NCBI RefSeq assembly: GCF_014217565.1
Contig: NZ_CP043661.1
Location: forward strand, 7,378,001-7,442,000
Length of the DNA: 64,000 bases
Direction: 5' to 3'
From: Kribbella qitaiheensis
GTDB lineage: Bacteria > Actinomycetota > Actinomycetes > Propionibacteriales > Kribbellaceae
Shown: positions 1 to 64,000 of the stretch, piece after piece
Position numbering within the stretch: the first letter of the stretch is position 1
Layout of the letters: each line of letters starts with the position of its first letter
The notes under the pieces: model-generated
Told to the model about the DNA's origin: nothing
Databases searched by the model: none
Seen by the model: the letters and a program-made list of their open reading frames with translations, nothing else
Made by a program: the position numbers and the translations under genes

Positions 1-32
1 TCCAGCGTACGGCGCGCCGAAACGAGGGCGGA

Positions 33-88
33 GTGGGGCGTAGTTGGTTGACGGTGGGGCAAAGTGGAGTAAGGTGGAGCGCAGTGGT
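33..88 (+). promoter_or_regulatory. MraZ operator (tandem GTGG boxes) upstream of mraZ
   Basis: GTGG cores start at 54, 64, 74 and 84, an exact 10-bp period, with a further GTGG at 33 and a GTTGG at 43. MraZ is known to bind short direct repeats with helical spacing in front of its own gene, so this array is most likely the autoregulatory operator of the dcw cluster. The repeat geometry is seen directly; binding is inferred from the family. Confidence 0.8.
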
Positions 89-147
89 ACTGAAATGGTG
101 GAGATAGCTCGACCTGAGACGGAGAGACCGCAACGGGGAGGTGGAGC

Positions 148-579
148 GTGTTCCTTGGAACGCACTTCCCCAAGCTCGACGACAAGGGCCGACTGTTCCT
201 GCCGGCGAAGTTCCGGGACGAGCTTTCGGAGGGCCTGGTGATCACTCGTGGACAAGAGCGGTCGCTGTCCGTGTGGCCCGAAGCAGAGTTCGTCCAACTG
301 ACAGAGCAGTTGAAGCAGGCTCCGATCACCAACAAAGGTGCCCGGGACTACCTGCGGATGTTGTTCGCCGGTGCCTCGAACGAGGTGCCGGACAAACAAG
401 GCAGGGTCACCATCCCGCCGATGCTGCGCGATTACGCGGGACTTGATCGCGACTGTGTCGTCATCGGGGCGATGAACAGGGTGGAGATCTGGAACACGGA
501 GAGCTGGAACCGGTACTCCGAGGAGCAGGAGCAGGCATTCGCCGATCTGTCCGAGGAGGTCCTGCCCGGCATCTTCTGA
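148..579 (+). CDS. mraZ: Transcriptional regulator MraZ
   Basis: 143-residue protein with two SpoVT/AbrB-like halves, the usual MraZ length and layout. The N-terminus begins [15 protein letters not shown] and the second half has the matching [10 protein letters not shown] motif. The GTG start at 148 follows a purine-rich ribosome site (GGGGAGG) at about 135-141. MraZ is a DNA-binding regulator of the division and cell wall (dcw) cluster and sits first in it here, directly downstream of a tandem GTGG operator. About 290 bp separate it from rsmH, so rsmH may also have its own promoter. Confidence 0.95.
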
Positions 580-868
580 GCATCCCGACGACAACCGCGG
601 CAACCGGAGCACAGACCGTCCGGTGAGATCACGGGTCCGACTTCCGACCTCGGTGTTGACGCCACTTCCCCGGCGCCAAGACAAGAGGTACTTCCCCGGA
701 GGGCGAACCCGCGATCTGACCGGACGAAACTCCACCCGCACTTCCGCCCCAGCAGGACGGCACGGCAAGGCAGTCAAAACCTGCGGGGGCAGGGTCGCTC
801 CCGCTGCTATCGAAGGGTCGAGATGAGCGGCGTTGAGCGCGGTGTGCAGGGATCGGTGGGCTGACGCC
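580..868. other. Intergenic region mraZ-rsmH
   Basis: About 290 bp with no convincing gene. It contains a 10-bp direct repeat, ACTTCCCCGG, at 664-673 and 690-699, and a TTGACG hexamer at 656-661 without a clear -10 partner. It may hold a secondary promoter for the rest of the cluster. Nothing firmer can be said. Confidence 0.4.
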
Positions 869-1858
869 ATGCCGCCTTCCCAGCCGACACCAGCCGAGCC
901 TTCCTCGCGCCACGTCCCCGTCATGCTCGACCGCGTCGTCGCCCTGCTGGCGCCAGCGCTGTCGCACCCCGGTGCCGTTCTCGTCGACGCCACCCTCGGC
1001 CTCGGCGGCCACTCCGAGGCGTTCCTGCGGGCCTGCCCGGAAGCTCGCCTGGTCGGGCTGGATCGCGATCCGGAAGCATTGCGGCTCGCCGGCGAACGGC
1101 TCGCGCCGTACGCCGATCGCAGCACGCTCGTGCACGCCGTGTACGACGAACTGCCGCAGGTGCTGGCCGACCTCGACATCCCCGCGATCGACGGGATCCT
1201 GTTCGACCTGGGTGTTTCCTCGATGCAACTGGACGAGGCCGAGCGTGGTTTCGCCTACGCCCAGGACGCGCCGCTGGACATGCGGATGGACAACACCGCG
1301 CCCACCACGGCCGCGGACATCCTGAACACCTACAGCTCGGCCGACCTGGCCCGGATCCTGTTCCAGTACGGCGAGGAGAAGTTCTCTCGCCGGATCGCGG
1401 ACCGGATCGTCAAGGCCCGTGAGACCGAGCCGTTCACCAACAGCGCCCGGCTGTCCGAGCTGGTCCGCGACTCGATCCCGCAGGCGGCCCGCCGGACCGG
1501 GGGACACCCGGCCAAGCGGACCTTTCAGGCCTTGCGGATCGAGGTCAACGGCGAGCTCGAGGTACTGCGTCGCGCGCTGCCCTCGGCGGTCGCGGCGCTC
1601 GCGCTGCACGGCCGGATCGTGGTGATGAGCTATCACTCGCTGGAGGACCGGATCGCCAAGCAGACGCTGGCGGCCGCGACCAAGACCGACGTGCCCGACG
1701 ACCTGCCGGTGATTCCGGCCGGTCACGAGCCGTACCTGAAGTTGCTGACCCGAGGCGCCGAGCGGCCGACCGAGGAGGAGCTCGCGGCGAACCCGCGGGC
1801 GACCTCTGTTCGCGTGCGGGCGGCCGAACGCGTCCGGGAGAAGGGGCTGGTTGCCTGA
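869..1858 (+). CDS. rsmH: 16S rRNA (cytosine-1402 N4)-methyltransferase RsmH (MraW)
   Basis: About 329 residues. The S-adenosylmethionine-binding region [15 protein letters not shown] lies near residue 40, and the typical [10 protein letters not shown] segment opens the domain. Later blocks [20 protein letters not shown] and the C-terminal [11 protein letters not shown] are characteristic of RsmH. It methylates C1402 of 16S rRNA in the decoding centre. I chose ATG 869; TTG 833 and GTG 842 are possible longer starts. The stop codon overlaps the ftsL start (TGATG), indicating coupled translation within the dcw operon. Confidence 0.95.
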
Positions 1859-2514
1859 TGAGTACTGTCTTCAGCCCGTCGAAGGCCCGCGTCACACCGG
1901 CCCCGGCGACCAAGCAGGAGCCGAAGCTGCGGGTTGTCTACGGCGCGCCGTTCCGGCCGCCGCGGATGCCGTTCGTCATCTTCGTGGTGGCGTTGCTCGC
2001 AGCCGGCCTGGTGGGTCTTCTGCTGCTCAACACCGAGTTGCAGCGAGGCACCTTTCAGGTCACCGACCTGAACCAGCAGGCCGACCAGCTCCGGGACCAG
2101 CAGGAGCAGCTGGAACGTCAGGTGCGCACGCTGGAGTCGCCGCAGAACCTTGCGGACCGGGCCCTGCTGATGGGCATGGTGCCGAACCAGAACCCGGTGT
2201 TCCTGCGGCTGTCCGACGGCCGCGTCCTCGGCGTACCGGCGGAGGCGAAGGCGGGGACCGGGAAGGCGATGTTCAGCCCGGACGCGCTGCCCAAGCCGCC
2301 GGTGACCGCCACGCCGCCGGTGACCGCCACGACAACGCCGCCGGTCACCACCACCAAGCCACCCGCCAACACCACGAAGCCGCCGGTCGGCACCACGACC
2401 GGCAGTACGGGAACCGGCACCGCCAACAAGCCGTCCACGAACACGAACAAGCCGCCGGCCAGTACGACCAAGCCGCCGGGAACGACAGGGAACACCACGA
2501 CCACCGGGGGATGA
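1858..2514 (+). CDS. ftsL: FtsL-like septum protein with Thr/Pro/Lys-rich tail
   Basis: 218 residues: a cytoplasmic N-terminus, one transmembrane helix at about 39-59 (PFVIFVVALLAAGLVGLLLL), a short coiled coil (about 66-90) and the FtsL/DivIC-type ending LADRALLMGM. FtsL is a bitopic scaffold of the divisome acting with DivIC/FtsB and FtsQ at the septum. The last 70 or so residues are an extracytoplasmic low-complexity tail of repeated PPVT and KPP units (from about 2290), longer than in many orthologues. The call rests on topology and position between rsmH and ftsI, since FtsL sequence is poorly conserved. Confidence 0.85.
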   Translation: MSTVFSPSKARVTPAPATKQEPKLRVVYGAPFRPPRMPFVIFVVALLAAGLVGLLLLNTELQRGTFQVTDLNQQADQLRDQQEQLERQVRTLESPQNLADRALLMGMVPNQNPVFLRLSDGRVLGVPAEAKAGTGKAMFSPDALPKPPVTATPPVTATTTPPVTTTKPPANTTKPPVGTTTGSTGTGTANKPSTNTNKPPASTTKPPGTTGNTTTTGG

Positions 2515-2518
2515 TCGG

Positions 2519-4723
2519 ATGACGGAGCGACGGGGTAGTGAACCGCCACGCAGACGTGGCGGTGAACCGGAGCGGGGTAACCCGCCCCGCAAGGCTCCGT
2601 CCCGCCGTCCGTCCGCTACAGACAGCGCCCGCACTGGCGCGGAGCGTCCCGTGCGCAGGCAGCAGGGCGACGACCCGCGCCGCGCCGTTCCCAAGAAGAC
2701 AGTAGCGAAGAAGGCCGTTGCCAGGAAGGCTGTCGCGAGGAATGCAGTCGCCAAGAAGGCGGTGGCCAAGAAGGCGGTGGCCAAGAAGGCCGCACCCAAC
2801 CGGCCGCGGAAGACTGCCGAGGCTCGCCCGGCCCCGCGCCGTCCAGGTCCGGACGGTCGACCGCTGCGACCAGTAGGTAAGAAGGTCGCGCCGCCGCGGA
2901 AGCGGCCGCCGCAGAGCCGGCGCCCACCGGCGCCGCGCAAGCCGAAGCCGAAACGTCCACCGCGCACGCTCAAGCTTGGTCGTCCCACGCTGCGGCTGCG
3001 GGTGACGCTCGGCGTGATGGCGTTCGTCCTGTCGCTGTTCGCCGGCCGGCTGATCCTGCTGCAGGGTGTCGACCCGGACTCGTACGCGCTCGCCGCGACG
3101 AAGGAGAACACCAAGCCCTTCGTCCTGCACGCCTCCCGCGGCGACATCGTGGACCGCAACGGCGCCCCGCTGTCGGTGTCGGAGGACGCGGTGGCGATCA
3201 CCGCCGACCCGTCGCTGACCAGCAAGGTCGCGCCCGAACTGGCGGCGATCCTGTCGCCGAAGCTGTCCGGCACGACCTACGACGAATTGCTGCAGGCAAT
3301 GACCAAGAAGGGCCGGTTCACCTACCTGGCCCACCAGGTGAGCCCGCAGGCCTGGACCCAGATCGCCGCCTCGATCAAGTTGCAGAACAAGGATCGGGCG
3401 AAGGCCAAGCAGCCGCTGCTGACTGGCCTCTACACCGAGGCGGACCCGATCCGGAACCACCCGAACGGCACCATCGCCGCGAACGTGGTCGGCGTGGTCG
3501 GTGCCGACGGCAAGGGACTGTCCGGACTCGAGTACGGACTGAACGACAAGCTGTCCGGTACCGACGGCAAGGCGATGTACGAAGTCGATGCCAAGGGCAA
3601 CAAGATCCCGAACGCGGACCACACCGTGGAGGAGCCGAAGTCCGGTACCGGCGCGCAGCTGACCCTGGACGCGGACCTGGAATGGTTCGCGGAGAAGCGG
3701 ATCGAGCAGGCCGTCAAGCAGTACAAGGCCGAGTCCGGCACGGTGGTGACCATCGACCTGAAGAACCACGAGATCCTGACGATGGCCAACTACCCGACCT
3801 TCGACCCGAACAAGCCGGTCAAGTCGGGCGCGCTGAAGAACCCCGCGCTGGAGCAGGTCTACGAGCCGGGCAGCGTGCAGAAGGTGATGACGATGGCCGC
3901 GCTGGCCGACGCCGGGCTGATCTCGATGGACACCAAGCTGCAGGTGCCCGGGTCGTACACGGTCCAGCGCCGCACCATCAAGGACCACTTCGACCACGGC
4001 CTGCTGAACCTGACCATCTCCGGGGTGGTGGCGAAGTCGTCGAACGTCGGCACGATCATGGCGTCGCAGCAGATGCCGATCCAGCAGTTCGTGCACTACC
4101 TGAAGAACTTCGGCTTCGGCGACCCGACCGGGCTGAACTTCCCGGGCGAGAGTCGTGGCCTGATGCCGCCAGGGGACGAGTGGAGCGAGCTGACCCGGTC
4201 GAACGTGGCGTTCGGCCAGGGCCTGTCCGCGAACGCCGTCCAGATGACCGCCGCGGTGGCCGCCGTCGCCGACGGCGGTGTCTTCACGCCGCCCAAGCTG
4301 GTGAAGAACTACCTCGGCCCCAATGGCGAGGTGATCCCGAACCCGACGGCGCCGTCGCACCGGGTGGTGAGCGAGACCGCAGCCAGGGAGGTCGGGCTGA
4401 TGATGGAGTCCGTCGTCGGCAAAGGCGGTAGTGCGACCCAGGCGCAGATCCCCGGCTACCGCGTGGCCGGCAAGACCGGTACGGCGCAAGAGGTCGACTC
4501 CGCTTGCAGCTGCTACCGCAAGTGGGCCACTTCTTTCGTCGGATTCGCTCCCGCGGACAACCCGCGCTTCGTCACCTACGTCGTACTGCAGAACCCGACG
4601 AACGGGCGAGGCGGCGGTTTCCAGGGAGGCCCGGTGTTCCGCGACGTGATGAGTTACGCGCTGCAGAAGTACGCCGTACCGCCCACCGGTGCGAAGGCGC
4701 CCGTCATTCCGCTCACCTGGTGA
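2519..4723 (+). CDS. ftsI: Septal penicillin-binding protein FtsI (PBP3, transpeptidase)
   Basis: 734 residues. A long, very basic cytoplasmic N-terminus (about 1-160) precedes one transmembrane helix at about 161-181, the PBP dimerisation domain and a C-terminal transpeptidase domain. Catalytic motifs are visible: SVQK with the nucleophile at S452, SSN at 507-509 and KTGT at 652-655. It crosslinks septal peptidoglycan as partner of FtsW. The N-terminal tail holds six tandem VAKKA-type pentads (residues 62-91), resembling the lysine/alanine repeats of histone-like proteins, which is unusual. The gene follows ftsL by 4 bp. Confidence 0.95.
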   Translation: MTERRGSEPPRRRGGEPERGNPPRKAPSRRPSATDSARTGAERPVRRQQGDDPRRAVPKKTVAKKAVARKAVARNAVAKKAVAKKAVAKKAAPNRPRKTAEARPAPRRPGPDGRPLRPVGKKVAPPRKRPPQSRRPPAPRKPKPKRPPRTLKLGRPTLRLRVTLGVMAFVLSLFAGRLILLQGVDPDSYALAATKENTKPFVLHASRGDIVDRNGAPLSVSEDAVAITADPSLTSKVAPELAAILSPKLSGTTYDELLQAMTKKGRFTYLAHQVSPQAWTQIAASIKLQNKDRAKAKQPLLTGLYTEADPIRNHPNGTIAANVVGVVGADGKGLSGLEYGLNDKLSGTDGKAMYEVDAKGNKIPNADHTVEEPKSGTGAQLTLDADLEWFAEKRIEQAVKQYKAESGTVVTIDLKNHEILTMANYPTFDPNKPVKSGALKNPALEQVYEPGSVQKVMTMAALADAGLISMDTKLQVPGSYTVQRRTIKDHFDHGLLNLTISGVVAKSSNVGTIMASQQMPIQQFVHYLKNFGFGDPTGLNFPGESRGLMPPGDEWSELTRSNVAFGQGLSANAVQMTAAVAAVADGGVFTPPKLVKNYLGPNGEVIPNPTAPSHRVVSETAAREVGLMMESVVGKGGSATQAQIPGYRVAGKTGTAQEVDSACSCYRKWATSFVGFAPADNPRFVTYVVLQNPTNGRGGGFQGGPVFRDVMSYALQKYAVPPTGAKAPVIPLTW

Positions 4724-4773
4724 CGCAGGGTCAGGTAGGTGTGACCGGGCCCGGAGCGGTAGCCTCTGGGCCC

Positions 4774-6321
4774 GTGTCCACCCCTTCCGCCGCAGGCGGC
4801 GCCGTAGCCGCGATCAGGCCGCGGCACACAGTCCCGATCAGCCTCGCCGAGCTCGCCGCAACCGCCGGGGCACGCATCCCTGCGACCGATGCGGAGGTGA
4901 CCGGCGTATCGCTGGACTCCCGCTCGATCCTCCCTGGTGACCTGTACGCCGCCCTGCCGGGCGCGGTCACCCACGGTGCGGCTTTCGTCGAAGGAGCACG
5001 AGCCGCCGGCGCTGTCGCGGTACTGACCGACCCGGCCGGTGAGGACCGTGCAATCGCCGCCGGCCTGCCGACGCTCGTAGTCGGCAAACCACGCGAGGTG
5101 CTCGGCGCTGTCGCCGCCCAGATCTACGGTGAGCCCACCAAGGGCCTCCGGCTGCTCGGCGTGACCGGTACCAACGGCAAGACCACCACCAGCTACCTGC
5201 TCGACGCCGTACTGCGGAACGTCGGCCAAGCGGCCCTGATCGGCACGATCGAGACCCGGATCGGCAGCGGCGCCGATGCGGAGGTCGTCAAGAGCGTCCG
5301 GACGACGCCGGAAGCCACCGACCTGCAGGCCTTGTTCGCCGTGATGCGCGAGCAGGCCGTCGCCTGGTGCGCGATGGAGGTGTCGAGCCACGCGCTGGCG
5401 ATGGGCCGGGTCGACGGGGCGCGGTACGCCGTCGCCGGGTTCACCAATCTGACCCAGGATCACCTCGACTTCCACAAGACGTTCGAGGAGTACTTCGCGG
5501 CGAAGGCCTCTCTGTTCACGCCCGAACTGTGCGATCTGGCAGTGGTGAACATCGATGACGAATACGGCCGCCGGCTCGCCGCGCAGACCGTCGTACCGCT
5601 GGTGACGGTCTCTACGACCGGCGAGGCGGACTGGACCGTGGCGGCCAAGCACCTGTCCGAGCACGGCACCACGGTGCTGGACATCCAGGGCCCAGGCGAG
5701 ACGCTCACGGTCGAGATCCGGCTGCCCGGTGACTTCAACGTGGCGAACGCGCTGCTGGCTGTCGCGATGCTCCGGCAGGTCGACGTACCGGCCGAGGCGA
5801 TTGCGGCGGGACTGCAGACGGCCGCAGTACCGGGGCGGATGGAGACCTTCACGCGTGGCGACGGCCTGGCCGTGATCGTCGACTACGCGCACACGCCGGA
5901 TGCCGTCGCGCTGGCCCTGCAGGCGGCTCGTGGCGCGACCAAGGGCCGGCTGTTCGCCGTTGTCGGCTGCGGTGGTGACCGGGATGCCGGCAAGCGGCCC
6001 GCGATGGGCGCTGCGGCAGCACGGACAGCAGACGTGGTGATCGTGACCGACGACAACCCTCGCAGCGAGGACCCGGCGACGATCCGCGCCGCGGCGATCG
6101 AGGGCGCGCGAGCCGCAGTACCGGGGTTTGAGCTGCGCGAGGTGGGGGACCGGCGCGAGGCGATCGCCACCGCGATAGGACTGGCCGGCCCGGGGGATAC
6201 CGTCGTGGTGCTCGGCAAGGGCCATGAGACAGGTCAGGACGTGGGCGGCGTGATCCACCCGTTCGACGACCGCGAGACCGTGCGCGAACTGATCGCGGCG
6301 ACCCAGGAGACAGCACTGTGA
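4774..6321 (+). CDS. murE: UDP-MurNAc-tripeptide synthetase MurE
   Basis: About 515 residues from GTG 4774; GTG 4741 is an alternative start. The three Mur-ligase domains are visible: an N-terminal UDP-substrate domain, a central ATPase with [15 protein letters not shown], and a C-terminal domain. The DDNPRSEDP block is the DNPR motif associated with diaminopimelate-adding MurE rather than lysine-adding enzymes. It adds the third peptide residue to UDP-MurNAc-L-Ala-D-Glu in the cytoplasm. A TAGCCT box at 4760-4765 stands just before 4774, so a weak internal or leaderless promoter is possible. It overlaps murF by 4 bp. Confidence 0.93.
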   Translation: MSTPSAAGGAVAAIRPRHTVPISLAELAATAGARIPATDAEVTGVSLDSRSILPGDLYAALPGAVTHGAAFVEGARAAGAVAVLTDPAGEDRAIAAGLPTLVVGKPREVLGAVAAQIYGEPTKGLRLLGVTGTNGKTTTSYLLDAVLRNVGQAALIGTIETRIGSGADAEVVKSVRTTPEATDLQALFAVMREQAVAWCAMEVSSHALAMGRVDGARYAVAGFTNLTQDHLDFHKTFEEYFAAKASLFTPELCDLAVVNIDDEYGRRLAAQTVVPLVTVSTTGEADWTVAAKHLSEHGTTVLDIQGPGETLTVEIRLPGDFNVANALLAVAMLRQVDVPAEAIAAGLQTAAVPGRMETFTRGDGLAVIVDYAHTPDAVALALQAARGATKGRLFAVVGCGGDRDAGKRPAMGAAAARTADVVIVTDDNPRSEDPATIRAAAIEGARAAVPGFELREVGDRREAIATAIGLAGPGDTVVVLGKGHETGQDVGGVIHPFDDRETVRELIAATQETAL

Positions 6322-7712
6322 TCCCAGTCAGTTGCGGCCAGATCGCGGAAGCGGTCGGCGGTGAACTCTTCGGGGTGGACCCCGCGGCCGTCGTCGACGC
6401 CGCCGTCGTGATCGACTCCCGCAAGGTCGAGCCGGGCGGCCTGTTCGTCGCCTTCGACGGCGAGAACGTGGACGGGCACGACTACGTCGCCGCGGTGACC
6501 GCCGCCGGCGCGACCGCCTCCATCACCACCCGCGCGATCGCGGGCAGCCCCTGCATCGTCGTACCGAATGCACAGACCGCACTCGGCGAGTTGGCCCGGC
6601 TGGTGATCTCCCAGCTGCCGAATCTCACCGTGGTCGGGCTGACCGGCTCGCAGGGCAAGACCAGTACGAAGGACCTGATCGCCCAGCTGCTCGCGCCGTA
6701 CGGCGAGACGGTGGCGCCGTACGGGTCGTTCAACAATGAGCTCGGGCACCCGCTGACCGCCTTGCAGACGAACGAGCAGACCCGGTTCCTGGTCGCGGAG
6801 ATGGGCGCCCGGCACGTCGGCGACATCACCTACCTGTGCCGGATCACGCCGCCGAAGATCGGCATGGTGCTGAACGTCGGCCACTCCCACATCGGTGAGT
6901 TCGGCAGCCGGGACGCGATCGCGCAGGGCAAGGGCGAGCTGATCGAGGCCGTCCTGCCGGGCGGGACCGCCATCCTCAACGCCGACGATCCGCGGGTCGC
7001 CGCGATGACCGCCCGGACCAAGGAGTCCGTGGTCACCTTCGGTGAAGGGCCCGACGCGGATGTCCGGGCTACGGATGTCGTCCTCGACGCGGATGGCCGG
7101 CCTGGGTTCACCCTGCACGTCGGAGGCACCGAGCACGCCGTACAGCTCCAGCTGGTCGGCGAGCATCAGGTCCCGAACGCGCTGGCCGCCGCTGCCGCCG
7201 TACAGGCTGCTGGGCTGACGCCGGAGCAGATCGCCGCCGGGCTGAACACGGCGAGCACGAAGTCGAAGTGGCGGATGGAGGTCACCGAGCGCGCCGACGG
7301 CGTGACGGTGATCAACGACGCCTACAACGCCAATCCCGATTCGGTCCGGGCCGCCCTCAAGGCGCTGGTCGCGATCGGCCGGGCCAGAGGAGCCCGGACC
7401 TGGGCGGTGCTCGGCCCGATGGGCGAACTGGGCGACACCTCGCTGGAGGAGCACGACGGGATCGGCCGGCTGGCGGTCCGGCTGGACGTCAACCGGCTGG
7501 TCGCGGTCGGCGAGGCGGCCCGCCCGATCCACCTCGGCGCCTCCCTGGAAGGATCGTGGGGCAACGAGTCGGCGTACGTCGACAGCTCGGACGAAGCACT
7601 CGAGTTGCTTCGCAAGGAATTGCGGCAGGGAGATGTGGTGCTGGTGAAGGCGTCCCGGTTCGTCGGGCTCGACCGGCTGGCCACGGCCCTGATCGAGGAG
7701 GCTTCGCAGTGA
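6318..7712 (+). CDS. murF: UDP-MurNAc-pentapeptide synthetase MurF
   Basis: 464 residues. The ATP-binding loop [14 protein letters not shown] and the downstream [16 protein letters not shown] block are standard for MurF. It adds D-Ala-D-Ala to UDP-MurNAc-tripeptide, the last cytoplasmic step before the lipid stage. The GTG start overlaps the murE stop (GTGA) and its own stop overlaps the mraY start in the same manner, so translation is coupled along the operon. Confidence 0.95.
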
Positions 7713-8785
7713 TCTCGATCCTGCTCGCGGGCGCCGTGTCGATGGCGCTCACGCTGCTCGGCACCCGGCTGGCGATCAACGTGCTGGCCAACCGCGGCTA
7801 CGGCCAGGAGATCCGCGACGACGGACCGACGTCGCACCACACCAAGCGCGGGACGCCGACGATGGGCGGCACCGTCTTCATCACCGCGACCATCGTCGGG
7901 TACTTCGTGGCGAAGCTGTTCACGATGACCCAGCCGAGCGCGTCGGCGCTGCTGGTGCTGTTCATGTTCGCCGGGATGGGCGCGGTCGGCTTCCTGGACG
8001 ACTTCATCAAGATCGTCCGGCAGCGCAGCCTCGGCCTGCGCAGCAAGGCGAAGCTGGCCGGGCAGACGCTGGTCGCGGTGGCGTTCGCCGTCCTCGCGCT
8101 GCAGTTCCCCGACGATCGCGGCCAGCGGCCAGCGTCGCCGTTCATCTCCTTCATCCGCGACATCAGCTGGCTGCACCTGGCGCCGATCCTGGTCGTGATC
8201 TGGATCCTGCTGCTGATCGCCGGGATGTCGAACGGCGTGAACCTGGCCGACGGCCTGGACGGGCTGGCGACCGGAGCCTCGATGATGGTGTTCGGCGCGT
8301 ACACGCTGATCTGCATCTGGCAGTTCAACCAGAGCTGCGGGACCACGCCGGGCTCGCGGTGTTACGAGGTACGAGATCCGCACGACCTCGCCGTCGTCGC
8401 CGCGGCCCTGACGGGTGCCCTGTTCGGGTTCCTGTGGTGGAACGCGTCGCCGGCCAAGATCTTCATGGGTGACACGGGTTCGCTGTCGCTGGGTGGCGCG
8501 GTGGCCGGCCTGGCAGTGATGACCCGGACCGAACTGCTGGTGCTGCTGCTCGGCGGGCTGTTCGTCATCATCACCGCCTCGGTGATCCTGCAGGTCAGCT
8601 GGTTCAAGATCACCAAACGCACCGGCGGCGTCGGCAAACGGCTCTTCCGGATGGCGCCGCTGCAGCACCACTTCGAGATGCTCGGCTGGGAACAGGTCAA
8701 CGTGGTGATCCGGTTCTGGATCATCTCCGGCCTCTGCGTCGCCACCGGGCTCGGCTTGTTCTACGCGGAATGGGTGGCCGGATGA
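7709..8785 (+). CDS. mraY: Phospho-MurNAc-pentapeptide translocase MraY
   Basis: 358 residues with about ten hydrophobic segments. The conserved MraY features are present: an early KRGTPTMGG block, [22 protein letters not shown] and [12 protein letters not shown]. It transfers phospho-MurNAc-pentapeptide to undecaprenyl phosphate, giving lipid I at the inner face of the membrane. The GTG start at 7709 overlaps the murF stop, and the stop overlaps the murD ATG (ATGA). Confidence 0.96.
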
Positions 8786-10222
8786 GTCTGTCGACACGGA
8801 CCGACGAAGGCTGGGCGGCGACCCGTTTCGTCGTCCTCGGCTTCGGTACCGCGGGCTACGCCTGCGCCGACTCGCTGTTGCAGGCAGGGGCCGAGAACGT
8901 CGTGGTGCTGGACGACCGCGACACCGAGGCGCTCCGGGAGAAGGCGCAGATCCTCGAGACTCTCGGTGCCACCATCAAGCTTGGTGCGGGCAGCACCGCT
9001 GAGTTGCCGGCCGACGTGGAGATCGTCGTCACCTCGCCCGGCATCCCGCCGCACGCACCGCTGCTGGCCGCCGCGGCGGCTCGCGACGTCCCGATCTGGA
9101 GCGAGATCGAGCTGGCCTGGCGGCTGCGCGATCCCGCGAACGCCGCGCCCTGGCTCTGTGTCACCGGCACCAACGGCAAGACCACGACGGTCCAGATGCT
9201 GACCTCGATCCTGACCGCGGCCGGCCACCGTGCCGTTGCCGCCGGCAACGTCGGGCTGCCGCTGCTCGAAGCCGTGATGGACCCGGAACCGTTCGACGTG
9301 ATCGCGGTCGAGCTGTCCAGCTACCAGCTGCACTTCACCCAGTCGATGTCCCCGCACTCCGCGGCGGTGCTGAACATCGCACCGGACCATGTCGACTGGC
9401 ACGGATCGATGGAGGGCCTACACCGCCGACAAGGGCCGGATCTACGAGAACTGCCAGATCGCCTGCGTCTACAACGTCGCCGACCCGGTGACCGAACAGC
9501 TCGTGGTCGACGCGGACGTGATCGAGGGCTGCCGCGCGGTCGGTTTCACCCTCGGTATGCCGGCGATCTCGATGGTCGGCCTGGTCGAGGACCTGATCGT
9601 CGACCGTGCGTTCGTGGAACAGCGCGCATCGTCGGCGCTGGAGATCGCGGCCGTGGCCGACGTCAACCCGCCCGCGCCGCACAACGTGGCCAATGCGCTT
9701 GCCGCTGCCGCGCTGGCTCGCGCGTTCGGCGTACCGGCGAGCGCAGTACGGGACGGGTTGCGGAAGTTCCGGCCGGACGCGCACCGGATCGCGCACGTCG
9801 CGGAAGTTGCCGGGGTCAACTATGTGGACGATTCCAAGGCGACCAACCCACATGCGGCGCAGGCTTCACTGTCCGCCTACGAGCATGTCGTGTGGATCGC
9901 CGGCGGTCAGGCCAAGGGCGCTACCTTCGACGATCTGGTCCTTGCCGCGAAGGACCGGTTGCGGGCCGTAGTCCTGCTCGGCCAGGACAAGCAGGTGATC
10001 GCCGAAGCACTTGCCCGACACGCGCCAGATGTCCCGACGATCACAGTCGAGTCAACGGAGACTGGTGCTATGGAGACCGTGGTGGGGGAGGCTGCGAAGC
10101 TCGCACAGGTGGGAGACACCGTGCTGCTCGCACCCGGCTGCGCTTCCTGGGACATGTTCGCCAACTATGGAGCCCGCGGAGACGCCTTCGCCGAAGCCGT
10201 ACTGCGGCTGGGCGACAGCTGA
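8782..10222 (+). CDS. murD: UDP-MurNAc-L-alanine:D-glutamate ligase MurD (frameshifted in this sequence)
   Basis: The N-terminal part reads from ATG 8782 through the ATP loop [15 protein letters not shown] to [14 protein letters not shown]; the rest ([13 protein letters not shown] onward to the stop at 10222) lies in another frame. The break is at a GGGCC string, 9414-9418. Deleting one G joins the halves into a normal 479-residue MurD with the expected [11 protein letters not shown] block. MurD adds D-glutamate to UDP-MurNAc-L-Ala and is essential, and no second copy is in the window. A sequence error is therefore far more likely than a real mutation. Confidence 0.93.
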
Positions 10223-10237
10223 TCCGGGGGTGATCGC

Positions 10238-11540
10238 ATGACGACGATCACTGACCGTCCGGACGACAAGGCTGCGCCTTCCTCGTCCTCATCCCCGGCG
10301 AACGAGCGGCGCTGGGTGTCCGCGGTCAAGGACGTGCTGGACCGGCCGCTCACGTCGTACCACATCCTGCTCGGCGCCACCGGCCTGTTGCTGGTGCTCG
10401 GGCTGTTGATGGTGCTGTCGGCGTCCAGCGTCCTGTCGTACAACGTCAACCACGGCAACCAGTACGCGATCTTCTACCGCCAGCTGATCTGGGTCGGCGT
10501 CGGCCTGCCGATGGCGTACGTCGCCTCGCGGATGACGCCACGGCACTTCCGGATGCTCGCGTACGTCGCGTTGCTGGGCTCGGTGTTCCTGCTCGTGCTC
10601 ACCTACGTGCCGGGTCTGGGCAAGAACGTCAACGGCAACACGAACTGGATCTCCTTCGGCGGTCCCCTGCAGATCCAGCCGAGCGAGTTCGCCAAGCTGG
10701 CGCTGGTGCTGTGGTGCGCGGATCTCTACGCCCGCAAGCAGAAGCTGCTCACCCAGTGGAAGCATCTGCTGGTCCCGATGGTGCCGGTCTGCGGTCTGGT
10801 GATCGCGCTCATCATCGGCCAGCACGACCTGGGTACCTCGCTGGTGCTGATGGCCGTGATGGTCGGGATGATCTGGGTCGTCGGCGCACCGACCAGACTG
10901 TTCGTCGCGATGCTGGCCGTGGTCGGCACGATCGGCGGCTTCTTCGTCAGCCAGGAGAGCTACCGGATGGCCCGGGTGGCGCAGTTCATGGATCCGTTCG
11001 CGGATCCGAGCGGCGTCGGCTGGCAGGCGTACCACGCGTTCTACGCGCTCTCCACCGGTGGCTGGTGGGGCGTCGGGATCGGCAACAGCCGGCAGAAGTG
11101 GGGCAACCTGCCCGAGGCGCACACCGACTTCATCTTCGCGGTGATCGGCGAGGAGCTCGGGCTGATCGGGTCACTGACCGTGCTCGCGCTGTTCCTCACC
11201 CTGGCGTACGCCGGTGTCCGGATTGCGACCAGGACCGCCGAGCCGTTCATCCGCTACGCCGCGGCCGGAATCACGGTCTGGATCATGGCCCAGACGCTGG
11301 TCAACCTGGGTGCCGTGATCGGACTGCTACCCATCGTGGGTATCCCGCTCCCGCTTTTGTCGTACGGTGGGTCCGCACTGCTGCCGACGCTGATCGCGAT
11401 CGGCATGCTGTTGTCCTTCGCGAAGGCCGAGCCCGGCGCGCAGGGCCGCCTTGAAGGAACACCGGCGGCCGTTGTTCGGGTGGATGTCGTCGTGGCGTAC
11501 ACCTGGCCGCACTGGCCGTGAGAACACGCGGGAGCGTTGA
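10238..11540 (+). CDS. ftsW: Septal peptidoglycan polymerase FtsW (C-terminus frameshifted in this sequence)
   Basis: SEDS-family protein with about ten transmembrane helices; typical blocks are NGNTNWISFGGPLQIQPSEF, HTDFIFAVIGEELG and LPLLSYGGSAL. As written, the frame ends at 11521 with an atypical tail. If one G of the GGGCC at 11443-11447 is removed, the tail becomes AQAALKEHRRPLFGW and onward, ending at TGA 11538-11540, for a 433-residue protein. It polymerises septal glycan strands with FtsI. The ATG at 10238 lies 15 bp after murD. Confidence 0.93.
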
Positions 11541-11545
11541 AAGCT

Positions 11546-12634
11546 GTGCCGAGTATCGTTCTGGCCGGTGGTGGTACCGCCGGCCATACTTCCCCCCTGA
11601 TCGCCACCGCCGACGCCCTGCGCCGGATCGACCCGACCGTCGAGATCCTCGCGCTCGGGACCGAGCGCGGGATCGAGGTCCGCGTCATCCCCGAGGCCGG
11701 CTACCGGCTCGAGCTGATCCCGCCCGTCCCGTTGCCGCGCAAGCCCACGCCGGCGCTGTTCGCCGTACCGGGCAAGATGCTCAGCTCGGTGAACGCCGCC
11801 CGCAAGATCCTCGACGAGGCCAAGGCCGACGTCCTGGTCGGCTTCGGCGGTTACGTCTCCACCCCGGCGTACGTCGCGGCCTGGCGTCGCAAGACCCCGA
11901 TCGTCGTGCACGAAGGCAACGCGATGCCGGGGATCGCGAACAAGTTCGCGGCCCGCTACTGCACCGAGACCGTGGCGACCTCGTTCCCGGGCACCGAGTT
12001 GCCGCACGCCAACTATGTCGGGCTGCCGATCCGCCGGGCGATCTCGACGATGGACCGGGCGGCGCTCCGGGCGGAGGCGCGTGCGTTCTTCGGGCTGGAC
12101 CCGGACGCGCCGACGGTGTTCGTGACCGGCGGTTCGACCGGCGCCCAGCGGCTCAACGAGGGCTTCGGCGGCGCCGCGGCCGATCTGCAGGCCGCCGGTG
12201 TGCAGGTGCTGCACGCGATCGGGTCCAAGAACACCCTGGAGATCGAGCAGACCGGCCGGTACCCGTACCGCGTGCTCAACTACATCGACCGGATGGAGCT
12301 CGCCTACGCCGCGGCCGACCTGGTCGTCTGCCGTGCGGGTGCGAACACGGTCACCGAGGTTTCCGGTATCGGGCTGCCTGCCATCTACGTTCCGCTGCCG
12401 ATCGGTAACGGTGAGCAGCGAGTCAACGCCAAGGCGGTCGTGGACGCCGGTGGCGCGTTCCTGGTCGACAACGCCGAGGTGACGCCGGACTGGGTCCGCG
12501 CGACCGTTCCGCAACTTGTGCACGACCAGGTGCGTCTACAGAGCATGTCCACCGCTGCGCAGGGTCTGATCCGTCTCGACGCCGACGACCGGTTGGCGCG
12601 GATCATCCTCGATGTGGTGAGGTCTGCTTCGTGA
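11546..12634 (+). CDS. murG: Lipid II synthase MurG (UDP-GlcNAc transferase)
   Basis: About 362 residues from GTG 11546; a TTG at 11537 is an alternative that would overlap the corrected ftsW stop (TTGA). The GGGAG at 11530-11534 sits at a workable distance only from 11546. GT28 family: N-terminal IVLAGGGTAGHTSPLIATADAL and the C-terminal UDP-GlcNAc site around AAADLVVCRAGANTVTE. It adds GlcNAc to lipid I at the cytoplasmic membrane face. The stop overlaps the murC GTG. Confidence 0.94.
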   Translation: MPSIVLAGGGTAGHTSPLIATADALRRIDPTVEILALGTERGIEVRVIPEAGYRLELIPPVPLPRKPTPALFAVPGKMLSSVNAARKILDEAKADVLVGFGGYVSTPAYVAAWRRKTPIVVHEGNAMPGIANKFAARYCTETVATSFPGTELPHANYVGLPIRRAISTMDRAALRAEARAFFGLDPDAPTVFVTGGSTGAQRLNEGFGGAAADLQAAGVQVLHAIGSKNTLEIEQTGRYPYRVLNYIDRMELAYAAADLVVCRAGANTVTEVSGIGLPAIYVPLPIGNGEQRVNAKAVVDAGGAFLVDNAEVTPDWVRATVPQLVHDQVRLQSMSTAAQGLIRLDADDRLARIILDVVRSAS

Positions 12635-14070
12635 TCGTCACCGCCCCTGATACCCACCTGCCCGCCGAGAAGCTGGGCCGGGTGCACTTCGTCGGAATCG
12701 GCGGCGCCGGCATGTCCGGTATCGCCCGCATCATGGCCTCCCGCGGGATCGAGGTCTCCGGATCCGACGCCAAGGACGGCCGTGTGCTTGCCGCGCTGCG
12801 CGCCCTGGGCGCCACCTGCTGGGTCGGTCACGCCGCCGAGCACGTCGCGGCCGTGGACACCGTCGTGGTCTCCACCGCGATCCGGGAGACCAACCCCGAG
12901 GTGGTCGCCGCCCGGGCTGCCGGTATCCCGATCCTGCCGCGGGCAGCCGCGCTCGCCTCGGTGATGGTCGGCCGCCGCACGATCGCGGTCGCCGGGACGC
13001 ATGGCAAGACCACCACCACGTCGATGCTGACGGTCGCGCTGCAGCACTGCGCCGCCGACCCGTCGTACGCGATCGGTGGCAACCTGAACGAGTCCGGCTC
13101 GAACGCGCACGACGGCAGCGGTGAGCTGTTCGTCGCCGAGGCCGACGAGTCCGACAAGTCGTTCCTGACCTACAGCCCCGAGGTGTCGATCGTCACGTCG
13201 GTCGAGCCGGACCACCTGGACAACTACGGCGACGAGGCCAGTTACCGGCTCGCGTTCGAGCAGTTCTGTGATCGGGTCGTCCCCGGCGGATTCATGGTGA
13301 TCTGTGTCGACGACGCCGGTGCCCGCCGGTTGGCCGAGTTCGCCCGCGCCCGCGGCATCGACGTACGGACGTACGGCGAAGCGGAGGACGCGGACACCCG
13401 GGTGACCGAACTCACCGCGACCGGTGCGGTCCAGTCGTTCGTGCCGGTGTTCCGCGGCCGCAAGCTGCCGATCGTGCATCTGCAGCAGGCCGGCAAGCAC
13501 AACGCGCTGAACGCGGCGGCCGCCCTCACCGTCGGCCTCGGGCTGCACTTCTCCGCCGCGGACCTGGCCGAGGGGCTCGCTTCCTTCACCGGGACCGGCC
13601 GCCGGTTCGAGTTCAAGGGCCAGGAGGACGGCGTCCGCGTCTTCGACTCCTACGCCCACCACCCGACCGAGCTGACGGTGGACCTGATCGCCGCCCGGCA
13701 GGTCGCGGGGGAGGGCCGCGTGATCGCGTGCTTCCAGCCGCACCTGTTCAGCCGGACCAGGATCTTCGCGACCGAGTTCTCCGTGGCGCTGGGGCTGGCC
13801 GACGAGGTCGTCGTGATGGACATCTTCGCCGCGCGGGAGGACCCCGAGCCCGGGGTCACCGGCGCGCTGATCGCGAACCATGTGCCGCTGAAGCCGGACC
13901 AGGTCCGGTTCGAGCCGTCCTGGTCGGCCGTTCCGCGAGTGGTCGCCGACCTCGCCGTACCGGGTGACCTGGTGGTCACCCTCGGCGCCGGCGACGTCAC
14001 GCTGATCGGGCCCGAGGTGGTCGGGCTACTGGCCGAACGTGCGGCGCTGACCGCCGCGACGATCGAGTGA
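12631..14070 (+). CDS. murC: UDP-N-acetylmuramate:L-alanine ligase MurC
   Basis: 479 residues. It opens with the Rossmann-like HFVGIGGAGMSGIARIM segment, followed by the ATP loop VAGTHGKTTTTSML and the EADESDKSFL block. It attaches L-alanine to UDP-MurNAc, the first peptide step. Its place after murG is usual for actinobacteria. The GTG start overlaps the murG stop by 4 bp; ftsQ follows after 19 bp. Confidence 0.96.
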   Translation: MIVTAPDTHLPAEKLGRVHFVGIGGAGMSGIARIMASRGIEVSGSDAKDGRVLAALRALGATCWVGHAAEHVAAVDTVVVSTAIRETNPEVVAARAAGIPILPRAAALASVMVGRRTIAVAGTHGKTTTTSMLTVALQHCAADPSYAIGGNLNESGSNAHDGSGELFVAEADESDKSFLTYSPEVSIVTSVEPDHLDNYGDEASYRLAFEQFCDRVVPGGFMVICVDDAGARRLAEFARARGIDVRTYGEAEDADTRVTELTATGAVQSFVPVFRGRKLPIVHLQQAGKHNALNAAAALTVGLGLHFSAADLAEGLASFTGTGRRFEFKGQEDGVRVFDSYAHHPTELTVDLIAARQVAGEGRVIACFQPHLFSRTRIFATEFSVALGLADEVVVMDIFAAREDPEPGVTGALIANHVPLKPDQVRFEPSWSAVPRVVADLAVPGDLVVTLGAGDVTLIGPEVVGLLAERAALTAATIE

Positions 14071-14089
14071 TCGCGATGGTGTCGAAGGG

Positions 14090-14831
14090 ATGAGTCAAAG
14101 CACTGACCTTGCCCGGGCACAACAGCGCTTCGCGCGCCGGCAACGGTTGGTGCGGTGGAAGGGCTGGTTGCCCTGGGCGGTCGGCGGCTTCTTGCTGCTG
14201 CTCGCCGGCGTGGTGGTCTGGATCTTCTACTTCTCGTCGCTGCTCGCGGTCACCGGGGTCCGGGTGACCGGGATCGACACGGTGCCGGAGGCAACGATCA
14301 TCGAGGTGGCCGCGGCCCCGATCGGGCAACCCCTTGCCAAGGTGGATCTGGCCGCGATCGCGGATCGGGTCCGGACCGTGCAGGCGGTCGCCGACGCGCA
14401 GGTGACCAGGGGCCTGGCCGAACCGGCTGGAGATCGTGGTTACCGAGCGGGTACCGGTGGTCGTCGTCACCGACGGCAAGAAGTTCGAGCTGGTCGACGC
14501 GACCGGGGTGTCCTTCAAGAGCGTGCCGAACAGGCCGGACGGGCTGCCCGAAGCGCTGGTGGTCGGTGCCCGACGCGATGTCACGATCCGTTCGGTGGTG
14601 ACGGTTTCGGCTGCCCTGCCGATCGCGTTGCGGGCCGAGGTGGCGTCGATCTCGGCGGCCTCGCCGGACTCGATCACCCTCAACCTCGGGTCCGGGGTGA
14701 CGGTTGTCTGGGGCAGTTCCGATGACAGTGCGCGCAAGGCCGAAGTACTCAGCGTGCTGATGAAGCGCCAGGCGAAGACCTACGACGTGTCGGCGCCCGA
14801 TCTTCCTGTCACCAAAGGGGAAAAGAAGTAA
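14090..14831 (+). CDS. ftsQ: Cell division protein FtsQ (frameshifted in this sequence)
   Basis: Bitopic divisome protein: basic cytoplasmic N-terminus, transmembrane helix at about 27-52, then a POTRA domain starting at VTGVRVTGIDTVPE. The frame breaks near 14409-14414 (GGGGCC); removing one base restores a WPNRLEIVVTERVPVVVV-like segment, typical of FtsQ, and continues to the stop at 14831 for 246 residues. FtsQ links FtsL/DivIC to the septal synthase. It is the last gene before the separate ftsZ promoter region. Confidence 0.9.
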
Positions 14832-14910
14832 CGCGTCACATCCTGATACGCGGCGGCGAGGCGCGTGGACTTTGCCGGATAGGCTCCGTAGCGTCGGGCG
14901 TAATCTAAAG

Positions 14911-14973
14911 TTGACACAACTCTAACCATCTACTTCAGGTTGAACCCCAAAATTCTACTTCAGGTCGAACCCC
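14911..14973 (+). promoter_or_regulatory. ftsZ promoter region with a 19-bp direct repeat
   Basis: In the 270-bp gap before ftsZ, TTGACA (14911-14916) resembles a -35 box and the stretch TCTAACCATCTACT follows it. Two near-identical copies of a 19-mer, CTACTTCAGGTTGAACCCC at 14930-14948 and its one-mismatch copy at 14955-14973, lie 25 bp apart, which is not a whole number of helical turns. A TTGACA-type motif followed by an A/T-rich stretch upstream of ftsZ is common in actinobacteria. The repeat may be a duplicated regulatory site; no function can be assigned from sequence alone. Confidence 0.55.
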
Positions 14974-15101
14974 TGGTTTTTCTGGAGGTTCAGGCTCGGC
15001 TGGATCGAGTGGGGCCCGGTGCGCAACGGCGTTCGGGGAGCAGGCGCAGCTCGGAGGCCAACCGGCCATAACGGGAACAGAACGAGGCGAGAGGCGCGGA
15101 C

Positions 15102-16565
15102 GTGGCGGCACCGCAGAACTATTTGGCACTCATCAAGGTTGTCGGCATCGGCGGAGGCGGCGTCAATGCCGTGAACCGGATGATCGAACACGGCCTGAAG
15201 GGCGTTGAGTTCATCGCCATCAACACGGACGCGCAAGCGCTGTTGATGAGCGACGCGGACGTCAAGCTCGACATCGGCCGGGAGGAGACCCGGGGCCTCG
15301 GCGCCGGCGCGAACCCGGCGATCGGGCAGAAGGCCGCCGAGGACCACGCGGAGGAGATCGAGGAGGCGCTGAAGGGTGCCGACATGGTCTTCGTCACCGC
15401 GGGTGAGGGCGGCGGCACCGGCACCGGCGGCGCGCCGGTGGTGTCGCGGATCGCGCGCTCCCTCGGGGCGCTGACGATCGGTGTGGTGACGCGGCCGTTC
15501 TCCTTCGAGGGCAAGCGCCGCGCGACCCAGGCGGAGGACGGCATCGCCGCGCTCCGTGAAGAGGTCGACACCCTGATAGTCATTCCGAATGACCGCCTCC
15601 TGACCATCTCCGACCGCGCCGTCTCGGTGCTGGACGCCTTCAAGCAGGCCGATCAGGTGCTGCTGCAGGGTGTCTCGGGGATCACCGACCTGATCACCAC
15701 CCCCGGCCTGATCAACGTGGACTTCGCCGACGTGAAGGCGGTGATGTCCAACGCCGGCTCGGCGCTGATGGGCATCGGCTCGTCCCGCGGTGAGGACCGC
15801 GCGGTCGCGGCGGCCGAGGCGGCCATCTCCTCGCCGTTGCTGGAGGCAAGCATCGAGGGTGCGCACGGGGTGCTGCTCTCGATCGCGGGTGGCTCCGACC
15901 TCGGCCTGTTCGAGATCAACGAGGCCGCCCAGCTGGTCTCGGAGTCCGCGCACACCGACGCGAACATCATCTTCGGCGCGGTCATCGACGACGCACTCGG
16001 CGACGAGGTGCGGGTGACCGTGATCGCGGCCGGCTTCGACGGCGGGATGCCGAAGCGCCGCGAGCAGGCGATGAACAGCGCCCGCCCGCAGAACCGGCTG
16101 CCCGCCGCGGGTGGCGACGTCGCCACCCAGGGCACGCCGCGGCCGGCTGTCGACCAGAACCAGCCGCAGCAGCAGGCCGCGCCGCAGAACCAGGCGCCGT
16201 ACAGCGCGCCGATGCCCACCCCGCAGGGCCAGCCGGATGCCGGTCAGCCTGCTCAGCAGAACCAGTCGCCGGTTCCCCAGGTTCCGGCGGGGACGCCGAC
16301 GGACGACACCGTGCCGGTGCCCGCCACGGACCAGGGCCGGCCCGGCTCCGGTACGACGCACTCGGCGCGCCCGCAGGCCGGTGAGCCGGTCCGGACGGCA
16401 CACCAGCCCGGCACCAACCAGCCGCCGGCGCCGGCGCAGCACTCCTGGCCGACCACCGGCCCGAGCAACTCGCCGGCCACGCACCAGCCGCCGCCGCCCC
16501 AGCGCCAGCCGCGTAAGCCGGACAACGACGAAGACGATCTGGACATCCCGGATTTCCTGAAATAG
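15102..16565 (+). CDS. ftsZ: Cell division GTPase FtsZ
   Basis: 487 residues. The tubulin signature GGGTGTG is at 103-109, the N-terminal nucleotide loop is [14 protein letters not shown], and the T7-loop region contains [12 protein letters not shown] variable linker of about 150 residues, rich in Pro, Gln and Ala, leads to the conserved C-terminal peptide [10 protein letters not shown], which binds SepF and other partners. It forms the Z ring. GTG 15102 was chosen for its purine-rich upstream GAGGCGAGAGG. It has its own promoter region and is closed by a strong hairpin terminator. Confidence 0.98.
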
Positions 16566-16582
16566 TCCACCAGCACGTGCGA

Positions 16583-16608
16583 AACGGGAGCCTTCGGGCT
16601 CCCGTTTT
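16583..16608. terminator. Bidirectional hairpin terminator after ftsZ
   Basis: Perfect 10-bp stem AACGGGAGCC / GGCTCCCGTT with a TTCG tetraloop, followed by TTTT on the plus strand and preceded by AAA, so it can serve both ftsZ and the convergent ArsR-type gene ending at 16619. Confidence 0.9.
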
Positions 16609-16618
16609 CATTGGCCCT

Positions 16619-17125
16619 TCATTGGCGCGGCCGGTACACCGACGCGATCACGCCGTACCGGGCCTCGTCCCGGCCGGCGTCCTGCAGGGAGTCGACCAGC
16701 TCGCCGAGCCGCTCCATCAACTCTTCGGCCTGGCGCTCGGTCAGCCGGATGTTCCGCAGCGTCAGCATCGGCTCGCCCGACGAGCCCTCCAGCTCGGCAG
16801 CCACTGCTTGCAGGGCGACCGTGGTGTTCGCCCGTCGTCCGTCGCCGGTGAAGTCGAACATCTTCGCGGCCCGGCGGTAGTACTGCTCGGTGCCGCCACG
16901 AACCTGTCGCGTCTCGGCCAGCTGGACCAGCCCGGCATCCCGCAGTACGCCGAGGTGGTGGGCGACGTTGCCCTTGCCGACAGCGAGCGAGGCCGCCAGT
17001 TGGCTGATCGTCGCGGCCTCCTGCCCGAGAGCGAACAGCAGCCGGTGCCGGAGCGGGTGGCCGAGGGCCTTGAACTGCGCGGCCGACGAGATCTCCAGCC
17101 GGTCGGCCGGTTCGGAGGTGGTCAT
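16619..17125 (-). CDS. ArsR-family winged-helix transcriptional regulator
   Basis: 168 residues. An N-terminal ArsR/SmtB-like helix-turn-helix (about 17-85) contains ALGHPLRHRLLFALG and VAHHLGVLRDAGLV. The rest is an alpha-helical effector or dimer domain without an obvious cysteine metal site, so a non-metal signal is likelier than arsenic or zinc. It is divergent from an S41 peptidase gene, and a 16-bp palindrome lies in the 57-bp gap, suggesting autoregulation plus control of the peptidase. The signal is unknown. Confidence 0.85.
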   Translation of the reverse strand: MTTSEPADRLEISSAAQFKALGHPLRHRLLFALGQEAATISQLAASLAVGKGNVAHHLGVLRDAGLVQLAETRQVRGGTEQYYRRAAKMFDFTGDGRRANTTVALQAVAAELEGSSGEPMLTLRNIRLTERQAEELMERLGELVDSLQDAGRDEARYGVIASVYRPRQ

Positions 17126-17134
17126 GAATCAAGC

Positions 17135-17163
17135 GTCAAGAATTCTTGACACTTTGTCAAGAA
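17135..17163. promoter_or_regulatory. Palindromic operator between ArsR-type gene and S41 peptidase
   Basis: Perfect 16-bp palindrome GTCAAGAATTCTTGAC at 17135-17150, followed by a repeat of the half site, GTCAAGAA, at 17156-17163. The right arm contains TTGACA (17146-17151), a plausible -35 box for the peptidase gene starting at 17183, so a bound regulator would block its promoter. Confidence 0.7.
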
Positions 17164-17182
17164 CGGTGCTTCACTCGTCGGC

Positions 17183-18163
17183 ATGCGGACGGATGAGATC
17201 AAGACGGTGACCGAGCGCCTCGCGGTGCTGGTCGAGCAGAAGTACGTGTTCCCCGAGGTCGGCGCCGAGGTGGCCGCCCGGCTCCGGCAGGCGGCGGCCG
17301 CCGGCCGGTACGACGAGCTGACGGACCCCGAGCAGTTGGGCGCCCAGGTGACGGCAGATCTGCAGGCCGGCAACCAGGACAAGCATCTGCGGCTCAAGTA
17401 CCACCTGGACGAGGTGGTGGACGAGACCGACCCGGTCGCCGAAGAGGCCGCCTGGATGGCCAGGTCCGAGTTGACCGGCGGCGGGATGGCGCGGGTCGAG
17501 CGCCTGCCGGGCAACGTCGGCCTGCTCGAGATCCGGCCGTTGCTGTTCGATCCGGCGCACGCCGGCCGGCAGGTGAGCGCGGCCTTGTCGTTGCTGGCAG
17601 CAACCGATGCGCTGGTGATCGACCTGCGCCGCTGCCTGGGCGGCTCACCGGAGATGGTGACCTTCCTGTGCAGTCATCTGTTCGACGGCGAGCCGGTGCA
17701 CCTGAACGATCTGGTCACTCCGGCCGAAGGCACCCGGCGCCAGTTCTGGACGGTGCCGCTCCTGCCCGGCCCGCGCTTCGGCGGCAGCAAGCCGATCTGG
17801 GTGCTGACCAGTTCCGCCACCTTCTCCGGCGGCGAAGAGCTCGCCTACGACCTGCAGCAACTCGGCCGGGCGACGGTCGTCGGCGAGCGGACCGGCGGCG
17901 GCGCGCATCCTCGCGAGGGCTTCAAGCTGCACCCGCGGCTGGAGGCGACCGTCCCGATCATGCGCGCGGAGAATCCGGTGTCCGGGACGAACTGGGAGGG
18001 CGTCGGCGTCATTCCCGACCTCGAGCTCGCGGCCGCGGACGCGTTCGACGAGGCGTACCGGTTGGCGCTGCGTCATGTCGTCGAGCTGCCGGCCGGGCCG
18101 GAACGGCGCAGTGTGACCGACGAGGCGAGCGAAGTGCTCGGTTCGCTGCCGGTTGCTGGATAG
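17183..18163 (+). CDS. S41 family peptidase (interphotoreceptor retinoid-binding-like)
   Basis: 326 residues. The N-terminal helical domain (about 1-95) is of the type that precedes tail-specific-protease domains. The core contains VIDLRRCLGGSPEMV, then VLTSSATFSGGEELAYDLQQLGRATVVGERTGGG, with the probable serine in the SATFSGGEE motif. No signal peptide is seen, so a cytoplasmic location is likely. Its substrate is unknown. It is divergent from, and likely controlled by, the ArsR-type regulator. Confidence 0.85.
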   Translation: MRTDEIKTVTERLAVLVEQKYVFPEVGAEVAARLRQAAAAGRYDELTDPEQLGAQVTADLQAGNQDKHLRLKYHLDEVVDETDPVAEEAAWMARSELTGGGMARVERLPGNVGLLEIRPLLFDPAHAGRQVSAALSLLAATDALVIDLRRCLGGSPEMVTFLCSHLFDGEPVHLNDLVTPAEGTRRQFWTVPLLPGPRFGGSKPIWVLTSSATFSGGEELAYDLQQLGRATVVGERTGGGAHPREGFKLHPRLEATVPIMRAENPVSGTNWEGVGVIPDLELAAADAFDEAYRLALRHVVELPAGPERRSVTDEASEVLGSLPVAG

Positions 18164-18172
18164 CCTTTGCTC

Positions 18173-18904
18173 GTGTTCGGCTATGACGAGGTCCTCGACG
18201 GTGTCCGGTTCGCTTTCACCGACCGATTCGGAGGGGCCAGCCAATCGCCGTACGGCGAATTGAACCTCGGCAGCCCGGCCGGGGAGGGCGAGGCGCCGAT
18301 CGCGGAGAACTACCGGCGGATCGCCGCGGAGTTCGGAGTCGTCCCGGACGGCGTGGTGCGAGTCAGCCAGGTGCACGGGCGGGATGTCGTCGTGATCCGG
18401 CCTGGTGACGAGTTGCCGCTGCGGCCGATGCCGCACGCCGACGCGTTGGTGACCACCCGGACCGATGTGGCGCTGTGCGTCCGGGCCGCCGATTGCCTGC
18501 CGGTCCTGCTGGCCGATCGGGTCAACGGTGTCGTCGGTGCCGCTCATTGCGGTCGCCGCGGGATGCACGCCGGCGTAGTACCGGCCGCTGTGGAGGCGAT
18601 GCGCGAGCTCGGCGCGGGCCGGATCACCGCAGTACTCGGGCCTTATGCGTGCGGCAAGTGCTACGAGGTGCCGGCGGAGATGCGAGCCGAAGTCGCCGAG
18701 CGGGTGCCCGCGTCGTACGCCGAGACGAGCTGGGGGACACCGTCGATCGACGTGGCCGCCGGGGTCGTCGCGCAGTTGGCCGAGCTGGACTGTGAGGTGG
18801 TCGACGTGACCAGCTGCACGATCGAGTCCGCGAACCTGTACAGCTACCGTCGCGAGGGCGCGGTCAGTGGCCGGATGGCCGGACTGGTCCGGTTGCTGCC
18901 GTGA
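18173..18904 (+). CDS. pgeF: Purine nucleoside phosphorylase/laccase-domain protein (YfiH/PgeF family)
   Basis: About 243 residues. The YfiH-family blocks are VSQVHGRDV, AADCLPVLLAD and AAHCGRRGMHAGVV, which contribute the His/Cys metal-site residues. Members act on purine nucleosides and, in E. coli, help correct peptidoglycan precursors. Its location just after ftsZ and before yggS is usual in actinobacteria. GTG 18173 was preferred to TTG 18167 because a TAGCCT -10-like hexamer (18161-18166) stands 6 bp before it, suggesting a leaderless transcript. The stop overlaps the yggS GTG. Confidence 0.88.
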   Translation: MFGYDEVLDGVRFAFTDRFGGASQSPYGELNLGSPAGEGEAPIAENYRRIAAEFGVVPDGVVRVSQVHGRDVVVIRPGDELPLRPMPHADALVTTRTDVALCVRAADCLPVLLADRVNGVVGAAHCGRRGMHAGVVPAAVEAMRELGAGRITAVLGPYACGKCYEVPAEMRAEVAERVPASYAETSWGTPSIDVAAGVVAQLAELDCEVVDVTSCTIESANLYSYRREGAVSGRMAGLVRLLP

Positions 18905-19611
18905 GCCGCGAGGACGAGCTCCGGGAGAACCTCCGGTTGGTCCGTGAACGGATCCAGGAGGCCTGTCAGGCGGCCGGGAGGCCCGAGGGGTCGGTGACCC
19001 TCGTGGGGATCACCAAAACCTTCCCAGTCAGCGATGTGCGGGCTCTCGCGGACCTGGGCGTGACCGAGGTGGGGGAGAACCGCGAGCAGGAGCTCAAGGC
19101 GAAGGCGCCCGAGTGCCCGGACCTGCACTGGCACTTCGTCGGTCAGCTGCAGTCGAAGAAGGCCCGCTCGGTCGTCCGGAACGCCCAGGTCGTCCACTCG
19201 GTCGACCGGTCCTCGCTGGTGTCGGCCTTGTCGAAGGCCGCCGTGGAGGAAGGCCGCGTACTGCGGTGCCTGCTGCAGGTGAGCCTGGCGTCGTACGGAT
19301 CGGCGGATGCCGCCACCGGAGTCAGCCGCGGCGGCGTCGAGCCGGCCGACGTACCGGCTCTCGCGGCGGAGGTCGCCGCCGCGGACGGGCTCGAGCTCGG
19401 CGGAGTGATGGCGGTCGCCCCGTTGGGGTCCGACCCCGACGAGGCGTTCGGCGGCCTTGCCGTAGTAGCCTCCCGGTTACGCTCCGAACATCCGGGAGCC
19501 GACTGGATCTCGGCCGGCATGACCGGCGATCTGGAAGCCGCGATCAGGCATGGGGCGACACACGTTCGCCTCGGGCGCGCATTACTCGGAACCCGTACTC
19601 CTCTGGGCTAG
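18901..19611 (+). CDS. yggS: PLP homeostasis protein (YggS/PLPBP family)
   Basis: 236 residues, alanine-racemase-like TIM barrel without a second domain. The PLP lysine lies in LVGITKTFP near residue 39, and the ENREQELKAKAPE, WHFVGQLQSKK and SAGMTGDLEAAI blocks are standard. The family buffers pyridoxal phosphate and affects amino-acid metabolism. GTG start overlaps the pgeF stop (GTGA), so the two are probably co-translated. Confidence 0.93.
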   Translation: MSREDELRENLRLVRERIQEACQAAGRPEGSVTLVGITKTFPVSDVRALADLGVTEVGENREQELKAKAPECPDLHWHFVGQLQSKKARSVVRNAQVVHSVDRSSLVSALSKAAVEEGRVLRCLLQVSLASYGSADAATGVSRGGVEPADVPALAAEVAAADGLELGGVMAVAPLGSDPDEAFGGLAVVASRLRSEHPGADWISAGMTGDLEAAIRHGATHVRLGRALLGTRTPLG

Positions 19612-19648
19612 TGTCGACATCGATACTCGACAGAAGGGCTGGAGGGCC

Positions 19649-20164
19649 ATGAGCGGCGCGTTGCGCAAGATGGGTGTGTACCTCGGCTTGGTCGAGGACG
19701 GCGAGCGCTACAACACGCGCTACGACGACGGCTACGACGAGTACGCGGACGAGGCCGTCGACGGGGAATCCCACGAGCCCGAGCCGGTCCCGGCAGTTCG
19801 CGAGTCAGCTCGTGACGAGCAGGTCGGCACGGTCAGCAAGTTCCCAGATCGGCGTGGCGCATCACCTTCCCCGGAGGTTACCGAGTTGGCCCGCATCACC
19901 ACCGTGCACCCGCGCAGCTACAACGAGGCCCGGGTGATCGGTGAGCACTTCCGCGACGGCACGCCCGTCATCATGAACCTGACCGAGATGGACCACGCCG
20001 ACGCCAAGCGGCTGGTGGACTTCGCGGCCGGCCTGATCTTCTGCTGCCGCGGCTCGATCGAGCGGATCACCACCAAGGTGTTCCTGGTCTGCCCGCCGAA
20101 CGTGACGGTGGCCGCCGAGGAGAAGGAAAAGATTGCCGCCGACGGGTTCTACAACCAGAGCTGA
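19649..20164 (+). CDS. sepF: Cell division protein SepF
   Basis: 171 residues. The N-terminal amphipathic membrane anchor (MSGALRKMGVYLGLVED), an acidic Tyr/Asp-rich linker and a C-terminal DUF552 domain (RSYNEARVIGEHFRDGTPVIMNL, then the FAAGLIFCCRGSIERI block) are all present. SepF tethers FtsZ filaments to the membrane, replacing FtsA. ATG 19649 has a GGAGGG just upstream; a longer in-frame extension to 19550 is not needed. TAGTGT at 19609-19614 may be a -10 box. Confidence 0.95.
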   Translation: MSGALRKMGVYLGLVEDGERYNTRYDDGYDEYADEAVDGESHEPEPVPAVRESARDEQVGTVSKFPDRRGASPSPEVTELARITTVHPRSYNEARVIGEHFRDGTPVIMNLTEMDHADAKRLVDFAAGLIFCCRGSIERITTKVFLVCPPNVTVAAEEKEKIAADGFYNQS

Positions 20165-20202
20165 CGTCCGGTTACCCCCGGTCTTCTACACTCTTTGCTG
20201 AC

Positions 20203-20508
20203 ATGGTTGCTCTCGGGTTCGTCCTCAGTGTTCTCAGCTGGGTGTTGCTCGCCTTCTTCTTGATGTTGGTGGCGCGCTTCGTCTTCAGCTTGATCCTCAT
20301 GTTCGCCCCGCAGTGGCACCCGAAAGGGCCGCTGCTGCTGCTGGTCGAACTGATCTACTCCGTCAGCGATCCGATCCTTCGGCCGCTGCGGCGGATCCTG
20401 CCCCCGATCGGAGCCGGCGGTATCCGGATCGACCTGTCGATGCTGATGCTGTTCGTGCTCGTCTCGGTGGCGATGTCGATCAATTCGACCGCGATCAACT
20501 CGCTGTGA
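20203..20508 (+). CDS. YggT family membrane protein
   Basis: 101 residues with two hydrophobic segments (about 3-32 and 78-97) separated by the conserved SDPILRPLRRILPPIG segment, typical of YggT. Family role is thought to be in envelope or division processes, with no defined activity. A TACACT hexamer at 20187-20192 lies 10 bp before the ATG, a near-leaderless promoter. It sits between sepF and divIVA, its normal actinobacterial setting. Confidence 0.9.
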   Translation: MVALGFVLSVLSWVLLAFFLMLVARFVFSLILMFAPQWHPKGPLLLLVELIYSVSDPILRPLRRILPPIGAGGIRIDLSMLMLFVLVSVAMSINSTAINSL

Positions 20509-20545
20509 ACCCGCGAACAGCCACGATGGGAGTTGGGTAAGAAGG

Positions 20546-20626
20546 CCCCGACCCGGATGCGTCGGGGAACGTTATCGCCCGCCCGGATTCCGCCAGAACA
20601 CAACGAAGCGATAACGTGATCTACTG
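20546..20626 (+). promoter_or_regulatory. yggT-divIVA intergenic region: weak hairpin and inverted repeat
   Basis: A 7-bp hairpin, CCCCGAC (20546-20552) with GTCGGGG (20561-20567), may weakly terminate yggT. It is followed by CGTTATCGC (20570-20578) and its exact inverse GCGATAACG (20608-20616), 29 bp apart. TGATCTACT near 20618-20626 resembles a -10 region for divIVA, so the inverted repeat could be an operator overlapping that promoter. Confidence 0.4.
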
Positions 20627-20684
20627 AGTCGCCGAGGTGCAGACCACGGGGACTCCGCCAAGACACAGACAAACGAGGTGAAAG

Positions 20685-21455
20685 ATGCCGCTGACGCCGG
20701 ATGACGTCCGCTCGAAGCAGTTCACGCCCGTCCGATTGCGGGAGGGCTACGACGTCACAGAGGTCGACTCCTTCCTCGACGAGGTGGAGGCCGAGCTCGA
20801 GCGACTTCTCGCCGAGAACGAGGAGCTGCGGGCCAAGCTGGCCGCTGCCCAGCGCGCCGGATCGGGGCAGGAGCGCCCGGTGGTCGACCAGACCGCCGCG
20901 CTGCCGCCTGTGGTCCAGCAGCCCAAGCCCGCTCCGGTCGTGGTCGAGAAGCCCGAGGAGAAGCCACCACCAGTCGTCGCTCCCGCTGTAGCGGCCGCGG
21001 GGGCTGCTGCGGCAGCCGGAACCGTCGGCGACGCCTCCAGCTCGGCCGTACGGCTGCTGGAGATGGCGACCAAGCACTCCGACGACCTGGTCCAGGAGGC
21101 GAAGGACACCGCCGACAAGATCATCGGCGAGGCCCGCGCCAAGGCCGAGCGGTTGGAGAACGAGGCTCGTGGCAAGGCCGACCGGATGACCGGCGAGGCT
21201 CGTGCCCGCGCCGAGAAGCTGGACGGCGAGATCGCTGAGCGCCGCGCCCAGATGCTGGGCACGCTGGAGAAGCAGAAGGGTCAGCTCGAGCGCACCATCG
21301 ACGACCTGCACGCTTACGAGCGCGAGTACCGCAGCCGGCTGAAGACGTACTTCACCGAGCAGCTGAAGGCACTCGGCAACGGCGATGACACGCTGAGCCC
21401 GCGCAACGGCTTCCGCCCGGAGGCCCGCGCCCAGGCTCACGGTCACGGCGTCTAA
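20685..21455 (+). CDS. divIVA: Polar growth protein DivIVA (Wag31)
   Basis: 256 residues. The N-terminal membrane-curvature domain starts MPLTPDDVRSKQFTPVRLR and contains GYDVTEVDSFLDEVEAELERL, running into a coiled coil. A Pro/Val/Ala linker (about 65-115) separates this from a second long coiled coil rich in Ala, Glu and Lys (about 120-230). In actinobacteria DivIVA marks poles and directs tip growth. A GAGGTG ribosome site lies just before ATG 20685. Confidence 0.95.
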   Translation: MPLTPDDVRSKQFTPVRLREGYDVTEVDSFLDEVEAELERLLAENEELRAKLAAAQRAGSGQERPVVDQTAALPPVVQQPKPAPVVVEKPEEKPPPVVAPAVAAAGAAAAAGTVGDASSSAVRLLEMATKHSDDLVQEAKDTADKIIGEARAKAERLENEARGKADRMTGEARARAEKLDGEIAERRAQMLGTLEKQKGQLERTIDDLHAYEREYRSRLKTYFTEQLKALGNGDDTLSPRNGFRPEARAQAHGHGV

Positions 21456-21471
21456 AAACACCTGACTCAGG

Positions 21472-21503
21472 GGCGGTGCTAATCCGGCAGCACCGCCTCT
21501 TCG
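21472..21503 (+). terminator. Hairpin terminator after divIVA
   Basis: 9-bp stem GGCGGTGCT (21472-21480) and AGCACCGCC (21489-21497) with an 8-nt loop, followed by TCTTCGT. Located 17 bp past the divIVA stop. Confidence 0.75.
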
Positions 21504-21575
21504 TCATGTCTGGATACTTCTGACTGACGGTCGCCTGACGGTGACGGTGCGCATTTCAGCCGGACCCCGCTGAAC

Positions 21576-21627
21576 GCTTGCGTCCGAAGAGGTGAGGGTC
21601 TTGCCCCTCACTTCTTCGGACGCAAGC
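21576..21627. terminator. Long hairpin between convergent divIVA and ileS
   Basis: Arms 21576-21598 and 21604-21626 pair over 23 bp with a single G-T mismatch and a 5-nt loop; each arm starts or ends with the GCTTGCGTCCGAAGA sequence or its complement. It lies between the ends of two converging transcripts and is likely a terminator for ileS, which stops at 21644. Confidence 0.75.
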
Positions 21628-21643
21628 TCGTGGAGTTGACGAT

Positions 21644-24600
21644 TCAGGCCTTGGCCAGCCAGTAGGTCAGGCCGAGGTCCTCGTCGGAGCCGGTGGCCAG
21701 GCCGGTTGTTGCCGAGGGCGCCGATGGGGTCAGCTCGGTGGCGAGCACCTCGCGGGCGATCAGGTCGGCGTGCTTGCCCAGGGCCTCGGCCAGTTCGGTA
21801 TCCGTCGCGGCGAGCCAGACCACGATCCGGTCCGAGACCTCGAGGCCGGTGTTCTTCCTGGCCTCCTGCAGGGTCCGGACCACCTCGCGGGCGAGCCCGG
21901 CCAGCTTCAGCTCCGGCGTCACCTCCAGATCGAGCGCGACGGTCTCACCCTGCTCGTTCACGACCGACCAGCCCTCACGCGGCCGCTCCGACAGCAGCAC
22001 CTCGGCCGCGCTGACCTCGACGTTCTCGCCGTCGACCACCACGGTCGCCGTACCGGATGCCTTGATGGAGGCGGCCAGGGCCGGCGGCGTCGGCCGCCGC
22101 GATCGCGGCCGCGACCACCGGCGTCTGCTTGGCGAAGCGCTTGCCGAGCTCGCGGAAGTTGCCCTTCGCGGAGAACTCGACCAGGTCCGCGCCCGCCGAC
22201 GACAGCGGCTCCACCGAACCGACGTTCAGCTCCTCGGCGATCTCGGCGAGCAACTCGTCGTCCAGCTCCGCGATCGCGGCCGAGCCGACCAGCGCCCGGC
22301 TGAGCGGCTGCCGGGTCCGGACCTTCGCCTCGGCCCGGGCGGACCGGCCCAGCTCGACGACCCGGCGCGCCATCGACACGTGGGTCGCGAGCGCGTCGTC
22401 GATCAGCGTCTCGTCGTACTGCGGGAAAGCGGTCAGGTGCACCGAGTCGGCGAGATGGGGCGTGACCGGGCGGAACACGTCCTGCCAGACCCGCTCGGTG
22501 ACGAACGGCGTGAGCGGCGCCATCAGCCGGGTGAGCACCTCGAGCGTCTCGTGCAGCGTGGCCAGCGCGCCGGCGTCGCCGGCCCAGAACCGGCGGCGCG
22601 AACGGCGTACGTACCAGTTGGAGAGCACGTCGATGAAGCCGCTGATCTGGGCGCCGAGCTTCTGCGTGTCGTAGGTCGCATAGGCGACATCGGTCTCCCG
22701 GACCAGCCGGTTCGTCTCGCTGACCAGCCAGCGGTCCAGCACCGAACGCTCGGCGACCGGCGGCACCTCGGCCGTCGGCGACCAGTCGGCCAGCCGGGCG
22801 TAGAGCGCGTGGAAGGCGACCGTGTTCCAGTACGTCAGCAGCACCTTGCGGACGATCTCGTTCAGGACGTTCGGGCCGATGCCGCGCGCTTTCCACGGCG
22901 AGCCGGAGCAGGCCATGAACCAGCGGACCGCGTCCGCGCTGTGGTTGTCCATCAGCGGGATCGGCTCGAGGATGTTGCCCAGGTGCTTGGACATCTTCCG
23001 GCCGTCCTCGGCCATGATGTGCCCCAGGCAGACGACATCGCGGTACGACGACTCGTCGAACACCAGCGTGCCGATCGCCATCAGCGTGTAGAACCAGCCC
23101 CGGGTCTGGTCGATCGCCTCGGCGATGAAGTCCGCCGGGTAGGCCTGGTCGAACTTCTCCTTCGACCCTTCCGCCCACGGGTAGCCCCACTGGGCGAACG
23201 GCATCGAGCCCGAGTCGTACCAGGCGTCGATCACCTCGGCGACGCGGGTCGACTCCTCGCCACAGGTCGGGCAGGCGAAGGTGATGTCGTCGACGTACGG
23301 CCGGTGCGGGTCGGTCGCGGACAGGTCGCGCCCGGCCAGCTCGCCCAGCTCGGCCAGTGAGCCGACGCAGACCTGGTGGTCCTCGCCGCAGCGCCAGATC
23401 GGCAGCGGCGTACCCCAATAGCGGGAGCGGGAGACGGCCCAGTCGATGTTGTTCCGCAGCCAGTCGCCGTACCGGCCCCACTTGACCGAGTCGGGGAACC
23501 AGTTGGTCTTCTCGTTCTCGCGGAGCAGCGCGTCCTTCACCTGCGTAGTACGGATGTACCAGGACGGCAGTGCGTAGTACATGACCGGCGTGTGGCAGCG
23601 CCAGCAGTGCGGGTACGGGTGCTCGTACGGAACGTGCCTGAACAGGACGCCGCGCTCCTGCAGGTCCTTGACCAGGTCGGAGTCGGCCTTCTTGAAGAAC
23701 TGGCCGCCGACCAGCGGCACGTCGGCGCCGAAGCGTCCGTCGGACTCCACCGGGTTCACCACCGGCAGGTTGTAGGCCCGCGCGACCAGCAGGTCGTCTG
23801 CGCCGAAGGCGGGGGACTGGTGCACGAGACCCGTGCCGTCCTCTGTAGTCACGTACTCAGCCAGTACTACGTAGTGCGCCGGCTCGGGGAACTCCACCAG
23901 CTCGAACGGGCGCTGGTAGGTCCAGTGCTCCATGTCGCGGCCGTTGTAGCGCTCTGTGACCGTCCAGCCCTCGCCCAGCGCCGACAGCAGCGGCTCCGCG
24001 ACGACCAGCGACTCGTTGCCGTCTGTAGCGACCACATAGTCGACATCGGGGTGTACGGCGACGGCCGTGTTGGAGACCAGCGTCCAGGGGGTCGTCGTCC
24101 AGACCAGCAGCGACGCCTTGCTCGCCAGCGGGCCCGAGGTGAGCGGGAAACGGACGTAGACCGAGGGGTCGACGACCGTCTCGTAGCCCTGGGCGAGCTC
24201 GTGGTCGGACAGTCCGGTGCCACAGCGCGGGCAGTAGGGCGTGATGCGGTAGTCCTCGACCAGCAGGCCCTTGTCGTGGATCTGCTTCAGCGACCACCAG
24301 ACGGACTGGACGTACTCCGGGTCCATCGTCTTGTACGGGTGCTCCAGATCGACCCAGTAGCCCATCCGGTTGGTCAGCTCGTTGAAGGCGCCGACGTTGC
24401 GCAGGACCGACTCACGGCACTTCGCGTTGAACTCGGCGATGCCGTACGCCTCGATGTCCTTCTTGCCGTTGAAGCCGAGTTCCTTCTCGACGGCGACCTC
24501 GACCGGCAGGCCGTGGCAGTCCCAGCCCGCCTTGCGCTCGACCGAGAACCCCTTCATCGTCCGGTAGCGGGGGAACACGTCCTTGAAGACGCGCGCCTCG

Positions 24601-24797
24601 ATGTGGTGCGTACCGGGCATGCCGTTCGCGGTCGGCGGGCCCTCGTAGAAGGTCCAGGGCAGGCCGTCGGCGGTCTGCTCGAGGCTCCGGGCGAAGGTGT
24701 CCTGCTCGTCCCAGTGCTTGAGCACGTCACGCTCGATCGCGGGCAGGTCGACCTGGGCCGGGACCTGCTGCCAACCGGTGCTGGGGTGTTCCGCCAT
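21644..24797 (-). CDS. ileS: Isoleucyl-tRNA synthetase (frameshifted near C-terminus in this sequence)
   Basis: Class I synthetase. The HIGH-type region is PTANGMPGTHHIEARVFKD, the editing domain follows, and the KMSKS motif appears as DGRKMSKHLGN. The frame breaks at GGGCC 22078-22082; removing one base joins ADAAGLAASIKASG to the C-terminal part ending at 21644, giving about 1050 residues, normal for the family. The protein is essential, so a sequence error is likely. ATG 24797 is chosen: AGGA lies just upstream, inside the sequestering hairpin of the T-box leader. GTG 24815 is an alternative. Confidence 0.94.
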
Positions 24798-25045
24798 CTC
24801 TTCGTCCTTCGTCACGAGCCTGCTGCTTCGGCGACGAAGGGACGAGGCGCCGGCGCTGTCGCCGGGCTCCGCGGTACCACCCTCCTTGGTGACCTGAAGT
24901 CACCCACTTCGTTTCGCTCCGCTGCCGGTTCTAGTGAGCCCTCTCAGGCCGTTCTTCCGGCGGCTCCGGGGTGATGGCCCCATCACAGCCTCGCGGTCGC
25001 GTGTGAAGTGTACGACTTCGATCTACTCCGCTACGAATCGTTAAT
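24798..25045 (-). promoter_or_regulatory. T-box riboswitch of ileS (translational type)
   Basis: On the minus strand the T-box sequence AGGGTGGTACCGCGG occupies 24883 down to 24869. Upstream, an ATC triplet at 25022-25020 within GTAGATCGAAGTCG is a good isoleucine specifier in a short stem I. Downstream, CGTCCCTTCGTC (24844-24833) can pair with GACGAAGGACG (24813-24803), which contains the ileS ribosome site, forming a sequestering hairpin. Uncharged tRNA-Ile would open it. There is no poly-U terminator, consistent with translational control known in actinobacterial ileS leaders. The 5' limit is approximate. Confidence 0.9.
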
Positions 25046-25287
25046 GACTGGTCAACCGGGATTTCCTTCGTGACAATTCTGTTGCGGTGACCGCCGGGTG
25101 AAGCAAGTGATTGCCTGAACGGGCGTCCGCACTGTGGCCGTGACGCGCGGAACATCGAGCGGACTTGAAGAACCGACTACCGTATGTCCACGGTCTGCGC
25201 GTCGGGCTGGCACGTAGCGGTTGCGTGTCCTACTGTCTTGCGACCAGTCCGCTTCAGTCTCCGACGAAGGCAGGGGGTAGTCGAACC
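25046..25287. other. Divergent promoter region ileS / dksA-like gene
   Basis: About 240 bp with no gene. TACTGT at about 25230-25236 within GTCCTACTGTCTTGCG is a likely -10 box for the plus-strand gene at 25288. On the minus strand TTGACC near 25056 may belong to the ileS promoter. A GGGGG run precedes ATG 25288 as ribosome site. Confidence 0.4.
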
Positions 25288-25884
25288 ATGGCTACATCGG
25301 CTCCGAAGAAGTCCGCCCCCCAACGCAAGCCCGCGGCCAAGCAGAGCGCCGCGACGACCACCGAGCCGGCCACGAAGGCTCCGGCCAAGAAGACCCCTGC
25401 CAAGCAGACACCTACGAAGAGGGTGGCCATGAAGACGAACGAGAACAGAACCCCGGCGACCGCGCCGGCCAAGTCACCCACGAAGTCGCCCACATCGTTC
25501 CGGGTCAAGGACGGCGAGGAGCCGTGGACCGCGGCCGAGGTGGAGGAGCTGCGAGGCGAGCTTGTCGCCGACGCCGCGCACCTGAAGGAAGAGATCCGCG
25601 ACGCCGAGCAGGAGATCGTCGGACTGCTCCGCGACGGTGGTGACGGGGCCGGCAACGACCAGGCCGACGTCGGTTCGACCACCCTCGAGCGGGACCACGA
25701 GATGTCGCTGGCGAACAACGCCCGTGACATGGTGGACCAGATCGAGCGGGCGCTGTCGCGGATGGACGACGGAACGTACGGGGTCTGCGAGAGCTGCGGC
25801 CAGGCGATCGGCAAAGGTCGGTTGCAGGCGTTCCCGCGTGCGACACTGTGCGTGTCATGCAAAGAACGCGAAGAACGCCGCTGA
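25288..25884 (+). CDS. DksA/TraR-type zinc-finger protein with basic N-terminal tail
   Basis: 198 residues. The first 75 are a Lys/Ala/Pro/Thr-rich tail (repeats such as APAKKTPAKQTPTKR). The C-terminal part has the coiled coil and a four-cysteine zinc finger, CESCG then CVSCK, of the DksA/TraR family, which acts on RNA polymerase; in actinobacteria such proteins include RbpA-like partners and CarD-independent regulators, and the exact role is open. It overlaps lspA by 28 bp. The basic tail resembles that of FtsI in this window. Confidence 0.85.
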   Translation: MATSAPKKSAPQRKPAAKQSAATTTEPATKAPAKKTPAKQTPTKRVAMKTNENRTPATAPAKSPTKSPTSFRVKDGEEPWTAAEVEELRGELVADAAHLKEEIRDAEQEIVGLLRDGGDGAGNDQADVGSTTLERDHEMSLANNARDMVDQIERALSRMDDGTYGVCESCGQAIGKGRLQAFPRATLCVSCKEREERR

Positions 25885-26579
25885 GCGGATCAGACCCGTC
25901 CCCCCTGCCAGGGGACGCCACAGCTGAAAACCAGACGGAACCGGCCGACCTCGAGTCGGCCGGTTCTCCGTCGTCTCCAGAGCCCGCCCCGACCACACAG
26001 GGTGCCGAGCCCGGTACTGCAGACGATGCGCCGCCGTCAGCCGGTGGGCGGTTCAAGTTGGTGGTGTTGTTCGGGGCTGTTGGGTTGCTGGTGCTCGGGC
26101 TGGACCAGCTGACCAAGGCTCTGGCGCTGCAGCATCTGACGCCGGGGGAGCCGGTCAACGTGGTGGGCTCGCTGCTCAAGTTCAACCTGATCCGCAACCC
26201 GGGCGCCGCGTTCAGTCTCGGCACCAGCTACACGCCGGTGATCAGCGCGATCCAGATCGTCGTCGCGGTCGGCGTGGTCTGGCTGTCGCGCCGGCTCGGC
26301 TCGGTCGGCTGGACGATCGCCTTCGGCTTCCTGTTCGGCGGCGCGGTCGGCAACATCGTGGACCGGATCTTCCGCGAGCCGTCGCCGTTCCACGGTCACG
26401 TGGTCGACTTCCTGCAGACGCCGCACTGGGCGATCTTCAACGTCGCCGACATGGCCGTCACCTCGGCGGCGATCCTGCTGGTGATCCAGACTCTGCGCGG
26501 AATCAAGCTGGACGGCACCAAGGACGTCGGCAAAGCCGGTTCCACGGACGCCGCTACTGCAGAGCAGGCGGACAAGTGA
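25857..26579 (+). CDS. lspA: Lipoprotein signal peptidase (signal peptidase II)
   Basis: About 240 residues from ATG 25857; GTG 25848 is possible. A disordered acidic N-terminus of about 65 residues, longer than the usual LspA, precedes four transmembrane helices. The catalytic aspartates lie in GNIVDRIF and FNVADMAV, and [13 protein letters not shown] is the conserved periplasmic block. It cleaves prolipoprotein signal peptides at the lipobox. It overlaps the upstream zinc-finger gene and, by GTGA, the downstream pseudouridine synthase gene. Confidence 0.94.
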
Positions 26580-27508
26580 GCGGCGATTCGCGGACGGTGA
26601 TGGTGCCGGACGGCCTCGCCGGTGAGCGCTTGGACGCGGCTCTGTCACGCTTGTTCGGGGTCTCCCGGACGAAGGCGGCCGAGCTGATCGAGTCCGGCCT
26701 GGTCCAGGTCGACGGCGCGGCGGCGATGAAGTCCACCCGCGTGTCGGCCGGGGTGATGCTCGACGTCGAGCTGCCCGCGCCGCCGGGGGAGATCAGGGTC
26801 GTACCGGAGACCGTCGAGAACCTGAGGATCGTTCACGACGACGACGAGATCGTGGTCGTCGACAAGCCGGTCGGCGTCGCGGCTCACCCGTCGCCGGGCT
26901 GGACCGGACCGACCGTGATCGGGCACCTGGCCGGAGCGGGCTTCAACATCTCCACGAGCGGTGCCGCCGAGCGCAAGGGCATCGTGCACCGGCTCGACGT
27001 CGGTACCTCGGGGCTGATGGTGGTGGCGAAGACGGAGTACAGCTACACCGCGCTCAAGCGCGCCTTCAAGGAGCGCACGGTCAAGAAGATCTACCACGCG
27101 CTCGTCCAGGGCCACCCGGACCCTTTCACCGGGACCATCGACGCGCCGATCGACCGGCACCCGAACCACGACTACAAGTTCGGCGTCGTGGCCGGTGGCA
27201 AGCCGAGCGTGACCCACTACGAGACGCTCGAGGCGTTCCGCTTCGCGACGTTGCTCGAGATCACCCTGGAGACCGGCCGGACGCATCAGATCCGCGTCCA
27301 CATGGCCGCGATCGGGCACCCGTGCTGTGGGGATCTCACATACGGCGCGGACCCGGTGCTGACCGACCGGCTCAAGCTCAAGCGCCAATGGCTGCACGCC
27401 ATGCGCCTCGGGTTCGCCCATCCGGGATCGGGCGAGTACGTCGAGTACACCTCGGCGTACCCCGAGGACCTCGACAGCGCCCTCGACCAACTCGCCGACG
27501 CGCAGTAG
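26576..27508 (+). CDS. rluD: Ribosomal large-subunit pseudouridine synthase, RluD family
   Basis: 310 residues: N-terminal S4 RNA-binding domain ([20 protein letters not shown]) and a RluA-type catalytic domain with [16 protein letters not shown], whose aspartate is catalytic, and the [15 protein letters not shown] block. It isomerises uridines in 23S rRNA. lspA followed by this gene is a common bacterial pairing. The GTG start overlaps the lspA stop. Confidence 0.93.
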
Positions 27509-27696
27509 TTCCGGCGTCACAGCGCACCCGTCCGGCCCTCGCCGGACGGGTCGAACTGGTGTGGAAGTGGTGTCGTCCACGACCGGATACCGGGCGGCCT
27601 CAGAGCGGCTCGGTGAGGCGATTCAGAGACTGTCCATGGCCCCGCATAGTCTGTCTCCGACCCGCTCACTCACGCCTCTGGGAGGTCTGCGAAGAC

Positions 27697-30600
27697 ATGG
27701 CGTCCAGCGACAGTTTCGTGCATCTACACGTGCACACCGAGTACTCCATGCTGGACGGCGCCGCCCGGATCGACGAGTTGTTCAAAACCGCCCAGGAGAT
27801 GGGCCAGCCCGCCATCGCGACCACGGACCACGGCTTCGTGTTCGGGGCGTACGAGTTCTGGAAGACCGCGCAGAAGTACGACGTGAAGCCGATCATCGGC
27901 GTCGAGGCGTACCTGACCCCGCACACGCACCGCAGCGAGCGGAAGCGGGTCAAGTGGGGCGACGCGAACAGCGGCCGCGACGACGTATCGGGTAGCGGCG
28001 CGTACACGCACATGACGCTGCTGGCGAAGAACACCAGCGGCATGCACAACCTGTTCAGGATGTCGTCGCTGGCCAGTCTCGAGGGCTACTACTTCAAGCC
28101 CCGGATGGACCGCGAGCTGCTGCAGACCTACGGCCAGGGCCTGATCGCGACCACCGGCTGTCCGTCCGGTGAGGTGCAGACCCGGCTGCGGCTGGGGCAG
28201 TACAAGGAGGCCATCGCGGCGGCCGCCGAGTTCCGCGACATCTTCGGCGCGGAGAACTACTACTGCGAGCTGATGGACCACGGGCTCGGCATCGAGCGGA
28301 ACGTCCAGGGTGACCTGCTGAAGCTGGCCAAGGAGCTCGGCCTGCCGCTGGTCGCGACGAACGACCTGCACTACACCAAGCCCGAGGACTCGATCGCGCA
28401 CGCGGCGCTGCTCTGCGTGCAGTCCGGCTCGACGCTGTCCGACCCGAACCGGTTCAAGTTCGACGCGAACGAGTTCTACGTGAAGACCGCGGCCGAGATG
28501 CGCGAGGTCTGGAAGGACTACCCGGAGGCCTGCGACAACACGCTGCTGATCGCCGAGCAGTGCGATGTGAGCTTCACCGAGGGCGAGGGCCGGTTCATGC
28601 CGCGCTTCCCCTGCCCGGAGGGTCACAACGAGGAGTCCTGGTTCGTCGCCGAGGTCGAGACCGGCCTGCACAAGCGCTATCCCGAAGGGGTGCCCGACCA
28701 CGTCCGCAAGCAGGCGGAGTACGAGATCGAGGTCATCACCTCGAAGGGGTACGCGGGCTACTTCCTGGTCGTCGCCGACTTCATCAACTGGGCCAAGGCC
28801 AACGGCATCCGGGTCGGCCCGGGCCGTGGTTCCGGCGCCGGTTCGATGTGCGCGTACGCGATGCGGATCACCGACCTCGACCCGCTGCGGCACGGCCTGA
28901 TCTTCGAGCGCTTCCTGAACCCGGAACGTATGTCGATGCCCGACTTCGACATCGACTTCGACGACCGTCGCCGGCCCGAGGTGATCCGCTACGTCACCGA
29001 GAAGTACGGCGACGACCGGGTCGCGATGATCGTGACCTACGGCACGATCAAGGCCAAACAGGCGATCAAGGACGCCGGCCGGGTGCTGGACTACCCGTTC
29101 GCGATGGGCGACCGGATCACCAAGGCGATGCCGCCCGCGGTGATGGGCAAGGACGTGCCGCTGGCCGGCATCTTCGACCCGCAGCACAAGCGGTACTCCG
29201 AGGCCGGCGAGTTCCGCCAGCTGTACGAGTCGGACCAGGATGTCCGCAAGATCGTCGACACCGCCCGCGGCCTGGAGAACCTGAAGCGCCAGTGGGGTGT
29301 GCACGCGGCCGGCGTGATCATGTCCAGCGAGCCGCTGATCGACCTGATCCCGATCATGCGCCGCGATCAGGACGGCCAGATCATCACCCAGTTCGACTAC
29401 CCGAGCTGCGAGACGCTCGGCCTGGTCAAGATGGACTTCCTGGGTCTGCGCAACCTGACGATCATGGACGACGCGGTCAAGAACATCGAGGCCGTGCACG
29501 GCTTCACGGTCGACCTCGACGGACTCGGCAACACCCTCGACGACAAGCCCACCTTCGAGCTGCTGGGCCGGGGTGACACCCTCGGCGTCTTCCAGTTCGA
29601 CGGCGGTCCGATGCGGGCGCTGCTGCGGTTGATGAAGCCGGACAGCTTCGAGGACATCTCCGCGGTCGGCGCGCTGTACCGGCCGGGTCCGATGGGTGCG
29701 AACTCGCACACCAACTACGCGCTGCGCAAGAACGGTCAGCAGGAGGTCAGCTACCCGCACCCGGAGCTGGCGCAGGCGCTGGAGCCGATCCTCGGCCCGA
29801 CGTACGGGCTGATCGTCTACCAGGAGCAGGTGCTCAAGATCGCCCAGGAGCTGGCGGGTTACAGCCTGGGCAAGGCGGACCTGCTCCGTAAGGCGATGGG
29901 TAAGAAGAAGAAGGAGGTCCTCGACGCCGAGTACGTCGGCTTCGAGGCCGGCATGATCGACCACGGCTTCAGCGCCGCCTCGATCAAGGCGCTCTGGGAT
30001 GTCCTGGTCCCGTTCTCCGACTATGCGTTCAACAAGGCGCACTCGGCGGCGTACGGGCTGGTCTCGTACTGGACCGCCTACCTGAAGGCCAACTACCCCG
30101 CGGAGTACATGGCCGCTGTCCTGACGTCGGTGAAGGACGACAAGGACAAGATGGCCATCTACCTGAACGAGTGCCGCCGGATGGGCATCAAGGTGCTGCC
30201 GCCGGACGTGAACGAGTCCGACTCGAACTTCACCCCGATCGGCACCGACATCCGGTTCGGCCTGTCCGGGATCCGCAACGTCGGCGTCAACGTGGTGGCC
30301 GAGATCGTCGCCGCCCGCGAGTCCGAGGGCCGGTTCACCGACTTCGTCGACTTCATCGACAAGGTGTCGCTGCCGGTCTGCAACAAGCGCGTCATCGAGT
30401 CGCTGGCCAAGGCCGGTTCGTTCGACTCGATGAACCACGCCCGGCGTGCGGTGGTCGCGGTGCACGAGCAGGCCGTCGACGAGGCGATCGACCTCAAGCG
30501 GAACGAGGCGCACGGCCAGTTCGACCTGTTCAGCATGGGCGACGACGATCAGGAAGCCGACGGGAACAGCCGGCTGACGGTGCGGGTGCCGGAGATCGAG

Positions 30601-31242
30601 GAGTGGGACAAGGCGACCAAGCTCGCGCACGAGCGCGACATGCTCGGTCTGTACGTCTCGGACCACCCGCTGTTCGGCGTCGAGCACGTGCTCACCAACG
30701 GCACCGACTGCTCGATCGGTCAGTTGCTCGCCGACGAGGACCGCCCGGACGGCACCCAGGTGACGATCGGTGGTCTGGTCACGGCGGTCCAGCGCAAGGT
30801 GAACAAGCGCGGCGACATCTACGCGATCGTCACCATCGAGGACCTCGAAGGTTCGATCGAGGTGATGATGTTCTCCTCGGCGTACCAGCTGTCCGCGCAT
30901 CTACTCGCCAACGACGCGATCATCTTGATGAAGGGCCGGATCCGGCGGCGCGAGGACCGGGTCGAGCTGAGCGGCTCCGAGGTCTCGGTGCCCGACCTGA
31001 CCGAGGGGCCGAGTGGTCCGGTGGTGATCACGATGCCGATCAACCGGTGTACGCCGCCGGTCGTCGACCAGTTGCGCGACGTGCTCAAGTCGCATCCGGG
31101 GATGACCGAGGTCCAGCTCCGGCTGCAGGCCAGCCGCAAGACGACGGTGATGCGGATCGGCGACCGGTTCCGGGTCACGCCCACCTCGTCGCTGATGGCT
31201 GACCTGAAGGCGCTGCTCGGTCCTTCGTGTCTGGCCGGCTGA
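27697..31242 (+). CDS. dnaE: DNA polymerase III alpha subunit DnaE
   Basis: 1181 residues. The N-terminal PHP domain has HLHVHTEYSMLDGA and further metal-ligand histidines, as in actinobacterial DnaE1 where PHP provides proofreading. The polymerase core contains GPGRGSGAGS and the aspartates in PDFDIDFDDRRRPEV; a tandem HhH region and a C-terminal OB fold follow. It is the replicative polymerase. ATG 27697 has a strong GGAGGT six bases upstream; the frame is open further upstream but without protein-like character. Confidence 0.97.
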   Translation: MASSDSFVHLHVHTEYSMLDGAARIDELFKTAQEMGQPAIATTDHGFVFGAYEFWKTAQKYDVKPIIGVEAYLTPHTHRSERKRVKWGDANSGRDDVSGSGAYTHMTLLAKNTSGMHNLFRMSSLASLEGYYFKPRMDRELLQTYGQGLIATTGCPSGEVQTRLRLGQYKEAIAAAAEFRDIFGAENYYCELMDHGLGIERNVQGDLLKLAKELGLPLVATNDLHYTKPEDSIAHAALLCVQSGSTLSDPNRFKFDANEFYVKTAAEMREVWKDYPEACDNTLLIAEQCDVSFTEGEGRFMPRFPCPEGHNEESWFVAEVETGLHKRYPEGVPDHVRKQAEYEIEVITSKGYAGYFLVVADFINWAKANGIRVGPGRGSGAGSMCAYAMRITDLDPLRHGLIFERFLNPERMSMPDFDIDFDDRRRPEVIRYVTEKYGDDRVAMIVTYGTIKAKQAIKDAGRVLDYPFAMGDRITKAMPPAVMGKDVPLAGIFDPQHKRYSEAGEFRQLYESDQDVRKIVDTARGLENLKRQWGVHAAGVIMSSEPLIDLIPIMRRDQDGQIITQFDYPSCETLGLVKMDFLGLRNLTIMDDAVKNIEAVHGFTVDLDGLGNTLDDKPTFELLGRGDTLGVFQFDGGPMRALLRLMKPDSFEDISAVGALYRPGPMGANSHTNYALRKNGQQEVSYPHPELAQALEPILGPTYGLIVYQEQVLKIAQELAGYSLGKADLLRKAMGKKKKEVLDAEYVGFEAGMIDHGFSAASIKALWDVLVPFSDYAFNKAHSAAYGLVSYWTAYLKANYPAEYMAAVLTSVKDDKDKMAIYLNECRRMGIKVLPPDVNESDSNFTPIGTDIRFGLSGIRNVGVNVVAEIVAARESEGRFTDFVDFIDKVSLPVCNKRVIESLAKAGSFDSMNHARRAVVAVHEQAVDEAIDLKRNEAHGQFDLFSMGDDDQEADGNSRLTVRVPEIEEWDKATKLAHERDMLGLYVSDHPLFGVEHVLTNGTDCSIGQLLADEDRPDGTQVTIGGLVTAVQRKVNKRGDIYAIVTIEDLEGSIEVMMFSSAYQLSAHLLANDAIILMKGRIRRREDRVELSGSEVSVPDLTEGPSGPVVITMPINRCTPPVVDQLRDVLKSHPGMTEVQLRLQASRKTTVMRIGDRFRVTPTSSLMADLKALLGPSCLAG

Positions 31243-31270
31243 GCGGGTCGGTCAGCCGGGGTTGGTGGGG

Positions 31271-31897
31271 ATGAGCCACACTGGGCCAGTGAGTCAGCCA
31301 GATCAGCCGCAGCCGTATCAGTCTTTCGGTACTCCGTTCGGGGTGCCCCCGGAGCCCGAGCCAGGGCTGCCGTGGGCGAAGGCGATCGCGGTCACCGTGG
31401 CGGCGTTCCTGGTCGTCGGTGCGATCGCGGGCTGGGCGTGGCAGCGGTTCGCGCCGCTCGCGCAGTACGCCGTGGACGAGCGTGGTGGGTCACTCGGCGA
31501 GGAGCAGATGACCAAGGTCTTCGGACCGGACGGCACCTTCACCGCGATCGGCTTCCTGACCGCGCTGGTTCTCGGCGGCGCCCTGTTCTGGTGGCTGCGC
31601 AACTACGGTCCGTGGGCAGTCGGCGTGGTCGCGATCGGGTCTGTACTGGGTGGCGGTGTCGCCTGGGGCGTCGGAATGCTGCTCGGTCACGACCCGCTGC
31701 AGCCGCGGCTGGAGAACGCGAAGCCGGGCGACATGCTGGACGCGCCGCTCGAGCTGCACACCTGGACGCCGATCGCGGCCTGGCTGGTCGGTGCCGCGCT
31801 GGCGGCGGCCATCATCGCCGCCGCGAGCTGGCGCAGTGAACCGGTTGCAACCACATCGTTGCCTGCCGCGTCAGAAGGGTCGCCGCAGGTGCAATAG
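31271..31897 (+). CDS. Membrane protein, DUF2567-like
   Basis: About 208 residues from ATG 31271. A Pro/Gln-rich N-terminus leads to four hydrophobic segments (about 40-60, 90-110, 117-140 and 165-190). The layout resembles DUF2567 actinobacterial membrane proteins, of unknown function. GTG 31289 is another plausible start because CACACT lies just before it. It follows dnaE by 28 bp and precedes another membrane protein; the two may share a transcript. Confidence 0.65.
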   Translation: MSHTGPVSQPDQPQPYQSFGTPFGVPPEPEPGLPWAKAIAVTVAAFLVVGAIAGWAWQRFAPLAQYAVDERGGSLGEEQMTKVFGPDGTFTAIGFLTALVLGGALFWWLRNYGPWAVGVVAIGSVLGGGVAWGVGMLLGHDPLQPRLENAKPGDMLDAPLELHTWTPIAAWLVGAALAAAIIAAASWRSEPVATTSLPAASEGSPQVQ

Positions 31898-31945
31898 CCT
31901 GTCTCGGCCCGGTGGTGAGGCCACCGGCGATGTGAGGGGGGACGA

Positions 31946-33689
31946 ATGTCTGACAACACCAACCCGCCGCAGGGTGGTCCGAACCACCCGTACGGCGGTC
32001 CGCAGGGCCCGTACCAGGGGCAGCAAGGCCAGCCAGGCTACGGACCTCAGCAGGGCCAGCCAGGTTATGGACCGCAGCCGGGCTATGGGCCGCAGGGGCA
32101 GCCTGGGTATGGGCAGCAGCCGGTGCAGGGGAACCCCGGGTCTCTTTGGCCCCAGCAGGGTGCTCCTGACTACCCGCGAGACCCGCAGTACGGACAGGGC
32201 GGGCAGCCGCCGTTCGGTGGGCAGCCGCATGTGCAGCAGTGGCAGCCGGAGCCGAAGAAGAAGCGCACCAAGCTGATCCCGCTGGTCGCAGGCGTGGCCG
32301 TGGTCGCCGTGATCGCGGGCGGCGGCATCTTCGCCTACGCGAAGCTCACCGGTGGTGACCAGCCGGCCGGCGTGCTGCCGGCCAACTCGGTCGCCTACGC
32401 GCGGATCGATCTGAACCCGTCGGCCGGCCAGCGGGTCGCAGCACTGCGGTTCCTGATGAAGTTCCCGTCCGCGAAGGAGCAGATCGGGCTCACCAGCGAC
32501 CAGGACGACCTGCGGCAGAAGCTGTTCGACCTGATCAAGAAGGACGGCGGCGAGGACCTGGCCGACGTCGACTTCGAGAAGGACATCAAGCCCTGGCTCG
32601 GCGATCGCGCCGGCGTGGCCGCCGTCCCGTTCGATGACAAGGTCGAGCCGGTGGTCGCGGTCGAGGTCAAGGACGAGGGCAAGGCCACCAAGGGTCTGGA
32701 CAAGCTGTTCGCCGACCAGGAGGACGCGCCGAAGCGTGCCTTCGCCGGCGGCTACGTGCTGCTGTCCGACGAGCAGGCCACGCTCGACTCGGCTGTTGCC
32801 GCCAGCAAGGGAAATTCGCTGCAGGACAACGACAAGTTCGAGAAGGACATGTCCGCGCTCGGCGAGCAGGGCTTCGCCTCCTTCTGGGCGGACACCAAGG
32901 GCCTCGCACTCGCGGCCGGCAAGAAACTGACCGACCAGCAGCGCTCCGCGTTGCCCGAGGGAAGTGCCGCCGCCGTTCTGCGGTTCGACTCGCAGTACGT
33001 CGAACTGAAGGGCGTCGTGCACGGCGACCAGAGTCTGAAGGTCAGCAACAAGGACGCCGGCGACGTGATCGGCAAGCTGCCGGACACCACCGCCGGCGCG
33101 CTGGCGCTGTCCGACGGCGCGAACCTGGTCAGCACGATCTGGACCCAGCTCGAGAAGTCGTCCGGTCAGGCCGGGATCAACCTCGGTGACCTGACCAAGG
33201 ACTTCACCGACGAGTACGGCATCGCGCTGCCGGACGACCTGAAGCCGTTGCTGGGCAAGAACCTGGCGATCGCGATCGACAAGGGCTCGGCCGACGCCCC
33301 GAAGATCGCGGCCCGGATGGAGACCGACCCGGGTAAGGCCGAGGAGGTCGTCGACAAACTGCTGAACCTGATGCGCAGCAAGACCCCGATGGACATCCCG
33401 GTCAAGCGGGCCAAGGACGACGACACCCTGGTGATCGCGACCGACCAGGGCCTACGCCGACGAGGTGCTGAAGGGCGGCAACCTCGGCCAGACCGAGAAG
33501 TTCAAGCAGGCGGTGCCGGACACGAAGGGCGCGGTACTCGTGGGGTACGTCGACTTCGAGGCCGTCGGCTCGCTGAGCGGCAAGATCAGCTCCGACAAGA
33601 ACTACGCCGCACTGAGCTCCGCCGGTTTCAGCACCCGCGTCACCGGCGACGGCGAGGCTGACTTCACCCTCCGAGTCGTAGCCAAGTAA
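31946..33689 (+). CDS. DUF3352 membrane-anchored protein (frameshifted near C-terminus in this sequence)
   Basis: N-terminal Gly/Pro/Gln/Tyr repeats (PGYGPQ-like, about residues 25-95), a basic stop-transfer and one transmembrane helix at about 112-134, then a large extracytoplasmic domain of the DUF3352 type starting around AGVLPANSVAYARIDLNPSAG. The frame breaks at GGGCC 33448-33452; deleting one G gives DQAYADEVLKGGNLGQ and runs to the stop at 33689, for about 580 residues. Function is unknown. A strong terminator follows. Confidence 0.8.
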
Positions 33690-33705
33690 CTCCAATCGTT
33701 CGATC

Positions 33706-33740
33706 GGAAGGCCCGGCCGAAGTTGGCCGGGCCTTCCTTG
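33706..33740. terminator. Hairpin terminator after DUF3352 gene
   Basis: Perfect 13-bp stem GGAAGGCCCGGCC (33706-33718) and GGCCGGGCCTTCC (33725-33737), 6-nt loop, followed by TTGTTGT. Confidence 0.9.
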
Positions 33741-33759
33741 TTGTGCAGTCGCCGGGTAA

Positions 33760-34070
33760 CACCCTGGGGGTATCAGGAGGTGGCGCTCAGCCGGTGTTGT
33801 CGCGGCAGATCCGGGCGCGCGAGGACGAACTCAAGGTGCAGTTGTTCGTCCGGGACAAGCGGGCCACTGAGCTGACCTCGGGGTGGAAGACAGTTGCTGG
33901 AGGACGCGAGGCCGTTGCTCGCCTCGGCAGGAGCCGCGCAGCGACGGGTCGTGCAGGCGGCGCGCGGTCGCGGATATTCACGATCGGCTTCGGTCGAGTT
34001 GCGCGACGGGACCGCCGGCCGGGTGCAGATCGAGGACATCGGCCCGAACCAGGTCTGTCTGGCTGGACCT
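33760..34070 (+). pseudogene. Remnant of a LysR-family regulator
   Basis: AQPVLSRQIRAREDELKVQL (around 33785-33845) is the second half of a LysR helix-turn-helix; FVRDKRATELT follows, then the sequence continues in another frame as LLEDARPLLASAGAAQRRVV. The start of the HTH and nearly all of the effector domain are missing, and at least one frameshift is present. With the flanking terminator this fills the 390-bp gap before recQ. I read it as a decayed fragment, not a functional gene. Confidence 0.7.
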
Positions 34071-34080
34071 GACCCAGCCG

Positions 34081-35937
34081 CTACTCGGCCGCTAGGGCTT
34101 CGAGCACTCCTTCGCCGTACTTCGCGAGCTTGTTCTCGCCGACGCCGCTGATCTTGCCGAGTTCGGCGAGGGTGCCGGGGAGGTCGGTGGCGATCTGCCG
34201 GAGGGTCGCGTCGTGGAAGATCACGTACGCCGGCACACCCTGCTCCTTGGCGGTCGCGCCGCGCCAGGTGCGGAGGCGTTCGAACACCTCGGTCGCCTCG
34301 GGGGAGAGGTCGGCGACGGCCGCCTTCTTCTTGCTCGCGGACGAGGAGCGCGACGACCTGCCGACGCGTTCGGGCTCGCGGCGCATCATCACCTCGCGGC
34401 GACGGCTGAGCACCTCGGTGCTGTCGTCGGTGAGTAGCAGGGTGCCGTAGTCACCTTCGACCGTGAGCAGTCGCTGCGCGAGAAGCTGGCGGATCACGCC
34501 CCGCCACTCGGTGTCCTTCAGTTCGGTGCCGATACCGAAGACGGTCAGGTCCTCGTGGCGGAACTGCTTCACCTTCTCGGTGGTCTTGCCGAGCAGGATG
34601 TCGATCACCTGGCCGGCCCCGAACTTCTGGTTCCGCTCGTGTTGCAGTCGGTAGACGGTGGAGAGCAGTTTCTGCGCGGGGATCGTGCCGTCCCACGACT
34701 CGGGTGGCGTCATACAGGTGTCGCAGTTCCCGCAGACCTCGCCGGACTGGCCGAAGTACGCGAGAAGCTGGGTGCGGCGGCACTGGACCGTTTCGCAGAG
34801 GGCGAGCATCGCGTCGAGATGGGTGCCGAGGCGGCGGCGATGGGCCGCGTCGCCCTCGGAGGTGTCGATCATCTTGCGTTGCTGGACGACGTCCTGGAGC
34901 CCATAGGCCAGCCAGGCTGTCGAAGGAAGCCCGTCGCGGCCGGCTCGGCCGGTCTCCTGGTAGTAGCCCTCGACCGATTTCGGCAGGTCCAGGTGCGCGA
35001 CGAAACGCACGTCCGGTTTGTCGATGCCCATCCCGAAAGCGATCGTCGCGACCACCACCAGGCCGTCCTCGCGAAGGAAGCGGGACTGGTTCTTCGCGCG
35101 GATCCGGCTGTCGAGACCCGCGTGGTACGGAACGGCCTCGATGCCGTTCTGGGTCAGGAACGTCGCGGTCTTCTCCACGCTGTTGCGCGACAGGCAGTAG
35201 ACGATGCCCGCGTCGCCCGCGTGCTCAGTACGGAGCAGGTCGAGGAGTTGTCGCTGCGGGCTGTCCTTGGAGACGATCCGGTACTGGATGTTCGGCCGGT
35301 CGAAGCTGGCGACGAAGTGCTTCGCCTCGGTGAGATTCAGGCGGGTCGCGATCTCGCGGTGGGTGGCCTCGGTCGCGGTGGCCGTCAACGCGATCCGCGG
35401 GACGTCCGGCCAGCGCTCGTGCAACTCCGACAGCATCAGGTAGTCCGGCCGGAAATCGTGCCCCCATTGGGACACACAGTGCGCCTCGTCGATCGCGAAC
35501 AACGAGATCTTGCCCTGGTCGAGCAGTCGCGTCGTCGCCTCGACCCGGAGCCGCTCGGGCGCCAGGTAGAGCAGATCGAGCTCGCCGGACAGGAAGGCCT
35601 GCTCGACCTCGCGACGCTGCTCGTAGTCCTGGGTGGAGTTGAGGAATCCGGCTCGTACGCCGAGGGCCGTCAACGCGTCGACCTGGTCCTGCATCAGCGC
35701 GATCAGCGGCGAGATCACCACGCCGACACCGGATCGAACCAGAGCCGGGATCTGGTAACACAGCGACTTGCCACCACCGGTGGGCATCAGGACGAGCGCG
35801 TCTCCACCGGCGACAACAGTGTCGATGATCTCCTGCTGCTCGCCGCGGAACGTGTCGTACCCGAAGACTCTGTGCAGCACCTGCGCAGCTTCACTCGCAG
35901 GGTTGGCAGAATCTTCCGGGAACTCAGCAGCAGCCAC
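34081..35937 (-). CDS. recQ: ATP-dependent DNA helicase RecQ
   Basis: 618 residues. Walker A is [12 protein letters not shown], the DEAH box is [20 protein letters not shown], and the QTGRAGRDG motif VI region is present. The RQC zinc site (CGNCDTC and upstream cysteine) and a C-terminal HRDC-like domain follow. It unwinds DNA 3' to 5' in recombination and repair. It lies alone, convergent with the LysR remnant. Confidence 0.95.
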
Positions 35938-35963
35938 CCAGCGATTCTACGGAAGTCGCGACC

Positions 35964-36075
35964 TCACTGTTGGGCCCCTGTGGATGACTCGCCGCTACAG
36001 GTGCCGACACTCCACAGATTCCCCTCCGAATCGGCGACCGTGAACCCCCGCGACCCGTAGCCGCCTCCATGGCCC
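35964..36075 (-). pseudogene. C-terminal fragment of a VOC (glyoxalase/bleomycin-resistance-like) protein
   Basis: Minus-strand translation directly after the AraC-type gene reads YGSRGFTVADSEGNLWSVGT and about 15 more residues to a TGA at 35966-35964. The block matches the last beta strands of VOC-superfamily proteins. No start codon or N-terminal part exists, so it is a relic, probably of a gene once following the regulator. Confidence 0.6.
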
Positions 36076-36909
36076 TTAGCCTGCCGCCGAGGTGAGTTCC
36101 TGGTCTTGAACGAATGGGAGTTCCTCGGCCATCCATTGCCGCGGCGAACACCCGGCCAGGGCCTGCCACTCGCGCGTGAGGTGCGCCTGATCGGCGTACC
36201 CGAGCTCGGCCGCGAGGTCGGCCAGCCTGGTTCGTGGTCTTCGCTTCAGCAGCGAGACCGCTTGCTCGAACCGCAGGATCCGGGCCGCGACCTTGGGTGG
36301 CAGCCCGTACTCCGCGCGGAACCGCTCGCTCAGATGCCGCCGGCTCCACCCGACTTCCCGCGCCAACTCCTGTACGCCGACGCCGCCGGCCGTCTCGCAC
36401 AACCGCCGCCAGGCCCAGCTGAGCTCGGCGCGTGGCTCCGGTGCAGGCTCGTCGCTCCACGCCTCGAGGAACAGCTGCTCCAAGATGTCGAACCGCTGCT
36501 CCCAGTCCGATACGGACCGAAGGCGGTCGCTGAGCTCGAGCGCCGTACGGCCGACAAGCTCGTCGAGGTTGACGGTGGTCGCCGCAAGCTCGCCGGCCGG
36601 AAGGCCGAACAGGGCGCGCGATCCGGCCGGGGTGAGCGCGAGTTGCATCCCCGAGCGGTTCGGCGAGCCGCCGATCCGGACTGCGCTGGAATGCAGCCCG
36701 CTGGCCAGCGAGCTGAACTTCTCCACCGGCTCGTCGGCGAAGGCGAGACCCAGCGGCTCGTCCAGAGTGATCACGATCGTCAGGTACTGCGATGGCAGAC
36801 CGCGATGCAGCTCCGGCGGCTCACCCAGGTACGCATACCCGATGAGGTCGCCGAGGTACCCGCGCAAGGCAGGGTGCGCCCGCCGCTCGTGATACTCGAA
36901 CCCCACCAT
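36076..36909 (-). CDS. AraC-family transcriptional regulator
   Basis: 277 residues. The N-terminal region is a sensor-like domain of unknown ligand. The C-terminal double helix-turn-helix (about 180-265) includes VQELAREVGWSRRHLSERF and LADLAAELGYADQAHLTREW. AraC proteins bind direct repeats and usually activate. A VOC-protein relic lies immediately downstream, so the original target gene may have been lost. The divergent neighbour is ilvD, but nothing shows that it regulates ilvD. Confidence 0.88.
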   Translation of the reverse strand: MVGFEYHERRAHPALRGYLGDLIGYAYLGEPPELHRGLPSQYLTIVITLDEPLGLAFADEPVEKFSSLASGLHSSAVRIGGSPNRSGMQLALTPAGSRALFGLPAGELAATTVNLDELVGRTALELSDRLRSVSDWEQRFDILEQLFLEAWSDEPAPEPRAELSWAWRRLCETAGGVGVQELAREVGWSRRHLSERFRAEYGLPPKVAARILRFEQAVSLLKRRPRTRLADLAAELGYADQAHLTREWQALAGCSPRQWMAEELPFVQDQELTSAAG

Positions 36910-37072
36910 CTGCCCAGGCTAGATCGCCCGGCCGACAATTGACCTCAGCACGGCTGCGGGGCCCAGGTGGACGACTTCGGCGAACCAGCATCCGGGACCG
37001 GCGTTTCGGCATCTGGACGATCGGTGGCACCATACAAGGAGCTTTTTCGATCAGACTTCTGGAGAGATCGCC

Positions 37073-38923
37073 GTGCCCGAACTGAGGTCCCGTACCGTCA
37101 CCCATGGCCGCAACATGGCGGGCGCCCGCGCACTTATGCAGGCTTCCGGCGTCGCCAGAGAGGACTTCGGCAAGCCGATCATCGCCGTAGCGAACAGCTT
37201 CACCGAGTTCGTTCCCGGTCATACGCATCTGCAGCCGGTCGGCCGGATCGTGTCCGAGGCGGTTCACGCGGCCGGTGGGATCCCGCGCGAGTTCAACACG
37301 ATCGCGGTCGACGACGGCATCGCGATGGGCCACGGCGGGATGCTCTACAGCCTGCCGTCGCGCGACCTGATCGCCGACTCGGTCGAGTACATGGTCCAGG
37401 CGCACTGCGCCGACGCGCTGGTCTGCATCTCGAACTGCGACAAGATCACCCCGGGCATGCTGATGGCGGCGCTCCGGCTGAACATCCCGACCGTGTTCGT
37501 CTCCGGCGGCCCGATGGAGGCCGGCCGGGCGACCTTGGTCGACGGGACCGTACGCAAGCTCGACCTGATCGACGCGATGTCCGAGGCCGTCAACGAGAAC
37601 GTCTCCGATGCGGACATCCTGCGGATCGAGGAGAACGCCTGTCCGACCTGCGGTTCGTGCTCGGGCATGTTCACCGCGAACTCGATGAACTGCCTGGCCG
37701 AGGCGATCGGCTTGGCGCTGCCCGGCAACGGCTCGGTGCTCGCGACCCACACCGCCCGCAAGGCCCTGTACGAGAATGCCGGCCGGACGGTCGTGGACAT
37801 CACCAAGCGGTACTACGACCAGGACGACGAGACCGTGTTGCCGCGGACCGTCGCCTCCCGCGCCGCGTTCGAGAACGCGATGGCGCTCGACATCGCGATG
37901 GGCGGCTCGACGAACACGATCCTGCACCTGCTGGCCGCGGCCCAGGAGGCGGAGGTCGACTTCGACCTGGACGACATCAACGCCGTCTCCCGGCGGGTCC
38001 CGTGTCTGGCGAAGGTCGCGCCGAACGTGGCCCCGGGCGGCACGTACTACATGGAGGACGTCCACCGGGCAGGCGGCATCCCTGCGATCCTGGGTGAGCT
38101 GTACCGAGCCGGCCTGCTGAACGAGGACATCTACACGGTGCACAGCGGCTCGATCGACGAGTGGCTGAAGAACTGGGACGTGCGCAGTGGGTCGCCGTCG
38201 GCCGAGGCCGTTGAGCTGTGGCACGCGGCACCCGGCTGTCAGCGTTCGGCGACCGCGTTCTCGCAGTCCGAGCGCTGGGACACCCTCGACACGGACGCGG
38301 CCGGCGGTTGCATTCGCGACCTCGAGCACGCGTACTCCGTGGACGGCGGACTCGCGGTGCTGAAGGGCAACCTGGCCGTTGATGGGTGTGTGGTGAAGAC
38401 AGCCGGTGTCGACGAGTCGATCTGGACCTTCGAGGGACCGGCTGTCGTGTGTGAGTCGCAGGAAGAGGCGGTGGAGAAGATCCTCGCCAAGGCGGTCAAG
38501 CCGGGCGACGTCGTCGTGATCCGTTACGAAGGGCCGAAGGGTGGGCCGGGGATGCAGGAGATGCTCTACCCGACCTCGTTCCTGAAGGGTCGCGGGCTGG
38601 GCAAGGTCTGCGCGCTGGTGACCGACGGGCGATTCTCTGGCGGTACGTCGGGGCTGTCGATCGGTCACGCGTCACCGGAAGCGGCTTCGGGCGGGACCAT
38701 CGCGCTGGTCGAGGACGGCGACCGGATCCGGATCGACATCCCGGGCCGCTCGATCGAACTGCTGGTCTCCGAGGAGGAACTGGCGGCCCGGCGTACGGCG
38801 CTGGATGGCGTCTACAAGCCGAAGGCTCGCGAGCGGCAGGTTTCCCAGGCCCTCCGCGCGTATGCGGCGATGGCGACCAGCGCCGACAAGGGCGCAGTAC
38901 GGGATGTCAGCCTCCTCGGCTGA
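37073..38923 (+). CDS. ilvD: Dihydroxy-acid dehydratase IlvD
   Basis: 616 residues. The iron-sulfur cysteines are in SNCDKITPG and [32 protein letters not shown] and [15 protein letters not shown] are family blocks. It dehydrates dihydroxy acids in the last common step of valine and isoleucine synthesis. GTG 37073 follows a GGAGAG site. It is the E. coli-type IlvD length. The gene stands alone with an upstream gap of about 160 bp. Confidence 0.96.
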
Positions 38924-38924
38924 T

Positions 38925-39233
38925 CTACTGCTCGGCTTCGAGGTCGAAGGCGAGGGTGATCGCCTCGGCCAGGGCTGGTTCCTGGTCGGGGAAGAGGTAG
39001 CCGATCAGGCGGCCGAGCTGGACCTTCGGGATGGTCTGGATGTTGTCGCAGCTGACCGCGCTGGGATGGTCGAGCCCGTTGCGGGTGCCGACCAGCACCT
39101 CGGTGGACAGGCCGCGAATCGTGCTGGTGATCGGCGCGACGGTCACGTTGGTGAGGCGCGGGCGGATCAGTTCGCGAGTGAGTACGACCACCGGCCGCGG
39201 CTTGTCCAGCCGGGCGATGTGGATGGGACGCAT
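38925..39233 (-). CDS. MazF/PemK-type endoribonuclease toxin
   Basis: 102 residues. The motif RPVVVLTREL near the start, VTVAPITSTIRGLSTEV, and the DHPSAVSCDNIQTI segment are typical of MazF/PemK. These toxins cut mRNA at short sequences. It follows its antitoxin gene by 4 bp on the minus strand, and its end faces the ilvD stop with a 1-bp gap. Confidence 0.88.
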   Translation of the reverse strand: MRPIHIARLDKPRPVVVLTRELIRPRLTNVTVAPITSTIRGLSTEVLVGTRNGLDHPSAVSCDNIQTIPKVQLGRLIGYLFPDQEPALAEAITLAFDLEAEQ

Positions 39234-39237
39234 CGAT

Positions 39238-39510
39238 TCAGTCGAGGTCCGAGAGCACCGTCGTACCGGCTGGTCGCTCGAGATCCGACAAGGCTGTCCC
39301 GGCAGCGGCGTCGGCGAGACCCTCTAGATCGGGGTAGTCCCCGTGCTCGCTGAGAATCGCCAGATCACGTGCGGCCAACTCCCGGCGCCGCTCACGCTCC
39401 ATCGCCCGAGCGACCACCGACGCCCGGCTCGCAGCCTTGTTGTCCCCGACGAGCTGGTCCATGAACTCCACCAACTCATCCGGCAACCGCACAGTGATCT
39501 GCTTACTCAT
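39238..39510 (-). CDS. Ribbon-helix-helix antitoxin of the MazF pair
   Basis: 90 residues. The N-terminal ITVRLPDELVEFMDQLV is a ribbon-helix-helix DNA-binding fold, followed by a helical and an acidic, flexible C-terminal part suited to covering the toxin. Antitoxin before toxin is the standard order. Upstream, two GGTATG copies lie near the start codon and may form the autoregulatory site. Confidence 0.85.
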   Translation of the reverse strand: MSKQITVRLPDELVEFMDQLVGDNKAASRASVVARAMERERRRELAARDLAILSEHGDYPDLEGLADAAAGTALSDLERPAGTTVLSDLD

Positions 39511-39559
39511 ACCAAAACCATACCACTACGGGATTCACCCCAAACCCTCGTTCACCGGG

Positions 39560-40228
39560 CTAGTTGGGCGACATGTCGGACCAGGCCAGGTCTATGGCCG
39601 GGATGGACGGGAGCGCCTTTATCGCAGCCATCTCCGTGTCCAGCAGGCCGACCAGTTGGGCCAACCGCGTGGTGGTGTCTTCGGCTTCCAGGAGCTTCTG
39701 GCGGTCGGGCGTCATCAGGGTCATGGCGGCCGACATCAGGTACGACAGGGTGCTCGGGTCGTCCGGCAAGGCGCCGATGTGCAGGCCGGGCTGGCTGATG
39801 TCGGTGATGGCCGCGGCGTACCGGCGGAAGCGCTGGACCGCGATGTTCGCCGTACCGAGGGGGTCGTCGCCCGGCTCCTCGGCGAGCCACTCGACGTCGG
39901 CGACCAGGTAGTCGCCCTCGGTGTCCAGCTCGGCGACCTTGAAGCGGCGGTTGCCGGTCAGGGTGATCTCGACCGGGCCGTCGTCGTCGGCGTCCAGGGT
40001 GATCTCGGAGATGGTCGCGGCGCAGCCGGTGCCGTAGAGCGAGCGGAAGACCCGGTCGCCGAGCTCGTAGCCGTCCCGTACCGCGACCGCGCCGCAGACG
40101 AGTTCGCCGCCGTTCTCGACCAGGTCGCGGATCACCGCGCGGCCCTGGACGTCGGTCACGGGGATGGGAAGCACCAGCCCGGGAAAGATCACCGTATCGA
40201 CGGTGAGGAGGGGCAGGCGGGAATCCAT
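39560..40228 (-). CDS. LON substrate-binding-domain protein
   Basis: 222 residues. It consists only of the N-terminal domain of Lon (opening LPLLTVDTVIFPGLVLPIPV, with GCAATISEI and a helical C-terminal part); there is no AAA or protease domain. Such stand-alone proteins are common in actinobacteria and their role is unknown. Divergent from hisD with a 91-bp gap. Confidence 0.88.
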   Translation of the reverse strand: MDSRLPLLTVDTVIFPGLVLPIPVTDVQGRAVIRDLVENGGELVCGAVAVRDGYELGDRVFRSLYGTGCAATISEITLDADDDGPVEITLTGNRRFKVAELDTEGDYLVADVEWLAEEPGDDPLGTANIAVQRFRRYAAAITDISQPGLHIGALPDDPSTLSYLMSAAMTLMTPDRQKLLEAEDTTTRLAQLVGLLDTEMAAIKALPSIPAIDLAWSDMSPN

Positions 40229-40306
40229 ACAGCGAGCCTAATGGCAACAGCAGAGAGCCGTGGTCCGCGCAGTAGACGGCGCGCGGGGGAGCGCGGGGGC
40301 GACCAC

Positions 40307-40312
40307 TAGACT
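40307..40312 (+). promoter_or_regulatory. Leaderless -10 box of the his operon
   Basis: TAGACT stands 7 bp before the hisD ATG at 40320 and no ribosome site is visible, so the mRNA probably begins at or next to the start codon. Confidence 0.6.
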
Positions 40313-40319
40313 GGGGCCC

Positions 40320-41669
40320 ATGATTCGCCGCGTCGACCTGCGGGGCCGAGTGGCAGCCGGAGAGGTTCTCGACCTCCAAGCCGTCCACGAGCTAGTCCCC
40401 CGAGCCCTACTGGACGTCGAGGCCGCCCTCGACGTCGTCCGACCGATCTGCCTGGACGTCCGTCATCGGGGTCTGGAAGCGATCAAGGAGTACGGCGAGA
40501 AGTTCGACCATGTGCGGGTGGAAGACCTGCGGGTCCCGGCCGAGGCGCTGAAGACCGCGCTGGAGGAGCTCGACCCGGCCGTGCGGTCGGCGTTCGAGGA
40601 ATCGATCCGCCGGGTTCGCGAGGTGAGCGAGGACGAGCGCGGTGCCGATGTCGTGTCGGAGCCGGCGCCGGGTGGTCGCGTCACGCAACGGCTGGTGCCG
40701 GTGCAGCGCGTCGGGCTGTACGTGCCGGGTGGGCGTGCGCCGCTCGCCTCCAGCGTCGTGATGAACGTCGTACCGGCGCAGGTGGCCGGCGTCCAGTCGC
40801 TTGCTGTTGCCTCGCCGCCGCAAAAGGACTTCGGGGGCCTTCCGCACCCGACTGTGCTCGCCGTCTGCGCGATGCTCGGGATCGAGGAGGTGTACGCGAT
40901 GGGCGGCTCGCAGGCGATCGCCGGGTTCGCGTACGGCTTCGAGGGCTGCCGCAAGGTCAACCTGATCACCGGTCCGGGCAACATCTACGTGGTCGCGGCC
41001 AAGCGGTTCGTGCAGAGCGAGGTCGGGATCGACTCCGAGGCCGGCCCGACCGAGATCGCCGTACTGGCTGATGACACCGCGGACGCCGCTCACGTCGCGG
41101 CCGACCTGATCAGCCAGGCCGAGCACGACCCGATGGCTGCCAGCGTGCTGGTGACTCCGAGCGAGGCGCTGGCGACAGCCGTCGAGGCCGAGTTGCCGAA
41201 GCAGGTCGCGAAGACCAAGCACCGGGAGCGGGTCGAGGAAGCACTCGGCGGGCAGCAGTCGGCCGTAGTACTGGTCGATGATCTTGATCAGGGCACTGCT
41301 GTGGTGGACGCGTACGCCGCCGAGCACCTGGAGATCCAGACGGTCGATGCCGAGGAGCGGGCCGCGTTGATCAGCAACGCCGGCGCGATCTTCGTCGGCG
41401 GTTGGTCGCCGGTCTCGCTGGGCGACTACTGCGCGGGGTCGAACCACGTCCTGCCCACGGCCGGTTGCGCGTGCCACTCGTCCGGTCTTTCTGTCCGTAG
41501 CTTCCTGAAGGCTGTGCACGTGATCAACTACAGCCGGCAGGCGCTCGCCGAGGTCGCCCAGCACGTCGTGAACCTCGCGCACGCGGAGGACCTGCCGGGT
41601 CACGCCGCCGCCGTCACCGCCCGCTTCCCAGAAGCGCCGGCCGCGACCTCGGAGCCGGCCAATGGCTGA
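40320..41669 (+). CDS. hisD: Histidinol dehydrogenase
   Basis: 449 residues. The HisD blocks [20 protein letters not shown] and [12 protein letters not shown], and the zinc-site segments around [10 protein letters not shown] and EHLEIQT, are present. It oxidises histidinol to histidine in two NAD steps. ATG 40320 fits a leaderless promoter at 40307. It overlaps hisC by 8 bp and heads a hisDCBH operon. Confidence 0.96.
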
Positions 41670-42780
41670 CTTCGACGGGTTGCCGATCCGGGACGAGCTG
41701 AAGAGCTTCGAGCCGTACGGCGCGCCGCAACTCGACGTACCGATCCTCCTCAACGTCAACGAGAACCCGTACCCGCCGAGCGAGGCGACCGTCGCGGACA
41801 TCACCGCGTCGGTGGCCGAGGCAGCACGCGGGCTCAACCGCTACCCGGACCGCGAGTTCCTCGCCCTGCGCGCCGACCTCGCGGCGTACCTGGGCCGTGA
41901 GTCCGGAGCGCGACTGGTCGCCGAGCAGGTGTGGGCGGCCAACGGCTCCAACGAGGTGATGCTGCACCTGCTGCAGGCGTTCGGGGGACCAGGCCGTACC
42001 GCGTTGTCGTTCGCGCCCACCTACTCGATGTACCCGGAGTACGCGCGGGACACGAACACCGGCTGGGTCGTCGGGCGCCGGTCGCACGACTTCACGCTCG
42101 ACCCGAGCAAGGCGCTCGCCGCGATCTCGCGGCACCGGCCGTCCGTAGTACTGCTCGCATCGCCGAACAACCCGACCGGTACGGCGTTGCCGATCGACCT
42201 GGTGGAGGCGGTGGCCGCCCGGACGAAGGCGATCGGTTCGGTCCTGGTGGTGGACGAGGCGTATGCGGAGTTCCGCCGGGCCGGTACGCCGAGCGCGGTC
42301 ACGTTGCTGCCGTCGTACGGGAATCTGGCGGTCGCCCGGACGATGTCGAAGGCGTTCGCCCTGGCCGGCGGGCGCGTCGGTTATCTTGCCGCTAGCAAGC
42401 AATTGGTGGACGCGTTGCGGATCGTGCGGCTGCCGTATCACCTGTCCGCGGTGACCCAGGCGGTCGCGCGGGCGGCGCTGCGGCACTCGGACGAGCTGCT
42501 CGGCCGGGTCGACCAGCTCCGGGTGGAGCGGGACGAGACGGTGGAATGGCTGCGGGCGCAGGGTTTGCGCGCGGTCGATTCCGACGCGAACTTCGTGCTG
42601 TTCGGCACCTTCGCCGACCGGCACGCGGTCTGGCAGTCGCTGCTGGACGACGGTGTGCTGATCCGGGAGACCGGACCGGACGGCTGGCTGCGGGTGTCGA
42701 TCGGCACCGGCGCTGAGATGGCCGCGTTCCGGGCGTCGCTGGAGAAGGTACTCAAGACAGAGGCAGGAAGGGTTTCATGA
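41662..42780 (+). CDS. hisC: Histidinol-phosphate aminotransferase
   Basis: 372 residues, class I/II PLP aminotransferase. The N-terminal NENPYPPS and the segment [14 protein letters not shown], which carries the PLP lysine, are diagnostic. It converts imidazole-acetol phosphate to histidinol phosphate. ATG 41662 overlaps the hisD end; its stop overlaps the hisB ATG (ATGA). Confidence 0.95.
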
Positions 42781-43376
42781 GCAGGACAGCCCGGATCGAT
42801 CGGGAGACGAGCGAGTCGAAGGTGCTCGTCGAGCTCGACCTGGACGGCACCGGCCGCGCCGACATCACCACCGGCGTCGGCTTCTACGACCACATGCTGA
42901 ACGCGCTGGCCAAGCACGCGCTGCTGGACCTGCACGTGAACACGGTCGGCGATCTCGAGATCGACGCGCACCACACCGTCGAGGACACTGCGATCGGCAT
43001 CGGCCAGGCACTGAAGGAGGCGCTCGGCGACAAGCGCGGCATCCGGCGCTTCGGCGACGCGACCGTGCCGCTGGACGAGGCGCTCGTGCACTGCACGGTC
43101 GACCTGTCCGGCCGTCCGTACTGCGTGCACACCGGCGAGCCCGACGGCCAGGTGTACGCGATCATCGGTGGCGACTACGCCGGATCGCTGACCCAGCACG
43201 TCTTCGAGACGCTCGCGTTCAACGCGGCCATCTGCATCCACATCCGGGTGCTGTCCGGGCGCGACCCGCACCACATCGTCGAGGCGCAGTTCAAGGCCTT
43301 CGCGCGGGCGCTGCGGGACGCGGCCGAGCTGGATCCGCGTCAGCCGGGCATCCCGTCGACCAAGGGCGCTCTGTGA
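42777..43376 (+). CDS. hisB: Imidazoleglycerol-phosphate dehydratase
   Basis: 199 residues, monofunctional HisB. Metal-binding HHTVED and the closing [10 protein letters not shown] motif are present. It catalyses the sixth step of histidine synthesis. Overlaps hisC and hisH by 4 bp each. Confidence 0.96.
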
Positions 43377-44014
43377 GCCCGAAGGTCGTCCTGCTCGACT
43401 ACGGCTCCGGCAACATCCGCTCGGGGGAGCGCGCCCTGCAACGCGTCGGCGCCGACGTGACGGTCACGTCGTCCTTCGACGAGGCCGTGAACGCCGACGG
43501 CCTGCTGGTGCCGGGCGTCGGCGCTTTCGAGGCCTGTATGACGGGTCTGCGCGCCGTCCGAGGCGACGTCATCGTCGATCGCAGGCTCACCGCCAGCCGC
43601 CCGGTGCTCGGGATCTGCGTGGGCATGCAGATTCTGTTCTCCCGCGGAATCGAGCACGGCGTCGAGACCGAAGGCTGCGACCAATGGCCTGGTGTCGTCG
43701 AGCGGCTCCAGCCCGCGGGCGGCGAGCCGGTCCCGCACATGGGCTGGAACACGGTGGACGTGCCGTCGGGGAGCGCGCTCTTCGACGGCATCGAGAAGGA
43801 ACGCTTCTACTTCGTCCACTCGTACGGCGTCCGCGAATGGGAACTGGTCGAGACCCGCGCCTCGGTGACCCCGGCCGTCACCTGGACGACCTACGGCTCG
43901 GACCGCTTCGTCGCAGCAGTCGAGAACGGCCCCCTCACCGCAACCCAGTTCCACCCCGAGAAGTCCGGCGATGCCGGCGCAGAACTCCTCTCCAACTGGG
44001 TCCGCTCGCTCTAG
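43373..44014 (+). CDS. hisH: Imidazole glycerol phosphate synthase glutaminase subunit
   Basis: 213 residues, class I glutamine amidotransferase. The nucleophile lies in [10 protein letters not shown] and the His-Glu pair in QFHPEKS. It supplies ammonia to HisF. In related genomes priA/hisA and hisF usually follow, but here the operon stops and a decayed PhoX-type gene comes next, so those genes must lie elsewhere. Confidence 0.95.
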
Positions 44015-44059
44015 GCACCAACCCGCAGTACGGGCGGTTTCTGACACTCGTTCTCTTGC

Positions 44060-44970
44060 CGTGCTGCCGCTGCTGGGGTCGCAGTCAGCGTGGTGGGTTC
44101 CGTCGAGGCCCTCTTCACAGCGGAGCCGGCGCTCGGTACGTCCGGTCCGAAGGTCGGCTACGGCCCGATGATCCCCGACCCGGCCGGCATGCTCGACCTG
44201 CCGCATGGATTCAGCTACAAGATTGTCTCCAGGGAGGGCGTCGTTCGTCCTGACGGTCTGCAGACGCCGTCCCGGTTCGACGGGATGGGCACCTTCCCCG
44301 ACCGCCATGGCGGTAACCGCCTGGTCCGCAACCACGAGTGCAGCCCGACCGCGACGATCAAGGTGGTCGCGCGGAAACCGAGCTCAGGGCCGGCGACAGC
44401 GGCTACACCAAGGATCACGGCTTCATCTTCGAGGTCGACCCGTACGACGACCGCCGCAACAATCACCCGACCCGCTGACGGCGATGGGCAGGTTCCAGCA
44501 CGAGGCGGTTACAAACTCGAAGGCTGCTGGTGGGGCCAGTTGGACCGCTGCGTGTACTTCGTGTCGTCGTTCGCGCGCACCGAACTCGGCCCGAAGGTCG
44601 ACCACGACGGCCAGGTCTGGCGCTTCGACCCGCGCGAGAAGACGCTGAAGCAGATGGTCATCTTCACCCGGCCGAAGCCCGGCTCGGACGACCCCGAGTT
44701 CGATGCCCCTGACAACATCACCATGTCGCCGTACGGCGGGCTGATGATGTGCGAGGACGGTCTCGGCGAACAGCACATCCTCGGCACCACCGAGGACGGC
44801 CAGGTCTTCAAATTCGCCGCAACCGGGTCAACAACGGGACCCCCGAAGACCCGGAGTACGGCGAACTGGCGGGCGCCGGCTTCTCCGCCGACGGCCGCAC
44901 CATGTTCTTCAACGTCTACACGCCAGGTATCACCTACGCCGTCACCGGTCCCTGGCGCCGCCGCCGCTAG
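44060..44970 (+). pseudogene. Decayed PhoX-type phosphatase (DUF839) gene
   Basis: Protein-like stretches appear in all three frames: SREGVVRPDGLQTPSRFDGMG, then TELRAGDSGYTKDHGFIFEV, then LTAMGRFQHEAV, then LEGCWWGQLDRCVYFVSSF through to VFKFA, and finally GFSADGRTMFFNVYTPGITY to a stop at 44970. At least three frameshifts and an internal deletion of some tens of residues are needed to explain this, and no start or intact Tat signal is seen. Unlike the GGGCC events, the shifts are best explained by lost bases, and I read this as true decay. Confidence 0.8.
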
Positions 44971-44975
44971 TACTA

Positions 44976-45011
44976 CTTCCTCACCTCGGGCCCAAGCCTG
45001 AGGTGAGGAAG
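44976..45011. terminator. Hairpin terminator after the PhoX relic and WYL regulator
   Basis: 12-bp stem CTTCCTCACCTC (44976-44987) and GAGGTGAGGAAG (45000-45011) with a 12-nt loop, between the relic and the convergent WYL-type gene that ends at 45067. Confidence 0.7.
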
Positions 45012-45066
45012 CCTCCGTGCTCATCGCGGTAGGAGCTGTCTACCGCGCTCCGCCGTGCGGCGGCTC

Positions 45067-46041
45067 TCAGGACGAGGCTTCGTAGCGGGTGGCGATCTCG
45101 GCAGCGCGGTTGCGCAGGGAGGTGCGCAACCATTGCGGGGCCAGGGCTTCTGCGCTCGTGGCGAGCTGCCATAGCGCCCATTCGGCGTGCCGTGAGTCCT
45201 GGAAGGTCACCTCCATCCGCAGCCAGCCGTCTGCGTCGACCTCCTCGGAGCGGACGGCCAGCGCAGTACCCATCAGGTCTTCCCGTCGCGCCGGGTTCAG
45301 TCGTACGAGCACGGCGACCTGGTCGTCGCCGGCCCGGAACCGCGTACTGCGTTCCTGCCAGGCCCTATCCAGATCGACCTGGTCCGGTCGCTGCGCGGGT
45401 TCGTCAAGTTCCTCGGCCGCCAGTACCCGCGACAATCGGTACGTCCGGTCCTCGCCAGATCTCGTGGCCAGCAAATAGCCCTGGTCGCGAACGATGACCA
45501 GGCCGATCGGGTCCACCGTGCGCCACTTCGGGGTCTGGTCCACAGCCGCGTAGTGGATCCGCAGCTTGTGTCCGGCGAAGACTGCGCTCCGGACCTGGGC
45601 CACTACGGCGCTGGGTGCCTCGTCGGCGACGACGCGGCGCGAGAGGAGGTCAGTCTCCGGGTCGATGAGCAGTCGCTGCACCGCGCCGGCCGCGGTGTCC
45701 CGATTGCCTTCGGGGAGTGCGTCGACCACCTTGAGCATGGCCGAAGCGAGCGCCGAGCCGAGGCCGAACGCCTGCGCACCGCGCCGCGATCCGGCAACCA
45801 GCAGCGCGAGCGCCTCGTCATGGTTCAGACCGGTGAGCTCTGTCTGGAATCCGGGCAGCAATGCGAACCCGCCGTGCCGGCCGCGTTCGGCGTAAACCGG
45901 GACGCCGGCTGCGGACAACGCTTCTATGTCGCGCAGCACGGTGCGGGTGGACACCTCCAGCTCGCGGGCCAGGGTGTCCGAGGACAGCTGACCGCGCTGG
46001 CGCAACAGCAGTACCAGCGAGACCAACCGGTCGGCGCGCAT
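45067..46041 (-). CDS. WYL-domain transcriptional regulator (YafY-like)
   Basis: 324 residues. N-terminal winged helix (RADRLVSLVLLLRQRGQLSS, then LEVSTRTVLRDIEALSAAGVP), central linker and a WYL-type domain around 140-215, followed by a WCX-like C-terminal extension. Such proteins often sense ligands such as nucleic acids or metabolites. It is divergent from ridA and a palindrome typical of this family sits in the 127-bp gap, so autorepression and control of ridA are likely. Confidence 0.9.
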   Translation of the reverse strand: MRADRLVSLVLLLRQRGQLSSDTLARELEVSTRTVLRDIEALSAAGVPVYAERGRHGGFALLPGFQTELTGLNHDEALALLVAGSRRGAQAFGLGSALASAMLKVVDALPEGNRDTAAGAVQRLLIDPETDLLSRRVVADEAPSAVVAQVRSAVFAGHKLRIHYAAVDQTPKWRTVDPIGLVIVRDQGYLLATRSGEDRTYRLSRVLAAEELDEPAQRPDQVDLDRAWQERSTRFRAGDDQVAVLVRLNPARREDLMGTALAVRSEEVDADGWLRMEVTFQDSRHAEWALWQLATSAEALAPQWLRTSLRNRAAEIATRYEASS

Positions 46042-46061
46042 ACGAAAACTCTACTGGAATA

Positions 46062-46080
46062 CACGACACAGGGTGTCGTG
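46062..46080. promoter_or_regulatory. Palindromic operator between WYL regulator and ridA
   Basis: Perfect inverted repeat CACGACAC (46062-46069), 3-bp spacer, GTGTCGTG (46073-46080), 21 bp upstream of the regulator start. The position suggests the binding site for the WYL regulator. Confidence 0.75.
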
Positions 46081-46168
46081 ATTCGTTGGCAGGCTGTTCG
46101 CGAGGAGCGGCTACCAAGCCGATGGATGTATGTACTTGTCGACGAATCGGATGGAGCTTGCTGTGGCA

Positions 46169-46564
46169 ATGGAGCGAACGACGGTCAACCCGTGGACGTG
46201 GTCGGTGGAGCTGGGCTACAACCAGGGCGAGATCGTCTCCGGCCAGACCCGGACCCTGTACTGCGCCGGCCAGACCGCGATGAACGGCGAGGGCAAGCCC
46301 GAGCATGACGGTGACATGGCGGCCCAGTTGGCGCTGAGCCTAGACAACCTGGAGGCCATCCTCGGCGAGGCAGGCATGTCCCTCGCGAACCTCGTCCGGC
46401 TCAACGTCTACACCACCGACGTCGATCTACTCTTCCAGCACTATGGCGTACCGGCCTCACGCTTGGGCGCCGCCGGAGTGGCCCCGACCAGCACGATGCT
46501 CGGGGTGACCCGGCTGGCGATCCCCACCCTGATGGTCGAACTCGAGGGCACAGCCGTCGCATGA
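46169..46564 (+). CDS. RidA family protein (enamine/imine deaminase-like)
   Basis: About 131 residues from ATG 46169; ATGs at 46130 and 46151 are in frame. The RidA fold markers are QTRTLYCAGQTAMNGEG, NLEAILGEAGMSLANLVRLN and YTTDVD, with the substrate-arginine in the LVRLN segment. RidA proteins hydrolyse reactive imines from PLP enzymes. It is likely controlled by the divergent WYL regulator. Confidence 0.88.
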   Translation: MERTTVNPWTWSVELGYNQGEIVSGQTRTLYCAGQTAMNGEGKPEHDGDMAAQLALSLDNLEAILGEAGMSLANLVRLNVYTTDVDLLFQHYGVPASRLGAAGVAPTSTMLGVTRLAIPTLMVELEGTAVA

Positions 46565-46598
46565 TGCGCCCGAGCAGCAGGCAGACAGGTGATCTCCG

Positions 46599-47085
46599 GT
46601 GCTGAGGATGGTGACGATCGGCGTCTACGACTGCGACCCCGACTCGTTCCTGCAGGCGCTGCGGGACGCCGACGTCCGCCTGCTGCTCGACATACGCCAG
46701 CGCCGGGGCGTGCGCGGATCGGAGTACGCCTGGGCTAACTCCCGCCGGCTGCAGTCGGCGCTCGCCGATGCGGGGATCGCCTATGAACACCACCCGGAAC
46801 TCGCCCCGACCACTGAGTTGCGCGAGGTCCAGTACGTCGAGGACGACCGCCAGGGCGTCGGCAAGCGCACGCGTCGCGAGCTTGCGGCCGAATTCACCCG
46901 CCGCTACACCACGGAGATCCTCGACCGCGCCGACCTCACACCGATCGTGTCGGCGCTGACGAGCAGTGGAACTGCAGCGCTGCTCCTGCGTCGAACGCGA
47001 CCCCGAGGCTTGCCACCGCTCGCTGATCGCTCAGCGACTAGCCGAGCAGCACCACGTCACGATCGAGCACCTGCGCCCGTTGTGA
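46599..47085 (+). CDS. DUF488 family protein (frameshifted in this sequence)
   Basis: The N-terminal part is VTIGVYDCDPDSFLQALRDA with DIRQRRGVRGSEYAWANSR, typical of DUF488. The family's C-terminal motif, LCVERDPEACHRSLIAQRLA, is present only after removing one base from CTCCTG at 46983-46988; the protein then ends at 47085 with 161 residues. Function is unknown. The GTG start at 46599 has AGGTGA upstream. The context of this shift differs from the GGGCC events. Confidence 0.75.
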
Positions 47086-47103
47086 CGCATAGCGGTGGGC
47101 CGC

Positions 47104-47198
47104 ACCGCCAGCACTCACCAAGCACTGTACGGCGGCGGATCTCCCGCCTGAGAGGACCCGGCCGCCTGACGGTGGGCGGTTTGGTGAGTGCTGGCGGT
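47104..47198. repeat. 18-bp perfect inverted repeat bounding a 59-bp centre
   Basis: ACCGCCAGCACTCACCAA at 47104-47121 is exactly inverted as TTGGTGAGTGCTGGCGGT at 47181-47198. The centre is GC-rich with further GGCGG/CCGCC pairing. The length and symmetry suggest a small palindromic element, such as a MITE-like relic, or a structured 3' region; no target-site duplication is evident. Confidence 0.7.
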
Positions 47199-47254
47199 CC
47201 GCGCCAACTCGGTCGCGGCGATCGGAGGCTTCCGCGAAGCGGGTCGTAGTACAC

Positions 47255-47292
47255 CCCGGGCACGGACGTTCGGGGGAACGTCCGTGCCCGGG
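47255..47292. terminator. Strong hairpin at the end of the hydrazine-type operon
   Basis: Perfect 17-bp stem CCCGGGCACGGACGTTC (47255-47271) and its complement at 47276-47292, with a GGGG loop. It lies 6 bp past the stop of the last minus-strand gene (47298) and would also stop plus-strand reading from DUF488. Confidence 0.85.
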
Positions 47293-47297
47293 ACGGA

Positions 47298-48536
47298 TCA
47301 GGGGGTGTCGATGACTATTGCGGCCTCCATTTCGAGGACTCGTTGGTAGTCGTCGTCGAGGGTGGCTGCGTCGCTGTGGATGAGGATCACCCAGGCCAGG
47401 CAGGTGAAGAGGTCGACCGTTTCGGGGACGATCGCGTCCTCTTCGTGCAGGATCTTCATCCAGTGGAAGGATTTCAGCGACTCGACGTCGGCGAAGACCT
47501 CGCGGTTGCGGAAGTAGCCTTCCCGTACGGCGGAGATGAAGATGCCGCGCAGGTGTTGCACCAGATCGAAGCTGTCTCGCACCTCACCCCGCACCCGATG
47601 CGCGACCGTCCGCTTGATGTGGTTGTCCCCGGTAGCCAACTCGCTGACCATCTGGTGACCACCACCGGCCGGCCGGGCCGCGACCTCGATCAGCCGGGGC
47701 CCATCGGCCGTCATCATCACCTCGGAGTGACCACAGCCGACGCGAATACCAACGGCATCCAATACCTGCTGCGTATAAGGCCACAACGCCAGTACTTCGG
47801 GGTCGTCCGCCGCGAGGAAGTCGATCCGGTGATAGATGCCGATCTTGTCGCCGCGACTCACCTTCGTGTAGCGGCAGACGTCGACGAGCGAGTGCACCCC
47901 GTCAACCGAATAGCTGTCGACCAGATACTCGGTACCGTCGGCATACTCCTGGATCAGGACCGCGTCGTTGGTGAGACCCATCTTGTTGGTCCGGCCGAGT
48001 ACCTGGTCGAAGCGTTCCCGCCAGTTGCCGCCTTCGAAGACGATGTAGACCTCGTCGCCGGCGGCGCTCTTCGGCGGCTTGATCACCAGCCGTTTGCCGA
48101 GCAGGTCGTTCTCCTTCAGCCAGGTCTCGGCCTCGGCCGGGTCCGACGTCAGGAACTGCCGGAGCCGCGGAACACCTGCGGCAGAAAGCGCCTGGGCCAT
48201 CTGCCACTTGTCGCGCCGCGCTGAGGCCAGCGAAGGAACGTTGCCGGTGCCGGGCACCAAAATCTCGGTGAGCTGGTCACAGAGCTCGACCCCACTCTCC
48301 GCCCCCGCCACCAAGTACTCCGGCGAGTAGACCCGCAACTCCGAAGCCAGTGCCTCGACGTCACCGGTGAAATAGTGCACGTGCTCGAAGTCGTCCGGGT
48401 GCCAGCTGGTCGTGTAGGCCGGTGGTGGTTCCAGGCCACTCAGTACTGCGACCGGCACCTGCCCGGCCTCCTTGAAGGCTGCCGGATATTCCTGCCCCGT
48501 GGACAACGGGTCCACGATGATCGTGTAGTTCGACAT
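47298..48536 (-). CDS. ATP-grasp ligase 1 (carboxylate-amine ligase family)
   Basis: 412 residues. ATP-grasp core: RLVIKPPKSAAGDEVYIV (ATP lysine), VLIQEYADGTEYLVDSYSV, and the metal site HSEVMMTADGPRLIEVAARP with the glutamates preserved; the usual Asn of the IEINAR-type motif is Ala here, as in some BacD-like amino-acid ligases. Such enzymes join a carboxylic acid to an amine through an acyl phosphate. It is the last gene of the minus-strand operon, 9 bp after the exporter. I infer it couples the hydrazine unit or an amino acid; the substrates cannot be read from the sequence. Confidence 0.85.
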   Translation of the reverse strand: MSNYTIIVDPLSTGQEYPAAFKEAGQVPVAVLSGLEPPPAYTTSWHPDDFEHVHYFTGDVEALASELRVYSPEYLVAGAESGVELCDQLTEILVPGTGNVPSLASARRDKWQMAQALSAAGVPRLRQFLTSDPAEAETWLKENDLLGKRLVIKPPKSAAGDEVYIVFEGGNWRERFDQVLGRTNKMGLTNDAVLIQEYADGTEYLVDSYSVDGVHSLVDVCRYTKVSRGDKIGIYHRIDFLAADDPEVLALWPYTQQVLDAVGIRVGCGHSEVMMTADGPRLIEVAARPAGGGHQMVSELATGDNHIKRTVAHRVRGEVRDSFDLVQHLRGIFISAVREGYFRNREVFADVESLKSFHWMKILHEEDAIVPETVDLFTCLAWVILIHSDAATLDDDYQRVLEMEAAIVIDTP

Positions 48537-48545
48537 GAGGTCCTC

Positions 48546-49841
48546 CTACGAGCTCTCGCTCGGCAACGGCTCGCTGGCCGGGGTGATGTCCACTGCTGGT
48601 TCCTCTGCGGCTGTGGCTGCTCCGCTGGACATCCCGAAGTACGCGAAGACGATGCCGATCGCGCCGGCCACGCCGCACCAGACCCAGACCCGGGTACCGG
48701 CGTTGTTCCAGACCCACACACCGAGAAAAGGTCCCAGCGCGGAACCGAGGCCGAACATGGCATGCGCGGATCCGACGTACCGGCCGAGCAGTTTCGGGCG
48801 TTCTGCTGCGGCCATGCCCGGGTAGGCGAACATGGTCGGCCCGGCGATGATCTCCGCCAGCGTCCACAACAGCGTGCCGATCACGAAGATCGCGATGCCG
48901 CCCGGCAGGGCGTAGAACGCGAGTCCGCCACCGAGCAGGACGAAACCGATGATCGCGACGATCCGGGCCGGCCAGTGCTGGACCACCTTGGTGACCAGCA
49001 ACTCGCAGGTGATCACGATGAAGCCGTTCAACGCGACGACCGCACTGAACCACCAGGTGGAAAAGCCTTCCGACTTCATGTGCAGCGGAAGGACCGCCAG
49101 GTACTGCATGTAGATCGCCGCGTTGATGAACATGCACGCCAGGAACAGCACGTACTTGTAGTCGCGCAGTACTGCGAGGTACCCGCCCTTCGGCTCGGCC
49201 GCGACCGAGTCGTCGACCGTGTCCGCGACCTCCGCCGTCTTGCGTCCAGGCAGCGCGATGATCGCCACTGCCGCGTACGCCAGCGCCGCAAGGGCTTCAC
49301 CGATGAACAGCAGGTTCCACGAGATCGCGACCAGGGCCGCACCGATCAGCGGAGCTGCCGTCGTACCGAGGTTCATCGCCAGCCGGTAGACCGCGAAGAT
49401 CATCACCTGACGATTCTTCGGTGTCAGCTCGGTCAGCAGGGCAGCCGAAGCCGGCCGGTAGAACTGCCCGACCGCGCCGGCCAGCGCGACCACCACAAGC
49501 ACGGTCGCGTAGTTGGGCACGTAGGCGATCGCGAGGACGAAGCCCGCCATGCCGAACATGCTGATCATCACCGCGGCTCGCGGCCCGACCTTGTCCGACA
49601 GTGAGCCGCCGATGATCAGGCCGATCACCGAGCCGCCGCCGTAGATGCCCAGCGCCGTACCGGCCTGGACCTCGCTGAATCCCTTCGAGGTGGTCAGGAA
49701 CAGCACCAGGAAGACCTGCAGGAACCAGCCGAGCTTGTTCACGAAGACGCCGACGAGCAGCGCCTTCACCGGCAGTGGCGCTTCCCGGATCGTCGACCAG
49801 ATGCCCGTGCTCTCAGCCGAAGGGGCAGAGGCTGCGGTCAT
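48546..49841 (-). CDS. MFS transporter, probable exporter
   Basis: 431 residues with about 12 transmembrane helices and the signature loop GGSLSDKVGPRAAVMIS between helices 2 and 3. The ATG at 49841 overlaps the preceding ATP-grasp stop (ATGA). In a biosynthetic operon this is probably the product exporter and self-resistance gene. C-terminal about 25 residues are a soluble tail. Confidence 0.88.
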   Translation of the reverse strand: MTAASAPSAESTGIWSTIREAPLPVKALLVGVFVNKLGWFLQVFLVLFLTTSKGFSEVQAGTALGIYGGGSVIGLIIGGSLSDKVGPRAAVMISMFGMAGFVLAIAYVPNYATVLVVVALAGAVGQFYRPASAALLTELTPKNRQVMIFAVYRLAMNLGTTAAPLIGAALVAISWNLLFIGEALAALAYAAVAIIALPGRKTAEVADTVDDSVAAEPKGGYLAVLRDYKYVLFLACMFINAAIYMQYLAVLPLHMKSEGFSTWWFSAVVALNGFIVITCELLVTKVVQHWPARIVAIIGFVLLGGGLAFYALPGGIAIFVIGTLLWTLAEIIAGPTMFAYPGMAAAERPKLLGRYVGSAHAMFGLGSALGPFLGVWVWNNAGTRVWVWCGVAGAIGIVFAYFGMSSGAATAAEEPAVDITPASEPLPSESS

Positions 49842-51097
49842 GACGACGACTCCTTCTGATGCCCTGACCAGCTCAGTGCCTTCTCGGCGGCGTCCAGTCC
49901 GGCCCGGCAGTCGTCCAGCGAGGTCGCCACCGCGGTCACATAAGCGATCCGTCCCCAGAGCGTGCCTTCCGGCGGGGGACTGGTGGTCGTCCCCGGCTCC
50001 ATCAGTACGACGAGTTGGTCGATGGTCGCGGGCAGACCGGCCTCGTCGAACGCGACCGAGTCCAGCACGGTGTCGTTCTCGTCCACGTAGAAGAAGCGGA
50101 CGCCACCGACCATCGCGCGATCCGGCACCAGCTCCGGGGTCCGGCCGCACGCCACCGCCGCGGCCGCGAGCCCCGGGTCGGCCCCGGTCGCCTGCAGACC
50201 GAGGTACGGGATCATGTCGCCGCCGATCCGGGCGTTGATCTCGATCACCTTCGGCCCGTCGGCCGTGATCATGATCTCTGTGTGCGTGACGCCGTCGCTG
50301 AACCCGATCGCGGCATGCGCGTCGACCAGCACCTTCATCAGCTCGTGGTCGGCGAGCAAGGGATCGGCCGCGTCGACGAAGTGCCCGACCTCCTCCGCGT
50401 ACGGCGGGTAGCCGAGCTCCTTGCGGGCCAGGCAGAACGGCGTCACCTGGCCGTGGAAGATCGCCGAGTCGATGCTGATCTCGTACCCGTCGGCGAACTC
50501 CTCGACCAGCACCTTGACGTCGTAGTGCGGCGCCTCGGGCACGGTCGTGTCGTGCGCGAACTCCCAGTTGTCCTTCAGCTCCTCGGCCGAGTTCACCTTG
50601 ACCACACCGAGGCTGGCGGCCAGCGCGCGCGGCTTCAGGATCACCGGGTAGCCGAGCTTGTCGGCCGTGACGAGCGCCTCGTCCACGGTGTCGACCAGGA
50701 TCGACTGCGGCTGTGGGACGCCTCGCTCGGCGAGCGCAGTACGGGTGAGGTGTTTGTCCCGGCAGCGGTTGACCATGTCAACGTCGCCGCCCGGGAGGCC
50801 GAGCGTTTCGGCCACGTGGGCGGTCTGCAGGATGCGGGCCTCGTCCCAGCAGAGCACACCGTCGATCGGCTGGTCCGCGTGAAGCTTCTTCGCCGCGACG
50901 ACCAGCGCCTCGGCGTCGAGCGTGCTCTCCAGCACGGTCCAGCCGTCGATGTACTCCTTCTCCCACGACGGTTCCGAGTGCAGGAACATGTGGATCCGGT
51001 ACTGCGGGGCGATGGATCGCAGGATGTACTCGCGGAACAGGCGCATCCCGGTCGCCACCACCAGCAGGTGCGGTCGGTCGATCGGTTCGTCAGTCAT
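49838..51097 (-). CDS. ATP-grasp ligase 2 (carboxylate-amine ligase family)
   Basis: 419 residues. ATP-grasp features: GYPVILKPRALAASLGV with the ATP lysine, KVLVEEFADGYEISIDSAI, and the metal site HTEIMITADGPKVIEINARI with Glu, Glu and Asn intact. ATG 51097 is chosen for its GGAGG seven bases upstream; the frame is open up to 51244 but that part is not protein-like. It shares only fold-level similarity with ATP-grasp 1, so the two probably make different bonds. Overlaps the exporter by 4 bp. Confidence 0.87.
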   Translation of the reverse strand: MTDEPIDRPHLLVVATGMRLFREYILRSIAPQYRIHMFLHSEPSWEKEYIDGWTVLESTLDAEALVVAAKKLHADQPIDGVLCWDEARILQTAHVAETLGLPGGDVDMVNRCRDKHLTRTALAERGVPQPQSILVDTVDEALVTADKLGYPVILKPRALAASLGVVKVNSAEELKDNWEFAHDTTVPEAPHYDVKVLVEEFADGYEISIDSAIFHGQVTPFCLARKELGYPPYAEEVGHFVDAADPLLADHELMKVLVDAHAAIGFSDGVTHTEIMITADGPKVIEINARIGGDMIPYLGLQATGADPGLAAAAVACGRTPELVPDRAMVGGVRFFYVDENDTVLDSVAFDEAGLPATIDQLVVLMEPGTTTSPPPEGTLWGRIAYVTAVATSLDDCRAGLDAAEKALSWSGHQKESSS

Positions 51098-51098
51098 C

Positions 51099-51474
51099 TC
51101 AGACCTCCCGGATTGGTGCCGGGATCTGCTCGATGTACGAGACCCCCGTGCTGCCGTCGTTGCGGCGGAAATGGTCGGCGATCCGGATGTTGCCGCGGAT
51201 GTCGTACGCCGGGATGCTGTGGCACTCGCCGCTGACCAGGTCACCGGGCCGCCGTCAGCAGGCAGTAGGCGGCCTCGATCGAGCCGTCGGACTGCAGGTG
51301 GCCGACCAGCCGCCCGCTGCGCAACGATCCACCGGCGTAGAACTCGGCCCAGATCAGGTCGCCGTCGCGGTGATACTGCCCGTACGGCGTATTCGCGCCG
51401 GCTTCGTCGGGGACCAGCTGGAACCAGACCCCGTCGACATCCGGCGGGTTCGCCTCCGGAACGGCGGCACTCAC
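51099..51474 (-). CDS. Small protein of unknown function (frameshifted in this sequence)
   Basis: From GTG 51474, overlapping the hydroxylase stop (GTGA), it reads VDGVWFQLVPDEAGANTPYG through IEAAYCLLTAA; the frame then breaks at GGGCC 51246-51250. Removing one base continues as GDLVSGECHSIPAYDIRGN to VSYIEQIPAPIREV, stopping at 51101-51099, just before the next ATG, for 124 residues. The beta-rich pattern, ending in an aromatic/charged GDGST-VSYIE block, resembles small stand-alone proteins annotated variously in actinobacteria. I do not assign a function; a role beside the flavoenzymes or ligase is only suggested by position. Confidence 0.65.
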
Positions 51475-52757
51475 CACTTCACCGCGCAGAGCTCGTCGGA
51501 GATCGGGTAGATCTCCCGGTCGAACATGGAGTTGAGCACGATCGCGGCCCGGACCGGTAGTTGCGTCAGGCCCGCATTCGTCAGGCCGTGGCTGTACCGG
51601 CTCGCGTTGAACGAGAAGATCCGGTGCCCGTTCATGCCCTTCCAGCGGATCGAGTAGTCCGGCTCGACCAGCATCTCGCCGTCGTCGTCGTAGTCGATCC
51701 GCTCCCGCAGGTCGTCGTCGAACGGCGCCTGGACGTGCTCGCGGCCGGCGGCGACCACCAGGTGCCGTACCTCGTGCTCCTCGGGCATCTCCGGAGTCGT
51801 GCACCGCAGCCGGATGTTGCCGTCGGCAAGTTGTTCCGCCGAGGTGACGTCGCGGCCGGGCAGCAGCGTGACCGGGAACCGGCCGAGCGTCAGCAGGCCG
51901 TCGTAGTTGCCCTGGTAGAGCGCTCGCAGACCGCCCGGGGTGATCGCGTCGCCGGAGTAGCGGGAGTCCACGATCATCTCGCGGCGCTTGCCGCGGTTCA
52001 GACCCTGCAGGAACTGGATGTGCGACGGCCGGTACAGCTCGTTCGCCATCGGGGAGTCGTCGATACTGCGGAACCACTGGTTCCGGCCGAGCCAGCGGAT
52101 GTCGGTGAAGCCCGAGCCGAGCAGCCGCAGTACACACTCCAGACCGGTCTGGCCGCCGCCGACCACCGCGATCGGCTCGGCCTTGGACGCTTCGAGGCCG
52201 GGCAGCCGGACACCGAGCTCGTCGGCGATGAAGGCCTGCTCGCGATCCAGGCCGCGGACGTACTCCGGCCAGACCGGCCGGGTGCCGAGACCGAGTACGA
52301 GGTGCTCCGACTGCGCTACCGGAGTGCCGTCGACGCAGACCTCGAAGCCGTCGTCGGTGATCGAGATCGAGTCCACCCGGCAGTCGAAGTTGACCACGCC
52401 GAGCCGCTCGGTGGCCCAGGCCAGGTAGCGCTCGTACTCGATCCGGGGCAGGGCGTCGAACTGGGAGTTGATCAGCGCGTAGAGCCGCCCGGAGGTGACC
52501 AGGTAGTTCAGGAACGTCAGTTCGTGCCGTGGATCGACCAGCGAGACCAGGTCCTTCATCCAGCCGGTCTGCATCCGGACCCCGGGGTAGAGCAGTGGCG
52601 TGTGCCAGCCGGCTACCGGGCGGGAATCGAACAGGGCGAGCTTCTCGGTGGTGACGCCCTTGTACAGGGCCGCCAGCGACAGGTTGGACGGACCGGCTCC
52701 GATACCGATCGTGTGGTACCTGGGCGGGTGGCCGTTGCCTCGTTCCGTGATGGTCAT
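51471..52757 (-). CDS. L-lysine N6-hydroxylase-like flavoprotein (Spb38/IucD family)
   Basis: 428 residues from ATG 52757. FAD motif GIGAGPSNLSLAA (18-30), NADPH motif AVVGGGQTGLECVLRLL (about 195-211), DDSPMANELYRP, and the C-terminal RYSHGLTNAGLT region characterise the K_oxygenase N-hydroxylases. It would make N6-hydroxylysine, substrate of the hydrazine synthase. GGAG sits 9 bp before the ATG, supporting separate translation, yet the frame is continuous with the preceding oxidase and has no stop between. Stop overlaps the next gene. Confidence 0.88.
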   Translation of the reverse strand: MTITERGNGHPPRYHTIGIGAGPSNLSLAALYKGVTTEKLALFDSRPVAGWHTPLLYPGVRMQTGWMKDLVSLVDPRHELTFLNYLVTSGRLYALINSQFDALPRIEYERYLAWATERLGVVNFDCRVDSISITDDGFEVCVDGTPVAQSEHLVLGLGTRPVWPEYVRGLDREQAFIADELGVRLPGLEASKAEPIAVVGGGQTGLECVLRLLGSGFTDIRWLGRNQWFRSIDDSPMANELYRPSHIQFLQGLNRGKRREMIVDSRYSGDAITPGGLRALYQGNYDGLLTLGRFPVTLLPGRDVTSAEQLADGNIRLRCTTPEMPEEHEVRHLVVAAGREHVQAPFDDDLRERIDYDDDGEMLVEPDYSIRWKGMNGHRIFSFNASRYSHGLTNAGLTQLPVRAAIVLNSMFDREIYPISDELCAVKW

Positions 52758-53852
52758 GCGCTTGTTCTCCGTCCGCGAAGTGGTGGTGCGCGTGTTTTCT
52801 CCGGTGACGAGCGGCCCGAGCAGGTCGCTCGCTGCCGTCCGGCTTGCGGCCAGCGCGGTTTTCACGCTGCCGCCGGACCCACCGGTGAAAGTGAAGAGCC
52901 GATGTGTGCTGCCGAGTACCGACCAGAGCGTCAGTACGGGCGGATCGGCATAACAGTCGGCGTTGGAGGCCGAGTTCCTGGTCTCCAGCAGCCGTAGGTG
53001 CGGCAGTCGTTCACCCGCGATCCGGACGGCCTCTGCGGCCAGGTCCGGAAGCGGATCAGTACTGCCGGGTGGTACCGACCAGCGGTGGGTGTCGATGCCG
53101 AGGAGGAGCCCTCCGTCGGCGGTCGGACGCCCGTACAGATCGCTGGTCTCGTCGATGAACATGGTCGGCAGGGCGCCGTCCACGTCGTACACGGCGACCT
53201 GGATCGCCTTGGTCCGGTACGGCTCGGCCGGCAACGCGTTGCCCGCGAGCAGTCCCGGCGTCCACGGTCCCGCGGCCACCACGACCAGGTCGTACCGGTT
53301 GCTGTCGCCAGGGGTGCGGCAGCTGACCGAGCCGTCGGGGTGGGGGACCAGACCGAGCACAGGGCCCGGTACGACGTGGCTGTGCGCGCCGCGAGCGAGC
53401 TGCTCGATAACCAGCGAGCGCAACTGGTCAGGCCGAATGAAACCGGCCCGCTTCTCCAGTACGCCGACCGTGCCCTCCGGCAGGCCCTGCCAGCCACGGC
53501 TCCGCAGTGCGGCCCCGTCGATGATCTCGGTGGAGCCCGGGTGCAGGTGTTCCACGTCGTTGACTGCCTGCTCCAGCCCGGCGTACGGCTTGAGTAGATA
53601 GGTGCAGCCCGTCTCGACGTACCCGACCTGCTCCAGCAGGTCAGGGGTCTCGAACAGCTCGGCCAGACTCTCGACAGCCAGTCGCCGCTGCTCCGGGTGA
53701 GTCTCGAAGCCCCGGACGCCGCCACCGGACGCCGCCGTGGCGTCCGTTCCCGGTACGCCGGTGACGAGGTCGACCTCGACGTCCGGATACTCGGTCAGCC
53801 GCCGGGCGAGCAGGGCGCCCGCGATACCGGCCCCGATCACGCAGATCCGCAT
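52758..53852 (-). CDS. D-amino-acid-oxidase-like FAD oxidoreductase (Spb39-like), in frame with the hydroxylase
   Basis: 365 residues before the hydroxylase start. N-terminal GxGxxG motif ICVIGAGIAGALLARRL, a DAO-type core and FTGGSGGSVKTALAA near the end. Spb39-type enzymes oxidatively cleave the lysine-glycine hydrazine to give hydrazinoacetic acid. No stop codon separates it from the hydroxylase, so the two could be one 793-residue protein joined by a short charged linker. But a GGGCC string (52817-52813 on the minus strand) is just before the join; losing one G would end this gene at TGA 52756-52754, an ATGA overlap like its neighbours. Confidence 0.85.
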
Positions 53853-53856
53853 CGCC

Positions 53857-55251
53857 CTACTCGCCTGTCCCGGTCAGGACCGCGCGCAACGAGCCGGTGT
53901 CCCGGACGCCGCCGGCGAGCAGGTCGATCATGATCCGGACCGCCAGCGCCGGGTCGAAACCGGACAGCCGGAGCGCGTCCTCGGCCCTGGCCAGCTCTAT
54001 CTCTGCCAGTGCCGGATGGAATGCCTCCGAACAGACCCGGGTCCCGTCCAGCAATGGGCCCACCCGCTCCGCGAATGCGCGGAACGCTTTCCAGCTGAAG
54101 TCGGTCTGATATCGGTCCGGACGGTCCCACGCCAGGTAAAGCCGGACCATTGCCGGGTCTTCGGTGCGGAGCATTTCATTCGCCGGCACCAGGTGATTCC
54201 GGCTGGTCGAGAACTTGCTTCCGTCGAGCAGGTAGAACTCGTTCACGACCAGGCCGGAAAGGGGTAATGGATTCACCCCGGCGGCCGCCCAGATCGCCTG
54301 CCAGTACACGGCGTACCAGTACGCGTTGTCGAGGCCGAGGAAGTGCCAGAGGCTTTCCACCCGGCCGAGTGCGACCAGGTATCCGGGCAGATCGGCGGCG
54401 GCCGGGTCGACCGCTTTGGCGACGTTGTAGAGATCGGTCAGGGCGACCTCGGTGTACGGGCCGATCCGCAAGCCGGTCAGGGCGGAGTCGCCCTCGATGC
54501 CCCAGTTCGTCGGGTAGGCCAGCGCGATCTCGGGCAGTTGGCCGGCTAGTTGCCGGCCGATCAGGGCACGGACCTTGGGCGGGAGTTCGGCCCGCAGCCA
54601 CATCTCCGTCATCGCCTCGCGGTGGTCCTCCATCCGGAGTACCGGGACTGTCGCCTGGAAGGGCCGTGGCTCGCCGCCGCACCGGCCGCAGACCGGATCG
54701 ATCATGCTGTCGACGTAGGTGAAGGCCCCGCACTGCTCGCAGGCCCCACCCGCGCCAGGTGCTTTGCAGCTACGGCAGAGGCCGACCAGATACGACTCGT
54801 GCAGGGTCCGCGCGCAGTCCCGGCAGGCGTGCAGCGTGACCTCGCGCATCGGCGTTGCCCCGCTGGCGACCAGGTGATTCATCAGTTGCCGGATGATCGG
54901 CGCGTGCTCGTCGGTGAGCGGATCGCTGAACCGGTCGTAGCCGATCCGGCCCAGCTCGTAGGTCTCCTTGATGTCCGCGCGGAAATCCGCCGTCATCACG
55001 CCGACGTCTACGCCCTCGCGTTCGGCCCGGGTCAGCACGTAGTTCTGGTGGACGTCCAGGCCGGTCGTGACCGCCACCTGTTCGCCACGCGCCCTGGCCG
55101 CGCGGGCTGCGATGTCGGCGGCGAGGTAGGGACCGGCGAGGTGCCCGACATGCAGCGGACCGTTGACGGTCGGCTGCGGGTAGGTGATCACCGTGATCGG
55201 CTCGAGGCCTGGCTCAGGTGCGTCTTGGTCGGGCCCGGCCGGCTCAGGCAT
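53857..55251 (-). CDS. Methionyl-tRNA-synthetase-like hydrazine-forming enzyme (Spb40 C-terminal module)
   Basis: 464 residues. Class I catalytic signatures are HVGH (34-37) and KFSTS (346-350), and the MetRS zinc-knuckle cysteines are retained (CRDC, CRSC, CEQC, CGRC, about 145-205). Only about 110 residues follow KFSTS, too little for a full anticodon-binding domain, so tRNA charging is unlikely. In Spb40, Tri28 and related enzymes such a module is fused to a cupin and condenses N6-hydroxylysine with glycine. Here it is a separate gene that overlaps the cupin by 8 bp. Confidence 0.88.
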   Translation of the reverse strand: MPEPAGPDQDAPEPGLEPITVITYPQPTVNGPLHVGHLAGPYLAADIAARAARARGEQVAVTTGLDVHQNYVLTRAEREGVDVGVMTADFRADIKETYELGRIGYDRFSDPLTDEHAPIIRQLMNHLVASGATPMREVTLHACRDCARTLHESYLVGLCRSCKAPGAGGACEQCGAFTYVDSMIDPVCGRCGGEPRPFQATVPVLRMEDHREAMTEMWLRAELPPKVRALIGRQLAGQLPEIALAYPTNWGIEGDSALTGLRIGPYTEVALTDLYNVAKAVDPAAADLPGYLVALGRVESLWHFLGLDNAYWYAVYWQAIWAAAGVNPLPLSGLVVNEFYLLDGSKFSTSRNHLVPANEMLRTEDPAMVRLYLAWDRPDRYQTDFSWKAFRAFAERVGPLLDGTRVCSEAFHPALAEIELARAEDALRLSGFDPALAVRIMIDLLAGGVRDTGSLRAVLTGTGE

Positions 55252-55618
55252 GGTCGGCCGTCACTGCTTCGATCGGTCTTTCTTCGGCGACCGGCATCCA
55301 GTACGCGCTGAAGACCGTCAGCAGTTCGTCGTCCGACCGGTTCTGTACGACGTGCGCCTCGGTGCTGCTGAGCAGGAACGCGTCACCGTGCTTGATCTCG
55401 TGCACGGCATCGCCCACCAGGACGTGCGCCGTACCCGCCACAACGATCGACAGCTCGAGCTCCGGGTGCTGGTCGATCGGGCTCTCCGAACCGGGCGGAA
55501 CGCTGTACCACATTGCCTGGAACGGCATTTGCCCGCCGAGTTCGTATTGCTCCCAGCGAACTACCCGGAGATCTTTCACAAACAGGCTTTCGCCGGTGAT
55601 CAGGTCGAATGTACGCAT
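55244..55618 (-). CDS. Cupin protein (Spb40 N-terminal module as a separate gene)
   Basis: 124 residues, a single cupin fold. Candidate metal ligands are H51, E53 or E55 in DQHPELELSIVV and H89 in SSTEAHVV. In known hydrazine synthases the cupin rearranges the ester made by the MetRS-like partner to form the N-N bond. It is first in the operon; ATG 55618 has GGAGGG nine bases upstream. Its stop lies inside the MetRS-like start region, so the two are coupled, probably forming a complex in place of the fusion. Confidence 0.85.
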   Translation of the reverse strand: MRTFDLITGESLFVKDLRVVRWEQYELGGQMPFQAMWYSVPPGSESPIDQHPELELSIVVAGTAHVLVGDAVHEIKHGDAFLLSSTEAHVVQNRSDDELLTVFSAYWMPVAEERPIEAVTADHA

Positions 55619-55966
55619 GCTTCGCTACCCTCCGTAGCCGATCCGCGACGCGGCTCAAGAAGTTGTTTGAAAATGCAATGAAGGCACGGTCAGACGCTTT
55701 GATTCAGCCATGGATCAGCACCGCACGCCGCTATGGCTCCGACCACCATCGGGACCAGAAGTTCTTGCAGCGTTGGTGATTACCCGGCGACCCCCCAGTC
55801 TCCGTGGCCGAAAATATAGGGAAGGTAGCGCTCCGAGTAAAGGGGAGTACGCAACGAATTCCAGATCACCCGTAACCGGACCGGAAATCCTTCGTTATGA
55901 CACGTTTTTGTGCGCGTTGAGTATCCGATCAGTTGCGGAACGCAACTGGTCTGGCCCGGATCAGGG
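55619..55966. promoter_or_regulatory. Upstream region of the hydrazine-type operon
   Basis: 348 bp without a gene and lower in GC than its surroundings, notably 55800-55920. It must hold the operon promoter. A perfect inverted repeat, CAGTTGCG (55930-55937) and CGCAACTG (55941-55948), is a possible operator. No regulator gene is in the operon, so control may come from elsewhere. Confidence 0.5.
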
Positions 55967-56377
55967 TCAGCTCTGACCTGGGAAGGCCTGCGGAGTGCCG
56001 CCCCAGGTGAGCTGGGCACGGGAAGTGGCGATCAGGGCCTGGACCGCGACTGTCCGGATCGGCTCCTTCTCGGCGGCCTCGACCAGATCGGCGTAGACCA
56101 CCGACAGCCTGCGCTCGATCAGCAGCACCAGCGCCGTGGCAGTCGCCGCGTTGGTGACAGGCTGGGGAAGGTCGTACGCCGGTTCGGCCGCCGCCGGGGT
56201 CTCGCCGGCCTGGACCAGCAGGTCCGACAGTTGGTCCCGGCGTCTGCGGTGCTCCTCGAAGGAAGCCGTGGCCTGGGCGAACCGCGACCCGGAGAGCTTG
56301 CCGCCGGCCACGCCCACGCCGTACAGGGCGGCGTGCTCGCCGGCGATCGCAGCCTGCAGCGCCTCGATCTCGGTCAA
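55967..56377 (-). CDS. Ferritin-like DUF4439 protein
   Basis: About 136 residues from TTG 56377, which overlaps the upstream stop (TTGA). It is all-helical: EIEALQAAIAGEHAALYGVG begins the first helix and the pattern of E/H residues fits DUF4439, a ferritin-like domain. It has no signal peptide itself. Function is unknown; it is paired with a lipoprotein that has a related helical domain. Upstream of, and not part of, the hydrazine-type operon, since 348 bp separate them. Confidence 0.7.
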   Translation of the reverse strand: MTEIEALQAAIAGEHAALYGVGVAGGKLSGSRFAQATASFEEHRRRRDQLSDLLVQAGETPAAAEPAYDLPQPVTNAATATALVLLIERRLSVVYADLVEAAEKEPIRTVAVQALIATSRAQLTWGGTPQAFPGQS

Positions 56378-56961
56378 CTCGACGCCACCTTTTTCTTGCC
56401 CATGACCGTCAGCGTGGCGGCGAGCTGGCTCTCGGCGGCCGCCAGCATCGCGAGCAGCCGGGCAGCTTCGCCGGACACCTTCGCAGCCGCGGTGGCATGG
56501 CTGACCGACAACTTCTGCTCGCGACCGGCCAGGTCTGCCAGTGCGGTGGTGGCGTCCTTCGGCAACGCGGGCAGTTTGCCGGGCTGGGGTGGCTCGAAGC
56601 CCCCGACCTTCTTGAGCTCGGCCGACTGGGCAGCGTGGATCTTCACGCCGATCTCCAGTTGGGTGCGCAGCTTCGGAAAAGCCTGGCTGACCGCGCTGTA
56701 GCGAAGCGACAACTGCTCGACCTGCGTGGCCGCCGCTGTCAGCGCCGCAACGATGACCGGGTCCGTGCTGGGGGCTGGTGGGGTGCTGCCGCCCGGTCCC
56801 TCGGTGACGCCCGGCGTACCGCTTTTGTCTTTCGCGTCCTCGCAGCCGGTGAGCAGGGTCGCGGAAGCGGCCACGACGGCAGCACTCCTGAGAACGGCAC
56901 GGCGCGACGGTCGAGAGGGCTCGGTCTGCACCGCCGAACGATATCCCGGATGGAGGCGCAT
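56374..56961 (-). CDS. Tat-exported lipoprotein with helical domain
   Basis: 195 residues. A twin-arginine signal (SRRAVLRSAAVVAASATLL) ends in a lipobox LLTGC with the lipidated Cys near 40, so the protein should be anchored outside the membrane by LspA action. A Pro/Ser/Thr linker leads to a helical region (about 70-195) that resembles the DUF4439 partner downstream. The two genes overlap by 4 bp. Function unknown. Confidence 0.75.
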   Translation of the reverse strand: MRLHPGYRSAVQTEPSRPSRRAVLRSAAVVAASATLLTGCEDAKDKSGTPGVTEGPGGSTPPAPSTDPVIVAALTAAATQVEQLSLRYSAVSQAFPKLRTQLEIGVKIHAAQSAELKKVGGFEPPQPGKLPALPKDATTALADLAGREQKLSVSHATAAAKVSGEAARLLAMLAAAESQLAATLTVMGKKKVASS

Positions 56962-57076
56962 GGCTGATCCACTCGGCGGGCCGGATAAGGTGGGCTACTG
57001 CCCTCGGCGCGATCGCCGGGGGCGCAACGGGTGACACAGCTATGGGTGACACAACTGGAGAGAGGCAGGTCTACCT

Positions 57077-57592
57077 GTGAGCCGAAAGACTGACCACACG
57101 GACCCTACGAGCCTCGAGAACTTCCTGCGGCCGATCGTCGAGCAGTTCGGTTGCGACCTGGAGGAAGCCGACGTTTCGCCGTTCGGGAAACGACGGCAGC
57201 TGCGGGTCCTGGTGGACCGCGACGGTGGCATCAACCTGGACGACGTCGCCGAGGTGACCCGGGCGATCTCCAAGGCCCTGGACGCCGACGAGGTGATGGG
57301 CAACGGCGCCTACACGCTGGAGGTTTCCAGCCCGGGCGTGGACCGGCCACTCACATTGGCCCGGCACTGGCGCCGCAACGTCACCCGGATGGTCGCCGTC
57401 ACGCTGGTCGGCGGTCACAAGGTGACCGGGCGGATCACCTCCGTCACCGACGACACCGCCGAGCTCGACGTCCGGGGACAGACCCGGACGATCGCGTTCG
57501 CGGACGTGGAGAAGGCCAAGGTCCAGATCGAGTTCAACCGGCCAGCCGGCAACGACGAACCTGCCGCTGACGGCACGGTGGAGGAGAACTGA
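57077..57592 (+). CDS. rimP: Ribosome maturation factor RimP
   Basis: 171 residues, two-domain RimP with [20 protein letters not shown] and the [14 protein letters not shown] block. It helps 30S assembly. GTG 57077 has AGAGAGGCAGG upstream. It starts the rimP-nusA-ylxR-infB-rbfA-truB operon and overlaps nusA by one base (TGATG). Confidence 0.95.
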
Positions 57593-58584
57593 TGGATATC
57601 GACATGGCCGTCCTGCGGTCGCTCGAACGCGAAAAGGACATCGCGTTCGAGATCGTCGTGGAGGCGATCGAGCAGGCGCTGCTGGTCGCCTACCACCGGA
57701 CCGAGGGCGCGCAGCACCAGGCCCGGGTCGAGCTGGACCGCAAGAGCGGGCACGTCACGGTGTACGCCAAGGAGCTCGCCGAGGACGGCACGGTGGCGCG
57801 CGAGTTCGAGGACACGCCCGCCGACTTCGGCCGGATCGCGGCGACCACCGCCAAGCAGGTCATCCTGCAGCGGCTGCGCGACGCCGAGGACGACGTCCGG
57901 TACGGCGAGTTCGCCGGCAAGGAGGGCGACATCCTGTCCGGGATCGTCCAGCAGGGCCGCGACCCGCGCTCGGTGATGGTCGACCTCGGCAAGATCGAGG
58001 CCGTACTGCCGGCACCGGAGCAGGTGCCGGGGGAGAAGTACGAGCACGGTTCCCGGCTGCGCGTCTACGTGGTCGGGGTCCGGAAGGGCTTCAAGGGCCC
58101 CCAGATCACCGTCTCCCGGACGCACCCGAACCTGGTCAAGAAGCTGTTCGCGCTCGAAGTACCGGAGATCGCCGACGGCACCGTCGAGATCACCGCGATC
58201 GCGCGCGAGGCGGGGCACCGGACCAAGATCGCGGTCCGGACGCTGAACCCGTCGGTGAACGGCAAGGGCGCCTGCATCGGCCCGATGGGCCAGCGGGTCC
58301 GCAACATCATGCACGAGCTGCATGGCGAGAAGATCGACATCATCGACCACAGCGACGACCCGGCGACCTTCGTCGGGAACGCGCTGTCGCCCGCGCAGGT
58401 CACCTCTGTCGAGGTCGTGGACGCCGCGGCGCGCGCCGCGCGGGTGGTGGTGCCCGACTACCAGCTCTCGCTGGCGATCGGCAAGGAAGGGCAGAATGCC
58501 CGCCTCGCGGCCCGGCTGACGGGCTGGCGGATCGACATCCGGCCGGATACGGATGTGACTCGTGAGGACGAGAAGGTAGACTGA
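57592..58584 (+). CDS. nusA: Transcription termination/antitermination factor NusA
   Basis: 330 residues. N-terminal RNA-polymerase-binding domain, S1 domain (around 130-200) and two KH domains with [11 protein letters not shown] and [20 protein letters not shown]. It lacks the C-terminal acidic repeats of E. coli NusA, normal for actinobacteria. It works with the other genes of this operon in transcription and translation coupling. Confidence 0.97.
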
Positions 58585-58628
58585 TCTCTCGGTCGGTCGA
58601 CTGAGTCGTCACCACACCCTGAGGAACA

Positions 58629-58922
58629 GTGATCCAAACCGCGGACGCGCGCCCTGAGAAGGTTCGGGAGCGCACCTGCATCGGGTGCCGGAAACGAGCC
58701 AGTCCGACCGATTTGCTGCGGCTGACGGAGTCCGGAGGACATGTCCTCCCGGATCCCGGTCGGCGGGCACCCGGCCGTGGGGCGCACCTGCACCCGGCGA
58801 CCGGATGTCTCGACCTCGCGGAGCGGCGAAAAGCGTTCCCGCGGGCCTTCAAGGTCCCGGGCCCGCTGGACACCTCACTCGTGCGGGAGCACGTCGAGCG
58901 GCAGGACAGCGTCACCAGTTAG
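58629..58922 (+). CDS. ylxR: YlxR family nucleic-acid-binding protein
   Basis: 97 residues. RTCIGCRKRASPTDLLRL and the RRKAFPRAFK region form the YlxR fold (DUF448). It lies between nusA and infB as usual. Its role in RNA or protein binding is not well defined. GTG start follows GAGGAACA. Confidence 0.9.
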   Translation: MIQTADARPEKVRERTCIGCRKRASPTDLLRLTESGGHVLPDPGRRAPGRGAHLHPATGCLDLAERRKAFPRAFKVPGPLDTSLVREHVERQDSVTS

Positions 58923-59026
58923 AAAGCTGTACCGGTTACAAGAAGTGCGGCCACCAGGGCCGCCCGCGGTGGTCCCACAGGGACCGTCGCGACGACATGA
59001 AGGCGGGTCATCGACTCATGACTACT

Positions 59027-59080
59027 CGATGAGTGTCCAAAAGTGATGGATACACAGCGATGAGTGCAATGCGATGAGCA
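59027..59080 (+). repeat. Short repeats in the infB leader
   Basis: CGATGAG occurs at 59027, 59058 and 59072, with a related GTGATGGAT at 59043; the GATG cores are spaced 17, 14 and 14 bp. They lie about 60-100 bp before the infB start. Several contain ATG or ATGAG, so short abortive reading frames or a structured leader are possible. Confidence 0.5.
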
Positions 59081-59132
59081 TGTACGTCAACTAACGGTCC
59101 GCGGCCCCCAGGCTCGGACCAGAGGGAGAGTA

Positions 59133-62100
59133 GTGGCAAAGGTCCGGGTCTACGAGCTCGCGAAAGAGCTCGGAGTTACCAGCAAGGTCGTTCTGACCAG
59201 GCTGAACGACATGGGAGAGTTCGTCCGATCGGCGTCCTCGACGATCGAGGCACCCGTCGTACGACGGTTGGCGGAGGAGTTCGAGAAGAACCCGCCGAAG
59301 AAGCGCGCGGCCAAGAATGCCGCCGCCAGTACATCAGCGGCGCCGCAGGCGACCGCTCCGGTCACCACGGCGGACAAGGCTTCCGAGCCTGCTCCGGCGA
59401 CGCCGGCCCCGGCAGTGGAGACCGAGCGCACCGCGCCGGCCGCCCAGGCCGTGCCGGCTCCGGTCACGACCGAGCCGACGATCACCGAGAAGGCCGCCCC
59501 GGCCCCGACGGCCCCGGCCGCGGGATCGTCCGCGCCGTCGCCGGCCCGTCCGGGTCCGCGTCCTGGCCCGAAGCCGGGTCCGCGCGTCGAGGCCACTCCG
59601 GCCCCGGCCGCGGAGGTTCCGGTGGTAGAGGCTCCGGCCAAGGTCGCGCAGCCTGCTTTCGAGGCGCCCGCGGCCAAGGTCGCCGAGACTCCGGTAGTGG
59701 AGACCCCAGCGGCTCCGGCAGCTTCGGCAGCCGAGACCGAGGCGGCCCCGCGTCCGGCGGCGGACTCCGCGCCGGCTCGCCCGGCACCGCGTCCGGGTAC
59801 CCCGGGCAACGCTCCGCGGCCGGGTGGCAACGCGCCCCGTCCGGGTGCGCCTCGTCCCGGTGGATCGCCCCGTCCGGGTGCTCCGGGTGGGCGCGACGGC
59901 GGCCAGGGTGGCCGTCCGGGCGCTCCGCGTCCGGGCAACAACCCCTTCAGTTCGACCCAGGGCATGCAGCGCGGTGGCGCGCGTCCGGGTCCGGGTGGCG
60001 CTCCGGCGGCCCCGGCTCCGGCTGGTAACAGCCCGGCCGGAATGCCGCCGCGGCCGCCACAGGCCCGTACCGGTGGTACCGACCGGCCGCGTCCGTCCGG
60101 CGGCGTGCCGGGCGCACCGCGTCCGAACCCGGCGATGATGCCGAAGTCTTCAGCCGGCACCTTCACCGGCCGTCCGTCCGGTCCGGGCGGCGGCGGTGGT
60201 GGCGCGGGTGCCGGTGGTGGCGGCCGTGGCCGTCCCGGCGGCGGTTCCGGTGGACCTGGCGCGGGTGCGCGTCCAGGCGGCGGTGGCGGTGGCGGCGGCG
60301 GCTTCCGTCCGGGTGGTGGCCCCAGCGGTCCCCCCGGTGGTGGCGGTGGCGGTCGTCCAGGCCCGGGCAACCGGGGCCGGGGCGGAACACAGGGTGCCTT
60401 CGGGCGTCCGGGTGGTCCGGCCCGTCGTGGTCGCAAGTCCAAGCGCGCCAAGCGCCAGGAATTCGACAACATGCAGGCTCCGGCCGTCGGCGGCGTGCGG
60501 GTCAAGCACGGTAACGGCGAGGTCGTGAAGCTGGCTCGTGGCGCTTCGCTGACGGACTTCGGCGAGAAGGTCGGTATCGATCCGGCCTCGCTGGTCCAGG
60601 TCCTGTTCCACCTCGGTGAGATGGTGACCGCGACCGAGTCCGTGAACGAGGAGACGCTGCAGGTGCTCGGCACCGAGCTGGAGTACGACGTCCAGCTGGT
60701 CTCGCCCGAGGACGAGGACCGCGAGCTGCTCGAGTCGTTCGACATCGACTTCGGTACCAACGACGGCGGCGACGCCGACCTGGCGGCCCGTCCGCCGGTC
60801 GTGACCGTGATGGGTCACGTCGACCACGGTAAGACGAAGCTGCTGGACGCGATCCGGCACGCGAACGTCGTGGCCAAGGAAGCCGGTGGCATCACCCAGC
60901 ACATCGGTGCCTACCAGGTCACCACCGAGGTCGACGGCACCGAGCGCGCCATCACCTTCGTCGACACCCCGGGTCACGAGGCGTTCACCGCCATGCGTGC
61001 TCGTGGTGCGCAGGCCACCGACATCGTCATCCTGGTGGTCGCGGCCGACGACGGCGTGATGCCGCAGACGATCGAGGCACTCAACCACGCCCGGGCGGCG
61101 AACGTCCCGATCGTGGTCGCGGTGAACAAGATCGACGTGCCGAACGCGGACCCGGTCAAGGTGCGCGGTCAGCTGACCGAGTACGGCCTGGTGCCCGAGG
61201 AGTACGGCGGCGACACCATGTTCATCGATGTCTCCGCGAAGGCGCGGATCAACATCGACGGACTGCTCGAGGGCGTCATCCTGACGGCCGACGCGTCGCT
61301 GGATCTGCGGGCCAACCCGGATCAGCCGGCGCAGGGTCTGTCGATCGAGGCGCACCTGGACAAGGGCCGTGGCCCCGTCGCGACCGTGCTGGTCCAGCGC
61401 GGCACGCTGCGGGTCGGCGACTCGATGGTCGCGGGTCCGGCGTACGGCCGGGTCCGGGCGATGCTCGACGAGCACGGCAACAACGTGAAGGAAGCACTGC
61501 CGTCGCGGCCGGTCCTGGTTCAGGGCCTGTCCGGCGTACCGGGCGCCGGCGACAACTTCCTCGTTGTCGACGACGACCGGATGGCCCGCCAGATCGCCGA
61601 GAAGCGTGAAGCGCGAGCCCGTGCCGCCTCGAACGCCAAGCGCCGCGCGCGCCGTACGCTCGAGGACTTCATGGCCTCCATGGAGAAGGGCGAGAGCCAG
61701 GAGCTCCTGCTCATCCTCAAGGGTGACGTGTCCGGTTCGGTGGAAGCACTCGAGGACGCCCTGGTGCGGATCGAGGTCGGCGACGAGGTCAACCTCCGCG
61801 TCATCGACCGCGGTGTCGGTGCGATCAACGAGAACGACGTCAACCTGGCCATCGCGTCGAACGCCGTCATCATCGGCTTCAACGTCCGGCCGGCCGGCAA
61901 GGCCGGCGACCTCGCCGACCGCGAGGGCGTGGATGTCCGGTACTACTCGGTCATCTACTCGGCGATCGACGACATCGAGGCTGCTCTCAAGGGCATGCTC
62001 AAGCCGATCTACGAGGAGTTCAAGCTCGGAACGGCTGAGATCCGCGAGGTCTTCCGCTCGTCCAAGGTCGGCAACATCGCCGGTTGCTGGGTCACCAGCG

Positions 62101-62312
62101 GAGTCATCAAGCGGAACGCCAAGGTGCGGGTCATCCGCGACGGAACAGTCGTGGTCGAGAACGGCGACCTGTCGTCACTCAAGCGGTTCAAGGACGACGC
62201 GTCCGAGGTCCGCGAGGGCTTCGAGTGTGGTCTGACCGTGGCCAACTTCAACGACATCAAGCTCGGCGATGTCGTCGAGGCGTTCGAACTGCGCGAGAAG
62301 CCGCGTAGCTAA
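59133..62312 (+). CDS. infB: Translation initiation factor IF-2
   Basis: About 1059 residues from GTG 59133, which opens [20 protein letters not shown] long low-complexity segment (about 65-440), Ala/Pro-rich then Gly-rich, separates the first IF2_N domain from the core, as in large actinobacterial IF-2. The G domain starts at [14 protein letters not shown] (561 onward), with VDTPGHEAF and VNKIDVP. It brings initiator tRNA to the ribosome. A 17-bp hairpin follows the gene. Confidence 0.97.
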
Positions 62313-62323
62313 CAGCGTCTAGT

Positions 62324-62363
62324 AACGTCCGGAGCGGCGGTCTCGACCGCCGCTCCGGACGTT
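62324..62363. terminator. Hairpin after infB
   Basis: Perfect 17-bp stem AACGTCCGGAGCGGCGG (62324-62340) and its complement (62347-62363), 6-nt loop, ending GTTGTTC. It probably reduces but need not abolish transcription into rbfA, which starts 31 bp later. Confidence 0.75.
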
Positions 62364-62393
62364 GTTCATGTCTGAATGAAGGAGTGAGCCCTG

Positions 62394-62831
62394 ATGGGTG
62401 AAGCAAGGGCTAAGCAGTTGGCCGACCGGATCCAGGTCCTGGTCGCGGAGTTACTGGAGCGCCGGGTGAAGGATCCGCGGCTCGGTTTCGTCACCGTGAC
62501 GGATGCCAAGCTGACCGGTGACCTCAGCGAGGCGAGTGTCTTCTACACGGTGTACGGCGGTGAGCAGGATCGCGTCTCGACGGCCGCGGCACTGGAGTCG
62601 GCCCGCGGCATGATCCGCAGCGAGGTCGGCAAGGCTCTCGGCCTGCGCCGGGCTCCGACGCTGGCCTTCTACCTCGACGCCATCCCGGAGACGGCCGGCC
62701 AGATCGAGGAACTGCTGGCCAAGGCACGGTCGGCCGACGCCGAGGTGGCCAAGGCCGCCGCGGGCGCCAAGCCGGCCGGCGACGCCGACCCGTACAAGCA
62801 CCGCGAGGACGATGACTCCGACGACGAGTAG
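62394..62831 (+). CDS. rbfA: Ribosome-binding factor A
   Basis: 145 residues. ELLERRVKDPRLGFVTVTDAK and the KH-like core end at LAFYLDAIPETAGQIEELL, followed by an acidic/Ala tail. It is needed for 16S rRNA 5'-end maturation and cold adaptation. ATG 62394 has GAAGGAG upstream. It overlaps truB by 20 bp. Confidence 0.94.
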   Translation: MGEARAKQLADRIQVLVAELLERRVKDPRLGFVTVTDAKLTGDLSEASVFYTVYGGEQDRVSTAAALESARGMIRSEVGKALGLRRAPTLAFYLDAIPETAGQIEELLAKARSADAEVAKAAAGAKPAGDADPYKHREDDDSDDE

Positions 62832-63735
62832 CGACCCGGTCGCCACTGGCGCGGTTGTTGCCGACGGCATCGTTGTCGTCGACAAGCCGGCCGGGCTGAC
62901 CTCGCACACGGTGGTGGCCAGGATCCGCAGGCTGGCCGGCACCCGCAAGGTCGGCCATGCCGGCACTCTCGACCCGATGGCCACCGGTGTCCTGGTGGTG
63001 GGGCTCAACCGCGCCACCAGGCTACTCGGCCATCTCCAGCTGGCCGACAAGTCGTACGACGCGACGATCCTGCTCGGCGCCTCCACCAGCACCGACGACG
63101 CCGAGGGTGAGACCGTCACGACGGCTTCGACGGAGGCGCTCGCCGGGGTGACCGCCGACGGGATCGAGGCTGCCGTCGCCGGGTTCCGCGGCGAGATCTC
63201 GCAGATCCCGTCCAAGGTCTCCGCGATCAAGGTCGACGGCAAACGCGCGTACGAGCGGGTCCGGGCCGGCGAAGAGGTCGAGCTCAAGGCCCGCTCGGTC
63301 ACGATCAGCCGGTACGACGTACTCGACGTACGACCTGGTCCGGAGGGGATCTCGGTCGACATCTCGGTCGACTGCTCCAGTGGCACTTACATCCGTGCGC
63401 TGGCCCGCGACCTGGGCGTGCGGCTCGGCGTCGGCGGTCACCTCACCATGCTCCGGCGGACCAGGGTGGGCAGCTTCGGCATCTCCACCGCCCACACGCT
63501 GGAGGAGCTGGCCGAGTCGTTCAGCTTCCTGCCGATCGCGGACGTCGCGGCCGACACTTTCCCGCGGTTCGACGCGGACGCCGAGCAGGCTGCCGCCATC
63601 CGCACCGGCCGACCGCTTGCGGGCCTGAAGCTCGCACCGGGCCAGACCGCAATGTTCGACCCGACGGGCACGTTCCTGGCCCTCTACGAGCCGCACGGCC
63701 CGCTCGCCAAACCAACCGCAGTCTTCGTCAGCTGA
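62812..63735 (+). CDS. truB: tRNA pseudouridine-55 synthase TruB
   Basis: 307 residues. VVDKPAGLTSHTVVARIRRL, then KVGHAGTLDPMATGVLVVG with the catalytic aspartate, and SGTYIRALARDLG. It makes the T-loop pseudouridine 55 of tRNAs. ATG 62812 overlaps the end of rbfA, as in many bacteria. The C-terminal PUA-like part is complete. Confidence 0.95.
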   Translation: MTPTTSSDPVATGAVVADGIVVVDKPAGLTSHTVVARIRRLAGTRKVGHAGTLDPMATGVLVVGLNRATRLLGHLQLADKSYDATILLGASTSTDDAEGETVTTASTEALAGVTADGIEAAVAGFRGEISQIPSKVSAIKVDGKRAYERVRAGEEVELKARSVTISRYDVLDVRPGPEGISVDISVDCSSGTYIRALARDLGVRLGVGGHLTMLRRTRVGSFGISTAHTLEELAESFSFLPIADVAADTFPRFDADAEQAAAIRTGRPLAGLKLAPGQTAMFDPTGTFLALYEPHGPLAKPTAVFVS

Positions 63736-63816
63736 CCAACCCGACTCGACGGTAGCCCCGGCTGCCTGGGAATGTGTGCGGTGACAGCTTTCGCCGAACG
63801 ACAGGAGTGCCGCCCG

Positions 63817-64000
63817 GTGTTCAACCGCATCGCCATCGTCAACCGGGGAGAAGCCGCGATGCGGCTGATCAACGCCGTCCGTGAGCTCAACGCCGAGACG
63901 GGGAGCCAGGTCGAGACGGTGGCGTTGTACACCGATGCCGAACGCACCGCCACGTTCGTGCGCGAGGCCGACCTGACCTACCCGCTCGGTCCGGCCTCCG
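63817..64000 (+). CDS. Biotin carboxylase domain protein, N-terminal part only (cut by window end)
   Basis: 61 residues from GTG 63817, with CAGGAG upstream: FNRIAIVNRGEAAMRLINAV and a VALYTDAERTATFVREADL segment, the biotin-carboxylase N-domain. It is likely the start of a multidomain acetyl-CoA or propionyl-CoA carboxylase. The rest lies outside the window. Confidence 0.8.
   Translation, partial: MFNRIAIVNRGEAAMRLINAVRELNAETGSQVETVALYTDAERTATFVREADLTYPLGPAS

Follow-up and report, generated by a model that had tools for sequence, protein, structure and literature searches.

A conserved Kribbella operon predicted to build and export a peptide-like N-N compound using ATP-grasp ligases

The minus strand of the Kribbella qitaiheensis window, the whole 64,000-nucleotide stretch of DNA that was analyzed, carries a compact operon (positions 47298 to 55618) that, with a probability of roughly 70%, makes and exports a small peptide-like N-N compound by means of a hydrazine-forming core and ATP-grasp ligases, probably together with a third ligase-like gene, CP, at a second locus. 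Diazo and hydrazide antibiotics and anticancer compounds are known among hydrazine natural products. The N-N-forming enzymes are themselves known, and what is new here is the barrel prediction for a small protein, the second-locus CP gene, and the promoter and hairpin of the leader. The eight functions are compact and lack megasynthases, which should make heterologous expression easy, and the operon would probe both the amino acid specificity of an N-N-forming clade and the role of ATP-grasp enzymes in making hydrazides.

Operon organization and distribution

All eight functions that an earlier note on this DNA had listed for the minus strand are present, in the order cupin, MetRS-like enzyme, DAO-like oxidase, N-hydroxylase, small protein, ATP-grasp ligase 1, MFS exporter, and ATP-grasp ligase 2. 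The note had counted eight separate genes, and this part does not hold, as the DAO and N-hydroxylase form a single open reading frame; it overlooked that fusion as well as a frameshift, a distant third gene resembling the ligases, and the leader RNA. Its picture of a hydrazine core with ATP-grasp ligases and an exporter is supported by the gene content, and no NRPS, PKS, or CoA ligase is present in the operon.

The same gene order, which the note had proposed looking for in Kribbella-type genomes, is kept in 19 of 38 Kribbella genomes, always at one chromosomal site adjoining DUF4439-rimP-nusA. It is also found in Dactylosporangium vinaceum, with proteins sharing 40 to 59% identity, and because the order is shared by half of the Kribbella genomes at a fixed site and by D. 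vinaceum, the operon is beyond a chance arrangement. In Kribbella it is small and vertically inherited. We found neither a described product nor a named cluster for this operon in the open literature, in keeping with the suggestion that the product is possibly new, and no published report of features such as two enzymes in one fused gene.

The predicted N-N core

The cupin (55244 to 55618, minus strand; 124 amino acids [aa]; Pfam Cupin_2, with a close homologue in PDB 5j7m) is the predicted zinc-dependent subunit for N-N rearrangement. It has the zinc-ligand pattern Asp-x-His-x3-Glu plus a distal His, and these residues (D49, H51, E55, and H89) do not vary in the 19 genomes and have the same spacing as the RHS1 zinc ligands D63, H65, E69, and H103 (PMC8664883). 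The MetRS-like adenylating enzyme (53857 to 55251, minus strand; 464 aa) matches only Pfam tRNA-synt_1g, with no Pfam match to an anticodon-binding domain, and keeps the class I adenylation motifs (HxGH, D52, D296, and KFST).

The DAO-like oxidase is fused to a lysine/ornithine-type N-hydroxylase in a 793-aa protein (51471 to 53852, minus strand; Pfam DAO at residues 2 to 341 and Lys_Orn_oxgnase, 221 bits, at residues 379 to 703). The reading frame is intact, without stops, in all 19 Kribbella copies, and the two enzymes are encoded separately at the D. vinaceum locus L169. Within the linker (52755 to 52790, minus strand) an internal Shine-Dalgarno GGAG lies 9 nucleotides before the ATG that begins the N-hydroxylase part, and synonymous conservation reaches its gene-wide maximum here (0.966 against a mean of 0.717, with about 10 successive codons near 1.0). 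Because both the Shine-Dalgarno sequence and the ATG are synonymously frozen, this conservation suggests that the N-hydroxylase is also translated alone, as a protein of about 47 kDa.

Three features of hydrazine synthetases are found together (a MetRS-like protein with adenylation motifs, a zinc-ligand cupin, and a linked flavin N-hydroxylase), and characterized homologues form hydrazines (PMC8664883, PMC11705231). Two placements that the earlier note had named as damaging to its proposal, that of the MetRS-like protein among ordinary tRNA synthetases and that of the N-hydroxylase among siderophore enzymes, are not what the trees give: the former lies outside the tRNA-charging MetRS clade in a separate one, and the latter groups with hydrazine-cluster enzymes. 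The MetRS-like protein, N-hydroxylase, and DAO fall together in one supported albofungin-like clade of such enzymes, apart from an azaserine/triacsin-like clade; no substrate assays on any member of the operon's clade were found in the accessible literature. We checked both the ordinary-MetRS and the siderophore readings, and each is disfavored.

Ligases, small protein, and leader RNA

ATP-grasp ligase 1 (49838 to 51097, minus strand; 419 aa; Pfam ATP-grasp_4) starts at 51097 and not at the start of the long open reading frame, and homologues with 37 to 59% identity adjoin hydrazine cores in six other genomes, other genera included. ATP-grasp ligase 2 (47298 to 48536, minus strand; 412 aa) belongs to the PRK07206 family (NCBIfam NF005543; 506 bits, cut-off 302) and is DdaF-related, scoring 151.6 bits against the DdaF model, under its cut-off, and 207 bits against the L-amino acid ligase PDB 30vh. 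The ATP-grasp fold with its ATP and Mg motifs is conserved in these ligases. Between them is the predicted MFS exporter (48546 to 49841, minus strand; 431 aa; Pfam MFS_1).

Related clusters repeatedly contain the third, ATP-grasp-like gene, CP, which in this genome lies at a second locus (genome positions 2819832 to 2821148). Among Kribbella genomes, 22 of the 27 that carry either of two hydrazine/ATP-grasp cluster types also have CP, as against 0 of the 11 that carry neither type (Fisher p 4e-6, a value that ignores phylogeny); five of the operon-bearing genomes have no clear copy. The CP protein weakly resembles circularly permuted ATP-grasps, at scores under the Pfam cut-offs; a profile search of the PDB returned no relative, and its AlphaFold model (pLDDT 37) was set aside.

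The small protein gene (about 51099 to 51474, minus strand) is disrupted in this genome by a one-base frameshift near 51250; of the relatives, 17 keep the gene intact and one has a degraded copy. A homologue is modeled by AlphaFold with a pLDDT of 92.4, and we predict an avidin-like beta barrel because of a VIA-align Z of about 12 to avidins and the barrel topology, although Foldseek with the model gave no significant match (best E 4.6e-3).

Upstream alignments place a promoter at 55813 to 55841 on the minus strand (-35 TTTACT, 17-bp spacer, -10 TATATT), with both hexamers present in 19 of 19 genomes and the spacer lengthened to 18 bp in one. At the expected transcript start is the box CACGGAGACTGGGGGGTCRCCG (55785 to 55806, minus strand), which a genome search found as a single copy in each of the 12 operon-bearing genomes searched and in none of 27 others; it is altered in one case (G028/L035), and no covariation was seen that would indicate base-pairing of this box. 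An imperfect palindrome in the aligned upstream regions, AACGAA..ATTTCC / GGAATTCGTT (55853 to 55896, minus strand), is a possible operator. In the 5' untranslated region (UTR), a hairpin (55628 to 55663, minus strand) pairs CUUCU with the cupin-gene Shine-Dalgarno GGAGG; 99.3% of its cells are paired, four pairs show double changes, and covariation is 0.252 versus 0.129 in shuffled alignments (0 of 500). As predicted from these alignments, the covarying leader hairpin hides the cupin ribosome-binding site. An Rfam search of the leader gave no credible match, and a riboswitch was rejected, as the middle of the UTR varies too much in length and sequence for an aptamer. Both the conserved hairpin and the fusion with its retained internal start are open to direct testing.

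Pathway, alternatives, and known systems

In the route that we infer, a diamino acid (probably L-lysine) would be hydroxylated on its side-chain amine by the N-hydroxylase half of the fusion, and the MetRS-like enzyme would activate another amino acid, probably one other than glycine, as its adenylate. Attack of the hydroxylamine on the adenylated amino acid would give an ester, which the zinc cupin would rearrange to form the N-N bond; the DAO half would then oxidize a C-N bond and set a hydrazino acid free. The two ATP-grasp ligases, and probably also the CP protein, would link this to further amino acids, the product would leave the cell through the MFS protein, and the avidin-like barrel may bind an intermediate. 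A fuller proposal is tentative, with odds well short of even: a new hydrazine-synthetase subfamily using an amino acid other than glycine (probably a polar or basic one), a three-ligase peptide pathway spread over two distant loci, a bifunctional DAO-hydroxylase with an internal start, and translational control by the leader RNA.

Alternatively, the core could yield free hydrazine, as in a proposed albofungin route that has a hydrazine transferase, Afn14 (PMC11705231), and an ATP-grasp ligase would couple it to a carboxylate as a hydrazide. The nearest relatives, L130 and L138 (called albofungin-like by gene content, the albofungin proteins themselves being compared by description), lie within type II PKS clusters with an Asn synthase. 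However, the operon lacks the berberine-bridge-like oxidase that adjoins the DAO in L130 and L138, and neither an Asn-synthase-like hydrazine transferase nor a type II PKS is present in it or in the flanking genes examined; we consider this alternative unlikely.

Next, and likewise doubtful, is the route of the earlier note, in which glycine and N6-hydroxylysine give hydrazinoacetic acid and the two ATP-grasp ligases join it to acids or amines. Its enzyme classes stand, as all four occur in Spb38/Spb39/Spb40 (PMC11705231) and no product of such sets is better documented than hydrazinoacetic acid, but its identification with that pathway is not supported, given the different clades and a different pocket. 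At E. coli positions Y260, H301, R233, and W253, the MetRS-like proteins have Asp, Tyr, mostly Tyr, and mostly Tyr, whereas the azaserine/triacsin-like clade (labeled by gene order and taxa, not by characterized sequences) has Phe, His, His, and Trp. Glycine as substrate and hydrazinoacetic acid as product are not supported, because the predicted amino acid pocket has Asp in place of Tyr260 and Tyr in place of His301.

A 2010 proposal, which predates the hydrazine synthetases, would make the MetRS-like enzyme a peptide ligase joining methionine to modified lysine, as predicted in PMC2922099 from a similar gene neighborhood; it is now very improbable, several homologues having been shown to form hydrazine (PMC8664883, PMC11705231) and the methionine-pocket residues Y15, W253, Y260, and H301 all being replaced. 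A siderophore operon, with the N-hydroxylase supplying a hydroxamate for ATP-grasp assembly, has the slimmest chance: the N-hydroxylase counts siderophore enzymes among its best PDB relatives, but it shares 59% and 47% identity with its counterparts at two hydrazine loci of D. vinaceum, L169 and L129, respectively; hydroxamate assembly has no use for the invariant pair of cupin and MetRS-like protein; and the operon has neither an acyltransferase nor an iron-uptake gene.

We compare the operon, read as a source of a peptide-like N-N compound, with known systems. The accessible part of PMC2922099 describes a predicted operon type with a MtRS paralogue, a cupin, and a lysine N6-monooxygenase, some with ATP-grasp genes, to which it assigns methionine-lysine ligation; no mention was found there of Kribbella, a DAO-NMO fusion, a leader RNA, or a second-locus third ligase-like gene. 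Spb38/Spb39/Spb40, Tri26-28, and AzsL-N share the four enzyme classes and presumably the chemistry, but these sets have a didomain cupin-MetRS where the operon has two proteins, and the downstream steps of triacsin and azaserine use carrier proteins, GNAT, and NRPS. The albofungin N-N module (abf orfD, orfE, orfF, and abf6; Afn8, Afn9, and Afn18) has separate cupin and MetRS-like proteins like those here, a FAD oxidoreductase, and a lysine N-hydroxylase, and L130 and L138 share the operon's MetRS and DAO clades and the small protein, L130 also its N-hydroxylase clade. That module serves a type II polyketide with an Asn synthase, in contrast to the ATP-grasp ligases, MFS exporter, and fused DAO-NMO here.

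The second Kribbella hydrazine/ATP-grasp cluster (L041-L048, L133, and L140) did not co-occur with the operon in any sampled genome. Its MetRS is about 32% identical to that of the operon, the small protein is unmatched, and it has a single ATP-grasp of the LAL_C2 type, a 513-aa gene without a Pfam match, and an SBP_bac_5 gene. Like the operon, it combines NMO, cupin, MetRS, DAO, and ATP-grasp functions with the CP gene and an MFS protein about 47% identical to the operon's.

Operon organization and distribution

The operon is encoded on the minus strand of the window (G000 C1 7378001-7442000) and is transcribed in the order cupin (55618-55244), MetRS-like protein (55251-53857), fused DAO-like oxidase (DAO) and lysine/ornithine-type N-hydroxylase (NMO) (53852-51471), a small gene (about 51474-51099), ATP-grasp 1 (51097-49838), an MFS transporter (49841-48546), and ATP-grasp 2 (48536-47298). 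An earlier note described DAO and NMO as two genes, but they form a single 793-aa open reading frame. This gene order is present in 19 of 38 sampled Kribbella genomes, and DUF4439-rimP-nusA adjoins the operon in all 18 carriers other than the window genome, a constant site that argues for vertical inheritance and against a recent mobile island. The WYL regulator, RidA, and DUF488 genes downstream in the window are not kept beside the operon in other Kribbella, and its end is therefore placed at ATP-grasp 2; the remaining window neighbors examined are housekeeping genes.

Among 395 genomes of the class surveyed, G104, a member of another family, is the sole non-Kribbella genome with a MetRS-like match exceeding 50% identity; it carries the MetRS-DAO-small-ATP-grasp 1 portion. 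Another search found the complete operon in identical order in Dactylosporangium vinaceum (L169), with identities of 56% (cupin), 51% (MetRS), 40% (DAO), 59% (NMO), 49% (small protein), 53% (ATP-grasp 1), 51% (MFS), and 53% (ATP-grasp 2). We note that in Kribbella genome G009 (L038, 6628-10366) a frame change splits the MetRS-like gene, the small gene too is degraded, and the operon may thus be decaying in this strain.

Seventeen relatives have an intact copy of the small gene (about 120 aa), and one has a degraded copy. In the window genome a single additional base near 51250 disrupts the frame; what remains of the coding sequence shares 81% identity with the nearest relative, so the break is either recent or a sequencing error. 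Homologues lie beside same-clade MetRS-like genes in D. vinaceum, Kitasatospora, and Streptomyces humicola, and also in L191 and L192, actinobacterial clusters in which a distant homologue accompanies NMO-cupin-MetRS-DAO-ATP-grasp 1. A Pfam search assigned the small protein to no family. A homologue is predicted to fold as an eight-stranded barrel (pLDDT 92.4) that resembles avidins most closely (VIA Z about 12), and Foldseek returned no significant match; the protein may, speculatively, bind a ligand.

The N-N core and its predicted substrates

The best explanation of the operon is a pathway in which NMO would N-hydroxylate its substrate, the MetRS-like protein would adenylate an amino acid and form an ester, the cupin would rearrange the ester to an N-N bond, and DAO cleavage, ATP-grasp ligation, and export of the product would follow. 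The cupin residues D49, H51, E55, and H89 are invariant in 19 genomes and occupy all four zinc-ligand positions of RHS1 (D63, H65, E69, and H103; PMC8664883); PDB 5j7m is closely related. Adenylation motifs are retained in the MetRS-like protein, which gave no Pfam hit to an anticodon domain and is placed by its tree outside the ordinary MetRS clade. Its own clade (SH-aLRT 100) includes the Kribbella operon and paralogue proteins, G104, D. vinaceum L129, Kitasatospora aureofaciens L130, S. humicola L138, and a Sphaerisporangium, and quick FastTree phylogenies of NMO and DAO agree, except for L138, where no NMO match was found within the stretch searched. An azaserine/triacsin-like clade, assigned by gene order and a Glycomyces member and not via a characterized sequence, is separate. 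The gene content of L130 and L138 is albofungin-like (compared with PMC9469721): each has a type II ketosynthase pair and an Asn synthase on its contig, within about 12 kb for L130 and 17 kb for L138, and L138 also holds a tryptophan halogenase and an O-methyltransferase. D. vinaceum has three MetRS-like loci; at L129 the same core clade adjoins an NRPS gene (condensation, adenylation, carrier), a further cluster type.

Two amino acid contacts of E. coli MetRS are replaced in 18 of 18 window-clade sequences (Tyr260 by Asp, His301 by Tyr), and Arg233 and Trp253 are Tyr in most. Over these four positions the pocket is unlike that of azaserine/triacsin-like enzymes, and it differs from L130/L138 at 260. 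Enzymes of the family are known to use Gly, Ala, Ser, Glu, and Tyr (PMC11705231). Glycine, as proposed earlier, is not supported, since the predicted pocket differs at several contact positions; an amino acid whose side chain is polar or basic would be a plausible substrate. Going by its family and by the albofungin pathway, the hydroxylase would act on lysine.

Gene fusion and leader RNA

DAO and NMO share one frame with no stop in 19 of 19 Kribbella copies, and the linker length differs between copies by whole codons. The two are separate, overlapping genes in D. vinaceum, with NMO having its own AGGAGG. The Kribbella linker retains GGAG, nine bases, and ATG, and has the highest synonymous conservation in the gene (0.966 versus a mean of 0.717), with ~10 consecutive codons near 1.0. 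Read most simply, the two genes fused with the old start retained, which would yield both the fusion protein and free hydroxylase.

Upstream, a -35 (TTTACT) and -10 (TATATT) spaced by 17 to 18 bp are common to 19 genomes. Each of 12 operon genomes searched has a single copy of a box located at the expected transcript start, and the other 27 genomes have none; the box is altered in one further operon genome (L035). An invariant CUUCU in the leader hairpin pairs with the cupin Shine-Dalgarno, and the inner stem covaries (99.3% of cells paired, four pairs with double changes), scoring 0.252 against 0.129 ± 0.018 for shuffled alignments (0/500), with sliding controls much lower. An Rfam search of the leader gave no match. 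We infer that the hairpin controls translation. An imperfect palindrome upstream of the promoter (55853-55896), with one strict pattern match in the genome, is a candidate regulator site; no cognate regulator gene was identified.

Ligases, second locus, and known systems

Both ligases are strongly conserved (266 of 419 positions invariant in ATP-grasp 1; 270 of 412 in ATP-grasp 2). Homologues of ATP-grasp 1 (37 to 59%) are at most about 5 kb from a hydrazine core in six other genomes, which ties this ligase type to hydrazine pathways in general. Full-length and of the PRK07206 type, ATP-grasp 2 has dapdiamide synthase DdaF and a solved L-amino acid ligase among its relatives. A third gene, CP (about 440 aa), shows a weak resemblance to circularly permuted ATP-grasps that scores under the Pfam cut-offs, and is found next to or inside the operon of D. 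vinaceum, the G104 locus, the second Kribbella cluster type, and others. The window genome encodes CP far from the operon (2819832-2821148), adjoining MetRS-like (51%) and small-protein paralogues, with a gene for an EF-G-like GTPase nearby; this second locus (G000 C1 2819832-2823145; L039, about 7827-11190) gave no match to the cupin, NMO, or DAO. Within Kribbella, CP is present in 14 of 19 operon genomes (at ≥60% identity), all eight with the other cluster type, and none of 11 with neither (Fisher P = 3.6e-6 for CP versus either cluster, kinship between genomes ignored). The pathway is thus probably divided between two loci.

The second cluster type, a different hydrazine/ATP-grasp cluster in eight other Kribbella genomes (L041 to L048, K. 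catacumbae L133, and K. soli L140), includes an SBP_bac_5 gene and a gene for a 513-aa protein that belongs to no Pfam family; the two types do not occur together in any genome sampled. Several Kribbella genomes (L040 and L049; G001, G009, G021, G032, G033, and G035) have a further MetRS-type gene (22 to 29% identical, about 600-aa frames) about 7 to 14 kb from the MetRS-like paralogue, possibly a self-resistance copy.

The proposed chemistry up to the N-N bond is that of characterized hydrazine synthetases (PMC8664883, PMC11705231). A prediction from 2010 (PMC2922099) covers operons that combine a MetRS paralogue with a cupin and a lysine hydroxylase, ATP-grasp genes being present in some. 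Relative to the literature searched, the operon and its product, the internal-start fusion, the distinct pocket, the second-locus link, and the leader RNA are new.

What the first reader, a model, noticed from the sequence alone, without database searches (positions are those of the whole stretch)
53857..55618. Hydrazine synthase split into separate cupin and MetRS-like genes
Known hydrazine synthases of this type, as I recall, are cupin-MetRS fusions. Here the two modules are different genes with an 8-bp overlap and a distinct ribosome site for the cupin. The MetRS-like protein keeps HVGH, KFSTS and zinc cysteines but lacks room for an anticodon-binding domain. The split form could reveal how the ester-forming and N-N-forming steps are shared between partners.
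Basis: partly seen in the sequence, partly recalled or inferred. Interest (0 to 1): 0.7.

Follow-up and report, generated by a model that had tools for sequence, protein, structure and literature searches.

The report
Split hydrazine-forming enzyme pair in Kribbella
These two overlapping genes very probably encode the two halves of a known bacterial nitrogen-nitrogen bond-forming enzyme; two separate genes is a known and apparently older layout, and the fresher features lie next door, in a conserved uncharacterised Kribbella gene cluster with an unusual fused oxidase/hydroxylase.

Summary
The genes are real as described: cupin (55618-55244, minus), MetRS-like (55251-53857), 8-bp overlap, own ribosome site, HVGH, KFSTS, four CxxC pairs. 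The split is not a sequencing error: it recurs at the same place in 19 of 38 Kribbella genomes. But the premise that known hydrazine synthetases are fusions is wrong. Two-gene forms were noted in 2010 (PMC2922099) and reconstituted in 2021 (PMC8664883), and the division of labour (MetRS half makes the ester, zinc cupin makes the N-N bond) is published. The window cupin keeps all four RHS1 zinc/catalytic residues in the same spacing. In my tree the fused forms are one derived clade and split is the older layout. An ortholog of this cupin is solved as PDB 5j7m, named only as a cupin. Less expected: the next gene is a 793-aa fusion of a D-amino-acid-oxidase-like enzyme and a lysine N-hydroxylase, seen only in Kribbella, whose linker carries a codon-level-invariant GGAG...ATG, suggesting a second translation start; the genome also holds a cupin-less MetRS paralog found only in genomes that have this cluster. 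Product unknown; two ATP-grasp ligases and an MFS exporter suggest a secreted hydrazine-containing peptide-like molecule.

The parts
55244..55618 (-). Standalone zinc cupin (124 aa), predicted N-N bond-forming half; D49, H51, E55, H89 correspond to RHS1 D63, H65, E69, H103
   Evidence: residue roles from PMC8664883; ortholog structure 5j7m
55619..55638 (-). Ribosome-binding site of the cupin (GCTACGGAGGGTAGCGAAGC before ATG)
53857..55251 (-). Standalone MetRS-like protein (464 aa), predicted to adenylate an amino acid and esterify it to the N-hydroxyl of the hydroxylated diamine; HVGH, KFSTS, 4 CxxC, short C-terminal tail
55244..55251 (-). 8-bp cupin/MetRS gene overlap (ATGCCTGA)
51471..53852 (-). 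793-aa fusion: DAO-type FAD oxidoreductase (aa 2-341) + lysine/ornithine N-monooxygenase (aa 379-703)
52755..52781 (-). Codon-level-invariant linker block ACTTCGCGGACGGAGAACAAGCGCATG: candidate internal ribosome site (GGAG) and ATG (M366) for a free-standing N-monooxygenase
51099..51474 (-). Small gene (about 120 aa, no Pfam family) between fusion and ATP-grasp; interrupted by a frame shift in this genome, open in several sister genomes
49838..51097 (-). ATP-grasp ligase 1 (about 419 aa from ATG 51097)
48546..49841 (-). MFS exporter (start inferred at ATG 49841, 4-bp overlap with ATP-grasp 1)
47298..48536 (-). ATP-grasp ligase 2 (412 aa; NCBIfam NF005543 at 506 bits; weaker match to dapdiamide A synthase)

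Best explanation
The two genes are the separate halves of a cupin/MetRS-type hydrazine synthetase at the head of a conserved Kribbella natural-product operon. Inferred route by homology: the N-monooxygenase domain of the neighbouring fusion N-hydroxylates lysine (or a related diamine); the MetRS-like protein adenylates an amino acid and transfers it to the N-hydroxyl, giving an unstable ester without any tRNA; the zinc cupin rearranges the ester to the N-N-linked product, with E55 in the role of RHS1 E69; the DAO domain may then cleave the product to a smaller hydrazine; the two ATP-grasp enzymes would join it to other amino acids and the MFS protein export it. Shown here: gene layout, conservation, active-site residues, family placement. 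Inferred: all chemistry, the substrates and the product.
For: Cupin: D49/H51/E55/H89 align with the four RHS1 residues whose mutation kills activity (PMC8664883), and the catalytic Glu is invariant in the alignment. MetRS: with all cupin-associated MetRS-like proteins, including the R. jostii pRHL1 one, apart from canonical MetRS at 100/100; KFSTS shared with them, KFSSS in canonical. N-monooxygenase next door, 230 bits to the R. jostii one by profile. Gene order kept in 19 Kribbella genomes; a genome outside the genus has MetRS-DAO-small-ATP-grasp in the same order plus separate N-monooxygenase and cupin.
Against: No biochemistry on any Kribbella member. The MetRS sits on a long branch (1.5-1.6 changes per site) and is only about 32% identical to the R. 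jostii one. The DAO profile did not find the DAOs beside the fused enzymes at E<=1e-3, so hydrazinoacetate as product is not supported. Substrate pocket residues could not be compared.
Confidence: 0.82

Rival explanations
1. The split is an assembly or sequencing error that breaks one fused gene.
For: The overlap is short; another gene of the same operon is frame-shifted in this genome.
Against: 18 sister genomes also have cupin and MetRS as separate overlapping frames; overlaps printed differ in length (8 or 4 bp), and the cupin keeps its own ribosome site.
Confidence: 0.01
2. The MetRS-like protein is a peptide ligase that joins methionine to modified lysine, as proposed in 2010, and the cupin is a dioxygenase.
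For: Original proposal from gene context (PMC2922099); ATP-grasp ligases in the operon.
Against: The family was later shown to make O-aminoacyl hydroxylamine esters and N-N bonds (PMC8664883); the cupin carries the RHS1 catalytic set.
Confidence: 0.06
3. The cupin/MetRS pair has drifted to another reaction in Kribbella (for example ester or amide formation only), as suggested by the long branch, the very short tail and the cupin-less paralog.
For: Long branch and short tail; paralog B keeps HVGH and KFSTS but has no cupin or N-monooxygenase within about 10 kb.
Against: All four cupin metal/catalytic residues are kept at the A locus, and the cupin and N-monooxygenase are kept in all 19 loci.
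Confidence: 0.1
4. The MetRS-like protein is a spare methionyl-tRNA synthetase.
For: PF09334 match.
Against: Tail of only 114 aa after KFSTS against 254 in the canonical enzyme, which the genome also has; clade separation 100/100; always beside cupin and N-monooxygenase.
Confidence: 0.01

Closest known systems
RHS1 (PDB 5UQP) plus standalone MetRS-like protein of Rhodococcus jostii RHA1 (PMC8664883; locus L068)
   Same: Separate cupin and MetRS-like proteins, same four cupin metal/catalytic residues with the same spacing, N-monooxygenase in the locus
   Different: In L068 the cupin is not directly upstream of the MetRS gene; cupin about 23% and MetRS about 32% identical; no DAO fusion; substrate there is glutamate, here unknown
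Split loci of Deinococcus ficus (L075) and Pantoea ananatis (L074)
   Same: N-monooxygenase, cupin, MetRS overlapping by 4-8 bp, DAO, MFS and ATP-grasp genes; a D. ficus ATP-grasp matches ATP-grasp 1 at 294 bits
   Different: Different MetRS clade, longer MetRS tail, N-monooxygenase and DAO are separate genes; not characterised in the papers read here
Spb40/Tri28/PyrN fused hydrazine synthetases
   Same: Same two modules and chemistry by homology
   Different: One didomain protein; in the tree here the fused type is one derived clade (Spb40, Tri28 and PyrN themselves were not available as sequences)
Afn8/Afn9 (albofungin)
   Same: Separate MetRS-like and cupin genes with a lysine N6-hydroxylase (PMC11705231)
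   Different: Aromatic polyketide pathway; no ATP-grasp peptide ligases described; sequences not compared

Membership tests
Cupin/MetRS-type hydrazine synthetase (split form) | Zinc cupin with RHS1 D63/H65/E69/H103 equivalents, Glu invariant | tested here: met
   D49/H51/E55/H89 (roles)
Cupin/MetRS-type hydrazine synthetase (split form) | MetRS-like catalytic core with HIGH and KMSKS motifs | tested here: met
   HVGH, KFSTS, PF09334 to profile position 372 of 391
Cupin/MetRS-type hydrazine synthetase (split form) | MetRS-like protein in the cupin-associated clade, apart from canonical MetRS | tested here: met
   100/100 separation; exact position inside the clade unsure
Cupin/MetRS-type hydrazine synthetase (split form) | Linked lysine/ornithine N-monooxygenase | tested here: met
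   Lys_Orn_oxgnase 2.8e-65 in the next gene
Cupin/MetRS-type hydrazine synthetase (split form) | tRNA-independent ester formation and N-N bond formation | not testable with these tools
   Needs biochemistry
Spb39-type hydrazine-cleaving oxidase (hydrazinoacetate branch) | Close homology of the DAO domain to DAOs beside fused glycine-type synthetases | tested here: inconclusive
   Window DAO profile did not find the DAOs of L069, L070, L072, L073 at 1e-3; Spb39 itself was not available
Canonical methionyl-tRNA synthetase | Anticodon-binding helical domain after KMSKS | tested here: not met
   114 aa left after KFSTS against 254

The most novel reading that the evidence does not exclude
Kribbella uses the split layout combinatorially: one cupin and one N-hydroxylase, the latter made both fused to the oxidase and, from an internal start at M366, on its own, serve two MetRS-like gatekeepers: A in this operon and the cupin-less paralog B elsewhere in the genome. 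Two different amino acids would then be joined to the same hydroxylamine within one pathway.
Probability: 0.2. Interest if true: 0.55.

Novelty: new member of a known kind. Interest (0 to 1): 0.3.

Why it matters
It corrects the idea that the split is exceptional: in this sample the fused enzymes are the derived form. It gives a likely function to a structural entry named only as a cupin (5j7m), and points to a conserved, uncharacterised hydrazine cluster in Kribbella. The oxidase/N-hydroxylase fusion with a probable internal start, and a cupin-less MetRS paralog confined to genomes with the cluster, make it directly testable whether a split synthetase lets one cupin serve several MetRS partners.

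Tried and rejected
AlphaFold2 of the MetRS-like protein (pLDDT 60) and of the fusion (pLDDT 49) were too poor to use; no fold search was run on them. A complex model of cupin and MetRS was not possible. Substrate assignment by the eight pocket residues reported by Matsuda 2024 was not possible (paper not held). Glycine/hydrazinoacetate by homology of the DAO domain was considered and not supported. Rfam found nothing at 44000-60000. A phylum-wide MetRS search at 1e-75 found only the own genome; the threshold was too strict. The window cupin had no tblastn match in plasmids at 1e-5, though profile search found the related cupins. The script printing gene junctions stopped after six loci, so junctions were read by eye only in those. 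No paper found that describes a DAO/N-monooxygenase fusion or a Kribbella hydrazine cluster, but most subscription papers are not held.

Full report
Observation. Both reading frames are present exactly as described. The MetRS-like gene (55251-53857, minus strand) and the cupin gene (55618-55244) overlap by 8 bp, and the cupin has its own GGAGG ribosome site. Pfam finds tRNA-synt_1g and Cupin_2. HVGH, KFSTS and four CxxC pairs are intact.

Not an error, not chance. The window's own genus gave 38 genomes; 19 carry the cluster, each beside rimP and nusA, in the order cupin, MetRS-like, DAO-monooxygenase fusion, ATP-grasp 1, MFS, ATP-grasp 2. Cupin and MetRS-like genes are separate frames in all of them. 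In one of the 19 (G006, L057) the MetRS-like gene itself looks damaged. The genus is Kribbella: named GTDB records match these contigs by length and coordinates.

What it is. The R. jostii cupin RHS1 is the published reference for a standalone N-N-forming cupin: zinc ligands D63, H65, E69, H103, all essential (PMC8664883). The R. jostii plasmid locus was retrieved (L068); the alignment puts window D49, H51, E55 and H89 on these four residues, with the same spacing. The cupin of sister genome G009 is identical over 120 residues to PDB 5j7m, named there 'Cupin 2 conserved barrel domain protein'; a literature search for that entry together with Kribbella flavida or cupin found nothing.

Family tree. 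In two maximum-likelihood trees the window MetRS groups with all cupin-associated MetRS-like proteins, 100/100 apart from canonical MetRS. The five fused proteins (R. rhizogenes, S. meliloti, Embleya, two Streptomyces) form one clade (97-99). Split loci lie on both sides of it: R. jostii, Pantoea, Deinococcus, S. angustmyceticus, a Streptomyces plasmid, Kribbella A, and a second Kribbella type found in 8 genomes that lack A. So split is the older layout in this sample and fusion arose once. Long branches make the exact sister of Kribbella unsure, and the sample is small.

Prior knowledge. The 2010 comparative study describes standalone cupins next to these MetRS paralogs (PMC2922099). The 2021 study states in its abstract that the enzymes sometimes exist as two standalone proteins, shows that the two domains work when supplied separately, and assigns ester formation to the MetRS part and rearrangement to the cupin. 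The 2024 review lists more pairs and Afn8/Afn9. The finding's main claim to novelty therefore falls.

Division of labour here (inferred). N-hydroxylation by the monooxygenase domain, adenylation and ester formation by the MetRS-like protein, N-N formation by the cupin, possible cleavage by the DAO domain, ligation by the ATP-grasp enzymes, export by the MFS protein. The amino acid is not known: the DAO domain is not closely related to the DAOs beside the fused synthetases, so hydrazinoacetate cannot be assumed.

The DAO-monooxygenase fusion. It occurs in all 19 Kribbella loci, in none of the other Propionibacteriales genomes searched (391 genomes in all), in no other class-level genome searched (394), and only in Kribbella in the GTDB scan (limited to close relatives by two peptide patterns). 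Outside the genus the nearest DAOs stand alone (369 and 373 aa) and end where the Kribbella linker begins. The linker varies in length and sequence except for codons 358-366, ACT TCG CGG ACG GAG AAC AAG CGC ATG, which are nearly invariant in 19 genomes; this region gives the highest synonymous identity of 736 windows (1.0 against a mean of 0.72; residue-matched p = 2e-4, window chosen after the fact). The 27-base motif is found once in the genome. It reads as a GGAG ribosome site 9 nt before M366, which lies 12 residues before the first well-conserved monooxygenase residues. I infer internal initiation; another nucleotide-level signal is not excluded.

Paralog B. The own genome has a second MetRS-like gene (51% identical, G000:C1:2821469-2822818) with HVGH and KFSTS but no detectable related cupin or N-monooxygenase within about 10 kb. 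A homolog of the small gene of the A operon lies beside it in all ten B loci, and an ATP-grasp-like gene in nine (only weak matches to circularly permuted ATP-grasp families). All ten genomes with B also have A; by hand calculation about 2e-4 by chance, without correcting for kinship. In genome G789, outside the genus, one stretch holds a MetRS-like gene equally close to A and B, a DAO, the small gene, ATP-grasp 1, two genes related to the B-locus ATP-grasp-like gene, MFS, cupin and N-monooxygenase. This suggests that A and B belong to one pathway.

Verdict. The cluster is an uncharacterised member with two details worth a test: the fusion with a probable internal start and the cupin-less paralog.

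Noticed in passing
window 51099-51474 (-): Small conserved gene without Pfam family is frame-shifted in this genome but open in several sister loci (e.g. L040, L041, L045); a homolog lies beside MetRS paralog B in all ten B loci.
   Followed up: partly
G000:C1:2821469-2822818 (L039, L067): Second MetRS-like paralog without nearby cupin or N-monooxygenase, in 10 of 38 Kribbella genomes, all of which also have the A cluster.
   Followed up: partly
L028-L035: Eight Kribbella genomes lacking the A cluster carry another split cupin-MetRS-DAO locus of the Deinococcus/Pantoea type.
   Followed up: partly
L072 (Streptomyces sp. SAT1 plasmid, 1-8644): Fused hydrazine synthetase beside lysine 2,3-aminomutase, a PGM1-type peptide ligase and a methyltransferase: from memory this looks negamycin-like.
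   Followed up: no
L128 (genome G789): Unnamed actinobacterial genome with a combined cluster: MetRS-DAO-small-ATP-grasp 1, two genes related to the B-locus ATP-grasp-like gene, two further ATP-grasp genes, MFS, N-monooxygenase, cupin.
   Followed up: partly
L057 4595-5897: In genome G006 (contig matches Kribbella capetownensis) the A MetRS-like gene looks damaged: a segment is missing and its end lies in another frame.
   Followed up: no
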